Assembly (NCBI RefSeq): GCF_020520425.1
Contig: NC_079490.1
Location: 4,774,001-4,838,000 of the forward strand
Length of the DNA: 64,000 nt
Reading direction: 5' to 3'
DNA from: Spinacia oleracea
Lineage: Eukaryota > Streptophyta > Magnoliopsida > Caryophyllales > Amaranthaceae
A program made the translations under genes and the position numbers. Under the pieces are notes generated by a model. That model was not told where the DNA came from, made no database searches, and saw only the letters and a program-made list of their open reading frames with translations. Positions 1 through 64,000 of the stretch are shown piece after piece (position 1 is the first letter of the stretch; each line of letters starts with the position of its first letter).

Positions 1-81
1 TCAGGTCACTTGTAGAAAAGATTGTATTGTATTTTTAGTTCCGACCCCACTAAAATTTGAGAAAATTGAATATATCTCTTA

Positions 82-335
82 CTTTCTCCGTTTCTGAAAG
101 TTCTTTACGCTTTGAAATATGTGTCTAAAATATGAAACTTTGACCGTAAATTCTTACTATTATATACATCAAAACGTTACATGTAAGATCTTGTTAGATT
201 GGTCTCGGTATGTATTTTCAGAGTATCAAGTTTTTATAATTTTTCTACATACGAAATTGGATATATTAGTAGTTAAATATTGCATTGGAATCTGTGCAAA
301 TAGCAACTGTAAAGAACTTTCTGAAACGGGGGTAG
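82..335. mobile_element. Stowaway-like MITE
   Basis: The ends are near-inverted (a tttctccgtttctgaaag start and a ctttctgaaacgggggtag end) and TA flanks each side, the Tc1/Mariner Stowaway hallmark. There is no coding content. Related copies lie at 4960-5202 and as a half copy near 27700-27785. Confidence 0.6.
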
Positions 336-949
336 TACTATATTGCTTAGAATTTCTACTGATTCCCTTACTTAAAATGTTTAAGATCTACTTATATGAA
401 TTTAACTAATTAATGATTTAATTCCTTTTTGCTAGTTAGTTTCACTAACCATATATAGACTCGATTCGTTAGCTAAAATATCACAACTATATATTTACTC
501 AAATACGGCATGAAATAAAAACGTTACTATATTACAAGAAATTTACATAAATAATATGAAATGATACTAATTTAATATGATGCCTAAAGAAGAAGAAAAA
601 TTCATTACACGAGAATGTGAAAGGATTTGTGTTATTTGATCTAATTTGCAACCTTAAAGTTACTTATCACTAAAAAACTCTCTATAATGAAGATCATTTT
701 TTCAATTTTAGTCCGTAGTTTATACTCTTGTAAATGATGGTTTGATGGATTTTAATTCGTCAGATCAAGTAAAAGTTAAACAAAAAACAGAAATGACTAT
801 TTTGATTAACCTGTCTGACAAAAGACCTACTCCAAATTAACAAGGAACCTTATAAATTATAAGAGAATGTCAAAGGTCAATTTGTACAATTTGATCTAAT
901 TTGCAACCTTAAAGTTACTTATGACTATAAACCTCTCTATAATGAACAT
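336..949. repeat. PIN 3'-flank copy with an internal ~250-bp tandem duplication
   Basis: No gene is seen. From about 448 the sequence matches the 3' flank of the intact PIN gene (11445-12000) and a third copy from 9751. Two tandem copies of a block beginning near gagaatgt (about 612 and 865) follow, the second running on to about 1085. This is paralogous flank left by duplication of the PIN locus. Confidence 0.6.
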
Positions 950-1124
950 TAAACGATTATTTTGATAGATTTTAATTAGTCAAATCAAGCAACTTAAACA
1001 AAAATCAGAAATGGACGAACTTGTTTTTCTGAAGTCGTCTGATAGAAGACCTACTCTAAGTTAACAAGGAAGATTAATTATAAACTTAATTAAAAGATGG
1101 ACAATCATGTGACAATAACATTAC

Positions 1125-1646
1125 CTTGGCCCCACTAGGACAATTTTGATTAGCCATCTTGCAATTCCACAAATGCTTACCCTTAGCATCAAGGGCCCCA
1201 CCCTTAATATGAAGTCCATCAATCATATGAAACTCAATCCAATGTTGAGATTGAGCTAAATCACTATAATCATTAGGAGCAATTAGGGTTCCATCAATTT
1301 GAAACAAAATCGATGAACTTTTACATCTTCCTTCAAATTGCAATGGTTTTAACAAATACTCCCCTTTTGGTACGTATAATATCGAAGGATTTGTTGAACC
1401 ACATGCAGCATTCCAAGCATGGAGAAATGCTTGAGTTGAATCCGTTTTCCCATCATTTCTTGCACCAAAGTTTCTTACATTTATAAATCTTTGTATGGAT
1501 GACGACGACGACAACAACGACGATAACAAAGAAGGGGAAAAGAAAGAAGAATCGAGAGACGGATACAGAGACGGATACGAGGAGGAAGGGTGAAGGAGAA
1601 GAGAGAAATTGAGTAATACAAAGAGAAAAAGATTACTAGAAGTCAT
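1125..1646 (-). CDS. Polygalacturonase (GH28), first exon only
   Basis: The first 174 residues of a pectin-degrading endo/exo-polygalacturonase that would act in the cell wall after secretion. A hydrophobic N-terminal signal peptide (about residues 1-23) and a Ser-rich linker precede the GH28 start (FINVRNFGARNDGKTDSTQA); later segments LYVPKGEYLL, IDGTLIAP and GGALDAKGKHLW are typical of plant polygalacturonases. The exon ends at NCPSGAK, where the minus strand reads AAG|GTAATG, a good donor and a position where many plant family members have an intron. The catalytic region (NTD, DD, HG and RIK motifs) is absent and no further exon is seen in 1-1124, which instead holds PIN-flank sequence. 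Either the rest lies beyond the window after a long intron, or this is a stranded exon. Confidence 0.8.
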
Positions 1647-2923
1647 GACTTTTTCCTGGTGCGAATGAGCTACCAGGACAATACAAATGAAAGGGAAAAG
1701 TTAATGAAATTGATTGATTGGGAGCTTAATGGTCACTATTTATGGAGATTGAAATGGAGTAAGAAGTTTAATTAGTTATTATTATTAATTAAATCTTGAT
1801 TGAAAGATACCTAAAAGATTTAAGATTTTGTTATTCTTTTTGATTGGCTATTATTTTATTTTCTCTTGATTTTTTTCCATTTTTATCACTTCCCAATGTG
1901 GATTTGTTACTTAATTATGCTTGATGTGATATTTATAAATCACGTGATTAATTTGATGTCCTAAAATGGTTCAAATATTAATTATAGCCCTAATGGATTC
2001 CAATTCCTACAGTTTCGGTTAGAAAATAATATCGGAAATACAATTAATATTCTTTAATTGGACATCATTAACTCATTAAGTTCAATGCCAATAGTCCGTA
2101 CTACTACCACAGTGATCAAGTGGTGATGATGATCCAGTGGCAGAATCAATAATTTTTTTTTTTTACGAATGAACCATAACGGTATTAAAAATTACAAATA
2201 GGGAGCGGCCGGTCTAACTGGAGATTTAAACCTATAACCTATCTTATATAGTCTAGCTCTCATTCTTTATCATTAGGTCAATACCTTATTGGTATATAGA
2301 AAATAAATGTAGTAGTGATACGTTCTTGTATATGCATGTTGTGGAAATAATTATAGCAACATACAAAGGTAAATTTGAAATAGGTCCTTTCATGGCCAAG
2401 GTCGTGTTTAGATCACCATATTTTCACTTAATTATTTCATGACGTACTAACAAGAAATGATAAGTTCACATGAAGGTGACCTAAAGTCAACTTATTTACA
2501 ACTACATTAAATTCTAATAAGTTCAGATAAGTTCATTTAAGTTTAAAGTATTTTCAGATAAGTTATCGATGTTCAACTGCTCTGGATAGTCAAGGAAATA
2601 CAACGCAATAGATCAGAAGTACGTTTTATTGGTGCATCATACAAAAGGTAGATCGACAACAGGTGCAACATGCGCACAATCTAGCCATAGGACTGACTTC
2701 ATTTTTTAAAATTTCCTTAATGTTGGTTTAAGCTCTTGTCCAATAAAAAAAATCAAATAAGTAAAAATCAGATGAACAAAATGCGCGCACCCTTAAAATC
2801 AGGTGTCTAATGTATGTTCATATTTGATTTCCTAATTAAAGAATTAATTTATAAGTGCTTATTACAACTTGATCTTGAGTACTTGGAAGCATATAAGTAT
2901 GTAGAGGGAAAAAAATCTTCTAC
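1647..2923. other. Upstream region of the polygalacturonase exon; no gene
   Basis: AT-rich sequence upstream of the minus-strand polygalacturonase start. About 2145-2295 may be a decayed SINE on the minus strand, with an RNA polymerase III box B-like GGTTTAAATCTC. Nothing coding is seen. The segment 950-2923 as a whole interrupts sequence that is contiguous in the intact PIN locus near 11990. Confidence 0.5.
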
Positions 2924-3850
2924 CATAAATTAAGGAAAAGTAATATCCCTTTTAAGAAATTAAATTAAACGAACTTCATTACAAGGAATGCAATGACTCT
3001 ACATGAGAGATGCATAATACGCAATCAAAATTGGAAGTGAAGCCATCATGCCAAATATCACCATGCCAAAATATGCATAAATAGTAAAAATTAGCAGAAA
3101 AATCAACGTAAAACAAAAAGATAAATAATTAAATGATACTCATACAAAAATGTTAATAATCACTGTCAGTTTTCAGTTTTTGTTTTTATTGTCAGCTTCA
3201 GTTTTTGATTTTGATATATGATTTAGATTGAATCATAAACAAATAATCGAAGTTATAACAATAATGATGATTTTAAAAGCGGATGAGAACTACTTAATTT
3301 TTCATAATTTTTTTTTTTTTAATTCTGAAAACAAAAAAGGTATAGTTACACTTGTTACTCTCTTTGATATTTTATTAACGGATATACTTCATTATCAAGC
3401 TTTAGTTTTGAAAGCTTTATTAGAACATCAGTCTATCACTTAACAAAAATACAGTGATTTGATTTGATTTTTTCAATAAAAGGAATATGATAAGCATATA
3501 ATCCGTATTGTGCTAAAAAGAAAAGAATTAATAGAGTGAAATTAATTTTGTTAGACCAACAAGTTTTGTGGCATGCTAATTACATGTACAAAAACTTATA
3601 TGTAACGGTAAAAATAAACTTATGTTGTGCTAAGAACATCCGCATGTGTGAATGTTAAGTTGTCAACTAGCTTAGTTGATAAAGTTTTGAGGTACCCGAG
3701 ACCTGGGATCTAATCCCGTCTATATCAGTTGTTGCCTTGCCCTTTATAGCTCTCTCTACACCAAAAAAGAACATCCGCATATAGACTGCGACAACGCTGC
3801 GAGAAAAATGATGCACATAAATTTTAATTCCATGTACAAGCTAAGTTAAG
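2924..3850 (-). pseudogene. Decayed PIN paralogue, exons 4 and 5
   Basis: The segment matches 12000-12830 of the intact PIN gene. The exon 5 relic (about 3012-3056) still reads VIFGMMASLPILIAYYA on the minus strand, but the acceptor AG used in the intact gene is AT here. The exon 4 relic (about 3630-3803) lacks its middle part and is split by a SINE at 3646-3766. Exons 1-3 are not beside it; an exon 1 relic lies at 10825-11130. Not functional. Confidence 0.75.
3646..3766 (+). mobile_element. SINE inserted in PIN relic exon 4
   Basis: A tRNA-derived SINE: box A-like TAGCTTAGTTGATAAAG, box B-like GGGATCTAATCCCG, and a short A tail (ACACCAAAAAA). It is flanked by perfect 14-bp target duplications AAGAACATCCGCAT at 3632-3645 and 3767-3780, which are PIN exon sequence. 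Confidence 0.85.
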
Positions 3851-4268
3851 TAGAATATATAATGTCCGGAATTAATCTAGGGGACACCAAAAGTGAATTA
3901 ATATGAGAATGATATGGCAATTGTTATGCCAATCAATTACGTCAATTACGCTAACTAAATATGGATGTTGACTAATACTACAACATTTACATCAATTACA
4001 TCAGTGTTGATAATTAATATGCCTTTTCAATCAATTACTAAGCAACGGTTTAAATCAATAAATAATAACCTTTCGTAATTGAATTTAATTATTTTATGTA
4101 GAGAGTAATTTAGTCTAGTCGTAGGGGGACACCTAAAGTGGATTTGATAACCTCAACTCTTTACTTATATAAGAGAGATTATTTGCCCTCTTTCTTAACC
4201 AATAGGTCAAGACTCATTGGTACATATAATTTGCCCTTAATTAGATTTCAAACACTTAAAGTTTTGTA
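3851..4268. other. AT-rich intergenic, no gene
   Basis: No coding, RNA or clear element signal. Two short related stretches, near 3876 (ctaggggacacc) and 4120 (gtagggggacacc), suggest decayed repeats. Confidence 0.5.
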
Positions 4269-4339
4269 CTCCCTCTGTCCGTTAATAATTGTAGCGCTTT
4301 TCTTTTCGGGACGTTCCTTAATACTTGCACCGGAGGGAG
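4269..4339. mobile_element. Very short Stowaway MITE
   Basis: Only 71 bp, from CTCCCTCTGTCCG to CGGAGGGAG with TA on both sides. It is probably an internally deleted Stowaway copy. Confidence 0.6.
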
Positions 4340-4370
4340 TAGCTTTATCCAATAGACGTAAATAATAAAA

Positions 4371-4928
4371 GACAAATTTGCTAAAAATGACCTTTTATAA
4401 CCCAAATTTTGCGAGAAAGTACCTTATATAATTTTTTTTTGTGAAATCACACCTTAATGTAAATTTTTTTTGCGAAAAAGGACCTTATATAATTATTTTG
4501 TTGTGAAATAACACCTTAATGTAATTTTTTTTGCAAAAAAAAACCAAAAGTAAGTTTCCGGCATTGACTGAGCTTTTACGACCATTGACTTGTACATGAG
4601 AAGCACGTGTGGCTTTATTTTGCTAACCACACCCAATTTTCCTCCAAAATTCTAAGCTTTAAAACCTAAAGTTGTAAAAAATTCAAAATAAAATCAAGTA
4701 TGGAAATTCAAGACTCGGAAAAATCACTGTCTTTAGCCAACTTAAGCCACACGTGCTGCTCACGTGCAAGTCAATGGCCGAAAAAGCTCAGTCAATGCCG
4801 GAAACTTCCCTAAGGTCCTTTCTCGCAAAAAATTTACATTAAGGTGTGATTTCACAAAAAAAAATATATAAGGTCCTAGCTTTCTCGCAAAATTTGAGTT
4901 TTAAAAGGTTCTTTTTGACAAATTTGCC
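4371..4928. mobile_element. Foldback Mutator-like MITE with 9-bp TSD
   Basis: Long terminal inverted repeats of well over 100 bp, starting GACAAATTTGCTAAAAATGA and ending in its near reverse complement, with a second inverted pair inside (around 4555-4620 and 4740-4810). Perfect 9-bp target duplications ATAATAAAA lie at 4362-4370 and 4929-4937, as expected for MULEs. No ORF of note; a transcript would fold into a long hairpin. Confidence 0.85.
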
Positions 4929-4959
4929 ATAATAAAATAAGGTACAAAGAATACTATTA

Positions 4960-5202
4960 CCTCGGTTTCTGAAAGTTCTTTTCGCTCTGAAAAATGTGTC
5001 CAAAATATGAAAACTTTGACCGTAAATTCTCACTATTATATCTATCAAAAACTATAATGAAATATCTTGTTAGGTTCGTCTCAAAATGTATTTTATAAAT
5101 ATCAAATTTTTATCGTACAAAATTAGATATATTAACGGTCAAACATTACACCGGAGTCCGTACAAATAGTAAGTGTAAAGATCTTTTGAAAGCACAGGTA
5201 GT
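4960..5202. mobile_element. Stowaway-like MITE, second copy
   Basis: It shares the gtttctgaaagttctttcgct start and the internal tttgaccgtaaattct stretch with the copy at 82-335. It is flanked by TA, with a degenerate right end. Confidence 0.5.
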
Positions 5203-5617
5203 ATATCCTAAATCAGATTGGATGGGAAAAATAAGTTAAAATCAAATTATTAAAAATTAAAACCTTTTCCTAAAAGAACATTGTTTATTTGTCTCCTACT
5301 CTCCTATTCAGTTTATGTTGCCAAAGTTTGACATCACTCCAAATTTTGTATCGGGCGTCTATAATAATCATCAATTCTTTACACTTACTATTTGATCAAG
5401 ACCAGCCTTAACTAAACACACACAAACTGCACAACAGCAGCAAAACCAGAACCAGGTCAAACACGTGATACACACACCACAACTCTGCACAGCAGCAGCA
5501 AGCAGAAAGGGAGCAGCTTGCAGAGAACCTGAACAGACCAGAACCTGCAGAATGACTGCAGCAGCCTGAACACATACACATCAGTAGCCACCAACAAACA
5601 AACTCAGCCTTCAAACA

Positions 5618-6414
<797 letters not shown>

Positions 6415-7030
6415 AAACACCTGACAAATCAACCAATAACGAACTAACGTCTGCAAGTTTATGAAAAAAAGAAGCATCGAGTATAAGTCATCACTTGAAT
6501 TTGCTTGAAAATTTGTTGAGTAGTCATTTTGACATTCTGAAACCTTCGAGCATTCCTTTCTCTCCATATCAAGTATACAGAAATTGCCACCACCATTCTA
6601 TAAATTTGATGCTTAACAGAACAAGATTTAGCGTGCTGAATAATAGTGATCTCTTGCTCCCAAGTCCTCGGTTGCCTCTGAATGCCAAGCCATCTCAGAG
6701 CATAGCACCAAATTTCAGTAGAGAAAGGACAGGCGAAAAATAAATGAGGGACACTCTCATTTGCTGTTGAACATAAACCACAAATTTGATCACAGTGGAT
6801 CCCAAACTTGGACATTTTGTCAGCAGTTGTCAACCTACCAAGAATGGCTAACCACACTATAAATACACATTTAGGAGGGGCGGGGTTGCTGCATAACATT
6901 TTCCCCCAAGGCACAACACTAGCTTGTCCTTTAAGCTTCAAATACATCTGTTTGATAGAAAAAACCGATTGCACCAGCATGTTCCTCCCATCACCAAACT
7001 CATCAAGATACTGAAAAGCCCCCAGTATCT

Positions 7031-7941
7031 TATAACTTTTTACTTAATTGAAGAAAGCTCCATATAAAGAAAAAGATTCGTACACATACTTCCTCTATTT
7101 GTTAATACTCGCAATGTTTAGACTTTGTACAGTATTTACCTATCTACTTTGACTGTTGTTGGTGATTGATGTGTAAGATAAAACACAGTCACGTGAGATG
7201 TTAGATTCATCTCAATGTGTATTTTCAAAATATCAAAATTTATAATCTTTGCTTGAATAGAATTAAAGATACTAAAGTTCAAAGAAGTACATTGGCATAC
7301 GTGAAAGTGTCAAACGTTGTAATTTTAAAAAATTGTGTTTACTGCACTGGCTACTTTGGTCTATCACCTACAGTTTTTTGGTTAATGGGGCTGCTGTTTG
7401 GGTCCTGAGGCTGTTGTGAAGGTGCTGCTTTGGTGCTTTGGTCTTTGTCTTTTTTACCAAAGTTGACCATTGTTACTTTTTTGGGTCGTTTTTTTTTTTT
7501 GTTTTTGTTTTGAGCCGTTGTTTACTCGAGTTGGGTAGCTTGTTTTGGTAGTTTGTACCCTAAACAACACATAATTTGTTCAAAAGAAGTTCTTATTTAG
7601 GCTAATCGAGAAAATCCCTAATTTGTTAAAATCTGATGTTCTTATTTAGGCTAATTGGCTAACCCGAAAACCCCTAATTTGTTCTTATCTAGGCTAATTG
7701 GCTAATCGAGAAAAACGCGATTTTTTTTAAAAAAATTGATGCTCTCTCTGTTAATCTGTTTATTTTCCCTGTTTTGTACGGAGTAATTGACAGAATGCAA
7801 AACTTTGCTCTTTTTGTTTTTATTTTTTCATATGACCTTAAACAAACAGTGGGTACAAATAATGGACACTTCTGAATATGCTGTTATGTGTTGTTTAACA
7901 CTTTAACCCTTTTATAACTTCTAACTCTGAATGTATATCAG
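7031..7941. other. Intergenic; degenerate MITE and direct-repeat arm
   Basis: A truncated Stowaway-like sequence begins at 7089 (cttcctctatttgtta). About 7027-7088 is repeated at about 8390-8453 (shared core attgaagaaagctccata). The part 7340-7560, with its GCTGCTGTTTGG-like stretches, may be another LINE 3' tail. No gene. Confidence 0.4.
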
Positions 7942-8333
7942 TAGGCCTGGTTATCGGGCGGGGCGGGTCAGGGTCGGTGCGGGTCAAAAGAGGATCAGGT
8001 ATTGAAAGGGTCATTTTTAGAGGGTCGATAATGGGCGGGTCAAAAGTGGGTCGCGGGTCAATAGAGGGTCATTATTGGGCGGGTCAATAAACGAGCAATG
8101 AAAAATGAAAAACAAAAGAGCCATGTGCAAGTACAAGTAAATACGAAGCTATGCATGTAATTTTTTGTATCATTACTATTTTTATTTTCAAACTAATTGT
8201 AGTATAAGTTTGACCCTATAATGACCTTGTCCAATAAAGGCCCTGTCCAATAAGAGCCCTGCCCAATAAAAACCCTATTAACTTGACCCTAACCCTATAT
8301 CCATTGGACTACCCTGTCCAATAACCAGGTCTA
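7942..8333. mobile_element. hAT MITE
   Basis: Ends TAGGCCTGGTTATCGGGC and CCAATAACCAGGTCTA are inverted repeats. Perfect 8-bp target duplications TATATCAG lie at 7934-7941 and 8334-8341, the hAT signature. Internal GGGCGGGTC repeats, non-coding. Confidence 0.85.
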
Positions 8334-8477
8334 TATATCAGATGCTATATTTGGTGGAACTTGTATTATTAGCTGAAAACTTGTTAGCTTATAACTTGTG
8401 TTACATAATTGAAGAAAGCTCCATATAAAGAAAATGATTTGTACACATATATATATTAAGCCTTGGAATTAATTTCA

Positions 8478-9527
8478 TGTATTTTACTTCAACTATCTGT
8501 TATCCTCTTCTTCCATCAAAACTGATGATGATATAATGCTTGTCAACCCAACCACATCTCTGATTCTTGCAAATTGCGTGGATGGTGATGATGATAATAA
8601 GTTTGTCGAAGAGTTTGTTCAGTCAAACAACCTGTCAAGCAAGAGATTGGTTCTGTTTGTTATACTCCCTCCGTATTTATTTAAGGAATACACTTGCCTT
8701 TTCCGGCCGTATTTATTTAAGAGATACACTTACTATTTTTAGTAACTTATCAACCATACCATCTAATTAAATAATACATCTAATTTACCCTATGACCCAC
8801 CATCCTATTAAACCATTAATTACATAAACCCACCCCACCTCCCACCCACCAAAATGACATGGTCCCCACTTGTTTAATTATTAAAATATCTACCCAACCC
8901 CACTTGCTTTATTATTTTATTTCATTTAATTCCTCTTCTTAATACCCGTGTCCGGCCAAGTGTATCTCTTAAATAAATACAGAGGGAGTACATGACACTG
9001 ATTTTGGCGCGGGCGACGACAGTGGTGGTGGAAGCCATTGGAGCATACACCAGTATGATAGGACAAAGAATTCATTCATGCATTATGATAGTATGGAGGG
9101 TGTCAATAACTTTCATGCCATGAAGTTGTATGATGCTATCAAGGAATACATGGGCCCAGGTGGTAGTGAAGTTTCATCATCATCACCAACATCAGTAAAG
9201 AAACAAAAGAACAAGAAGAAGAAGAAGTTTGTGCAATCTGTATCCAAATCCGAACTACCAAAACCCGAATCAGTTGGTGGTGGTGGTGTTCTTTCTATAT
9301 TCGTGGAATGCAAAACGCCTCAACAAACATATGGGTATGATTGTGGACTCTATGTTTTGGCTATAGCTAGGGAAGTTTGTCAATGGTGGTCAAATGGAAA
9401 TAACAACAAGAGTGGTGACATGGTTAAAGCAATAGAGAAGCATGTTGATCATTCTGTGGAGGTGAAAATGAGAAGTGAGGTATTGGAAATCATACATGAC
9501 TTGACCAACAAGTCAACAACTAACTAA
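8478..9527 (+). pseudogene. NEDD8-specific protease (DEN1/NEDP1-like, C48), interrupted by a MITE
   Basis: It resembles plant NEDD8 proteases of the Ulp1/SENP C48 family. Upstream part: a VFYFNYLLSSSS stretch, then NPTTSLILANCVDG. Downstream part: GGGSHWS (catalytic His), FMHYDSMEGV (catalytic Asp) and TPQQTYGYDCGLYVLA (catalytic Gln and Cys), ending at 9527. A Stowaway MITE (8665-8988 plus TA duplication, 326 bp) lies between RLVLFVI and HDTDFGAG; its length shifts frame and it brings a stop, so the coding sequence is broken unless the MITE is spliced out. The N-terminal residues before the FYFNYL stretch are not found upstream. All catalytic residues survive, so loss is probably recent or the fragment comes from a duplicated gene. 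Confidence 0.75.
8665..8988. mobile_element. Stowaway MITE inside the NEDD8-protease exon
   Basis: Starts CTCCCTCCGTATTTATTTAA and ends with the matching inverted sequence; TA duplication at 8663-8664 and 8989-8990. 324 bp. Its removal with one TA would join the two protease parts in frame. Confidence 0.9.
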
Positions 9528-9627
9528 CTAACTTCAGTCTCAAGTCTGAACTAGGAGTGATTGTGATTTGTGAGGCTTGTTATTATTTGTGACAAACTAC
9601 TCTGTCCTCTTTCACTAACCGTATATA

Positions 9628-9750
9628 CCAATGAAGTCTTGGCCTAGTGGTTAAGACTGAGGGACCTGTGTACAATAAGTTACAGGTTTGAATTCCCCTC
9701 CCCCTATTTGTTATTTATATTTGCTATTGTGGCTCATTTGCACCAGAAAA
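9628..9750 (+). mobile_element. SINE
   Basis: tRNA-like box A (TGGCCTAGTGGTTAAGAC) and box B (GGTTTGAATTCC), ending in CACCAGAAAA. Flanked by 14-bp target duplications ACTAACC(G/A)TATATA at 9614-9627 and 9751-9764, with one mismatch. Confidence 0.85.
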
Positions 9751-9797
9751 ACTAACCATATATAGACACGATCGTTAGCTAAAATATATAATTACTA

Positions 9798-10010
9798 CTT
9801 CCTCCGCTCCTACTTTGTTTACTTTTGATGATCTATAATTTAGGAAAAACATATTCATGTGGTATCTTGTTAGATTCACTTAATGTATATTTTGTGAAAA
9901 CTATTTTTTTATAATTTTTACTTATCACTAATTAAATATATTAATTGTTCAAGATGTGTATTGGCAAGCGTGAAAAGCAAAGTGTTGCAACTGAAAAGAA
10001 TTGGAGGAAG
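9798..10010. mobile_element. Stowaway MITE
   Basis: Starts CTTCCTCCGCTCC and ends TTGGAGGAAG, with TA at both sides. The empty site is seen in the paralogous flank near 478. Confidence 0.8.
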
Positions 10011-10048
10011 TATATATTTACTCAAATTCAGCATGAAATAAAAACATA

Positions 10049-10304
10049 CTCCATCCGTTCCATAATGATGTTTCAGTTTAGAATTTTGACACTATTCACA
10101 ATTGAAATGAATCTTCTAAATTATTTCTGATACATGGAAAACATATTCATGCGGAGTCTTGTTTGATTCATCTCAATAAATACATTAATAATATTAAATT
10201 TTCATAATTTTTGCTAACGTCTAATTAGAGATATAAATTATACAAAATGTGTATTGGAAAACATGAAAAATATAAATTGGAATATCATTATGGAACGGAG
10301 GGAG
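10049..10304. mobile_element. Stowaway MITE
   Basis: Starts CTCCATCCGTTCCATAATG and ends CATTATGGAACGGAGGGAG with TA on each side; 256 bp. Confidence 0.85.
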
Positions 10305-10468
10305 TATTACGAAAAATTTACATAATAGTATGAAATGATACTAATTCAATTTAATGCCTAATGAAGAAGAAAAATTCATTACACGAGAATGTCAAAGGTT
10401 AATTTGTGAAATTTCATCTAATTTCATCTAACATATAATATAATTATATTGAATCAACTTAAATAGTA

Positions 10469-10822
10469 CTCCCTCCGTCTCTTTTTGTTTTTTTACGTTT
10501 GATATTTTTCACGCGTTTTAACGATTAATTAATTTGCATCGAGGTTCCTCAATATTTTTATTTAAACAAGATAAATTACGTTTATTTATAAAGTTTTCAC
10601 TTTTATCAAAATTTTAATATTGAAAAATGAGAAAATTTTAATATCCCATTAGAAAAGTGTGATAGATTAAATGACCCAATGAATTTAATTGGTTAAAATA
10701 ATAATTGGACACAAATTTTGATAGAATAATAAGTCATTCAGGTGATAATATATAAGGAATGTAAAGAACATTTTGAAATACCCAAAAAGGAAAACGTAAA
10801 AAACAAAAAGAGACGGAGGGAG
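10469..10822. mobile_element. Stowaway MITE
   Basis: Starts CTCCCTCCGTCTCTTTTTG and ends CAAAAAGAGACGGAGGGAG; TA at 10467-10468 and 10823-10824. 354 bp. A close relative lies at 26872-27225. Confidence 0.9.
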
Positions 10823-10824
10823 TA

Positions 10825-11130
10825 ACTCCCTTTACTACTACACCTAGCCCAAAGGGCTAGGACCGCGACTATGATGACCTTAGATATGGCATCCGCGGCT
10901 AGGAACTTATAGTTCCATTTAAAGGGGTTGATATGAGCCGTGAAGTCTAGGTTAAAAAGTGGTAGCGTGAAGTAACAAACTAGCCGGTTTACGGCGTTGA
11001 CTTGATCCGGTTTAAAGAGACGCCACCACTTCACTGAACCGTGCCCTAGGATTTGTTAGCTTAAAATATGAGAGTGTTTGAGAGAGCACTATTTATGACT
11101 AAAACTTATATCAGCTTGCTAGCTAATTAT
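10825..11130 (-). pseudogene. Decayed PIN exon 1 copy
   Basis: Nearly identical to 16638-17100 of the intact PIN gene: it reads VKWWRLFKPDQVNAVNRLVC and FKWNYKFLAADAISK. A deletion has removed the start codon and the first membrane helix (joined at gtgccctagga/tttgttagc), and everything after the KGSY position is missing. The remaining ORF of 98 aa (10738-11034) enters the neighbouring MITE. Confidence 0.85.
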
Positions 11131-12047
11131 ATGCTTAATATTATACGGAGTATGCTTTAAAAGCATCTTTTTAATTTATTTTATTTGTTTAAAAGAAAAT
11201 TTGGATTTAGTTAAAATTGAAAGTAGCTATACTAGAGTTTATTACAACATACATCCGATTTTATCATATTTTCTTTAGAAAAAAAATATCAATACGTCCA
11301 CCTTAGTTTGATTTATTAGTGACCACGCATTAGTGTAAAGTTGTACATGTATTCATATGCTCTAATTTATTATGTTCAATTCTTAGATTCTCGATCATAC
11401 GATAGAAAATAATTGAGCATAAAATGTGTTTCACGATTTTTTATTTATATATAGACACGATCATTAGCTAAGTATATATTTACTCAAATTCGGCATGAAA
11501 TAAAAACAAATATTACGAGAAATTTACATAATAATATGAAATGATACTTATTTAATATAACTAGTTTTTATCCCGTGCGATGCACAGATTTTTTAATTTA
11601 AAAATTCGGGTACATCATTTATGTAATATAAGCAGGATACACAAATTTTGAAACATTTGGAGTATGATGAAATTAACTTTAGAATGTCAAACAAATAAAA
11701 TTATTTTTGAAATAAAATGAATATCTAATTAATTAAGGAGGAGAGTGAAAAGGATGAATATAAATGATGATTTAACAAAAAATAAAATAATATAAAAGAG
11801 ATGACACGTGGCAGTGATGACACGTGGCATCACTTCATGCAAACATTGTGTTTTAAAATATTAGAATAGATGCCTGAAGAATAAGAAAATTTCATTACAC
11901 GAGAATGTCAAAGGTTAATATGTGTAATTTCATCTAATTCCCAACATTAAATTTACTCATGAATATATAAACCTCTCTATAATGAACATAAATTAAGGAG
12001 AAGTAACATCCCTTTTGATACGTACAAATTAAATTAAAAGAACTTCA
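11131..12047. other. Downstream flank of the PIN gene
   Basis: AT-rich sequence with no gene. It is the third, uninterrupted copy of the PIN 3' flank apart from a short Helitron at 11561-11865. Confidence 0.5.
11561..11865 (-). mobile_element. Short non-autonomous Helitron
   Basis: On the minus strand it starts TCTAATATTTTAAAACACA and ends with a hairpin-type terminus CTGTGCATCGCACGGGATAAAAA then CTAG before a host T, the usual plant Helitron ends. The paralogous flank near 575 lacks it. No coding content; it contains a duplicated ATGACACGTGGCA motif. Confidence 0.75.
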
Positions 12048-15000
12048 TTATAAGGAATGTAATGACTGTAGAGTTGCATAATACGCAATCAAAATCGGAA
12101 GTGAAGCCATCATGCCAAATATCACCCTGCCAAAATATGCATTAATAGTAAAAATTAGCAAAAAGTCGACGCACTACAAGAATTTGTATCTTTTACGACA
12201 ACCTAATTACGAGGGGTCAAAAATCCCGTCGCAAAAGCCTTTTGCGACGGGGCTAACAACCAAACAATGACGGGAATAACCGTCGCAAATGTCTTTTACG
12301 ACGGGTTTACAACGGGTTTACGACGGGATTTCTATTAACGACGGCCCACTTTTATGACGGGTTCGCGACAGGAAATCCCGTCGTTAATCAACAATTATTG
12401 GCCTTTCGCGACGGGATTTCCCGTCGTTAATAGTACAATTTCTTGTAGTGACGTAAAAATAAATAAATAAATAAATGATACTCGTACTTTAAATGTTTTA
12501 AACCGATAACTTGAGGTTACTTTGAGGATTAAGTTTTCTGTTTTATGATTCTATAACTAATTTACATAAAATCGATGAACTAATTTAATTTCATGCATTT
12601 TGTAGTGAAATTAATTTTGTTAGACCAACGAGTTTTGTGGCATGCTAATTACATGTACAAAAAACTTATATGTAACGGTTAAAATAAACTTACGCAGTGC
12701 TAAGAACATCCGCATGTAGTCCATATTCTTTCGCGTATATAAAGGAGGTAATAGACTGCGGCAATGCTGCCTGAAAAATGATGCACAAAACTTTTAATTC
12801 CAAGACAAGCTAAGGTAAGTAGAAAACATACCGTGTGTTTGAAATTAATTAATTGTCACGTTAATATATTATATTATATACGGTTTTTTCATGAAATGCC
12901 CCTGAGGTTTGCAATAATGCACCAAATACCCCTGCGCGTTTCAAAATTCATAGAATACCCCTATTTAAACTTAAAGTGCACCAAATGCCATTGGATTTAA
13001 CGGCCGTTAGTACTCCGTTAACGTTAATTTACGTTTATGCCCTTATTCACCCAATATTCTACATTTTAACTTTAAAAAAAAAAATCTTATTTCTTCTCTC
13101 TCCTCTCATCTCCTCTGTTGTTTCTGGCCCTTCTTAAATACTCGCCCCTCTTCTTCTTCTTCATCGTTTCTCTTCTCCCCTCACCCTCCTCTCTCCTCTC
13201 AATCTCACATCTCTTTTTCCTGGGTATCAAAATGGTGAACCCAACCACAATTTTTCCTTCTTCAAACCATCTTCATCAAACATCAATTGCTAACTCAAAT
13301 CCTCAAATAATCGAACCCAAATTTTCTAGTGAATTGAAATCGCGAATTGAAGTTTGATGAAGAAGGGGAGGTTTAAGCCGATGACGAAGGACGGAGAACA
13401 AAAATAGATAGAGTAGAGAACATAGAGGGTAGCGCAACAATTAAGAGAGAATACATAACTAAATCGAGGGAGCATATGAAATTAGAGTAGATTTTGGAGC
13501 AACATTTGTTTTTCAGATTTTGATTTTCGTTGCTTTTCCTATTTTAGATTTTGGAGCTGAGTTCTTCGTGAGCATAGAATAGCAGCGGCAGCAGCAAGGG
13601 GCGAAAAACAGCAGAATTTCGGTAGATTAGAGAGAGATTGTAGACATTGGAATTCGAATTTGTAGTTTAGATTTTTCGATTTTAGGAATTAAACTCTCAA
13701 AATTTAATGTTCTCTTCTTCAATATTATGGGTTTTGTGTTTGAAGGTTGTGTATGTTTCATGGTTGCTCCTGCTGTGTATGTGGTGAAGGATGTGTATGT
13801 GTTGTAGTCATTCTGCAGGTTCTGGTTTCTGCAGGTTCTCTGCAAGCTCTCCCTTTCTGCTTGATGCTGCTGTGCAATACTATGGTCTTTGTATCAGGTG
13901 TTTGACCTGGTTTTGGTTGTGCTGCTGCTGTGAAGTTCTTGTGTGCAGGGTGTCCAGTTAAGGCTGGTTTTGAACACCTGGTTTTGGTTTTGCTGCTGCT
14001 GTGCAGTCCTTGTGTGCAGGATGTCCAGTTAAGGCTGTGGTTTGCTTGCTTACTGGTTTGCTTCCCAGCTGCTGATGTTGTGTTTATGCTTGTTTGTTCT
14101 TTGCTGCCCTGGTTCTGCTGGTTGTTTTGCAGTCCGAGTGGCTTGTAATTAATGTTTTTTTGTGTTTTAGTTAGGGATGCGGTTGTGCTCCCCTTGCTGT
14201 TTGTTTCCTTGTTATTTGGGTTTGTTCTTAACTGGTTTCTACCATTTTGGTAATAAAATTTGCCTTATTTACCAAAAAAAATATTATGGGTTTTGTTCTT
14301 CAATTTTCAGATGTATTGATCTTCAATTTTGGGCTTCAAATTCATTTATTAATGGTATAAGCTGTTTGGGTATTTGGTGCAAAAAACTTTATAAATAGAT
14401 GTGTATTATGCAAAAAGTTTATAAATAGGTGTATTTGGTGAATTATAAACATGACTTAACGGAGGACTAACGGAAAGTCATAATAGGGGTATTTGATGAA
14501 CAGTTCAGAAAAAATAGGGGTATTCTATGAATTTTGAAACGCAGGGGTATTTGGTGCATTATTGCAAACCTCAGGGGCATTTCATGAAAAAACCGTATTA
14601 TATATTATATACTCCCTCCGTCCCAGATTAGTTGTTACACTTTCCTTTTTCGCCTGTCCCAGATTAGTTGTTACACTTCTAAATTAGGAATGACCCCACA
14701 ATTATTATATTGTCTCTCTCTTCCCATTAAAACCTTTTTGGTCCCCACACCCTCTCTCATTCAATTAAAAAAATACCCCACTAACTCCTATCACATCTAC
14801 TTTTTCAATAAAACAACAATTGATAACCAAAAAACCATTTATCACCTAAACTTTGTGCAAAGGTAAGTGTAACAACTAATTTGGTACGGAGGGAGTATTA
14901 TATATACCTTGTATGATTTATTATAAAATATATACCTTGTAAACATGTAATGCCGAAATCAATTGGTTGTCACGTTAATAGCACAAGTTTGATTTAAACA

Positions 15001-16928
15001 CGAACAACTTGAAATGTACTCGATAATGCATATGCTTACTCCGTTCCATAAAGTTCATCACCTTTTACTAGTAATGTATCAAATTTATAAAACTTATACT
15101 GCAATTAGTAGTATAGATATTATATATGTAGTACTCGTAAAACATTTTTAGATTTCATTGGATTCGTTTCAATATTAAAAATTTCAATATCAAAGTTTTA
15201 TAATTTTTTACTAATATATAATTATATATATTAATGATAAAAAAAATGCATTAGAGACCGCACAAAATACAAAAGCGATAAACTTTAAGAAACGAAGATT
15301 GTATATACCTGGATGATAGCTACGCGTAGGACATCACCATGCAAGCCAACGGCTAGAGAAGCTATAGCCACAGCAGCCGGGCCGGCTATAAACTTCAATA
15401 CCATCCCAAATATGGCTAGCTTTGGTCCACATGCAATCAACTTCTCTTGCAAAGCCATGAACATGCCTTCTCTCATAAAAACACAAGTACAACATATTTT
15501 GATCAGTATGTGTCTATTATACATCTGGATGTACATGTACAATTATACCTATTCGAATGCACAAGATCGAAATTGAAATAAGCTTACCCATGCTAAACAT
15601 AGCCGTGCCGGTCCCGGCTTTTGACATAATTAGTATAGATCCATCAACGATGCTTGGTAATTGAAAATTGAACCTATATTATTACCAATAGAAAAATTTG
15701 TCAAAATTTACCTTATAAAGTGGTTTTCAGATAGAAACTACCTCATAAAAAGGATGTTGTGATTAACTAAAGATGTACGTAGTACGATACTATCTTCGTG
15801 AAATTAATTATAAAGGTTGACTCAAAATATAGGAGTTGACTTTACCATATACATCACACGTATCATTTAATTACTCATTTTACGCTAGATAACTCGTGAG
15901 ATGCACCTGATAATACAATGCTAGAATTTTGAGTCAACGTTCATAATCTCTGCAAACCATATGGTGACGCTTCATAATAAATCATATATCATTTGATGAT
16001 ATATAATATATAACTTTATCGAATCAACTTAAATAGTTATATAATATATAACTACATTGAATCAACTATATGATGATATATATATATGATGATATATATA
16101 TATTGAATCAAATAAAACAACATAAATAGTTAACATTTGCAAAGTATATGCTGAGGGAGTATATGCTGATAAAGCGGCAATTAAAAAGGAACAGAGGGAG
16201 TACCTGCAGGCAAAAAACGCCCAAATGATGCCTACAATGCAAGAGTAAGAGTTGGGATTAGCAAGAAGTTTCATCGAAACCACCTTCAACAATGAACACA
16301 ATGATGGTCTACTAATATTATTTTGTAAACCATCATTATTCGTGCATTTTCCTTCCAAATCTTTTAGATCGATCCCAAGTGAATGAACTTGGGACGTAGC
16401 ATCACTCACTACTAGTACACTACTAGTACAATTCACGGTACTTGGAAAATCTGACCTAGACTGACGAAACTCAAGAACAAATAAAAGAACTGTAAGCCAA
16501 ATAATAGCTTGAGTGACCGAGAATTGAACTACTAAATCAACACCTAATTGTCCATACATAGCCCCTAGTAAGGGCACCCCAACCACGAGCGAGTTGGTTA
16601 GGGTGCACAGGGAGAAACTAGTAATTGACCAACAATAACTCCCTTTACTACTACACCTAGCCCAAAGGGCTAGGACCGCGACTATGATGACCTTAGATAT
16701 GGCATCCGCGGCTAGGAACTTATAGTTCCATTTAAAGGGGTTGCTATGAGCTGTGAAGTCTAGGTTAAAAAGAGGTAGGGTGAAGTAACAAACTAGCCGG
16801 TTTATGGCATCAACTTGATCCGGTTTAAAGATACGCCACCACTTCACTGAACCGTATCCTAGGATTAGGGCTACATAGAGTGGCACTGTGGCTACCATAA
16901 CTTTAGATATATCATCTAAACTTATCAT
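12048..16928 (-). CDS. PIN: PIN-type auxin efflux carrier with short hydrophilic loop (PIN5/PIN8 class)
   Basis: Exons on the minus strand: 16204-16928, 15588-15673, 15309-15466, 12694-12770, 12048-12126; all junctions are GT-AG and the frame holds, giving 374 aa. Start chosen at MISLDDISKVMVATVPLYVA, aligned with the family start; a longer upstream ATG (17036) adds residues unlike the family. Membrane helices occur at both ends; motifs include PLYVALILGYGSVKWW, TLTNSLVVGVPLL, the NPNSY motif, GSILIMSKAGTGTAMFSMG, LPQSITSFIYAKEYGLHADV and VIFGMMASLPI. The central loop is only about 100 residues, as in ER-localised PIN5/PIN8, which control cellular auxin distribution rather than polar export. 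Intron 3 (2.5 kb) holds a MULE, a LINE and MITEs; intron 4 holds a CACTA MITE. The gene looks intact. Confidence 0.9.
12172..12450. mobile_element. CACTA-type MITE in PIN intron 4
   Basis: Ends CACTACAAGAATTTGTATC and ACAATTTCTTGTAGTG, with a perfect 3-bp target duplication ACG (12169-12171, 12451-12453). It is full of short CCCGTCG/GACGGG repeats. Related copies at 18268-18569, 22756-23023 and 25561-25827. Confidence 0.9.
12881..14595. mobile_element. Non-autonomous Mutator-like element in PIN intron 3
   Basis: Inverted ends of about 100 bp, starting CGGTTTTTTCATGAAATGCC and ending in its reverse complement; perfect 9-bp target duplications TATTATATA at 12872-12880 and 14596-14604. Interior: transcript-like CT-rich stretch at 13090-13230, a short ORF at 13118-13357 without recognisable family, and a nested LINE tail. 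No transposase. Confidence 0.9.
13738..14279 (+). mobile_element. 5'-truncated LINE nested in the MULE
   Basis: Ends with a short A run after TTTGCCTTATTTACC and is flanked by 17-bp target duplications AATATTATGGGTTTTGT (13721-13737 and 14280-14296). The body is homologous to 5395-5612 on the other strand, so it belongs to the same LINE family. Confidence 0.85.
14612..14895. mobile_element. Stowaway MITE in PIN intron 3
   Basis: Starts CTCCCTCCGTCCCAGATTAG and ends CTAATTTGGTACGGAGGGAG, with TA on both sides. The terminal motif is repeated once at 14656-14682 (TGTCCCAGATTAGTTGTTAC). Confidence 0.9.
15039..15298. mobile_element. Degenerate Stowaway-like MITE
   Basis: Starts CTCCGTTCCATAAAGTTCAT; the right end around ATAAACTTTAAGAAACGAAG is its weak inverted match. 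It lies just downstream of the PIN exon 3 donor, inside intron 3. Confidence 0.45.
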
Positions 16929-17312
16929 AATTAATTTCCTAATTAACCCGACTAACCCTCTTATATAATTTGAGAATATATATCGAGACAAATCAAGCTT
17001 AGTTAGCTTAAAACATGAGAGTGTTTGAGAGAGCACTGTTTATGACAAAAACTCATATCATCTTGCTAGCTATTTATATTCTTAATATTATATGCTTAAT
17101 ATGTACGTGATGAAAGCATCTTTTATTTATATTTTTTTTTTTAAAAAAGAAAAGAAAAAAAGAAAAGAAGGATTTAGTTATTGAAAGTAGCTTACTAGAG
17201 TTTATTACAAAGGTACATCTGATTATATCATATTTTTCCTTTATACAAAAATATCGGAGGACACCTATCACGTTAATTAGTTTGATTTATTCATATGCTC
17301 TTATATATTATA
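16929..17312. promoter_or_regulatory. PIN 5' region
   Basis: Upstream of the PIN start on the minus strand: AT-rich, with no gene. The stretch 16985-17100 is shared with the exon 1 relic at 11055-11150, so it was part of the duplicated unit. No specific promoter element can be assigned. Confidence 0.4.
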
Positions 17313-17565
17313 CTTCCTTCGTTCCGAAAATATCGCACCATTTGTTTTTTACACTATTCACAATACGACTTTGATCATTTTTTGTGATTTGTACGTAATG
17401 AAATTTTAGTCTTGTGGGGTCTTGTTAGATTCGTATCGATATATATTTTCTAAATATTATTTTTTTATAATTTTTACTTGCATACAAGTTGATATATTAA
17501 GAGTCAAAGTAATGGTTAAATGAGTAAAAGTCAACCATGATGCGATATTTCCGAAACGGAGGAAG
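17313..17565. mobile_element. Stowaway MITE
   Basis: Starts CTTCCTTCGTTCCGAAAATA and ends TATTTCCGAAACGGAGGAAG with TA at both sides. Confidence 0.85.
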
Positions 17566-17974
17566 TATGTTCTTAGATTCTCGATCATACGATAGAAAAT
17601 AATTGAGTATATGAAAATAATTGCGAATTTTGTAAAATTTGTATGTCCTATATATTATTCACTTAACTATTCCTGATCAACAACTGAATATATAGAATGG
17701 AATGAGATCCATGAATATAATCATTCGAGTGAATATTATTTGTTTAATGGGTTTGAAGCTAATTTTACGTACGTTTAAGCTATGGTGTAAAAACTTTGAT
17801 GCGACGCATGCAACAATATGCATAGACAATAAACCTGAAGCGTCATGCATGAAAAAAAAGTCAAAAAGATGCTTGTCACATAAAGTTTTACGCACAAGCT
17901 AAGTGCCAACTAATTAATTAAATTACTTTTGCAATCTGGTCTGCTGCTAGAGGTGTAAATGAGTCGAGCCGAGT
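17566..17974. other. Intergenic, no gene
   Basis: AT-rich. Begins with a 38-bp stretch (ttagattctcgatcatacga) also present near 11385, which marks another piece of the duplicated PIN upstream region. Short ORFs here have no family resemblance. Confidence 0.4.
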
Positions 17975-18990
17975 TGATTTGATTTGAGTTTTTTCTTGTT
18001 TGAATTAAGTTTAATTGACAAGGATTCTAAATTGTTCGAGAATATAGGACTCGACCTTGAACGAGCTTTGCAATTTTATAGGTGCCTAGTAGGACGTCTT
18101 ATTTATCTGGCCTTAATTAGACCTGATTTAGAATACTTCGTTCACGTATTGTCGCAGTTTAATTATGCAACAACCAAGAGAAGAACATTGGGAAGAAGCA
18201 CTTAGAGTTCTTCGATACTTGAAGAAAAATCTTGTTCAAGGCATTCTTCTCAAATCGGATAGCTAGTGCGCGCGCGCACTTTACAATTGGAGCGAAGGTT
18301 GGTGAGATCCGGATTAGACTAGTTTTCCTTTTATAAAATCCCGTCGGCCGTCGCCAAAGGTCAATATTGGTGGGATTTCCTATCGCGAACCCGACATAAA
18401 AGAGGGTCGTAGTTGATAAAAAAATCACGTCGATAGCCCATTGTAAAAGACATTTGCGACAGTTGTTCCCGTCTTTATTTGGTTATTAGCCCGTCGCAAA
18501 AGACTTTTGCGACAAGATTATTAACCCGTAGTTATTGGATTGTCATTAATAATACAAATATTTGTAGTGTTACTAGAAGATTTTTGGCAGTCAGATGGTT
18601 CGTGATACTTGGTTTCTCTCCAGCGTCATGGAAAACCAGGAAACAACTTGCAAACAATTTCATGTTCATCCGCATAAGCAAAATATAGATCGATGGCAGC
18701 CCTCACTTGCGAATTAACTTGGTTGGCTGAAGCAATTGTTGCGTGACTTAACTAGGTGTGCAACATGCACAAGAGATGCACATGTTTTGCGATAGTCAAT
18801 CACCTTTACACATCGCGCATAACCTTTTATTTCACGAAAAGACAAATTATATTGCGTCAAATTGTCATTTTGTTCGAAATACAATAGCAGAAGGACTATA
18901 TTTCATCATCATATGTTTCGACAACCGAATCAATTAATAGATATATATCTTTACTAAAGCTTTACGAAAAGTCAAATTGAATATTTACTA
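17975..18990 (+). mobile_element. Ty1-copia retrotransposon fragment (fossil)
   Basis: Translated pieces resemble the end of the copia reverse transcriptase and the RNase H region, e.g. YRCLVGRLIYLALIRPDLEY followed by HVLSQFNYAT. Only the 3' part of the polyprotein is present, with no recognisable LTR pair. It is broken in several places and interrupted by a CACTA MITE (18268-18569), so it is old. Confidence 0.75.
18268..18569. mobile_element. CACTA-type MITE, degenerate copy, in the copia fossil
   Basis: The right end AATACAAATATTTGTAGTG and the internal CCCGTC/TTGCGAC repeats match the copies at 12172, 22756 and 25561. The left end is blurred near a GCGCGCGCAC run. Confidence 0.55.
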
Positions 18991-19294
18991 AGCAAGTTGG
19001 GCGTCTAAGATTTTCAGGTACGCTCCAATTTGAGGGAGGGTATTAGGATATAAATTCAAAGTAATTAGTTTTCTTCCTATGTTAGTTATCCTAGTACTAG
19101 TTTTATTTCTACTTACGTTAGTTATCCTAGTACTCCGTACTAGTTCAATTATGAATAAATGTAGTACACGTGGTACATGCATGTTGATGAAATAGACAAG
19201 AAATAATTGAGTTAAATATTTAACATTCTTCGCAAAGTGCAGCCCAACTGCCCAAAGCATTACCTTCAATCATGTCAAAATTCTCACTCGCATG
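18991..19294. other. Intergenic, no gene
   Basis: A repeated ttagttatcctagtact motif (about 19079 and 19118) is seen, perhaps a residue of the neighbouring fossil. It ends in the CTCGCATG target site of the hAT element. Confidence 0.4.
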
Positions 19295-22200
19295 CAGGGG
19301 CGGAATTAGGGGGCAGCGGGCCCCCCTGTGGCCCAAAAAATAAATCTGTCGGCTAGGCCCAGTTTGATTTAAAAAAAAAAACCCAAATATAATCCGGTAT
19401 AAATTATGGGTTATACACAATCTTGGATATTTTCTATTCCTATTAAATATAGGTAAAACAGTAAATCTATAAAAGTACAACTGTACAAGCTACCCTAAGC
19501 CTACTGCCTACGTATAAAAATACAAGAGTCAGGCTTGGTAATGGTGCCGCTGTCATTGTCGCATACATCGTTGCCCTCAATTGCAAATTTGCAATTGTGA
19601 ATTGTCTCCATCTTTTGTCAGGTAAAAGAATTGTTTTGTTTATTATTTACTCTTGTTTGATTTTATTTTTCTTTCTTTTTTTTTAACTAAAAGCATTTGT
19701 CTTACTCTTGTTTTGGAATTTTCAGTAAATATCACACTTGAACAATCAACTATTCAAGGCTATCAAGAATTCAAGATAAAAGGTACTCCGTACTAGTTTT
19801 GGGTTTTTTATATTTTTTTCGTTTTATGTTCTTTTAATCTTTATATATAAAAAGCATTAGTTTTATTTAACTTTAATCACTGTAGAGATTTCGATATTGT
19901 TTAAGTTTTTTTCAGATTATAAAATCAACTGTTTAATTATTAATCAAATAATTAATTATGTTCTTTAATACTATTATTGCTAGGTTTTTGATATGAAGAG
20001 AAAAACAATTGATTCATATTTTACTAAAGCAAAACCCCCTTTCGAATTTGACATCGGAAACTCAGACCCGAGCGAGACTACTGAACCTAATATTAATGTC
20101 AATCCTCAAATATCTACGCAAATTCCTGATGAAGAACCCACAAATTCATCTACAATGCAATCTATGATTAATGTGGGAAACAAAACTTTAATGCGTGATC
20201 CTGCTTTGCGCAAGCCAATTGATAGTTACCCTTCAAAAGAGCAAGAAGATATTGTAAATGCATACATTCATTACGGGCCTTATCGGTTTCCTCTCTCTGG
20301 GTATCCTCCATCTGGTCTAATAAATCATCCACGCCGATTCCAACACACATGGTTTAAGAAATTTAATTGGCTAGAGTACTCCCCTACAAGTGATGCTGCT
20401 TATTGTTTCCCGTGCTTCCTTTATCTAAAGGACCCATTGGGAAAATCAGGTTCAGATGCTTTTACAGTACAGGGATTTAAAAACTGGAAGAAGGTTGGGG
20501 GTAAAGAATGTTCTTTTTCAACTCACATGGGGAAAGATACTAATTCAGCTTATGGATATTCATCTTTATGTTGGGAAAATGCGAAGAAAACTGGTACTCA
20601 TATTGACAAGGCATTAGAAAAGCCAAATCCACAATTGATTGAGAATAATCTTTTAAGAATTAAAACTTCAATTGAAATAGTTCGGTGGCTTACATTTCAA
20701 AATTGTGCATTTAGAGGACATGATGAAAGTTCAAAGTCAAAAAATCAGGGGAACTTTTTAGAGATGTTAAAACTCTTAGCATATTATAATAAGGATGTAC
20801 ATGATGTTGTTATGGGTAATGCTCCTCAAAATGCTAAATATACATCTCCTGCTATTCAAAAAGAGATTTTACAAGTCTTCGCTGATAAGGTGCAAAAAAC
20901 CATTCGTGAGGAGATTGGTGATTCAAAGTTTTGTATAATTGTTGATGAATCTCGAGACATATCTAAAAGAGAACAAATGGCAATTGTAATAAGATTTGTC
21001 GATAGAAATGGGTTCTTACTCGAGCGTTTTTTTGAGCTAGTACATGTTAAAGATACAACCTCCAAGACTTTGAAGGAAGAAATTTCTATAGTATTATCAA
21101 ATCACGAGTTGAGCATTCAAAATCTTAGAGGTCAAGGTTATGATGGTGCTAGTAATATGCGAGGAGAATTGAATGGTTTACAAGCTTTATTCATGAGAGA
21201 TTGTCCTTATGCGTATTATGTACACTGTCTAGCACATCAATTACAATTGGCTCTTATTGCTGCAGCAAGAGAAGTAGGTGAGGTCCATGATTTTTTCAAA
21301 GATTTGATTTTTATTGTTAACACTGTAAGCTCTTCTACTAAGCGTCATTAAGAATTGCAAGCTAGCCAAATAGCAGAATTGGAGCATTTAATTGAGATCG
21401 AGGAGGTTGAAACAGGGAAAGGATTGAATCAAATTGGTACTCTCCAACGTCCTGGGGATACTAGGTGGAGCTCTCATTTCAAGTCAATTTGTAGTTTGTT
21501 AAGAATGTTCGACGCAACTCGCTCAGTCCTTGAGAAAATAGCCATTGATAGCCAACAATCATATGCTCAAGGCGGAGATGCTAAATCTGCTCTTAAAAAG
21601 TTGTTGTCATTTGATTTTGTGTTTATTTTACAATTGATGGAAGATATTATGGGCTTTACTGATGGACTTTGTCGGGCTTTGCAACATAAATCACAAGACA
21701 TTTTAAACGCTATGCATTTAGTTGTTGGTACAAAGTCCTTGATTCAAAAGCTTAGAGATGATGGTTGGGAATTGCTATTACAAAAAGTTCATTCTTTTTG
21801 CAACAAGCATGGTACTGAAATCATAGATATGCAGGTTTCTTATGCTGAAATAATTCGATCACGTCGCAACAAAGACACTATAACAGTGGAGCATCATTAT
21901 CGGGTCAACGTGTTTTCTGCAACCATAGATCAACAGTTGCAAGAGCTAAATAGTCGTTTCAGTGAGCAAACAACGGAGTTACTTACTTTAAGTGCATCTT
22001 TGAGTCCTATTGATGGATACAAGCACTTTGATGTGGAAAATATTTGTCGCCTTGCAGAGAAATACTATCCGCAGGACTTTTTAGAAAATGAGATATCACA
22101 TTTGAAGTATCAACTTGAACTCTTTTATTGTGATGTTCCTAAGCATCCGGATATGAAGAACTTGAGTACCATAACTGCTTTGTGTAGAAGTTTGGTGGAG

Positions 22201-22630
22201 AATAGGAAATCAGATGTCTATCCTTTAGTAGATAGATTGATTCGACTTATTTTGACCCTTCCTGTTAGCACAGCAACTTCAGAGAGAGCTTTCTCGGCAA
22301 TGAAAATTGTGAAGACTAGTCTTCGAAACAAGATGGAAGATGATTTTCTTTCGGATTACTTGCTAGTGTATATAGAGAAAGAGATTGCTGGAAAGTTTGA
22401 AATTAAGTCAATCATAGATGACTTTTATTGTATGAAACCTAGGAGAACTAGAGTTAAATGATTGTGATAAATTATTTTGAATTTAATAATTTTATTAGAC
22501 ATATTTATTTAATGTTGATCTTTATTACTACTTGAAAACTACGTATGCATAAATTAATGATTTGTCATAGGTACTCTTTTCTAAGTAGTTCGCCCCCCCC
22601 CCCCAAGAAAATTTTCTGGTTACGCCCCTG
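19295..22630 (+). mobile_element. Near-complete hAT transposon (Tip100-like ends)
   Basis: 3336 bp with short inverted ends CAGGGGCGGAATTAGG and (reverse complement of the right end) CAGGGGCGTAACCAGA, and perfect 8-bp target duplications CTCGCATG at 19287-19294 and 22631-22638. It contains one transposase reading frame with a 5' leader of about 700 bp that may hold an intron. CAGGGGCGG ends recall the Tip100 branch of plant hATs. The perfect target duplication and single coding lesion suggest a young insertion. Confidence 0.92.
19993..22461 (+). pseudogene. hAT transposase with TTF zinc finger, one in-frame stop
   Basis: Two ORFs in the same frame (19993-21351, 452 aa; 21355-22461, 368 aa) separated only by a TAA at 21349-21351; together about 821 codons, normal for this family. 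Order: a TTF-type zinc-finger region (about residues 80-190, with AYCFPCFLYL), a DUF4371-like region, RNase H-like catalytic parts (IIVDESRDISKREQMAIV; GQGYDGASNMRG; YVHCLAHQLQLALIAAA), then the hAT dimerisation domain at the C-terminus (LPVSTATSERAFSAMKIVKT). The start is the MKRKTIDSYF that opens many TTF/hAT proteins. The stop would give a protein lacking the dimerisation domain, so it is probably inactive. Confidence 0.9.
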
Positions 22631-22755
22631 CTCGCATGAGCAAATGATTTCGCACAAAATGTTATAATCTTATTATGCCTGATCCATAACCGATTAATGA
22701 TCCGATTTTTTAGTCTTAATCATGCCCTGATCAAGTGTCTTTGATTGTACTGGTT

Positions 22756-23023
22756 CACTACAAAATTTTGTATCTTTAATGACAACCTAATAACGTCGGG
22801 TTAAAAATCCCGCCGCGAAAGGCTTTTGCGACGGAGCTAACAACCAAACAAAGACGGGAACAACTGTCGTAAATGTCTATTCCGACGGGTTAATAAAGGG
22901 ATTTTTCATTAATGACGGCCCCTTTTATGAAGGGTTCGCGACAGGAAATCCCGTCGTTAATCAACGATTATTGGCCTTTAGCGACGGGATTTCCCGTCGC
23001 TAATGGTACAATTTCTTGTAGTG
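22756..23023. mobile_element. CACTA-type MITE
   Basis: Ends CACTACAAAATTTTGTATC and ACAATTTCTTGTAGTG; flanking triplets GTT and GTA are nearly alike. Same family as 25561-25827. Confidence 0.85.
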
Positions 23024-23267
23024 GTACTAGCTTGTGTGCCAACACGACTCACTGTCATATTTAATAAGTCTTATATGCACACGATATGCATGTCAGATAT
23101 ATAAAAACTAAAATGTAGATAACGAAATCATGCATATGCAATCTTTTTATTGAAGAAGTAGAAATTGAAGTTGAAGTTTCATAGCCAAGTCTGACTTTTT
23201 CGTTACTTTTTTTTTTTTTTTTTTTGCATAGTTTTAGGTGAAGGTGTTGGAGTATGGTTAACAAATA

Positions 23268-23525
23268 CTCTATCCGTTTCGAAATAATTGGGATAGTTTA
23301 CCTTTTTATACTTGCCTATATAAATGTTTTGACATTAATATATCTAACTTTGTATTCGTAAAAATTATAAAAAGTTGATATTCCGAAAGTACATATCGAG
23401 ACGAATCAAACAAGATCCCCATGACTATATGTTTCCTTACCCATAAATCACATATGATAGTCAAATCGAAATTTGTAAATAGTGTCAAAAGTCAAAGTGT
23501 CCATATTATTTCGAAACGAATATAG
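23268..23525. mobile_element. Stowaway MITE
   Basis: Starts CTCTATCCGTTTCGAAATAA and ends TTATTTCGAAACGAATATAG with TA at each side. Confidence 0.7.
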
Positions 23526-23623
23526 TATTTTTTAAAAAGTAAGTAGAATGAAAAATATGGATGTTTTGTTTTTAGATTTTAGTAGTGGAAAGAGATTCAG
23601 AGAGGAGTAATAAGCAGATATTA

Positions 23624-24349
23624 GGGGGCGTTTGGTTGGGGGTCTTCAGGAAAGGGAAAGGGAATCAACACCTCTCATTCCCTTTACCCCTCTCATTCCC
23701 CAATTTCCCTCTACCATGATTCCCCATCCCCCCTAGGGTATCAACCTTACCCCCAAAATCCTCTTCAATTCATCTCTCTTGACCAATATTGACCAACTCC
23801 ACCACCCAACTCTAATACCACAACCATCACTCTCACAACCACCACCACCACCCCTAAACCAACCACCACCGCCCGAAACAACCACCACCACCCGTAATAA
23901 CCCCGAAACAACCACCACCACCCGTAATAACCCCGAAACAACCACCACCACCCACAACACCTCGAAATCAACCACCACCACCTGCAATCATAGTTGAGGA
24001 ATAGCAGAACAACGACAAGAGGAGGGAGAAGGAGAGGAGGGAGAGCGAAGGGAGGTGGCGGCGGGAGGAGGGAGAAGGTGAGGAAGGAGAGAGAAAAAAG
24101 TAACGGCCGCATGAGGAGGGAGAAGGATACGGCGGCGACGGCGAAGGGAGGAGAGGCAGTTCCGGCGGCAGGAGGATAAGCAGTTCCGGCGGTGGGGGGA
24201 GGAGGGAGGAGAGGAAGGAGGGAGAAGGGAAGGGAAGGGAATGAAAATATCACCAAACAACCTACCAAATCAAAGGGATTTTCATTCCTTTCTCTCTCTT
24301 TCCCTTTGTTGATTCCATTCCCTTTACCCTGTTCGAACCAAACACCCCC
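23624..24349. mobile_element. PIF/Harbinger-type non-autonomous element
   Basis: Ends GGGGGCGTTTGGTTGGGGG and CGAACCAAACACCCCC, with TTA target duplications at 23621-23623 and 24350-24352. The interior has a three-copy 30-bp minisatellite (core ccgaaacaaccaccaccacc, 23873-23960) and a long purine-rich GGAGGGA stretch. ORFs through it are low-complexity and not genes. Confidence 0.8.
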
Positions 24350-24756
24350 TTAGATCCTTGCCAAAAATAAAAAGGGGTAAACTAAACTGAAACGGGTGAA
24401 AAAAGAAACGACTAAATTGGGACGGATGAAGTACTTATCATCATGAATTATTTAATTGACACTGTTGAATTTCTTCATGTATTGTTTAATTGATAGTTAA
24501 AGTATATTCACTTTTTTTTTATTATTATTAATCAACATGGTATTCAATTATATATAACAAAAAGCTACAAAGTACTAAAGTTGAATGGATTCAAGAATAC
24601 TTACCAGTTACTTCACTTATTGTCTTATTATTGACTTATTGATTATTATTATTTTGACTAATCACCTCAAATAGTTTTCCGTATTTTGTGATTGCCTCAC
24701 AAACGACCGTTAATAAAGACTAATTTGACTTTTATTGTTTTCATATATTTGACTAA
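24350..24756. other. Intergenic, no gene
   Basis: AT-rich. The start holds a half MITE remnant (gggacggatgaagtac near 24420). Nothing else recognised. Confidence 0.4.
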
Positions 24757-25067
24757 GAGCATCTCCAGTGGTTGTAATTAGGGACTAACTTCAAATTTAT
24801 AAGAGTTTCAAGCTATTAGCTAGACGCCTAGATCATTGGAGTGAAGATAATAAATAAGATTGGCCAAGAAAAATTAGCTTAAACAAGCTAATTGCTTAAC
24901 AATAATTTGTCAAATAATTAATTGACAAGTGGAAAAACTGAGACCAATTTAAATAATAAGTTATTTGCTAGCCAGTGGAGCATAAACTAGCTAGACAATG
25001 AATTAATTTGAAATCTTATGTGTCATAACATGCTAATTGTTAAATTAGCTTACCATTAGAGATGCTC
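24757..25067. mobile_element. Tourist/Harbinger MITE
   Basis: Ends GAGCATCTCCAGTGG and CCATTAGAGATGCTC are inverted; TAA target duplications at 24754-24756 and 25068-25070. Internal repeats of CCAGTGGAG type. Confidence 0.8.
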
Positions 25068-25560
25068 TAATCACCTGAAATTAGGTTTTCATTTTTTTTT
25101 TAGTTGCAAGCTGTCAATAAAGAATTGTTTGACTTTTTTTGTGAGCAAAATTTTATTAGTCGTGTTTTCCTGTTATTCCTTATTGGAAGCTCATTTAGTG
25201 TCCCTGTCAGTTTACAATTTTTGGTTTTTTGTTTTTGAAAGTCAAATGATTTATATTAAATCATGAACTAATTAAAATACAGTCATGTTTATAATTAATC
25301 ATGTTGATTTTAAAAACTAACAAAAAAAAAAAGAAATACAAACTACCTTTTGTAATTTTCATATCTTGAATTTTAATTTTGTAATAAAACATAATAATGG
25401 AAACAAAAAACAATATTGAACGGGGTGGTCATTGAGATTGACTTATAACCTCAAATTAGTTTCCGATGTCCTGTTATTTGACTTTATAACTTTAAATTAG
25501 TTTTTCGTACATTGAGGTTTCATAAAATAGCGATCAATAAAGACTAACATAATCTGATTT
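25068..25560. other. Intergenic, no gene
   Basis: AT-rich with homopolymer runs. Nothing recognisable. Confidence 0.4.
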
Positions 25561-25827
25561 CACTACAAGAATTTGTATCTTTAACGACAACCTAATTACG
25601 ACGGGTCAAAAATTCCGTTGCAAAAGCCTTTTGCAACGGGGCTAACAACCAAACAAAGACGGGAACAACCGTCACAAATGTCTTTTACGACGGGTTTACG
25701 ACGGGATTTTCCATTAACGACGGCCCCCTTTTACAACGTTAGCGACAGGAAATCCCGTCATTAATCAACGATTATTGGCCTTTAGCGACGGGATTTCCCG
25801 TCGTTAATGATACAATTTCTTGTAGTG
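25561..25827. mobile_element. CACTA-type MITE
   Basis: Ends CACTACAAGAATTTGTATC and ACAATTTCTTGTAGTG with TTT target duplication at 25558-25560 and 25828-25830. Confidence 0.9.
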
Positions 25828-26257
25828 TTTTTATTGCTTTAATTCCTGTTACGACTTACGACTTATTTAATCACCTCAAATTAAGTGTTTAATTTAATTT
25901 AATACAGTTCGCATTATTGAATTTTCATTATGAGTATTATAGTTTTTTTTTTGGATAACTTTTATGTAAGACTTTCTTACCGAAAATTAAGGCCACTTTG
26001 ATTGTTTAGATAATTGGTTTCATTGGTTAACTAATTAGTTTCAGTGCTTAACTAATTAGTTCAAGTGCTTAACTAATTGATTTTATTTAACTAATTCATT
26101 CCATTGCTTAACTTATATGACACCAAGGTGTCTTTTGTGTAAGACTGTGTTATACTACCTTCGTTTCAATAAGTTTTTCCACTTACTGTTTACACGAGCT
26201 CCAGTGCAATGTTTGGCCGTTAATATTTCCAATTCCGCATGGAAAACAAATATAAAA
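25828..26257. other. Intergenic, no gene
   Basis: AT-rich. A run of aactaattagtt/aactaattgatt repeats lies at 26030-26100. No gene. Confidence 0.4.

Positions 26258-26261
<4 letters not shown>

Positions 26262-26316
<55 letters not shown>
26262..26316. repeat. (TA)n microsatellite
   Basis: About 27 uninterrupted TA units at the 5' end of the putative Helitron. Confidence 0.95.
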
Positions 26317-26321
<5 letters not shown>

Positions 26322-26337
26322 GGCATATTTGCTGAAA

Positions 26338-26865
26338 TATTAGAGCGCCACCTATGATTACTAATGGTTTCGGCCAATGAAAAATAAGATTTCTAATTTA
26401 TTTTTGAATTAAAAAGATCGATTGCAGCGTAGATAATTAATTAGGCGTCACGTAGATATTCTAATTAATTAATTACTAATATATACAACTCGATCCAAAA
26501 TCAAACACTCTAAAAATTAAAAAAAAAAATCTAAAATAAAATTCATCCAAAATCAAAAACTAATCTAAAATAAAATAAATAAAATTCAATTTAAAATCAA
26601 ACTTTATCCAATATTAGAGCGCCACGTAGGAAATCTAATGGTTTCGGCCAATGAAAAATAAGATTTCAAAATTAATTTTGAATTAAAAAGGTCGAGTGCC
26701 ACATAGATAAATAATTAAATGTCACGTAGATATTTTTATTAATAAGTTATTAATATTATGCATGTACAATTTCATCCAAAAACAAACACACTCTCATAAT
26801 TAAAAAATAAATCTAAAATAAAATTCAATGCAAAATAAAAACCTAATCTAATCTAATATATAAAA
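26338..26865. repeat. Two tandem ~270-bp units
   Basis: Units starting at about 26338 and 26611 share tattagagcgccac and atggtttcggccaatgaaaa; they have diverged. Non-coding. Confidence 0.7.
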
Positions 26866-26871
26866 TTGGTA

Positions 26872-27225
26872 CTCCCTCCGTCTCTTTTTGTTCTTAACGT
26901 ATGGTATTTTTCACGCGTTTTAACGATTAATTAATTTGCATTGAGATTCCTCAATTTTTTTATTTAAAAAGATAAATTACGTTTATTTATAACGTTTTCA
27001 TTTTTATCAAAATTCTGATATTGGTAAATGAGAAAAATTTAATGTTCCAATGAAAAAGTGTGAGAGATTAAATGACCCAATGAATTTAATTGGTTAAAAT
27101 AATAATTTGACACAAATTTTGATAGAATACTAGGTCATTTATGTGATAATATAAAAGGAAATGTAAATAACTTTTTGAAATACCCAAAAAGGAAAACGTA
27201 AAAAAACAAAAAGAGACGGAGGGAG
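26872..27225. mobile_element. Stowaway MITE
   Basis: Starts CTCCCTCCGTCTCTTTTTG, ends CAAAAAGAGACGGAGGGAG, TA on both sides. Same subfamily and length as 10469-10822. Confidence 0.9.
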
Positions 27226-27284
27226 TATATACATATGAGTTCTGTTTAAACATAACAATTTAACAGAATCTGTGCATCGCACGG

Positions 27285-27654
27285 TAAAGATGGTTGTGGG
27301 TCGGGCCGGGTCGGGCTTCGTGCCAAGCCCACGGGTCGTGGGCCTAACCGGGCCGGGGACCAGGCCCACGTTGTTTGGTGCCGTGCCGAAAAGTTAAAAA
27401 CAAGGCCCAAGCCCGCGTGTTTTCGTGTCGGGTCGGGCCGGCCCGTCGTGCCTAAGGCTAATTTGACGAAATTTAATGTGCTTTGTCGAGTCGTGTCGTG
27501 CCTTGTCGTGCTTTTTCCAAAAAATTAAGGCCCAGGCCCGGTCCACAACCCACGACTTCGTGCCCGTGTCGGGCCGTGCTTTTTGTGTGCTCGTACCGGG
27601 CCGTGCTTTTTTTCGTGTCGGGCTTCGGGCCGGCCCGGCCCACAGCCATCTTTA
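27285..27654. mobile_element. hAT MITE nested in the Helitron
   Basis: Ends TAAAGATGGTTGTGGGTC and GGCCCACAGCCATCTTTA; perfect 8-bp target duplications TCGCACGG at 27277-27284 and 27655-27662. GC-rich GGGCCGGGC interior. Confidence 0.9.
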
Positions 27655-27662
27655 TCGCACGG

Positions 27663-29925
27663 GCTAAAATTTTGTTGATATTAATAAAATACATTTGAGA
27701 TGAATCTAACAATGTATGGTCAAAGTTTTGATTGTTGGACACATTTTCAAAGCGTAAAGAACTTATTGAAATGGGGGTAGTATAAAAGTTTGTATTTTTT
27801 ATAGTGGAAACTAAAGGGTCATTTACCTTAATGATCACCTCATGAGTTTCCTTATAAAATAGAGGTAGCATTGTAGATCTTCTTATGAATTAAAGTTAAT
27901 TAGCTTAGAGATCGGGTTAGGTTTTGGGTTGAGCCCATGTGCCTTGGGCCTGAACGGGACCGAGCCACGCCAAGCCCACTTAGACGTTTCATGTCGTGTC
28001 AAAAAATTTAAAAGGCGGTCCAGGCATGGCCGGATGGCCCAAGCCCACGTGCTCTCGTGCCGGGCTAGGCTGTGCCTTCATGTCTAAGCCTAATTCCATT
28101 CAATTAAACGTATTTTGTCGTGTCCGATCTTGTCGTCTTTTTCCAAAAAATATGGTCCACAACCAGCCTACAGTCCACGAATCGTGCTCATGCCGACTCG
28201 TACTTTTTTTATGCCGTATCTCGAGCAGGCCTGACCTAGTGTCATCGTTAATCGTTCATGCATTATTGTTAAATTAAACGAATGAATAGTAATTTACCTC
28301 GATATAAACAAAAAAAAGGGAATGTTTGTTTCCCGAAATTCTTAAGTAGATAACGCATAAAATTCTTCAATTGTGTGATTTGAAAACACAATAGATTTGG
28401 ATGACAAAATCTCTTACTTTGAGCTATCCCACTTTCTTGTGTTTCATTAATCACAGTTTTGATGCTCTTTTTCTGTGAACTAGTATAACACACATAATAG
28501 AACATCCTTCTCCTAAATACATTTCTACCAAACCATTAAAATGCAATGGCATATTAATCACATCTTTGTTGAAAAACTCTTATATGAGTTGGAACTAGGG
28601 TCTAGGGATGACGATTCGGATTAATGGGTCGGATCGAATTTGGTTTCAGGCCAACTTCGAATTATACACGTTTAAAAGTAACAGAGACAGTGTAGAACTT
28701 GTTATTACTGGACATATAATAAATTAGTCAAATCGGGTTGAATTCTGGTTGTGCATATTTGGTTCAGGTTGTATTCAGGTTTTCCTCAACAACGTTAGAC
28801 CAGGTTCGAGTTTTTTTCAATAATTTAAGGTCAAATTCGAGTTGGGTTATGGGATTGAGTCAGGGATTGATAGCTTTAGTTGGGACCATCATGAATAATA
28901 TATAGACTGGTGTTTCCCTTCACTTGTTATCAATTGATTTTAAGATGGATCGAACCCTTCGACTTATATATGAGATTGATGGTAGTGTTTTCTCGTGCAT
29001 ATACTCTGTATTAGCTAGACCTGCGTTGACTCAAAGGGACTAAATACTTATATTGTGGATGTCAGCTAGTTAGTCGCAATTTTGTCAAATCGGATAAAGA
29101 AAAAAGGGGTTAAACACAGGCAATAATCACATAAACTATCTAAATTTCGAATTAATTAAGGAAAAACAACTCACTTCTAGTCTCTTAACTTTATGCAACT
29201 AGGATATCATTTTCTGTCAATTAAAATCAAAATTCCAAAAATATTATTAAGTGACCAAAAGTGTACACATATAAATAAGTTTTAAAGATGATTAAGAAAG
29301 TGTAATAAGCATAATTCCTTTACCAATATTATTATCTGAATATATCCTCCTCGAAGCTTTGGAAGGCATACAATTGTTCCCTATTTTTAAATTTTTTTAA
29401 AACTTTTTGGTACTTACGAGAGTCTCAATTAAGAGGATGTAGACGAGTATTTAATTGTAAATCAATTAAACTAATTGACATTCACATATTGCACTAGAAA
29501 GTTGATGTACAAGGAGTGAAGTAAGACCTTTTGACCAAATTGTGCAATTGAGTTGATTTCTTCTCTCTTTTTTCTCAAACTTTGTAGGCAAGGAGAACCA
29601 ATTCTTAGAATTTATTGAATGGTTTCAAAATTGACATGTACATATTGTAATTGTATAGAGTACCTGAGATTGGGACTTTTCAATATGGAAAAAGAAAAGA
29701 TAAGACATTAGACCATTCAGTTTTGCCACCATAAATATTTTCAAAATAATAAAAATTGTGGATTTATTTTTTGTAATTTTTGTTCTTTTAGGGGTTCCAA
29801 TATTGGTTTGTAAACTAGGCTGTTATGTTATACAAATTCATGTAAAAAGTCATCCGACAATTCCACATGCATGTCACTAATCTCCTATACATTCGTAATA
29901 CTATTAGTCAAGGTCTAACAATTAA
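27663..29925. other. Long gene-free stretch with degenerate repeats
   Basis: A half MITE lies at about 27700-27785. A degenerate hAT-like GC-rich unit (27905-28260) resembles 27285-27654. A further repeat-like ggattaatgggtcgga stretch lies near 28617. No gene, RNA gene or intact element was recognised. Confidence 0.4.
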
Positions 29926-30091
29926 CGCCAATTGTCTGTTGGTTTAGTAGTGATTGGGGCTGAACTTGGTAGGGAGGACCCGTGTTCGATCCCCCACAAC
30001 AAGAATTGGGAAGGGACTGAAACCCATCCACCAGAACTCCCCCGAATCCTGATTAGCCCTAGGGGTGAACCGGATGCTAACACCAAAAAAA
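29926..30091 (+). mobile_element. SINE
   Basis: Box A-like GGTTTAGTAGTGATTGG and box B GTGTTCGATCCCC, ending CACCAAAAAAA. Target duplications GTCTAACAATTAA (29913-29925) and GTCTTAACAATTAA (30092-30105). Confidence 0.85.
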
Positions 30092-30105
30092 GTCTTAACA
30101 ATTAA

Positions 30106-31721
30106 GTAGGGGTGTTCTTTTCATGGATGAAACCTGAACTTATTGAAACTAATTAACCTTATTGACCTGATTAAACATGATTGGAACTTATTGAACTTGA
30201 TCAAACCTGATTACGAGACAGTTAATTTGTAGGACCCGATTGTAACTTACATGAACTTATTGGACGTAAAACTTTTTTTTTACGTAAACAGAACACACCA
30301 AGTGTAAAACAGTCTGATAAAAGACAATTAATGACTAGGCTTTTTGAGAAACACATAAAAATTATTTTGTTCATTATTGAGCTGTATTTCCTAAATGGGA
30401 GATCTCGTCCTGTTATTTTCAGAACTTGGAATAAGACAGTAGAACTTTTTATTTAGGCACTGTTTTTTGTCCCCTCTCTATTTTCTCTAAAAATGCACTT
30501 TTTCAACTATGAAAGCTTGCCTTTCAAGTATTCAACAGAATCAAAGATGGAGCCCCTTGCTGTTGAATTGCTTCAATTCTGTCCAAGCACCCTCAAAGGA
30601 TCCAACAGAAACACTGATACAGAGTACTAGTTTAGTTCGTTAAGTCTTGGAAAGTGGTGCGAGTAAAGTTCGTTAAGTCTTGGAAAGTGGTGCGAGTACT
30701 AGTTTAGTCAGTTAAGTCTTGGAAAGTGGTGCGAGTGGCTTGGCACCGAAACCGGTCTACAATACTGTGTTTGTGGCGTTTTACGACAAATAATCAAGAT
30801 CCAACCACATCTATTATAAACAACAACCCTCTGTAGCAATAGACTTAGGCATAGGCCGGGCTAGCACGCGGGCTTCCCGAACCTGGCACGAAATTGGTTC
30901 GACACAGCACGAGCCGTTGTAAACCCGACACGGCAGGAGAGACACTACGATAGGTCATGGGTTGTGCAAGGACATCGTTTTAGAAATTTTGCATGAGTCC
31001 AACACGACGGCCCGGCTCGCACATCAGCACACTTATGTTTTAAGCAATTAACAAAAAAATCTTAAAATTTGTAAGGGAACTCGCTACCACCACACGATCC
31101 TGCCCATCACGACATGTGGGACAGGTCGTGCATGAGCTTGAATTATGGAAAAGAGACACGAGGCCACCACAACACAACTTTCCCTTGGCCCGTTCTAGAC
31201 ATGACCCTTTAGGGCACGAGACATGCGAGGCCAGTACGTGTCGGGCCTTGTAGGCGGGCTCCCTATTTACCAGGTTAGTAGGGGGTGGGGTATTAATACA
31301 AGCAACTTGTGCCCAAATAATAATAAAGAGGTCATTCACCTAAGAATTAAACATGAAAATACTGCTAAAATTGCAATTATTCAGGTTCAAGACTGCTAAA
31401 CAAATCATGGGAGATAACTCCCCAATTCTTATTCGATTTAATGTACTTCAAAAAATAAATAACCCAAATCTCATCTGCCTACTGGCAAAATTAAACATTC
31501 AACTACGAGAGAACGATGTGAATGAACACGTTCTCGAAACTGCTAATCATTTTATACAGCATAAGACTCCCAAGGTATACAGTCTGAGATGATATACAGC
31601 GAAACAAGTAAACATACCAGGAAAAACAGTCCGGCCGGGCTTCATTATCAATGTTAATGGACTGGGTCGGGCCGGGTCGGGCCGGGTCGGGAGCTGCTAG
31701 GATGATTCAGATTCTGAAAAC
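30106..31721. other. Intergenic region downstream of CBSX6
   Basis: No gene. It holds the short tandem repeat at 30629-30738, decayed GC-rich hAT-like stretches (30845-31030 and 31080-31290), and a gggtcgggccgggtcgggcc run at 31664-31692 just past the CBSX6 stop. Confidence 0.4.
30629..30738. repeat. Three-copy short tandem repeat
   Basis: Three copies of a ~35-45-bp unit with core gttaagtcttggaaagtggt. Copies 1 and 3 also carry tagttt before it. Non-coding. Confidence 0.85.
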
Positions 31722-34700
31722 TTACTGATTTGAAGAAACAGTTGTTGACAGTGGTAGTCTATTAGTCACAGCATGCATGATCTCCCCATAACCAACAACA
31801 CCAACTAAAATATCATCTTCACCCTCGGTTACCCAAACATGGGTAGCCCGGTGAGAAAGCATCTGAGCCATAACCGCAGCCAACGAGCTGGTATTTCTGC
31901 ACGTCAATGGTGCACTTCTTCCTCGATACATACTTCTAGCAGACCCGGAATTCGGGCTACTAACAGAGTTTCCGAAGAATCCAATGCTTCTACTGCTAAA
32001 CCTCCTAAGCCTCATTGCGGACCCACCACTCCCGTTAATTCCGCTGTTCGGGTTAACGGAATTCCCCCCACCGATATCGGGGACGGACCTCGGTGACATG
32101 TTATCCTCGACCCCCATAACAAACTGGCCCGCCGAGAGATTGGCTAAAGCGTATGCTGCGGCTAAGTAATCACATTTCCAGAGTTTACAAGCTGATATTT
32201 CTCCTATGATTTTATGCTGACCGTCGGGAGTGGGGTCCACAACTGCAACGGCGGTCGGGTCGTGAGGCAGCTTCGTGGTGGCTTCAACGGCGGGGAGGGA
32301 GGCTTCGATGGAGAAATAACGGGGGTTGATCGCCCCGAGCGAGGAGATGGAAGAGAGAGGGATGGGAGCGAGCGCTCCCAGGCAACCAATGAGGAAACGG
32401 ACCACGTCTTCTCTAGAGAGACAACAGTACTTTGTTCTGCTGATATTGGTGGTGGATGAGGAAGGGCGGTTGAGATTTGCAAGGGTGTTATTGGTGTTTC
32501 CGGTTTCTACGTTCTTTAGCCATTTTCCGTTGTAGAGAATTGAGAACTTTTTGCTTACACCTTTCCATACCACGCTCTTTGGAACGAGAAGACGCTTAAC
32601 ACCTTGTTTCATCATTTCTAATGCATCTATCAATCTTGCAAAGAATGAACATTGTCAATGAGAAAAAATAATAAACGAAATAAATATAGCCTTATTAACA
32701 CTGCAGATGAAAAGAAATCCACTTTCAACATGCATAAATTTCAGATATGAGGAAAAGAAGGTATTCTAGGTTGATCAAGCAACCAAAAAGAAAACGAGTG
32801 ATCAATAGAATACTAATACAAGTATCAATTAGTTGTCGACTTGTTGCAGCAAATACCATCTAAATGCATATGAAATCAAAATGTTGTGTAAAAGAAACTA
32901 TGTCTACCAGAGACGTACATACAATTAAGTAATTAACTATAAGAAATTCAACCAGAATATCCCAATTTCATTTGATTAGTCAGACGATCACACTATAATC
33001 TCATACATACAAATTCAAGACCTGAAATAAGTTATTTCTTCTTTTGTCATCTCCATTATCTTTATTAAGGGACACAGGCAGTAAACATGTGCACTAATGA
33101 AAGAAACAAGAAGGGTTTCATCTGTTTGTAGATGATATTCTAGAGTGCTCAAGAAGAAAAAGATTGTGTACTTTGTTCACGAAACATAAATATCGGTGAT
33201 GTTTCATTATCTAAACATAAATATCGGTGATGTTTCATTATCTAAACATAAATATCGGTGATGTTTCATTATCTAAACATAAATATCTACCATTTTGGCA
33301 TTTTGACTTCAGAAATCAGTAAAAGAAGAACCATTAAGTTTACTTCAAAGCTTTTAGCAACGTTACCATGGGTGTCTACTGCTTAAGGCTCAGGAAACCC
33401 CTCTAGGAACTCAACTAAGACATACTATAATTTCATCCCATTACCAAAAAGAAGATTCTTCTGTGAGTGTCTTTCAAAGTTATCATTGATTCTATGAGCT
33501 AAAACTTACCCTGTTCAACGCAAGAGGCTTATTCTGACCTACTCGATACTAACACGTGGGAAATCTCATAGTCGTAGTTCCCAGTTATTTTGATTAGGAT
33601 AGACATGACATGACTGTCTACGAGAAATGCATATTTGGTTACACAAAGAGGAGGTATATCTAGCATCCACAAAGAGTACTTGAATAAGCAGTCTAATGTA
33701 TGCATCTATCTGAAGTTGTATCTCCCAGACACCTAAGGAAGAGATTAAAGTTTAAACATAAACATCATATGCTAATTGCAAGCCGAAACCATTCCAATAG
33801 TTACAATAGGATTAAGCATAAGTTGTACTCCGATGGCATTGGCAATGTAAAGTAATCATCGTAGTTATTGGTCTAAGCTGGAGTTCTGGACATATAAGGG
33901 ATCATATGAAAAGTACTTTTTACCAGTGAGATCTGTCATGAGAAAAATTACACACCACCTACTTTGAGAAAAATCAACATAGACATGACTAACTAATTTC
34001 AACCCCCGCGGGAAAGACGCCCTTCCTACAGCGCACCACCACAATGAGTGAAACAGAAGTCAGACTTCTTTTTTTTCCCTTTTTTGGGAGTAGAGTGAAC
34101 AAGAATGATAAAGAATAGTCCTCTAGTTGCTACGATATTCAAATTCTCTAATCAATATCACTCAAACTTGACGACTTCAACAGTTGTGCAAGAAAGGCCC
34201 TTTTCTAGTTTCCTCCTTTTTTGGGATTAAAGCCAACAAGACTGATACATATTACTATATTAGATCCTCTAGCAGCTCCGTTGACTTCTTAATCTATAAC
34301 TCAAACTTGATTACTTCAACACTTGGCCTAGAAAGGCCTACATGGCAAGGGATTTATATCTAACCTATGACTATGAGAAGAAAGGTTCTAGCATCATAAC
34401 AATTCAATCTCCAAGCCAACTTATGGCTAAATAAGCTCTAGAAGATCTAAAGTAGTACCCTTCTCTCTTCTCAATACTCAACCATCCATTTCCAGAAATA
34501 GTTGATGCTATTTACTTGGACAACAGTCCATCTTTCAGTTGCACTTTGAACACTTAGCATTTCACATTAAAACAAGAACAGACAGAATTCTTGGATATAG
34601 CAGTCATATTGACAACTATGCATGATATTGTCCCCACTTGGCTATGACTGATTGGACATGAAATCTCCAAAAGAACATCAAGAACAATACTTTGCCAGAG

Positions 34701-36514
34701 GCAAGTTACTGACCTCTGAAATAAAGCAGGGGGATCACTTTTCAATTGCATATCCTGAACTGTAAAGGGTCCTGTGTCTTAGCATTCAACTTCAGAAAAA
34801 ATTACTCCCAAGAAAACAAACCTCCCTTCCAAGCATGATCTAGCTCATATTCTGGCAGAATGCCAGAGACTGTGGAATAATAAGTAATAGGAAAACTGCC
34901 ATTAACAATTCCAACAGAAACAAGTTCCCTAACCCGCCTAGTTCCCTCCCCCAAACAAATGCGCAGACACATACACAAGTTAGCCACCAACTTCTTCTGC
35001 TACATTTCCTGGGAACCCCAAGGTACCAATACCTATGGAAAACACACTATCTTAAAATTAACAAGACTATTTCAAATAATGGCCATATAAATTAAAGCCA
35101 ATGATAGACTTTATCTCGACCATTGACTCTTTCATTGAAAAGATGAGGCTAACACTACACAATCACTGATTTTTTTTCCGGTCAATCTTATTCTCTCTGT
35201 ATTTGGGCATGAACTTTTCTTTATTTTGAAACCCTACCACCTTAGTACCTAAGTATACGGTTGACATGGCCACAACCAAATTAGTTTCCAACTGTCATAC
35301 TGTAGACCACCCACTCCATTCATTACTTGGCTTCCCTCTTAGTTACCCTCAGGAGTCAGAAGCCTCTAACATAAAAAATTACTTAAATGATAATGGTGCC
35401 ACATCAAACAAAATAGATGGATCCATGTCACTTGATTGCATATGTTGTTCACTAAACATCACCGTGTACCATTACATCACCAAACATATTTATTTCCGTA
35501 TAAAAATAACTGATAAATGCTAACATAATTAATCGCCTAACCAACATTGATCTGTTGATCATCATCAGAATCAAATTACGACTGAAAAAAAATCCCTGCA
35601 CACTTCGATGACATATATCAGAGCTCACAAGCATCACTACAAAGCCAACTAGGAACAAGTAAGATTGAGGTCAGTAAGGAGTGAGAACAAGAAATTTTCA
35701 TAAAACAAAATGTCAACCCAAAACTATACTACAGTTATGTGCAATAGCCAACTCTGAGATGGGGGTTCTGGAGGCAAAACCCTGAGTTATCATAAAAAAT
35801 ACAAAGGCAATAGATATTCTAAAGTTAGAATATAGCATCCCCTTGAAATATGCTAAAATCCTTTAAAAATCAAATCAAATCCAACCTAACAAATCAGTGA
35901 AACAAAAAGCATAGAAAGGCAAACTCATTATTGGATACAACCTAGGCAACTAATGTTCAATCAAAGTATTGGGATTGAATCTTGTCTACATCACCTCCCT
36001 AAGTAGCATCCTATGATCCTATCCACACTCATTATAATTGAAATTAAAACAAGAAGCACTCTAAAAAAGATCATCACCACTTAAAAATCAAAACATTTCA
36101 CAATGTCTATCATTAACATAACCAAACACAAGTAAAACCTAGAAATAATAAATTAAATTAAAAATCTAACCTTGTAGCAGGATCCACTTCCTTAAGTAGG
36201 GAATTATCAGGAACAACAACCTCGGAAACTGGGGTTTTCATAGCTTTCTCTTGATCCTGCAAACACCAATCATTTGCCAGAAAAGCCACAATATCCAGTG
36301 GGTTAAGAATACCCACAAACCTTTGCAACCTCATCTCACTGTTTTCAATCACACCAATTTGAGGTTTCCTTCTCCAAACCGGAATTCCTCCCTCAGTTGA
36401 CTCTCCCATCGCTTTAATCGCCGCCTCCACCGTCTCCGTGTCCATAAACTCCACCACCTCCGGCTTCGCCACCGTCAGATCACCCACCACATGATAAACC
36501 AATACAGATGCCAT
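31722..36514 (-). CDS. CBSX6: CBS domain-containing protein CBSX6-like
   Basis: Two exons on the minus strand, 36171-36514 and 31722-32634, joined in frame (ACAAG|GTTAGA donor; TTTGCAAG acceptor), giving 418 aa. It belongs to the plant CBSX group, where paired CBS domains sense adenylate ligands and regulate partner proteins; the exact role of this member is unknown. The N-terminus YHVVGDLTVAKPEVVEFMDT and ENSEMRLQRFVGILNPLDIV form the first CBS part; exon 2 carries IDALEMMKQGVKRLLVPKSV, CCLSREDVVRFLIGCLGALA, a Gly/Ser-rich linker and a last CBS part ending HVWVTEGEDDILVGVVGYGE. Matches Arabidopsis CBSX6 much better than CBSX5 from memory. The 3.5-kb intron has only a small tandem repeat. Intact. 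Confidence 0.92.
33182..33286. repeat. 31-bp tandem repeat in the CBSX6 intron
   Basis: Just over three near-identical copies of a unit with core aacataaatatcggtgatgt. No coding role. Confidence 0.95.
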
Positions 36515-37509
36515 CTTTTGCCCAAAATTTTAAGTGAGGAGATGGGTATGACTGATTTGGGGTTCTGAGAAAAACCCAGATAGCAAAATCGATAATTTGG
36601 TAACAATTTGGAGGGAATTTGAGTAGGGTTTCTTCCTAGAAATTGGGAGATTTTGATAACTAATAAATTAATTATTATAAGAGGGAATGGAGGAAGATGA
36701 GGAGAAGGTGAAGAGCAGTAATGGGGAGAGAGAGAGTTTTAGCCATGGAAGATGGTCATAAAATCCCATCAAAAGACATTGTGAAATCTTCAGAATTTGA
36801 TGAGCCCTAATTTATTTTGCCCAGATTTGCCAATTTCTAGCAATGTCTGAAGGAATAATATGTGTCAAATCTAGACGGAGAAGATGAAGAAGATGAAGAA
36901 GATGATGGGGTAGGGATTTGGTGATGGACAAGAACAGGGGTCAAAAAACAACAAAATTTAGTGATGGCCTTTTCAGATGTGGGGGCTTGGATTTGTTGAT
37001 GAAGTTTAATTTGTTTTTGATACGGATCCGTTTCTGTTTAATCAAAGGTTGGTGATTTATAATTAATGGGAAAATATAAACAATTATTGATTAATTAAAA
37101 ATAAATAGAGGTATTACTATAATATAAAGATCAATTAAGGTTTGCGCTAGTGGTAAAAGTTCAATCTAATGACTTCCAGGTTGTGGGCTTTTTTTTCCTT
37201 TTATTTAGTTCGTGTTAAGCTTGATCACAAGTACTCGAGTTCAAGTTCGAGTGAAGCTCTACTGAGCTTTTAAATCTATTATTCGAGTTCAATTCGTTTA
37301 TTGCTTTTAGATGTTCGAGCTTGACTCGAGTAGATAACTGAGCAAAACATAACTTACACGAGTATGTTTCAATGTTTCATAAAGGCGACTTTTATTAGAA
37401 AAATATATTCCACTACGGAAGAAAGTATGATGGTAAGAAGGAAGTATGAGTAAGGTTCAAGAGGGTTGACAGTTTTTCTCCGAGTGTTTATAGGAAAACA
37501 CATGTGTCG
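36515..37509. promoter_or_regulatory. CBSX6 5' leader and promoter region
   Basis: Upstream of the CBSX6 start on the minus strand. GA-rich sequence at 36660-36740 and 36880-36910 is typical of a transcribed leader. Beyond about 36960 it is AT-rich with no gene; 37190-37330 has ctcgagtt-type repeats. No TATA box can be assigned with confidence. Confidence 0.45.
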
Positions 37510-37812
37510 TAGACCTGGTCAAATTGCAGGCCAGGCCAGGATTAGGTCGGGCCATGGCTTAAAAATTCCGCCTAATAGGTCGGGTCGGGTCAAATTTTGA
37601 GCCAAAAAGTTTCTGCATAAACCCACTATTTCGAACCAAAAATAGCATTTTCTGGGTTGGACAAATTTATAACTAAAATTGCAGTTTTGAGTTACTCAAA
37701 AGTCAAAACCGACCCAAAAAAATAAAAATTCGGGCCAGGCCCGGAAAAGGGCCTAAAAATTCTGCCCATACCCCGCTATTTTTTGGGGGCGGGCTCATGA
37801 TGATCAGGTCTA
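37510..37812. mobile_element. hAT MITE
   Basis: Ends TAGACCTGGTCAAATTGC and ATGATGATCAGGTCTA; 8-bp target sites ATGTGTCG and AAGTGTCG (one mismatch). Confidence 0.75.
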
Positions 37813-37820
37813 AAGTGTCG

Positions 37821-38484
37821 TTAAAAACTCCATTTGAAAAGGAAAGATGATGGTATAGAGTGTATAGTATTTCAGCAGACATGCGAAAAGTTACAGGAAC
37901 TTGACAGCTGAAGTTACTGATGCAAACAAACCATCTACCAAATTCTACAGATAGTGCAAAACTGATAGAGAATATAAGCAAAATATTCTCCTAGTTTTAG
38001 GATATACTCTGTATTCTCTACCAGAACTATACCCGAGTCAACTTAATCACAATCAGATTACATAACAGAATATGTGGATTGATTAACTAAGTACCCTGAA
38101 ATATACACTGTAACTCAGATATATACAGATTAAACAGACAATTTTTTTACTACTGATGCTTAATATGATGACATGAACCATTACATCAGATCTATAGCCG
38201 TCTTGAAGCTTTAGTTGTTGATCCTAAACGAGTCCAGAGCAAGGCGGAAAATACCCATGAAACTTCTGCCACAGATACGAAGCTAGTAATTCATCTGCTA
38301 CACCATTGAAAGAGTCAGATGCAGAGATCTGAATATCTATCCAAGAAGAATTTTGAGAGAAATTCATGAGATTAGGGATGGATTTTGTAATGCATAACAA
38401 GTCAGCAAGTTAAACTATCAAGGTAGGAGTAAACCAGATTACCAGACCTCCTGTGTGGGCTGAGGCTGTGACACCATTTACAAC
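37821..38484. other. Intergenic, no gene
   Basis: No gene was found. Moderate-complexity sequence at 38190-38460 could be the 3' untranslated remains of the PPR pseudogene or an unrelated exon. Confidence 0.35.
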
Positions 38485-38492
38485 CGTTAAAT

Positions 38493-38835
38493 TAGACCTC
38501 ATCAAAAGGTGGGTCGGGTTTGGCCGGGCCATGGCCTAAAAACAACCCACTGGGTCGGGCCAGGCCAAGCTTCTGGCCAATTGTTGTTTGCCCAAAACCC
38601 ACTATTTCGGGCCAATTTTGAGTGGCCCACAACCCAGTAACTCGGGCCACAAGTAATTGGCTTTTCAGTCCATTTCAGACCGGGTCAAATTTATAACTAA
38701 AAGGTGTAGTTTTACGTTGCCCGAAACCCGCCAAAAGGTTTCAAAATTTGGGTTGGGTCAGGCCCAGAAAACGGGCCTAAACATTCTGCCCAAAACCCGC
38801 TAATTTCCGGGCCGGGCTCAGGTTGACCAGGTCTA
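38493..38835. mobile_element. hAT MITE
   Basis: Ends TAGACCTCATCAAAAGG and GTTGACCAGGTCTA, rich in GGGCCGGGC-type words; target sites CGTTAAAT (38485-38492) and CGTTAAGT (38836-38843). Confidence 0.75.
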
Positions 38836-39099
38836 CGTTAAGTAGTGGACTTGTGGTACCTTCCTGTTGATGAGAAATAGTCAGGCAAGAAGCAAACTGT
38901 AGCCAGTTTCCAGATTAACTCTTCAGCCTCAGCTAATAATCCAACCTTACACAACATATCTAAACATGTTCTGTTCTCAAACTAAGCTACATGTTTAAGT
39001 GTGACAGATCACTAGAGAAAAGTAGTATAACTAATCATGTTCCTAGAATTAAGGACCACTAACACACAAATTTTGAGCATAACTTTAACATAACAGCAT

Positions 39100-39780
39100 C
39101 TTTAGGCTGATTGTTTTTGCAAAGACCATTTAACAATGTACTATAAGTGACAAAACCAGGAAATTTACCAATAGTTTTCATCTTAGTAAAAAGAGTAAGC
39201 ATAATTCTGGATTTTCCAACCTTGAAAAGTCCATCAATAAGTGTGGTGTAGGTAATTGCATCTGGTTTTACACAAACAATTAATCAAAGTTCCATAAGTA
39301 CCTAAACCCAATTGTAAACCCTGATCAACACTTTGTGAAAAATCTTAACAGCATCTACCCAATTGTTACTTGAACACAATCAATATTCATGTTAAGAGCA
39401 CACGAATCAGGGAAAATATGATCATGCAGAAAATTTAACTTCTTAAATAGGGAAACTGCAGCTGAATATTGTGTAATTTCAGTAATTGATTCCAAAATTG
39501 AAGTAAAAGTGGCAATGGGAGGTAAAGGGCGAACATTAACCAACTTATTGAAGAGGGGAAAGGAGTATTCAAAACTAAAATCAATGTTCATATTAACAGA
39601 ATTAGAATGAAACCCATTTCCAGAAATTGCAGATAAGAACTGGGTTTTGTTAGATTGAGGAAAATGAGCAGAATTTGGACAGTGAAAATGAGATTGAAAG
39701 GGGGGAAATTAAAGGGATTTCTGGGTAAGAAAGAAAGAAAGAGATTATACCCTTTTTTCTGTGACATTAAACCCATTGTG
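39100..39780 (-). pseudogene. Pentatricopeptide-repeat protein pseudogene
   Basis: Minus-strand pieces read as P-class PPR repeats: VKPDAITYTTLIDGLFKVGK and GFVTYSTLLNGLC (about 39115-39270), and RPLPPIATFTSILESITEIT (about 39440-39540) after a possible organelle-targeting start at 39776. The pieces are in different frames and only a few repeats remain, so it is a decayed member of the large organelle RNA-processing PPR family. Confidence 0.75.
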
Positions 39781-40815
39781 AGATTGGCTTTGTTGCCCTA
39801 TTACAACGGCGAAGAGGTGGCCGGAGGAAGAGGAGGTGGTGTTCTTCAATGGTGGCGCCGTGGTGGACTACCACTGTAACTTTTCGGGCATTTTGGGCAA
39901 CTTCTGTACATTAGTACATACTCCAGCTGATAATAGGTTCAACAAAACTTTTTCTATTGGTGGATCCCCTCATGTTTTTTTAAACACGTGAATTCTCTTC
40001 GGATGATATTTGAACATATCTGAACTTCTAAAAGTGATTAAATATGATATATAGAACTTGATCGGTCATGATTGTAACTTATTAGACATGATCAGATCTG
40101 AGTTTGAGGGAGTAAATTTTAGAGAGCCGACTTATAAGACTGGATTGTAACTTATCTGAACTTATTGGATCTGAAATCTATCTTTGTAAGTTGAAAAGAA
40201 TGCACCTTTAGTTGTTTCGGACAATAGAATTGGATATGTCTTGGACGATCATGCAATTTTTCTTAACTTTAAATAATTGGCTAAATATAAACAAAACCAC
40301 TCATTGCGTGGAAAAATATGAAGTAAGAAATATGCTTTGTGCATTACGAACAATTGTCATATTTGTGCATAAAGTCCAAATTCCTAGGAAATCAAAGGGA
40401 TTAATTAATTGATTCTGGTTCAATATCAAACCTAAATTCGACTGAACATTATTCATAAGAACGTAGTAACATGTATTCATATTCTTTTATCCGCGCACAC
40501 TAACTTTTAGCTATATTGGTACGCCGATAAGTATTGGAGTAGTATACAATATACAAACAATTTCTAGTCAATTGAGTAAGTATATTGATGAAATCTATGA
40601 TTATTGAATGACTTTTAACTAACTTATTGTCCCAATTATAAATTATTTTGACCTTCAACAAGTATGATTGATATTCCCACAAGATTGTGATGTGCCTATA
40701 TTTCAACAATTCAACCTAAAGAAAATCAAATTGGTGAATTGATGTACAAGACCATTGATGTGGCGTGTGGATTGAAATCAATCATGCAAATAGCTTCCTA
40801 CAATTCCATAACTAC
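39781..40815. other. Intergenic, no gene
   Basis: AT-rich. A short GC-richer patch at 39805-39870 lies upstream of the PPR pseudogene start. Nothing else supported. Confidence 0.4.
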
Positions 40816-41317
40816 CCCATCTACTTAGGTTCATGAACAATGTGCTCTCATACTAATTGTCACAGTTAAAGAGTGTATTACCTTCTTCACTTATCATTTA
40901 AATCTAATAAACTTAAAATCTCTACTGAATCCCATCATCTAACGTACACACTAAAATATTTCATAAATTAATTAGATACAGATAATTTATACTTGTTCCT
41001 TAATTCCGGTTAATATCTGAATTTTTATCCTTTCCTAACTAGACTTACAACTCTCTGCAAAAATTAAAAATATGAGAAAAGTTGTTGCACATCAAATAGA
41101 TAACCAGATTAGAAATTTATAAGTCGTGAATCAACAAGATATAAAAGAATTACCATTGACTTTAATTCAGTAATATTGCTAATGATAGGAATTCATAGTG
41201 CTTCTTGAATAAACTATATTCGTAAATTTGTAACGATTTCAAATGATAATTAGGTTGATGCTCCTATAATAAGGTGCTTGTGATTTTCAAACGTTGAAAA
41301 GGATTCACAAGTCATAC
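40816..41317. repeat. Left copy of a 502-bp direct repeat flanking the giant element
   Basis: Identical by eye over the whole length to 59954-60455, in the same orientation (starts CCCATCTACTTAGGTTC, ends GATTCACAAGTCATAC). It ends exactly where the inverted repeat of the giant element begins. It does not start TG or end CA, so it is not LTR-like, and it codes for nothing. Confidence 0.95.
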
Positions 41318-41375
41318 ACAGAGGGTAAGTGGTCCCTGTGTACCCTGGCCATATATTGGTTCAATCCACCTCAGC
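41317..41375 (+). repeat. Left terminal inverted repeat of the giant element
   Basis: Begins CACAGAGGGTAAGTGGTC and pairs with 59883-59939; shared features include GGGTAA, GTAC, CCAT and TCAGCAT in the same order. Roughly two thirds of positions match by eye. Confidence 0.65.
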
Positions 41376-42445
41376 ATCGCCACATCATCCCCCAATTTCA
41401 ATTTGAAATTTCAGCTTCACTTTGAATTTGAAATTCAAATGGCTGAGAATTTTTTTTTCCTTTATTTTCTGTCGATGATACCAAAGTTAGAAGGAATTTT
41501 TTTTTTCCATTTCATCTCATCTCTGTCAATGGTAGGTGATGAAAGGCGATACACCATTTTAATTAAGGTCACCATGTTAATATCGCTGTAGATTGCAATT
41601 TCCGTCGTGTTTTTGGATTATTTTGTTCGAATTAAGAGCTGTTATGGGCACGAAATCAATATTGTCGAATTGATTAATGTTTAATTTGTGAAAAAAAAAT
41701 TCTGCATTTCAGATTTGATAAGATCCAATCGGAGAAGATGACTGCGGAGTTTCCAAAGTAAATATTCTGTTTTAAAAAGCGCCCAAAAAAAAAATTGAAA
41801 AATAGTGGTTGTCAAGGCTCGAACCCCGTACCGCAGCGTGGATGAATGAAAGAGTTATTGATAATGCTAGTAACCATTGTGACAGTGAGGCAAAGCCATT
41901 GGCAATTGTCATGCAAATTTCTAGTTAAGCACTCCTTGTAGTTCTAAACGTTAATGAGTAATTAATTTTACGTTGTATATCAATATTGACTCCCCATCAT
42001 TGTGTTGTACGTTTTTATATAATGTATGATGATACCTCCCCTATTATGTTATACATTTGTATGTCTTATAAAAATGATGCCCAAATTTATTTTGTATTTT
42101 ATTATTTTATTTTTTTGAACCGAAGTTATAATTTAAATCAATCATTTCATTAATAAACTATAATTGCAAGTTATAAGAATATTCAATAATTAAAATTTCT
42201 TGTTAAACAAATAGTACATCAAAATAACAACTTATAATATATATCCTTTAGTCCACAGTCGTACGTTGTTATATCCTAATTGCGTACACAAATGTTACAT
42301 CATAGTACCGTACACAAATTCAAAAGTGTCATACCAAAGTCCTAAACCCCTCCGAAACAGTATTAAGTACCGTTTTTACTACTTAAATTAGACACTAATA
42401 AGTAACGATAAACAAAATGTTACATATTAGTCTATTGCCGAAAAC
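41376..42445. other. Left subterminal region of the giant element
   Basis: No gene. Contains one arm of a ~390-bp repeat (41758-42147) that recurs at 44256-44639; each arm follows the 3' end of a minus-strand gene. Inside each is a tRNA-like segment on the minus strand (CACAATGGTTACTAGC ... GGGTTCGAGCC), also seen at 56015-56132. Confidence 0.6.
41758..42147. repeat. Internal direct repeat, copy 1
   Basis: About 95% like 44256-44639 by eye, with a few substitutions and small indels. It includes the SINE-like segment and an AT-rich tail ending near ttttttgaaccgaa. Confidence 0.85.
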
Positions 42446-43082
42446 CTATTCCTCAGCGAACAACCTACGCAACGACTCCCCGTAATCGTCGTCGTCCCAA
42501 ATACGTTTCCATTCCTTGCAAACAGCTCGAATTATTTTCCCTTGACGGGCCGAAAAATTCGGGAAAATATGAAGAGCTAAAATGAGTTCGTTATAAAACA
42601 CATCATGCGCCTACAACATTGAACATTTTAGTTAGGAATTGTTGTTTAACTAAAACTAACATTACGCAACCTAAATTAAAATCAAAATAAAGACCAAAAC
42701 ATAATTTTCAAAATTTCGGAATAATAACACTAACAAACATAATTAAAACTTCTCACCTAAATTATGTACCAAAACCAAAAATAAGAATAGAAAGTAACTA
42801 ATATTTTCACCTTAAATTTTGTACAAAATATTATTTTCAAGTCAAAATTAACAATATAATTTAACTAAAATTAACACTCATTAAGCCTAATTGACCCTAA
42901 ATAGAATTGAAGTAAAATTAACAAAAATAACCCTAAGTTTAGTGGTAAATTTGTTACGAAAAAAACTTGCCAAAATTACCAAAAAATGACTATTACTAAA
43001 AAAAATCGAAATCATGATCTTACAACCTCCCATTTGAGTAACTAAAAAAAAGAAAATGTTTAATTACCTTGATCTCCTCCAT
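42446..43082 (-). CDS. Small two-exon protein of the giant element (59 aa)
   Basis: Exon 1 43068-43082 encodes only MEEIK and exon 2 42446-42610 encodes 54 residues to a TAG; GT-AG sites are good (ATCAAG|GTAATT; GTTGTAG|GCG). Exon 2 contains FPNFSARQGKIIRAVCKEWK and an acidic DDDDYGESLRRL stretch. I do not recognise a family. It is basic in the middle and acidic after, and could be a small nuclear partner protein. The clean frame between good splice sites is the main support; expression is unproven. Confidence 0.5.
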
Positions 43083-44255
43083 TGTTGAGTGGTTTTTGGT
43101 GGAAACTTGAGGGTTTTGGAGAGTGTTGGGTGGAAGAAAGGTGAAGTAGGATTTTTCAAGTGAACTTGAAGATCCTATTTATAATGTGTTTCCAAGTAAG
43201 TGTTTTAGGGCAATGTAAACTATAATGTGAGGCTTGAATTGTTATTGTAATACGAGAAACTTTTGAACTTCCGGATTTTATTTTCACACTGCCAAATGAG
43301 TTAAGTTGTATTGAGATGTTAGAGCATTCCCCAGCTGTGAACAATTAATTGTTGCTATTTACAGTTTTGTTGTATATGATTTTGAACAAATTTACTTTCG
43401 TTGAAAAACGAAAAAGTAAATCAGCTTTATTGATATAAGTGAGACGCGTGGTGCATGTAATAAATTAGAGGAAGCCAGCGCAATAATGCAATAAAAGTGG
43501 GTTCATTTTTATGTATTTTCTGAAAAAATTCGTAAACAATTTTGGTAAATTTTTTCACAATTGTGTAAAATTCATTTGGTTTATTTACTAGTAAAAGAAA
43601 AAATCAGATAAGTTGGTATATATATTGTTTTATTTCGCATGTTAGTTTTATAACGACATTAACAATATTAGATAGATATAACAATGTAAATTATCGTAAA
43701 AAACTCATATTTTAAAGAGTGGTAATGAAAAATTTATTGATTTAAATAAGTATATAATTTATAATATATAACCATAAATTAACAATTTTAGTTATCAGAT
43801 CTTTTTGCATGTTATGTCAACGAGCCGAGCTCAACCGAGTATTTCGGTGTTCGACCTAGGATTAGGCTTGATGAGAAATTTCCGATCTCGAGCTCGAGCG
43901 GAGCTTAAATGAGCTTTCATTTTTCCGTTGTTTTAGCTTAGGTCACGAGTAGCTTGTTTAAGTTCAAGCTCGAGCCTAGCCGAGGTATTACCAAACGTGC
44001 CTTAATAAACGAGCGTTTAACAAACACGCCTTAAATTACCAATATCGAATTTAAATGATCATATGAATAAATTAAATATTATTTAAAAATATTATAAAAC
44101 ATAAAAACATATCCAAATTAAAAGGTAGCACAGTATCCTATTTATATTTTGTTAGCTGAGAAGATTAATAGGACTAAGTTACATTTGCTGTGAGGCTTAA
44201 ATTATCACTGCATGGCTCGTGTATTAGGGCAACTCGAGCAGTGTAAAACCCTTCG
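43083..44255. other. Non-coding part of the giant element
   Basis: Promoter side of the 59-aa gene and AT-rich sequence. A gagctcgagc-rich repeat-like stretch lies at 43817-44000, similar to 37200-37330, perhaps a nested hAT MITE. No gene seen. Confidence 0.4.
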
Positions 44256-44639
44256 TAATGTAAATATTCAGTTTTAAAAGGTGCCCAAAAAAAAATTGAA
44301 AAATAGAGGTTCTCAAGGCTCGAACCCTGTACCTCAGCGTGGATGAATGAAAGAGCTATTGATAATGCTAGTAACCATTGTGACAGTGAGGCAAAGCCAT
44401 TGGCAATTGTCATGCAAATTTCTAGTTAAGCACTCCTTGTAGTTCTAAACGTTAATGAGTAATTAATTTTACGTTGTAGATCAATTTTGACTCCCCATCA
44501 TTGTGTTGTACGTTTTTATATAATGTATGATGATACCTCCCCTATTATGTTATACATTTGTATGTCTTATAAAAATGAACTCATTTATTTTGTATTTTAT
44601 TATTTTATTTTTTTGAACCGAATTTATAATTTAAATCAA
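44256..44639. repeat. Internal direct repeat, copy 2
   Basis: Partner of 41758-42147; lies just past the stop of the GRF zinc-finger gene. Confidence 0.85.
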
Positions 44640-44750
44640 TACATTCCATTATTCGGTAATTAACAATAAAACTAGAATAAAAACCTGTAACCAAAAAAAT
44701 AATAAAGAAATATATTGCGTCCAAAGAAACCCCTACTTTATTATCTACTG

Positions 44751-45293
44751 TTACACTCTCCAAGTATTTAGAGAAAAAAATAATACAAAGAATGTCAAAA
44801 TAACGCACATTCTAAAACTTAGTTTTTCATTTGATTTTGATTCATAAAAGCGTAGCATGATATCCTCATTCCTTGCCTCCAAATATGCAACTTTTTCCAA
44901 CAGCATTTTATTTTCTAGAAATATCTTTTCAACTTGGAATTTCAAGCGCACAGTTTCTTGCTTGAGATTACAATTCTCATCTTGTAGCTCATCTAGAATG
45001 TTACCGTTTACCTCACTTTCCCAAAAGAAAAAACCACAAGTATCATCCTGTAAAAAAACCGATCATCATTCTGAAAACCAAAATGTTGGGAAAAAGTGAT
45101 TTAAATCTACCTAATGAATCGATTATATTACCTTCCATACCGGGCAAGAGTAAAATTGTTGGCCCTTGTTTTTTGTGTGTTTGCATGTTTGTAGCTTGGC
45201 CTTGTAACCATGGTAACATTGAACTTGCTGTGCCTTACAAGAACTGCCTCGCGAAGAATTTGCCGAATTGGGTGTTCCTTGCTCAATAGCCAT
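44751..45293 (-). CDS. GRF-type zinc-finger protein with coiled coil and C-terminal membrane segment (152 aa)
   Basis: Two exons, 45132-45293 and 44751-45047, phase 0, giving 152 aa. The zf-GRF domain spans about residues 26-65: CYHGYKAKLQTCKHTKNKGQ, QFYSCPVWK, then DDTCGFFFW, with Cys26, His28, Cys50 and Cys58 as likely zinc ligands; GRF fingers bind single-stranded DNA in other proteins (e.g. APE2, TOP3A). Residues 75-125 look like a coiled coil (VRLKFQVEKIFLENKMLLEK), and CVILTFFVLFFSLNTW near the end is a membrane helix. GRF plus tail-anchor proteins are common in plant genomes, often near transposons. Head-to-tail with the 426-aa gene. Confidence 0.8.
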
Positions 45294-45600
45294 ATATATT
45301 CTTACTAAATGTTAATTTTTGTTTTTTTTTTTTTTGGGCACGTAATGTAAGTAGATATCCCACAGAAACGGTCATTATATAGAAGTCCAGATTGTTACCG
45401 TTGCAATTTAACTTGAATAAAAAAATAATAATCTAATAACAATACAACGAAAACCTAACCTAGTTAAATAATAAAAAATTAAAAAATCTAATCGTGGGAG
45501 ATAGGATAACTAAAATGAATACAACAAATTAATAAAACTATAGGAAAGTTATTTGGACACATACTTGAAAATTGTTTGCAAACAAAGTCGACGACAATTA
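45294..45600. other. Spacer between two minus-strand genes of the giant element
   Basis: AT-rich spacer between the GRF gene start and the stop of the 426-aa gene; presumably the GRF promoter and the neighbour's terminator. No element recognised. Confidence 0.4.
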
Positions 45601-47312
45601 TTAAATATTCCCATACACAAATTCTTCAATGACGGGTCCAAATCCGTAATCACCATTTGGTCCTTGATCTGCTTTTAATGTCCTGTCAATGTCCTGTTGG
45701 TCCCATACTCGTACGCGGCAGGCGTCGGGTGCCATGTTCAGATCAGCTCTGGACGATGCTAGCCTATCGATATATATGATCTGTTATTTTTAAGGGAAAT
45801 AATTGTTGTTAGGTACATGTATACCTATGGTTTTCATAAACAAACGAGTGTTTGTTATTAATGTTGTTATAACTTACAAGCAGTAGAAGTGTGCATCCAC
45901 CATAGCCCTGAATTGAATTTTTGAATTTTTCCCCGTATTTGACAAGCCAATCCAACACATATGCTGCCCAATTATACTTTGTTGCCTCTGAAGCTTTGTC
46001 TAAGACGGTGATATGTATCGGGCTTATCCAACCACATTTTTGTGTAGGACAAAGGAGAGTTCCTAAAGCATATAGTAAGAAATGTTTTTTGAAACTAATC
46101 TTGTCTATATGACAGTCGATTATTTTTGAATAAACCTCAGATTCTGTAACCGCACCATAAGATGTGTTTTGTTTATACTGCCTCTTTGTGTGAATATCTA
46201 CAAGTTTTGAAGAATTATTTGGTAGCAAAAGGTGCTTCCCCGAATTTAAACCTAAAACCCAACTAATTGTTTCCTCGTCTATTTTAACGTAGTAATTGTC
46301 CCGTATCTTCAGCTCTAAGTTGTCCGGGTCAAACCTAGACATGATCCAATAACCAAATGTTGCGTCAATATGATTGACCCTTATATACAATAGTTCCTCG
46401 AAACCCATTTCCACCACCCATTTTTTTTGTGGTTCTGTTAATTTTGCAAGCATTTGTGCAAATTGACTTATACCACAACCCATTCCAGGAATCTGACCAA
46501 AAAAAAAAACAATACAGTACATGAATTTAGTGATTTATTTAAAACTATAAACATTTTAATTAAAAAAAAATCCATACATTTCTAATTATACAATCCCTAT
46601 TTCTAAAAACTTCGATCATATTTAAATAATATTACATATGTAACTCATAAAATGTCACTAACCGTTGTCGAACATTGACCATAGTCGTTATGTTCCCCTT
46701 CATTAGCCTCCGTATGCTGTTGTGCATTGATATTCGGCTATACAACAAAAATGAATTTAAGTTACTATAATAAGACAAACTTTAAAAATCTAAATACCTT
46801 AATCGGCATAAACATACCTTTTTAATTGGACTTAGATTTGTAACATTTTTCTTTTTTTTCCCAGTTGGATGAGTTGCCGCATAGTTAGTGTGTTGGATAA
46901 TGATGTTAACCAATCTTTTCTTCAGACCCAAATCCACCATTGCCTGAAAGTCTTCTGAATTTGAAAGTAACCTCCCTTCGCTGTGAAATTTTTTAATGTC
47001 GGCGACATACCAGATCTTGTAGTCATAGTATCCCATAGATCTAATTATATTATGCAGATAGTTGAAGTTTAATATGGTCGTTGCTATCATATACAATTTT
47101 GACGACCCTTTTTTATATTGGCGGCGTGGATGGAAAACAATTTTCCCCTCACGCCAAACTACAAGCCATATTTTGGCGGTCTGTGTTATTGGTTCTCTGC
47201 GATAAAACGATTCAATTACAAATTATTCAACAAATTAAAAAACAAAAACAAACCCAGATAAAGGTAATCGATTAACATACCTTAATAGCGACAGTCCTCT
47301 TTGATTATTCAT
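45601..47312 (-). CDS. PB1-like / transposon-associated mobile-domain protein (426 aa)
   Basis: Five exons: 47281-47312, 46818-47196, 46663-46737, 45878-46492, 45601-45780; all GT-AG and in frame, 426 aa. The N-terminal ~100 residues (KIWLVVWREGKIVFHPRRQY, then SMGYYDYKIWYV and LLSNSEDFQAMVDLGL) resemble the PB1-like domain at the start of many plant MuDR-type transposon proteins. Exons 4-5 form a domain typical of plant transposon-borne Ulp1-family proteins: LTEPQKKWVVEMGFEELLYI, RFDPDNLELKIRD, ISWVLGLNSGKH, LLYALGTLLCP and IIYIDRLASS. It is paralogous to the centre of the 950-aa protein on the other strand. No protease or transposase catalytic motif. Role unknown, perhaps DNA or protein binding in transposition. 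Confidence 0.75.
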
Positions 47313-47632
47313 TATCTGCCAAAAAAATTGAACTCAGATCTGGTTGTGTAGATTAATTTGAAGAAAGGAGATTTTGGTTTCCGGTAAACTAAGTGTGGTT
47401 GCTGGTGATATTTACAAAGTATTCCCCACAATTCCCGTAAATGTCGAAATAGTATATGCAAAAGCAAAAGCAAAAGCAATACGACGAATATAAAAAAAAA
47501 TTATATTTCAATACGAATAAAACAAAGACGTCATTGATTTTAATATAAAAACTTTTTCAAGCCGTACAACGTAATATTTAAGAAAGTGCATACGATAAAC
47601 GTTGCATGTAACCACTTCTACAACAAAATTCC
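47313..47632. other. Spacer in the giant element
   Basis: Spacer between the 426-aa gene start and the 155-aa gene stop. A short gcaaaagcaaaagcaaaagc repeat lies at 47458-47478. Confidence 0.4.
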
Positions 47633-48197
47633 CTAGTCTTCTTGTGTTAAATCAACGAACACTATCTTTTTCTGTTTCCCTTCCTTGAGCAAAAATTCGT
47701 CCTCTTCTAAAGGTTCTCGCTTTAGTAGTCGATCATCCGCTTTTGCTACCGCAATTAGTCGATCTCCCTTCTGGTTTGGTTTAATTTTTTCAAAAGACCA
47801 ATTCTCAACTAAGTAATAGTCACGTTCTTCCATAAATACTTCACTTACATTAGGAGCGCATCGTAGATCGCTTACTATCTTGGAAGTTTCAGAAGGTCCT
47901 AAACGCTTGATAATGAACCGCATAAATCTCCTCCAATCAATTTTGAATTGCTCCTGTTGAAGTTCCACCGCCAAGTACTTACACCAACGGGGTGTAGATG
48001 GTACATCTACAACAAACATGTCCGAAATCCATGTTATATTAGGCTATTTTAAGTGTAACTCGCTAATAATATTAAAACGCCGTTTTAGTAGGAGTTAGCT
48101 TACCTTTTCCACATACTCGAATTTTTGATATTTCCTTCATTCTTGACGAACTTGTGACGCCATGAGTTAGCTTACCTCTTCGATTCACCGGTGCCAT
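47633..48197 (-). CDS. Unknown 155-aa protein with a C-terminal SUMO-interaction-like motif
   Basis: Two exons, 48104-48197 and 47633-48006 (GGAAAAG|GTAAGC; TTGTTGTAG|ATG), 155 aa. The family is not recognised. Residues after the junction include FKIDWRRFMRFIIKRLGPSE and a charged C-terminal half; the protein ends KIVFVDLTQED, which fits a canonical SUMO-interacting motif (hydrophobic-Val-Asp-Leu-Thr with acidic neighbours). The element's 950-aa protein carries a Ulp1 (SUMO protease)-like region, so a SUMO link is conceivable. The donor sequence gtaagctaactc occurs twice (48092-48103 and 48157-48168), offering an alternative short exon 1. First gene left of the 255-bp array. Confidence 0.65.
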
Positions 48198-48808
48198 TCC
48201 CACAATAGTTCTTGATGTACTTAAATGTTCAACAAATTGTATTCGTGGTTTGTTTGTAGTTGTTGAATTGCTATTTCATTTTGTATGTCTTATGTATATA
48301 TATGCACCAATGCACCATATATGGATTTGGAGCACATGTGTTTTCTGGCGGGAAAAGTAGAACTAATTAGGCGTAATTTAGTGTGTTGTTTATCACGTCG
48401 TTATGAATTTTTCAGACCAAATTAATAGTTTTGTTGTTAATTACGTAGATAATCGTAGACAAACATGGTTGTATGTAAAGTAGTTTCGTTATATATTGAA
48501 TAGCGTAGTTTTCCCGCCAGACATTTGCATTGGTAGTCCCAAAAGCTGAAAAGTGGTTGCATTGTAAAATGTGCTATATAGCACTAGCTTCGATACTTTG
48601 CAGAAGTGAAGTTTAATGGGTTAAAGATTTAAGTTGTATAATATTATGTATGACTATAATGGGTTAAAGATTTAATTTGTATAACATCAGATCTTTATTT
48701 TGTATTTAACTAAAGTGAAATGAATGTCTAAAGTCTTCGTCACTTTAACATGATTTGATTGGGTTCAAGAGTCAAATTAACCTAGACAACCTTGGTAACC
48801 AAGATCAG
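48198..48808. promoter_or_regulatory. Left part of the divergent intergenic region
   Basis: Upstream of the 155-aa gene (-). AT-rich, with an agtttaatgggttaaagattt duplicated motif at 48610-48670. No gene. Confidence 0.4.
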
Positions 48809-50012
48809 AATGAGATTTGATTCGAGTATTCAAGACCAGATTAACACTTGTAACTCTTGTTTGTTCCTAATCCGTCGATACAATTGGTTCTACTTTGATC
48901 GGACCAAATGGCCAACTAAACCTAATCACCCCGTATTGAAACAAACCGTCTAGTGATTCGATTTAAGTGAGTGAAGTGTTTATTGTTTTGTTCAATTGGT
49001 TGACCTTTGATCGGAACGAATGTTCACCTAAACCTAATCACCCTGTGTGGAACGACACCATTTAATGAGATTTGATTCGAGTATTCAAGACCAGATTAAC
49101 ACTTGTAACTCTTGTTTGTTCCTAATCCGTCGATACAATTGGTTCTACTTTGATCGGACCAAATGGCCAACTAAACCTAATCACCCCGTATTGAAACAAA
49201 CCGTCTAGTGATTCGATTTAAGTGAGTGAAGTGTTTATTGTTTTGTTCAATTGGTTGACCTTTGATCGGAACGAATGTTCACCTAAACCTAATCACCTTG
49301 TGTGGAACGACACCATTTAATGAGATTTGATTCGAGTATTCAAGACCAGATTAACACTTGTAACTCTTGTTTGTTCCTAATCCGTCGATACAATTGGTTC
49401 TACTTTGATCGGACCAAATGGCCAACTAAACCTAATCACCCCGTATTGAAACAAACCGTCTAGTGATTCGATTTAAGTGAGTGAAGTGTTTATTGTTTTG
49501 TTCAATTGGTTGACCTTTGATCGGAACGAATGTTCACCTAAACCTAATCACCTTGTGTGGAACGACACCATTTAATGAGATTTGATTCGAGTATTCAAGA
49601 CCAGATTAACACTTGTAACTCTTGTTTGTTCCTAATCCGTCGATACAATTGGTTCTACTTTGATCGGACCAAATGGCCAACTAAACCTAATCACCCCGTA
49701 TTGAAACAAACCGTCTAGTGATTCGATTTAAGTGAGTGAAGTGTTTATTGTTTTGTTCAATTGGTTGACCTTTGATCGGAACGAATGTTCACCTAAACCT
49801 AATCACCCTGTGTGGAACGACACCATTTAATGAGATTTGATTCGAGTATTCAAGACCAGATTAACACTTGTAACTCTTGTTTGTTCCTAATCCGTCGATA
49901 CAATTGGTTCTACTTTGATCGGACCAAATGGCCAACTAAACCTAATCACCCCGTATTGAAACAAACCGTCTAGTGATTCGATTTAAGTGAGTGAAGTGTT
50001 TATTGTTTTACC
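48809..50012. repeat. 255-bp tandem array, about 4.7 copies
   Basis: Units begin at 48809, 49064, 49319, 49574 and 49829 (each with aatgagatttgattcgagta), an exact 255-bp period. The last unit stops after about 180 bp. Units are almost identical (e.g. ccctgtgtgg versus ccttgtgtgg). Within each unit an accaaatggcc/aacgaatgttc pair shows an older half-unit duplication. No ORF. It lies between the divergently transcribed 155-aa and 950-aa genes. Confidence 0.95.
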
Positions 50013-50487
50013 TATTTAACCCTTAGTGAACGATAAGGGACTTTTAGTTAGAAATTTACACATAATTTATAATCGGGCCTAATACTCACCTAAAATATGT
50101 CTTGGCAAGTGAAATTAAACGTATACATACAATTTAAAGTTAACGGTGTCCTTAGCTATGTGTATTTATAATACAATAAAAAACATTAAGACCGAAAAAA
50201 ATTAAATAAATTTGAATTAAAGTTAAATAAAAAAAGGGAAAGATAATAGTGTAATTAATGTCAACAAAACTACATTTTGCTTTTCTTTTGTGTATAGGAA
50301 GAATCAAACGCGTGCCATTCATTGCAAAAAGTGTCTCCGTTTTGAAAATCTGCCAAAAAAAAAAAGAAGCACTCAATCTTCTCATCTCTGTTCACACTCC
50401 AAAACCCACCCCAACAAGGTGAACATCCGATATTCGTTCGCCGGAAACATAGGAAAATTCGTCAAGAGTTTCTTTGAGCCAATTGAA
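50013..50487 (+). promoter_or_regulatory. Promoter and leader of the 950-aa gene
   Basis: AT-rich sequence, then transcript-like sequence from about 50290 that runs into the exon whose last bases supply the first two bases of the start codon. Confidence 0.45.
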
Positions 50488-53400
50488 ATGTAAGTTCTTA
50501 ATTTGTTTCAACCATTACATAATTGTGTAACCGAAGTATTAAATTCGCCAAAAAGTGAATCCGAGAAGCTATGTTTGAGTGTTGCATGTAGCTATTCCAC
50601 ATTAAAAACCCGGAATTTATTGATTTGTTTGTGTTGCTCCGTTGTTAATGTTTGAATTGTGTGTAATAAAACCCCCAGGGAGGCAGATCCGGCGCATACG
50701 CACTACGATTGCATTCTTAAACTAGCGGCGTGCTACAGGGATGACTCCGACGACGATGACTCTAACTCCGGCCAGCCGCACAAGTCCCAATCCACCCAAC
50801 CTTCTCAACTCTCAGAGGTACAGTATCACTTAACTTGTAATTTTAGATTTATCGTAACTAATTATTGTTAGTAGCGCTTCTCTAATTAGTGTTCCTATAA
50901 AAACCTTTGTTAGCTCGAACAAGAAACTGTCGATCCAATTGGACAGTTCGTGGGCAATGAAACTGAGGTATTGTTTGTAAAACCAGTGAGCCTTGAGTAT
51001 GAATTACATGTTTATCTTTTTTGAATTTTTTTATTCACTATGTGGATTGATTTTAATTTGTAGGATTCTAATTTCATTGATAAGAACACCCAGAAAAGTA
51101 GTGGAATTAACAAGTCCGGTGATGATTTCACTAGCAATGAACCAATTTGTATGCAGCCCTTGTTGGGGGTAAGATTGTGTTGAACTGGTGACTAAAAATT
51201 ATTTATTGGTTAACTTTTGTTTTTCGTTGTATAGTTATACCTTCTTTACCAAAAAAAAAACTCTTGTTTTTTCTGTTATAGGAGTCAAACACAATTAATA
51301 GTGTCACTGATGTTCGCGGTGAATTTGAAAACCCCGCATTTGCGGTGAACAATAGTCAACCATTAAATTTCAATTTTGATGATAATTTAACTTTCGAAGA
51401 TTTCTCACAGGTAATGACTGCATCCCTATATTGATTTGGTTTGATTTATCCATACGAAATATTTAAATCACTTATTAAGAAATAATCACAACACCGCTTG
51501 ACAACACATTTTATGTTTTGTAGGACAACATATGGAACGACATTAACTATTCCAATCCTGACAACCAATGTGACATACCTTATGAGGCTCCCACGGGCAC
51601 GAACAGAGGGGTAGGCAACTTTTCATATATTCGTTGCCATTGTTTGTGGGTACAAAGATGATTATCTTTAACCAAACTTTTTGTTGTAGGATATCGAGGG
51701 TCAACAAACTAATAATACAATTGAAAGCGATCCAATATTACCCAATGAGGGTAATGCTGCTTCTGGAGTAAACAATGATCTGCCGGTTGAAGAGGGTAAG
51801 GTTCAAAACAAGCATGGTCGTCCACGAACGGTTAAAACAGCAACAGTTCAAAAAAAAAAAACGGGTGGTAAATGGGTAAAGGGCGGACCAGGTAGACCAC
51901 CAAAGGAACAGGGGCCACGAACTAAGGTATTGGTCGTACAACATTATCTGTACTTTGTGTAATTTTTTGATTGACATTATCCTAACTCATTTAAACTATT
52001 TTGATTGACATTGTGTTGTAATTTTTGAAATATTTCAGCACACTGCCCTACGGACGTACCCTGGCCTTGTTTGTGACATCCTAACCGAGTTGTGTCCTAT
52101 AAGGAAGGATTGGGTCATAGCTGCTGGTTTTGGGTCTATTTTGAACCTAAAAATAAGTAAGGTAGATAGATATTTCATTACCTGGTTAGAGAGTAGGTGG
52201 GATTGGAAAAGACGAGTGCTTCGCATACGCGATGATTATGAGATAGTGATTGATGAGAGAATGGTTTCTTGGATCACTGGAATTCCTGTAGGGGTTTATA
52301 GAATCCCCTTTTTAAATAAGACCGATAAGGAACTTGGAAAATTGTTTAAGGAGTACGTCAGGGAAAAGGATGGAGGAATAGACTATGTCTGGTTGTATAA
52401 CAAGTGTTTATGGGAGGTTCAGGATGAGATGGTTTTTCTTCGCGATTTCATACTACTGTCATTTGGTTGCTTGTTTTGCATGACCAAATACAACTTCATA
52501 TCCATCAAATTATTGGCACTACTGAAATCAACATACTTTACAACACCCCGAGACTGGAATTGGTGTGGGTTTCTTTACGACTGGATTGCAGGTCATGAGA
52601 AGGAGAAGGGAAGACCATCTTCGATTATTTTAATGGTTAGTGAGGATAGACGTTGTGCGCATCGTCCGTGTTTTTTTTTTTTTTTGTAATTAGTTATTCC
52701 TCCCCGCGAATGATAACTACTCCATCTTTTGGCAGATTGCTTACCTGGACAGGTTAAAGTATGGTGTTACTCCGTTGGCTTGGAAAACTGATACACCTAG
52801 ATTAGGGGCATGGCTACAAGATGATGTCACAAACGCTATTGCACAAGATTTGGGACCGGATGGCGAATATGGCCATGCAGAGGTAAAAACCAATATCTAA
52901 CTTTTTTGTTGTATTGAACAATATATGTTATTCAGTAGTGATCATTTATACGCCTATTTAGGTTGTACTGAATGTTGAGTATGGGAAACCATACCCCATT
53001 GGCAAGCCGTTAGAGCGGACCCCATGGGATGCCCTTGCTGAACGAACACTTCTTAGTAAGAGGACTGGTACACCAATGTTACCCTCTAAAGCGTCAACCA
53101 AAGCGGATAGTCGATCAAGGAACGTGGATTATAGATGCCGGGGCAAGAGGAAGAGGAAGGTACGAGTCTTTATTATATTATTGTTTGTTGTAACTGGTTT
53201 TTGTTACAACCTACTTCACCGTGATAATTATCACTAAACTACACAGGCCACACTTGAAGGCTCCGTACAACAAAATGCTTATGATACAAGGCGTGGACGA
53301 AGTTATAGAGCTGCCAATAAAAACATTGATGACCTTGATGGTCCTCATCAGGACGAGGAATACGCTACGGGGCCTGAAAACAGAAACCTGAATGAGGATG

Positions 53401-54731
53401 ATGGTGTTGAGGAACCTCAAAACAACACGGGTGATGACATTGACAGTGTTGGAGTTGTTGATGGTTACACAACTGGCAGCGATGATGGACTTTCCATGCC
53501 AGATGCTTTACAGCATAAAACTGTCATTGAACCAAGAACGTTAAAGATTTCAACTATGATTTTGACCGTGAACAAGTTTCCAAACCAAATGGTGTTTAAA
53601 GCTGGTGATATCACGATTGATCGGATCATGCTTCAAACGTCCTTTAAGTCCAAAGGCGAAGTACATGATAATGTATGGGGGTTGCATTTTGTAATTAGTT
53701 AATAGGTCTCTGGATTAGTTTTCTCATACTAACATTGTCTTATTGGTTAGGTGATGTCTGCATGGTGCGCGTGTTTGAATGCTGATACGACCTCCGGAGT
53801 TGGCATAAGGTCTTACGTGCTTATGCCAGATCTCATGGTAAGCTTATTATGCAAATACATAGTAGTAGACACCCATTAACCTTATATACGAAGTAATGCT
53901 ATGGATGTTTAAAACGTAGGGTGAATTGTTAGACCTTGAAGAATCAAGTGAGAACTACACAGAAGCTTTGTTAATGAAATCAAAGCAACTACTTGAGGAC
54001 ATCAACTACTACCAGATTGATTTGGGTGCAATAGAAAAGGTAAGTAGTCTTATTTTCGCACAGAAATGGTGGTTTACGGCTATTAACTCTATGTTGTGCA
54101 ATCAGCTTTATGTCCCGATTAAACGCCGAGGACGGTGGGTGGTTGTTAAAGTGGACCGTGTTGCGCATAAGGAGGATCTTAACTCAAATATGTTGAAAAT
54201 GACTATTTTTGCACCAAGGCAAAAGGTTATGGGTTTAAATGCTAGGGATAAATTCGTATACAAACTGGTACGTACTGCTATTTTCGGGAAACATACTTCC
54301 GCCTTAATCTCGTATTAATTCGATAAAACCCAATTGTAACAGGAACGTATGTTTTTGGGTTTTCAATCGCACTTGGGATTAAAAAATGATGAATTGACCT
54401 TAAATACTGCCTCTTTTGATCTATGGTCAAATGGACCAAAAGAGAAATGTCGCCAGGACGGGGGTGTACTGTGTATGATCTACCTCTTGTCATCCGTTGA
54501 GAACGTGGCAGAGTGGTTGGAGGTAAGACTATTTAATTTACATGTGGAAATAAGTTGTTTTAATTTTTTTTTATTAATCACTACACTAACCGTGTGTTCA
54601 TTAATTATGACTAGGGCTACGTAGAGGAGGTGAGGGACGTCCGGAATTACATGCTCGGACGGCTAGTTACAAACCCACACAATGAAATCAAAGTGGACGA
54701 GCTAATAAGGAAATTGACTGACGGACAATGA
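50488..54731 (+). CDS. AT-hook / mobile-domain protein with degenerate Ulp1-like C-terminus (950 aa, 15 exons)
   Basis: Exon ends: 50489; 50679-50817; 50914-50967; 51064-51168; 51282-51410; 51524-51610; 51690-51926; 52039-52635; 52736-52882; 52962-53159; 53247-53672; 53751-53837; 53920-54267; 54343-54522; 54615-54731. Every site is GT-AG; the ATG is split AT|G by intron 1 and all later introns are phase 0; 950 aa without a stop. Exons 2-6 are acidic and disordered; exon 7 has AT-hook-like motifs (KHGRPRT, PGRPPK); exons 8-9 form the transposon Ulp1-associated domain (WVIAAGFGSILNLKISKVDR, MVSWITGIPVG, AYLDRLKYGVTPLAW). Exons 12-15 resemble a C48 protease fold (KWWFTAINSM, YVPIKRRGRWVVVKVD, RQDGGVLCMIYLL), but Arg stands where the catalytic His should be and the QxxxxCG cysteine is missing, so probably a non-catalytic SUMO/ubiquitin-like binding module. 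Ends 142 bp from the convergent XRCC3-like gene. Confidence 0.8.
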
Positions 54732-54873
54732 TGGTTATTGATTTGGTTGTATGGTAGGATTTCATTAACAAAAAATTTAGTAGCGTATTACTCGCAGCAT
54801 AACTGCGTCTTTTAAACATGTTAAACATTTTCTAATGTTCATTGGTCTTATTGGCACAATTTCTTAGTATCTT

Positions 54874-55677
54874 TTAACTACAAACACCGACAATCCCCTC
54901 TTCAGTGATGTTGAACATACATGCATCTACCTCTAATGATGGTGAAAATGCAATGTTTATAAATCTGTCAATTTGTTGGGTAAACGAATTAAATCTTTTG
55001 GACAACATTAGACGAGTGCGTACATTGCGTGTCCATGAGGCGCCCAAAGCCGGACGGACCTTTCTCCCGGACGATATAATGAAATTTTGCGTTGTATCGT
55101 GATCAGATGGAAATACGTCAATCACATTGTTAGCCACAACAACGGCAACATGATTGGATGCGGCAATTGTACGTAACCCATAACCAATAGCTTGTATAAG
55201 ATCCTTTCTTTCGGTTGAGCCAACAACATTGTTTTCAAAATGACCAGTGAACATACTACCTATTGAATCAATAACAACAACGCGGATTGGCATTGATGAA
55301 TTTTGAGACATTTTAATAAGTTTTACAGTCCATTCTAGCACATCCGGTATTTCATGAGGAGTGTCAACTTGCTTTGTAGTTATGTAATCCAAAGGATTTC
55401 CATTTAATGTTTCAAGGTCCCCTAAAACATATGGAACTAATCTACTTAAACGACGTATGGGAAAGGGACCAAGTGAATGGATATATATAGCCGAGGAACA
55501 AATACCACCCCTTGAAGGCGGCAATTGACAAGAGAGACTAATTTGAAGGCAAAATTGAGTCTTACCTGATGCATTTTCGCCACACACCTCAGTCACTTCA
55601 CCGATTGTTATTCCCCCACTCAACATCGAATCGATTTCACTGCATCTCGTTGTGATTTTGTTTACACTAGTAGCCAT
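54874..55677 (-). CDS. XRCC3-like RecA/RAD51-family ATPase carried by the element
   Basis: Intronless ORF of 267 aa. RecA-fold layout close to the RAD51 paralogue XRCC3: CSEIDSMLSGGITIGEVTEV, Walker A GENASGKTQ (about residues 33-41), FCLQISLSCQLPPSRGG, a SSAIYIHSLGPFPIRRLSRL segment, Walker B IRVVVIDSIGSMF, VAVVVANNVIDVF, and SSGRKVRPALGASWTRNVRT, ending in an AFSPSL...EEGIVGV strand. All ATPase residues look intact. Host XRCC3 acts with RAD51C in homologous recombination and is about 300 aa with introns; this shorter intronless form suggests capture, perhaps through cDNA, then divergence. Lies between the 950-aa gene and the transposase. Could assist end processing, gap repair or target invasion, which is inference. 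Confidence 0.88.
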   Translation of the reverse strand: MATSVNKITTRCSEIDSMLSGGITIGEVTEVCGENASGKTQFCLQISLSCQLPPSRGGICSSAIYIHSLGPFPIRRLSRLVPYVLGDLETLNGNPLDYITTKQVDTPHEIPDVLEWTVKLIKMSQNSSMPIRVVVIDSIGSMFTGHFENNVVGSTERKDLIQAIGYGLRTIAASNHVAVVVANNVIDVFPSDHDTTQNFIISSGRKVRPALGASWTRNVRTRLMLSKRFNSFTQQIDRFINIAFSPSLEVDACMFNITEEGIVGVCS

Positions 55678-56295
55678 TCTTTGTGATGTAGTAATCTCTT
55701 ATAATTACTTTTTCTTTGAAATGGAGGGATTGAACACACCCTTATATTCACCTAGTTCTAACATGTCATTGATGGATCATGTTGTTTCCAATAAATAATA
55801 TTCATATATTACAAAAAATAAGGGGCTGACTTTTGCATGACATGGGAATGCATTTTTTGACTACAATGACCAAACACATCATGTTTACATTTGGTAAGAC
55901 TAGTATAATGAAGTCGTTGTTTTTATAATTGTTTCCCAGTGTAATAGATTCGTTGTATGTACATTATTAATTAATATAAATTATACAATAAATAGTATTG
56001 TTGCCCACAAATATCACTGGCTTAGCCTCACTGTCACAATGGTTACTCTTTCCTCCTCATTGAGCATATTGTCTACCCGTTGGTTGTGGGTTCGACGCCT
56101 AATACAACTCATTTTGTATTTTTTTTTTTTTACACTGATAAAGTAATTGAGGTTACATCAATTACATATATAGACATAACGTAAAGTACATAGCAAAAAG
56201 GGAGGATTGGATTAAAAAATTCAATTCTTAAAATACCGTTTAAACGAAAATATATCTTTGAAGAAATCAAATTAAATTACATTTACACAAAACAT
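55678..56295. other. Spacer with a SINE-like segment
   Basis: Upstream of the XRCC3-like gene and downstream of the transposase. The segment 56015-56132 is tRNA-like (CACAATGGTTACTC ... GTGGGTTCGACGCC) ending in a T run, related on the opposite strand to those in 41758-42147 and 44256-44639. Target duplications are not clear. Confidence 0.5.
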
Positions 56296-59007
56296 TCACA
56301 ATCTGGTGCGCCAATCGTTAATATCAAATTCAAATGACTGTGAACAATCCTGAGACAAATGTAATTGGGACGGGTGTGCTTGAGAACTTTGAGAAGGATG
56401 TACATTAGAACTTTGTGGGACGTTCTCCGCATATGTACCCCCAACGTGATTCGCGTGTTGTTGCCTAGCACGGTAACTTGGAAGATTTCCAAATGCGTTG
56501 CAAATAAGTTCCTACATTGCACAAACAACATTTAAGTAGAAAAGTAAAGTTATATTTCCTAATGAAAACTTGCATATACGATACGAATCACCAAACAAAT
56601 AAAATATAAATTTTACCTCATTAGCAATAACTTCCTCTTCAGTAACCACTTTTTTGTTCTTAGAATTCCCACCGGCCTTTCCACCAAAAGGAGCATTCCT
56701 TTTTGTCTTTGCCCTACCAGTATGCCGTTTGTCAACCGGTGTTTTGATCCTGTTCTCGTCCACGACCGGTTCTACATCCCTTAATCTGGCTCTCTCACCA
56801 AATTCTCGTGGACGTAGCCTTCGACGACCAAATACATTTCTCGCATCTGGGTCCCACCAACATATAAGGTCGTCCCCTTTTTCCCCAGTCTTTCGTATTC
56901 CGACTACATCCTCCATTTTTAGCCGCACAACATCCATAGCCTCCTTGTACAACCGAAGTGCATCATCATTACGCATAGCTAATTCAGACAAGTAATTATG
57001 CCGTTGTGAAAGCTCTTTGGCTTTGCCCAATCTGATAGATTCAAGAGGGTCGAAGTAAGATACTCGAATGCTCTCGTACGACCTAACACACTTCATCCAC
57101 CGTTGTAGTATGTACTTTTCTGGAACAAATTGAAAATCCTCTACATCCATTGCACGCATTATATGTCTACAAAGTATTCCCGTAAATTCAAACAAGTTAC
57201 AAGAGCAATGTAAATCACCATTTTCCTTATCCACCCTAACATCATAACTTTTAAACCTTTTCCGCCAAAACGGTGAGGTTAGTTTTTCATCAGCTCTATA
57301 CAACACCACTGATCCATGACATGAGGTTTTCGTGACATTTGTGTGTGTCAATCCTCTACGCTCTTTAACAACCTCAGCAAACTTCTCACTAGTGTACGTC
57401 TTAACCAATACATACTCAACTAAAACACTCTTATCAACATCAATCTTAGCAGGCTTATCAATGTTATCAAAATTATCCTGTTTCTCTTCCTCAGCTTTTA
57501 TCCTCATACAATATTCATAATTATGAATGAACAAAACTAAACCACAATCTAAGTTCACGTGAGTTTTAAAAAATCTATTCATACCCTCACTCCTTTGTGT
57601 AGAAGACATACCTGCCCAAAACTTTCCTCTATTATATGCCGGAGCCCACTGACGCCTGTTATCATACGCGTCCTTCATCCACCCAGGACCCCTTAAACCG
57701 TACTCATCCATCACATGACACCAAGCTTCATCGAACTCATCTGGATCAATCAGATCATGTATTGCAGTTCTGATCAGGGTGTCTATTTTCTTCCAATCAC
57801 TGAGACTACCTAGGTTCTTACTAGCATTCTGGAGCATGTGCCACAAACATAGTCTGTGACGGACGCCCGGGAAGACTAGCTCAATTGCTCTACAAATTGC
57901 TTTGTCTTGGTCGGTTAAGATGCCTAGTGGTGCCTTCCCCATACACTTCAGGAATTCTTCAAATACCCAAACAAATGAGGGAGTATTTTCATGGGAAATT
58001 AAGGCCGCAGCAAATATAATTGATTTGCCATGATGGTTTACACCAATGAATGGAGCAAATGGAATCCGATACCTAAAACAATATAAATGTATTGGATATT
58101 ACTTTTTCAAACAAATGGACCAAAGTACAATTACAAAGAATTTAAATCAATAAAAACTTAATTAAAACACGTACCGGTTGCAAGCGAAAGTAGTATCAAA
58201 AGTAATAACATCCCCAAAATATTTGCATGTACCCCTACTACGTGCATCCGACCAAAATGCATTCGTAAAAACACCATCATCATCTACTTGTATTGAGCTA
58301 TAAAACTCGGGATGCAAATCACGTTGTGCCTTAAAGTAAGCATCGAGTCCTGCGGCATCTGCAGCACTAAATCTTGATGAACGACGTTCGACGTTGATTG
58401 CGTTCCTCAAGTCTCTATTATTAAATGTAATATTTTCATAACCTCCCTTTTCAATTAGATGCGTACCAAAGTTCTTACTTATGCTAACACCACCCATGTC
58501 ATTGATCATCGCCCTCTTAAATGTAGTACCGTCTATACATCTATAATTAACCATCAGTCTACTACAGTCAGGATTTAAAGGATGATTGTGTTGCAAGTCA
58601 CAAGTCAATATAGTAAATAGCCCATCTCTACTTACACCGTAAATATTCATCTTACAACCGGTCACATTAGACCCAACACCTTTTTTCACCCCTCCCTTCT
58701 TGCATTTTAATCTAATAAGTTCCATCATATGCGGCTTTGCCTCATACTTTCCCACACCAGACTTAGATACTCCCTTTTCTTTGTACTCTTTTTTCAGCTT
58801 ATTACTTTTGATAAACATCTCAAATCCTTCTTTGAAGGCATACAACTGACAAAATTCGAAAAACTCATGGCCCGTTGTAAAACACATCCCTACACTAGGG
58901 GGGTTAACGATAACTTCTTGTCCATCAGTTATTAATCTATATTGTGAGCTTTCAGGAACATTTTCATTCAGATCAGGGACACTTTCGTTTAGGTCTACCC
59001 AAGCCAT
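56296..59007 (-). CDS. FAR1/FHY3-type Mutator transposase (834 aa)
   Basis: Three exons, 58175-59007, 56617-58072 and 56296-56511, all GT-AG and in frame, 834 aa. N-terminal FAR1 zinc-binding DNA-binding region (about residues 40-150: GMCFTTGHEFFEFCQLYAFK ... CKMNIYG ... CDLQHNHPLN), then the MULE catalytic domain: first Asp in DVITFDTTFACNRYRIPFAP, second in GILTDQDKAI, the MULE CxxH signature HRLCLWHM, and a Glu in DEFDEAWCHVMDEYGL. A SWIM finger follows (CSCNLFEFTGILCRHIMRAM), then a basic tail with GGKAGGNSKNKK and a Gln/Ser-rich end. The acid triad and both zinc motifs are present, so the protein looks active; this is the enzyme expected to cut the inverted repeats of the enclosing element. 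Host FHY3/FAR1 transcription factors derive from this type, so domestication is the alternative. Confidence 0.93.
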
Positions 59008-59882
59008 ACAGAACTCCCACGTATATCACTGTTGTACAAAATACGAAAAACGTTTAGGGTTTTATAAAATGCTGCCAAACGTTTAGGGTTTTATAAAATA
59101 CAACAAACAAACAAATTATATACAACGATTTTAGAATAACCACTTAGTTTAGTGTTTAACCATATAGGATAACATACAACTTAATAACATTCTTAATACT
59201 ACGTAATTATAGAATGTATGAAATAAACAAAAAAAACACCTTGTTTTCTCCGTCGTGCAGATCTACTTTCTCACCAAAAACAAATTTATCAAATTAACAT
59301 GAAACTACAATTTTTCATTAACTCATCAATATCTGCCAAACAATCAAGATTCATCAATATCATGAAACTCCAATTTTTCATTAATTCAAACAAATTTAAC
59401 TACCCAAAAATAAAACATTCATATAGCATTGTTATTTTCAGGAATTAATTAACTACATTTGACAAAAACAATTTAACGAAAAACTTACATTAATTTCGAA
59501 GCGAGATTTCGAAGCTGAATTTCGAAGCTTAATAATGTTGTAGCAGCTCTAAACGTTTTGCTAAAAACTTTCCTGTGCGTTTTTGTTTGTGGCAAACTCG
59601 ATAAAATGGGAGATGATACAACCCCTTCAGCTTTGCCTTTATTTTCTTTGCTGAACCGTTTTCCAGAAAATATTACCGTTGAAGGTTGAATGAGCTTTTT
59701 TTTTAAAAGTTGAAGATTGAATTTTTATTTCTTTTTTTTTTAATTATTTTGCTGCTTGGGCGGGATTTGTTTTGGGGAGGAAAGGGGAGGTAATGTTCCC
59801 GCTTGAAAACACTAAAGGGCGGTTGATGCCAAATATTTTCCCCCTAAAACCAAATGCATTTCCCCCTAAAACTCAATTAATC
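59008..59882. promoter_or_regulatory. Transposase leader and right subterminal region
   Basis: AT-rich sequence upstream of the minus-strand transposase. A ttcgaagc motif is repeated at 59497-59530, and an acgtttagggttttataaaa repeat occurs twice at 59050-59098. Repeated tttccccctaaaac words lie at 59839-59872 near the right end, possibly transposase binding sites. Confidence 0.45.
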
Positions 59883-59939
59883 CATGCTGATTTGGACCAC
59901 TAAGATGGCAGTGTACCTGGGCCCCAATTACCCCCAGTG
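59883..59939 (-). repeat. Right terminal inverted repeat of the giant element
   Basis: Ends CCCAATTACCCCCAGTG, inverted match of the left end. Fourteen bases (taactgtatcatct) separate it from the right copy of the 502-bp repeat; a similar but shorter taactac stretch precedes the left copy. Confidence 0.65.
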
Positions 59940-59953
59940 TAACTGTATCATCT

Positions 59954-60455
59954 CCCATCTACTTAGGTTCATGAACAATGTGCTCTCATACTAATTGTCA
60001 CAGTTAAAGAGTGTATTACCTTCTTCACTTATCATTTAAATCTAATAAACTTAAAATCTCTACTGAATCCCATCATCTAACGTACACACTAAAATATTTC
60101 ATAAATTAATTAGATACAGATAATTTATACTTGTTCCTTAATTCCGGTTAATATCTGAATTTTTATCCTTTCCTAACTAGACTTACAACTCTCTGCAAAA
60201 ATTAAAAATATGAGAAAAGTTGTTGCACATCAAATAGATAACCAGATTAGAAATTTATAAGTCGTGAATCAACAAGATATAAAAGAATTACCATTGACTT
60301 TAATTCAGTAATATTGCTAATGATAGGAATTCATAGTGCTTCTTGAATAAACTATATTCGTAAATTTGTAACGATTTCAAATGATAATTAGGTTGATGCT
60401 CCTATAATAAGGTGCTTGTGATTTTCAAACGTTGAAAAGGATTCACAAGTCATAC
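59954..60455. repeat. Right copy of the 502-bp direct repeat
   Basis: Same orientation and, by eye, no difference from 40816-41317, at an offset of 19,138 bp. The following sequence (CCAGAAGATACTAG) is presumably the original continuation of the target locus. Confidence 0.95.
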
Positions 60456-62083
60456 CAGAAGATACTAGTGACCGTCTTCTATAGTTCTACTCATGTGACT
60501 ATATTAGTATGTGGTGAGATTTTGAAAATGTTTGGTTGACCTTGAGAGTTATCGGCTTGACAGTAAAAGTCAATTTTTTTTTTTCAAGTATCAAGACAAT
60601 GATCAGTTAGTTAAACTTCACACTCCGTACAACATAACTTTTCACGATCTCAAATACACGACTTAAGATACAAACATCTCTAATTCTACATGTTATGCGT
60701 GAACTCCACGCGGAGGGGTACAAAAAGCAAGCAAAAGATGCTCTTTAGAGACACACACAACTTTAAACATATGCAATTGTCAAAAAAGAAAAAGAAAAAG
60801 AAAAGCAGGGGCTCACAACTCACACAGTCACACACCTCTTTCAGTCTCTTCTATAGTTCTCTTCATCACCATTTTACAGTCAGAGAACAAGAACAAAATA
60901 AACCCCCAGATGGGCCCCACTACTCCAATTGCCCTCAAAGCTGCCGAAAGAGAGAATATTTCACTCTCCATTTTTAAATACAGTAATTTTTTACCTCCTC
61001 TTTATAATTTTTTACCTCCTCTTTATTTTATTTAGGAGGGGTTACGGTTGAAATGGTTCAGATTAAACATGTAACAGGGTAAATGATTCGGATTAAACAG
61101 GTCGGGTTGTAAACAGTTCGGATAAAATATGTTTCTCGGATTGAACCGGTTCGGACTGAAAGGATCGTGTCATTTACAGGTTACAAATAAAGTTGGGGTT
61201 GAAATAAATTGCGTTGTCGGGGAATGATTTGCTATTAGGTTAATATTTTTCGGTCGGTTCGGGTATGGGTGGAGTATAATAGGGTCGGATCGAATTCTGT
61301 GTTCCAACTTACGGTTATAAATGATTGTGGTTCTAAAGTGAACGATTTACCAAAGTAATGCTCATTTAAAACTTATTTCTCATTATGCATCGGAAATAAA
61401 GCTTATTTAACAAACTACTGTCCGCGTAGGACTGAAGCTACGTTTGTTTTGTTTTCATTTTCCCAGACTAAAATCGCTATCTCTATAAGGGATGGTTATT
61501 TTTGTCTCAAAACCCGCTATATGAGTAAAAGCGCTATCGAGAGAGTGATTTTACTCGTATAATAGCTATCTCAGGTAGCACTTTTGGTCTGAACAAATAA
61601 AATAAAAACACATTAACTTTATCCGAGCTTACGTGAACGATAGTTTGATAAATAAGTTCCACACCCAATGCAAAATGAGAAATAAGTTTTACAAGGACAT
61701 TACTTTGATAAATCGTTCTTTTAAACAACCGTACTAACTCAATAAGTTCAACGATTCGGGTTGAGATTTTGTTCTCCATTCTCACCATTTTACAACAAGA
61801 ACAAAATAAACCCACAGATGGGCCCCACTCTCCAATTGCTCCCAAAGCTGCCGAAAGAGAGAATATTTCACTCTCCATTTTTATTAATTTTTACCTTCTC
61901 TTTATTTATTAAAATCAATAATCATTCTACTAATAAATGCCCAGAATTTCTCATAATCCCTTCCTTTGTCTTGGGAACTGCGCTTAATTTTCCGTTATAA
62001 ACACTTGATTATACCCCTCCTAATTTACTAATTATGTTGTTGTTGATAATGGCCAGTTTCAATAAAGTAGACAACAAAGAAGA
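60456..62083. promoter_or_regulatory. Upstream region of CLAVATA2
   Basis: No gene. Two copies of a ~115-bp block (60856-60975 and 61771-61884; shared gatgggccccact and agctgccgaaagagagaata) suggest a duplicated leader or promoter block. Between them lies a gattcggattaaacaggtcg-type repeat stretch (61025-61320). No TATA box is assigned. Confidence 0.5.
60856..61884. repeat. Direct duplication of a leader-like block
   Basis: The arms 60856-60975 and 61771-61884 are about 90% alike and 915 bp apart, in the same orientation, upstream of CLAVATA2. Confidence 0.8.
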
Positions 62084-62292
62084 ATGTTTGTTCCTCTTCC
62101 TCGAGTCGTCACATGAGCTTAGCTGAAAGAGCTTCATTTTTCTTCACTTCCTCTGCTCCTGCTTCTGCATTTTCTCCAGGTCCTCTCTTTCTCTCTCCTC
62201 CATTTTTGAACAAACCCCACTTCGTTTTTACCAGTAATATGAAATGGGTTTCCATTTTTAGGCTTAAAGACCTTATCTTTACCTTAAGTTGA
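62084..62292 (+). promoter_or_regulatory. Two upstream ORFs in the CLAVATA2 leader
   Basis: uORF1 62084-62116 encodes MFVPLPRVVT; its TGA overlaps the next ATG (ATGA at 62113-62116), which opens a 59-codon uORF2 (62113-62292, MSLAERASFFFTSSAPASAF...). Both end before the main start at 62439. If the transcript begins upstream, they should lower or regulate CLAVATA2 translation. A CAG|GT site at 62176-62180 could instead be a splice donor. Confidence 0.45.
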
Positions 62293-62382
62293 AGATAAGT
62301 TGGTTGTTAGTTTTGCTGGGTTTCCATTTTTAGTTTCAAAGACCTTATCTTTACCTTAAGTTGAAGATAAATGGTTTGTTAG
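62246..62382. repeat. 72-bp tandem duplication in the CLAVATA2 leader
   Basis: Two adjacent copies, each with gggtttccatttttag and gaccttatctttacctta, ending ttgttag. It spans the stop of uORF2. Confidence 0.9.
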
Positions 62383-62438
62383 ATTTTTTTTTTTCAATTT
62401 TTTGGACCCATTTTAAGCTTCCAATTTTGTTCCTATTA

Positions 62439-64000
62439 ATGGAAGCTAAAAAGGGTTTTAATTGCAGTTTTTACCATTTTAGTGGAAATTACTTGCCATT
62501 TTTGTTGTCTATGTTGTTGATATTGGGAAACCCTAGTGTAGTTTCAGCTGTTAATGTGCACCCACAAGATAGAGCTTCACTTATTGAGTTCAAATCAAAG
62601 ATTATTGAACCAGACCCGGGTTTGGGTTCATGGGTTGGGTTCAATTGCTCCAATTGGACCGGTATAACCTGTGAGAACCGGACGGGCCGGGTTGTTTCAA
62701 TGAACTTAAGCTATATGAACTTGTCTGGTACTATTAGTCCTAGTTTATGCAACCTTTTTTCTTTACAAACCCTTGTTTTATCTAATAATAACTTCAATTC
62801 TGTGATTCCACCTTGTTTGGGAAGTGTATTGGGTTTAAGGGTACTTGATTTCAGTCACAACAGTATTGGAGGGTTAGTTCCTGATACATTGAGGAGGTTG
62901 AAGCATTTGAGGGAGCTTACTTTGAATGGTAATAACTATTTGGGAGGGAAATTGTCATTACCAATGTGGGTTGGTAACTTTTCGAGGTTTCTCGAAAGAC
63001 TCGATTTGGGTTCGAACTCATTCGGAGGGGAGATACCGGAGAGTCTTTTCCGGTTGGAGTCTCTGAAATACTTGGACATTTCAGATAACAGTTTGTCAGG
63101 AAAACTTGATGGATTTCATCAGTCTTTAGAAGTTTTGAATCTGGCTTCAAACCATATTTCGGGTACTTTACCTTGTTTTAATGCTTGTGTTCAATCACTT
63201 AGCATCTTGAACTTGGCAAACAACTCTTTTGTTGGAAGGATTCCTTCTTGTATATCCTCACTTCGGGCTTTGAAGCAGCTCAATCTGTCCAACAACGGGC
63301 TGCAATACGGGCTTTCGCCAATGCTGGTGTTCTCAGATAAGCTTCTTGCTTTAGATTTGAGTTACAACCAGTTATCAGGTCCTCTTCCTAGCAAAATTGC
63401 TGAAACAACGGACAAATCCGGGCTTCTTGTTCTTGACCTGTCACACAACCAGTTTTCAGGTGATATTCCTCTGAAAATCACAGAGTTGAAAAGCTTACAA
63501 GCATTGCTTCTCTCTCACAATTCTCTCATTGGTCAGATTCCCGGGAGTATCGGAAATCTGACGTATCTTCAAGTCATCGATCTCTCCTACAACGCTTTAT
63601 CAGGTTCAATTCCTTTGAACATTGTTGGGTGTTTTCAGCTTCTTGCATTGATAATCAGCAACAACGGTCTTTCTGGTGAAATACAACCAGAACTCGATGC
63701 ACTAAACAGTTTAAAGATACTCGATATCAGCAACAACGAAATCTCTGGTCAAATACCTCAAACCCTAGCCGGTTGCAGATCATTAGAAGTTGTTGATTTC
63801 AGCTCAAATAGTCTTTCTGGACCTCTAAATGATGCAATGAACAAATGGTTGAATCTCAAGTTTTTGTCCCTTGCTCAAAACAAGTTTGAAGGTCCTCTTC
63901 CTAGTTGGCTCTTCACATTCCCGTTCATCAAAACAATCGATCTTTCAGGAAACAAATTCTCCGGCTTTATCCCTGATGGTACCTTCAATGTCAGTAAGAG
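62439..64000 (+). CDS. CLV2: Receptor-like protein CLAVATA2 (5' part, runs off the window)
   Basis: 520 codons without a stop to the window end. It is a leucine-rich-repeat receptor-like protein without kinase, which acts at the plasma membrane with the pseudokinase CORYNE to perceive CLE peptides and limit stem-cell number. Signal peptide at about residues 1-37 (FLLSMLLILGNPSVVSA), an LRR N-terminal cap with paired Cys (FNCSNWTGITCENRTGRVVS), then about 18 LRRs. Conserved CLV2 stretches include GDIPLKITELKSLQALLLSH, NLTYLQVIDLSYNALSGSIP, NIVGCFQLLALIISNN and PSWLFTF. The start is the first ATG giving a signal peptide. Usual length is about 720 aa in one exon, so about 200 residues (last LRRs, membrane helix, short tail) lie outside. 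Its neighbour CBSX6 is also close to CLV2 in Arabidopsis. Confidence 0.95.
   Translation, partial: MEAKKGFNCSFYHFSGNYLPFLLSMLLILGNPSVVSAVNVHPQDRASLIEFKSKIIEPDPGLGSWVGFNCSNWTGITCENRTGRVVSMNLSYMNLSGTISPSLCNLFSLQTLVLSNNNFNSVIPPCLGSVLGLRVLDFSHNSIGGLVPDTLRRLKHLRELTLNGNNYLGGKLSLPMWVGNFSRFLERLDLGSNSFGGEIPESLFRLESLKYLDISDNSLSGKLDGFHQSLEVLNLASNHISGTLPCFNACVQSLSILNLANNSFVGRIPSCISSLRALKQLNLSNNGLQYGLSPMLVFSDKLLALDLSYNQLSGPLPSKIAETTDKSGLLVLDLSHNQFSGDIPLKITELKSLQALLLSHNSLIGQIPGSIGNLTYLQVIDLSYNALSGSIPLNIVGCFQLLALIISNNGLSGEIQPELDALNSLKILDISNNEISGQIPQTLAGCRSLEVVDFSSNSLSGPLNDAMNKWLNLKFLSLAQNKFEGPLPSWLFTFPFIKTIDLSGNKFSGFIPDGTFNVSK

Follow-up and report, generated by a model that had tools for sequence, protein, structure and literature searches.

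A recently mobile 18.6-kb Mutator-like element of spinach with an element-borne XRCC3-like RAD51 paralogue

Introduction

Mutator-like elements (MULEs) belong to a class of DNA transposons thought to need host homologous repair for copy gain, and they often end as internally deleted relics. The VANDAL or Hiun elements of Arabidopsis are MULEs with VANA, VANB and VANC and are termed non-TIR in the accessible text of PMC13317346; the targets of VANC proteins, which contain DUF1985, are tandem repeats in noncoding DNA (excerpts of PMC5735166 and PMC10398659). Kaonashi (KIU) and other Ulp1-carrying MULEs are described from Arabidopsis, melon, rice and grapevine (PMC13317346, accessible text). The Jittery sub-group of dicots and monocots combines one ORF with an N-terminal FAR1, and the Group 50 plant MULEs have one or two ORFs, with PMD in antisense for most and no RAD51 paralogue listed, as far as the available part of PMC6446971 goes. 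Hvu_Abermu of barley, which is closer to MuDR, has more ORFs than usual, its three being described as unusual in the available text of PMC9168764.

The 18.6-kb spinach MULE analysed here is autonomous-looking. Like VANDAL/Hiun, it holds several genes and a tandem array in noncoding DNA that varies fast, in its case in the number of 255-bp units. However, VANDAL has three genes, among them a DUF1985 accessory protein, and no RAD51 paralogue is mentioned in the accessible text (PMC5735166, PMC13317346), whereas the spinach element has no Pfam match to DUF1985. It shares with Kaonashi a multi-gene organization and, by eye, an Ulp1-like C-terminus of an accessory gene, but it has extra XRCC3-like and GRF genes and no detected Ulp1 domain. 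Its transposase is FAR1-RELATED SEQUENCE-like with SWIM, as in the Jittery sub-group, although its FAR1 match falls below the cut-off, and one of its PMD-like genes, gene b, runs antisense to the transposase, as in most of Group 50. An open literature search found no MULE carrying a RAD51 paralogue.

Boundaries, copies and target sites

The window is a stretch of 64,000 nt from Spinacia oleracea (GCF_020520425.1, NC_079490.1, 4,774,001-4,838,000, forward strand). A block in it at positions 41314-59956 (left limit approximate, no strand assigned), whose limits were set against 10 other copies, is a genuine, recently mobile MULE of 18.6 kb and almost certainly a multi-gene one. The earlier note had claimed a self-mobile multi-gene MULE at 41317-59939 that carries a full-length transposase between imperfect inverted ends. 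The other copies bear out the bounded, repeated element but correct its limits. The ends recur elsewhere in the genome, and copies alike at both ends and in gene order, together with their 9-bp duplications, support self-mobility.

At least 19 near-identical copies, part of them incomplete, are present in the spinach genome as transposase matches of at least 99% identity, and 15 of these 19 transposases are stop-free over their full length. Divergence is 0.03-0.13% in the five closest full-length copies and about 1-2% in two further ones; relative to the window copy, four near-full copies show 0.04-0.13% differences, and C5:5.06M shows 6 mismatches. Over the block, C4:89, C3:75 and C5:5.06M align in one piece at 99.89-99.94% identity, and C4:149 and C2:108 align in two pieces (99.3-99.8%, gaps counted) because their tandem array differs. 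Internal deletion derivatives account for 3 of the 11 copies read. Within the window copy, repeat comparison identifies 41771-42142 (plus strand) as an internal duplicate, about 95% identical, of 44272-44640.

The canonical element in other copies begins with CGCAAAGGCTATGGATACACAGAGGG... and ends with ...CCCCCAGTGTAACTGTATCATCTCCC. In the window copy, 14-18 bp are missing from the outer end of the left terminus, and the right terminus is complete at 59956. The outermost bases of the canonical ends have no inverted match, and the inverted similarity in the window copy is subterminal, imperfect and gapped over about 75 bp (score 25.5). By their sequence, the ends appear to be of a TIR-poor or non-TIR type. 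Perfect 9-bp target duplications, read by eye, flank 8 of the 11 copies and fit the 8-11 bp expected of MULEs; the window copy, C3:75 and C4:149 have aberrant target sites. The window copy is flanked by a perfect 502-bp direct repeat (40816-41317 and 59954-60455), overlooked in the earlier note, which consists of a target duplication of 499 bp and a shared CCC. The left copy of the duplication lies at 40819-41317 and the right one at 59957-60455, both on the plus strand, and the last four bases of the left copy, ATAC, are common to the element, constituting a microhomology. A target duplication of 499 bp is unusual.

Gene content

The gene finder produced four models with 31 exon entries. Trimming took three downstream exons off the XRCC3-like model, reducing it to its open frame, and one zero-length exon and one far exon off gene a, so that four transcription units with 26 exons (3+1+14+8) remain. 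The seven separate genes proposed earlier are therefore not borne out. Genes a and b stand as predicted models, the transposase and XRCC3-like genes as demonstrated ones. Of six copies compared, three (window, C4:149 and C4:89) keep all four frames open; C5:5.06M has one coding substitution, no stop and no indel, and the transposase of C3:75 carries a 4-bp deletion. A Pack-MULE, that is, a non-autonomous, transposase-free element with gene pieces, is ruled out by the intact transposase frame and the open cargo frames.

The transposase gene (56296-59007, minus strand) has three exons (58175-59007, 56617-58072 and 56296-56511) and encodes 834 residues, of which 833 equal those of the annotated spinach protein P0012, confirming a full-length transposase. 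Pfam profiles on P0012 detect the MULE transposase domain PF10551 (1e-29) and Transposase_mut (1.1e-4, 21.6 bits against a cut-off of 21), and the SWIM zinc finger PF04434 is also found (9e-7, 28.7 bits, cut-off 19.6). The FAR1 module claimed in the earlier note is not confirmed, as PF03101 gives E 0.099-0.2 and 12.8-13.8 bits, below its cut-off of 28.1. Spinach records name the transposase FAR1-RELATED SEQUENCE.

The XRCC3-like gene is a single exon of 267 codons at 54874-55677 on the minus strand. Its product matches the Rad51 domain PF08423 (2.7e-26), and its closest solved protein in the PDB is XRCC3 (3.5e-28), in agreement with the recombination ATPase proposed earlier. It shares the RAD51-core ATPase with XRCC3. 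Both Walker motifs are intact (A, GENASGKT; B, VVVIDS), and their residues are invariant among six aligned full-length spinach proteins. In contrast to XRCC3, it is element-borne and multi-copy, its top score being equalled at 9 other full-length loci. With other spinach sequences it makes up a separate group, which a quinoa sequence joins with weak support, and it is about 32-39% identical to XRCC3 records from plants. In the annotated model P0001, an intron with a good GT-AG pair removes Walker A; this form, if real, could not bind ATP. Spinach records name these genes DNA repair protein XRCC3 homolog.

Predicted gene a (44805-48197, minus strand; 8 exons after trimming, 676 aa, no stop codon within the trimmed frame) contains a PMD-like module (45878-46492) and a GRF zinc finger, the latter confirmed by Pfam at 5.2e-10. 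Predicted gene b (50488-54731, plus strand) has 14 exons, of which the first, of 2 bp, is doubtful, and encodes 932 aa. It has no Pfam match at E<=1, and its PMD-like module (exon 52039-52635) is recognized by homology to that of gene a (1e-22). The Plant-mobile-domain profile, the sole match of the gene a module, scores 0.0097-0.025, below the Pfam cut-off. Two GRP-type AT-hook-like motifs are seen by eye in gene b, and the AT-hook module of the earlier note stands as a by-eye motif only; its PB1-like module has no Pfam PB1 match. The Ulp1/SUMO protease that it named is not supported either: there is no Pfam match to the Ulp1 domain at E<=1 and no protease in the PDB at E<=10, and in the C-terminus of gene b, which by eye resembles a degenerate Ulp1, the likely catalytic His and Cys are, again by eye, Arg and Gly. 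In two of six copies, the frame of gene b differs by 1 bp within an A-run; the gene also has indels in C4:86.98M and a deletion in C4:188. Repeat analysis places a tandem array of 4.7 copies of 255 bp (48809-50009, no strand assigned) between the divergent genes a and b; the array has one or two units fewer in other element copies. The VANC21 motif was looked for and is absent.

Conservation of the gene set

The order a(-), b(+), XRCC3-like(-), transposase(-) recurs with its strands wherever at least two of the genes are found, with no violation in 61 rows and no opposite-strand copy among the 42 rows listed. All four genes occur at 14 of the 19 near-identical loci and at 19 of the 33 loci with 66-75% transposase identity, so that the genes are linked in relatives within the spinach genome. 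At 43 of 56 XRCC3-like loci, the gene follows a related transposase on its 3' side, 748-1,918 bp away and in all 43 cases on the same strand; it is element-borne. The one separate host XRCC3 candidate, at C4:148009937, has 36% identity and an open frame of 333 codons, and the nearest transposase listed is 587 kb away. The XRCC3-like gene is absent from 9 of the 33 loci of the 66-75% group, from all 9 loci with 77-80% transposase identity, the closest relatives by identity, and from the 18 rows of 47-54% identity, and is therefore not indispensable for every relative. Genes a and b are both kept at 6 of the 9 loci of the 77-80% group. A related group may be larger still, with about 30 kb between genes.

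Between the window copy and C3:11.70M of a second subfamily, 18 of 8,131 coding sites differ versus 96 of 8,264 noncoding sites, a fivefold lower coding divergence. One-sided Fisher tests per gene give 2.6e-5 for the transposase, 1.3e-4 for the XRCC3-like gene (0/801), 1.1e-8 for gene b and 4.6e-6 for gene a. Among diverged, near-full-length XRCC3-like copies (53-60% identity), 17 of 20 have no stop, compared with 0.5-0.75% of neutral simulations. The XRCC3-like gene is very probably under selection for an element function. Silent/replacement counts per gene are small and mixed: against C4:86.98M, 1/5 for the transposase, 1/5 for the XRCC3-like gene, 5/5 for gene a and 12/13 for gene b, with no stop by substitution in the last; against C3:11.70M, 6/2, none, 2/2 and 0/4, respectively.

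Proposed mechanism and alternatives

The best explanation, to which we assign a probability of roughly 0.75, is an autonomous-looking MULE whose conserved gene set includes an XRCC3-related RAD51 paralogue, whose likely role is to promote the homologous repair of the gap left by excision. The transposase would excise and insert the element by cut-and-paste, loading or stabilisation of RAD51 at the broken donor site would fall to the XRCC3-like ATPase, and the 18.6-kb gap would then be refilled from the sister chromatid or homologue, raising the copy number. This gap-repair role taken by itself is plausible, falling a little short of probable. Because 3 of 11 copies are internal deletion derivatives, gap repair is not always complete. 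Alternatively, the XRCC3-like protein might act as a decoy: by binding RAD51C or RAD51 of the host, it would block homologous repair, so that breaks made by the transposase pass to end joining or repair is delayed until reinsertion. Such a decoy would suit the end-joining-like junctions in two of the 11 copies read (window and C3:75), with their truncated ends, microhomology and long target duplications, the templated filler in C3:75 and the Walker A-less model P0001, but it is unlikely in view of the clean junctions in 8 of 11 copies and the invariant Walker motifs, which a pure decoy would not need. The gene set could also be passenger cargo, namely non-functional host genes captured by transduplication and spread by hitch-hiking. 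MULEs are known for gene capture (PMC13317346, accessible text), and the loci without the XRCC3-like gene in the 66-75% and 77-80% groups would suit such cargo; however, the stop-free frames of diverged copies, where under 1% is expected, the reduced coding divergence and the order and strand conserved across the clade render cargo of this kind quite improbable. An ancestral host gene cluster merely resembling a transposon, as host-like annotation names (XRCC3 homolog, FAR1-related) might suggest, is refuted by the many dispersed, near-identical copies, which have 9-bp duplications of their own, and the distant host XRCC3 candidate also speaks against it; its probability is negligible.

For genes a and b, the two PMD-like proteins would bind the noncoding DNA of the element, with the 255-bp array as a candidate site, and would counter DNA methylation, as VANC does for VANDAL elements. 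This anti-silencing role, proposed by analogy, is tentative. GRF fingers have a DNA-binding role. Together with the by-eye AT-hook-like motifs, the GRF finger would suit accessory factors that bind DNA in the transposition complex rather than counter silencing, and retention of both genes at loci of the 77-80% group, which is without the XRCC3-like gene, is consistent with this; a VANC-like arrangement next to a tandem array that varies points to anti-silencing instead, and accessory factors of this kind are a serious possibility without being probable. A wider reading, in which a giant-MULE clade holds the RAD51 paralogue as core machinery, every element thus supplying its own recombination mediator for faithful gap repair over its great length and for a change from cut-and-paste to copy gain, while the divergently transcribed PMD-like pair reads the tandem array against silencing, is rather doubtful as a whole.

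Implications

The element and its relatives show that a backbone of four genes can stay stable in a MULE even where divergence is deep. Because element genes are annotated as XRCC3 homolog and FAR1-RELATED SEQUENCE, repair-gene counts in the spinach genome are inflated by transposons. If the lineage carries and conserves its own RAD51 paralogue, a transposon would be taking over a host homologous-repair step, which raises the testable question of whether the element protein increases the rate of faithful gap repair.

Copies of the element in the spinach genome

The 18.6-kb block at 41317-59939, proposed in an earlier note to be a large element with imperfect inverted ends and a MULE transposase, is borne out as a real element with near-identical copies in the same genome. 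Other copies share its ends and keep the gene order a, b, XRCC3-like RAD51 paralogue and transposase. A left-end query against the 894-Mb spinach genome gave 49 matches; among them are 20 places on six contigs whose 93-100% identity starts at the query's first base. Ten copies (named here by contig and position in Mb) were read in whole or large part in addition to the window copy; they were picked via left-end matches, so that the share of full-length copies among them is not an unbiased estimate. For C4:89, C3:75 and C5:5.06M a single alignment covers the block, with 99.89-99.94% identity. The alignments of C4:149 and C2:108 fall into two pieces (99.3-99.8% identity) because the tandem array between genes a and b differs in size: the 255-bp unit is present 4.7 times in the window copy, whereas the array of C4:149 is one unit shorter and that of C2:108 two units shorter. 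Substitutions relative to the window copy number 7-23 (0.04-0.13%) in four near-full copies, and C5:5.06M shows 6 mismatches.

C4:86.98M spans the full length, holds a nested insertion of 5 kb and is mostly 98-99% identical. The second subfamily is represented by C3:11.70M (C3:11702300-11722299), which is of full length and 98.8-99.3% identical in its interior, has a right end only 74% identical over the last ~600 bp and carries a 58-bp duplication at its left end. The different right end next to a near-identical interior suggests that ends were exchanged between subfamilies. The 58-bp left duplication is also seen in seven more copies among the left-end matches. Three copies are shortened by internal deletions: C4:188, C1:132 and C3:21. 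The last is the minus-strand member of a pair (C3:21330161 and C3:21349937) that lies in inverted orientation ~18 kb apart; in each member the XRCC3-like match is cut at residue 128 and a single TAG interrupts the transposase frame. At C3:11.30M, a diverged left end, the 4,850 bases where the cargo genes would be expected gave no match to any of the element proteins. An internal duplication of ~370 bp (41771-42142 and 44272-44640, spaced 2.5 kb apart) sits in the element's left part.

Ends and target duplications

The other copies start with CGCAAAGGCTATGGATACACAGAGGG (CACAAAGG at C1:132) and finish in CAGTGTAACTGTATCATCTCCC, and a second type of right end finishes in GCTCCC. Perfect 9-bp target duplications, identified by eye, flank 8 of 11 copies (C4:89, C2:108, C4:188, C1:132, C3:21, C5:5.06M, C4:86.98M and C3:11.70M). 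In the window copy the right end is clean, but 14-18 bp are missing from the left end. Its left junction lies 499 bp further into the target, at the shared letters ATAC, producing a 499-bp target duplication (40819-41317 and 59957-60455). A 502-bp flanking repeat was considered as part of the element and rejected, because no such adjoining repeat is present at the seven other copies compared. C3:75 (C3:75.65M) is truncated at both ends, and 22-25 bp at its right junction match the element itself (templated filler). Its left flank (1,990 of the 2,000 bp fetched) is repeated 2.7 kb past the right end, implying a ~4.7-kb target duplication. The window and C3:75 insertions look as if microhomology end joining had attached one end in each case. 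No repeat of at least 12 bp was found between the flanks of C4:149 when 2 kb on the left was compared with 6 kb on the right. A leucine-rich-repeat receptor-like gene, known from a model only and named by eye, is predicted to the right of the window copy at 62439-63340.

Gene content

A purpose-written gene finder, which combined splice matrices with codon usage trained on three open frames of the element, returned 31 exon entries grouped into four transcription units. The XRCC3-like model was trimmed by hand by dropping three further exons that overlap gene b, its own open frame being preferred. Gene a was trimmed likewise by dropping a zero-length exon and an exon 2.2 kb away, leaving it with no stop codon at its end. 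The four trimmed models contain 26 exons, including a doubtful first exon of 2 bp in gene b. The transposase (834 residues, minus strand) is one residue off the annotated spinach protein P0012, and this near-identity supports its splice logic; the other models stand as predictions. Its Pfam domains are MULE and SWIM, so that in the FAR1/MULE assignment of the earlier note the MULE part holds, whereas FAR1 appears only below the cut-off.

In Pfam, gene a on the minus strand matches the GRF finger (5.2e-10) and, weakly, PMD, and gene b on the plus strand gives no hit at E<=1. A module of ~190 residues is common to both (30% identity, E 1e-22); structure prediction of this PMD-like module from a 2-row alignment was too poor for use (mean pLDDT 37.7). 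The C-terminus of gene b looks Ulp1-like by eye, and Pfam and PDB searches do not support a Ulp1 domain there.

The XRCC3-like gene and its linkage to the transposase

The XRCC3-like gene (54874-55677) consists of one exon on the minus strand and matches Pfam Rad51 at 2.7e-26; the best solved relative of its protein is XRCC3 (3.5e-28). Structure prediction from a 6-row alignment was too poor for use (mean pLDDT 38.7). The single exon was dropped as proof of an RNA-derived capture, as the host XRCC3 candidate of spinach aligns to residues 5-266 within a single open frame. In the annotated record P0001, a splice from a GTAAG donor inside the GKT codons to a TTTTAG acceptor removes ~48 residues and with them part of Walker A. 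This loss is possibly regulatory splicing or an annotation artefact.

A protein search of the genome gave 68 matches, of which 56 loci were taken. At 43 of these the XRCC3-like sequence follows a related transposase at a distance of 748-1,918 bp; in all 43 the two share a strand, the transposase being upstream. The other 13 comprise the host candidate C4:148009937 (36%), a full-length copy at C6:748391 that has genes a and b near it but for which no transposase was listed, and 11 loci with fragments or diverged pieces. One of these 11 sits within the deletion derivative C1:132.

Linkage was then scored by transposase identity, within limits of 35 kb for gene a, 25 kb for gene b and 5 kb for the XRCC3-like gene; only the best candidates are scored, so that absences are possibly overcounted in the following numbers. 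Among 19 transposases 99-100% identical, 14 have all three other genes, 2 have a and the XRCC3-like gene, and 3 the XRCC3-like gene only. The 33 at 66-75% divide into all three (19), a and b only (5), b and the XRCC3-like gene (3), the XRCC3-like gene only (2), a only (1) and none (3). At 77-80% (n=9), a and b are present at 6 loci, a only, b only and none at one each, and the XRCC3-like gene at 0 of 9. Relatives that lack the XRCC3-like gene show it to be helpful but dispensable, or else lost in those lineages. Wherever two or more genes were found, the order is a, b, XRCC3-like, transposase, on strands -,+,-,-. In the transposase tree, P0012 groups with P0018 and P0021.

A second transposase group (47-49% identical, 16 matches) was also seen. 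At six of its loci (C2:11142167, C3:155152859, C3:137222435, C4:179421349, C6:3432233 and C6:59415564), three PMD-like genes lie 5' of the transposase in fixed order, on the same, opposite and same strand, with 29.1-30.0 kb from the first of them to the transposase. Other loci span up to 42 kb or miss some or all of the PMD-like genes. These loci may represent a still larger MULE family, in which no XRCC3-like gene was detected.

Records 53-82% identical to the XRCC3-like protein come from Spinacia oleracea, one fragment (P0133) excepted. The quinoa protein P0134, annotated as an XRCC3 homolog (39% identity), groups with the element proteins with support of 89/99, below the starred level, and ten plant XRCC3-type proteins form another group in the same tree (96/95). 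Given this grouping, the capture may be older than the spinach-quinoa split.

Conservation of the coding sequences

Between the window copy and the second subfamily, 18 of 8,131 coding and 96 of 8,264 noncoding positions differ, and the XRCC3-like gene is identical over 801 bp. Stop codons are absent from 14 of 15 full-length XRCC3-like copies at least 98% identical and from 17 of 20 near-full-length copies at 53-60% identity; neutral simulations at the latter divergence remained stop-free in 0.5-0.75% (400 runs each, substitutions only). Silent/replacement counts against C4:86.98M are 1/5 for the transposase, 1/5 for the XRCC3-like gene, 5/5 for gene a and 12/13 for gene b, and against C3:11.70M they are 6/2, 0/0, 2/2 and 0/4. 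These within-family counts are too small and decide nothing on selection. Gene b has an A-run frameshift in C3:75 and C2:108 and indels in C4:86.98M, and 4 bp are deleted from the transposase gene in C3:75.

Possible roles of the cargo genes

For MULEs, cut-and-paste transposition is established. The transposase and 9-bp duplications found here would make it the default for this element, and at 18.6 kb the donor copy would be retained only through extended DNA synthesis during repair. The XRCC3-like protein, a RAD51 paralogue with intact ATPase motifs that is conserved beside the transposase, would best be explained as a mediator of such repair. The main rival reading is a decoy that hinders it.

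DUF1985 proteins of the VANC system bind to tandem repeats in noncoding DNA and bring about loss of methylation (PMC5735166, PMC10398659). The arrangement of genes a and b with a tandem array is similar, although the domain match is sub-threshold, and a VANC-like anti-silencing role of both genes would be a guess by analogy. The VANC21 motif, taken as YAGTATTAY, has zero sites in the element, and a k-mer scan for motifs gave none that is trustworthy.

A review of plant gene capture names Ulp1-carrying MULEs and VANC, with RAD51 absent from its main text (PMC13317346). In a survey of eukaryotic MULEs, the tabulated groups listed have one or two ORFs each, PMD is antisense in one of them, and RecA is absent from the main text (PMC6446971). 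A barley paper of 2022 calls a MULE with three ORFs unusual (PMC9168764). Among the matches listed for XRCC3 and captured transposable elements, titles concern meiosis, repair or retrotransposition, and those listed for captured genes, Mutator and transposons show no occurrence of RAD51 paralog. Searches of open full-text literature yielded no MULE with an XRCC3/RAD51 paralogue; a named entry is possible in subscription journals or Repbase, outside the search. The element is a real and recently active MULE, and its conserved RAD51 paralogue within a four-gene backbone appears to be a new cargo architecture.
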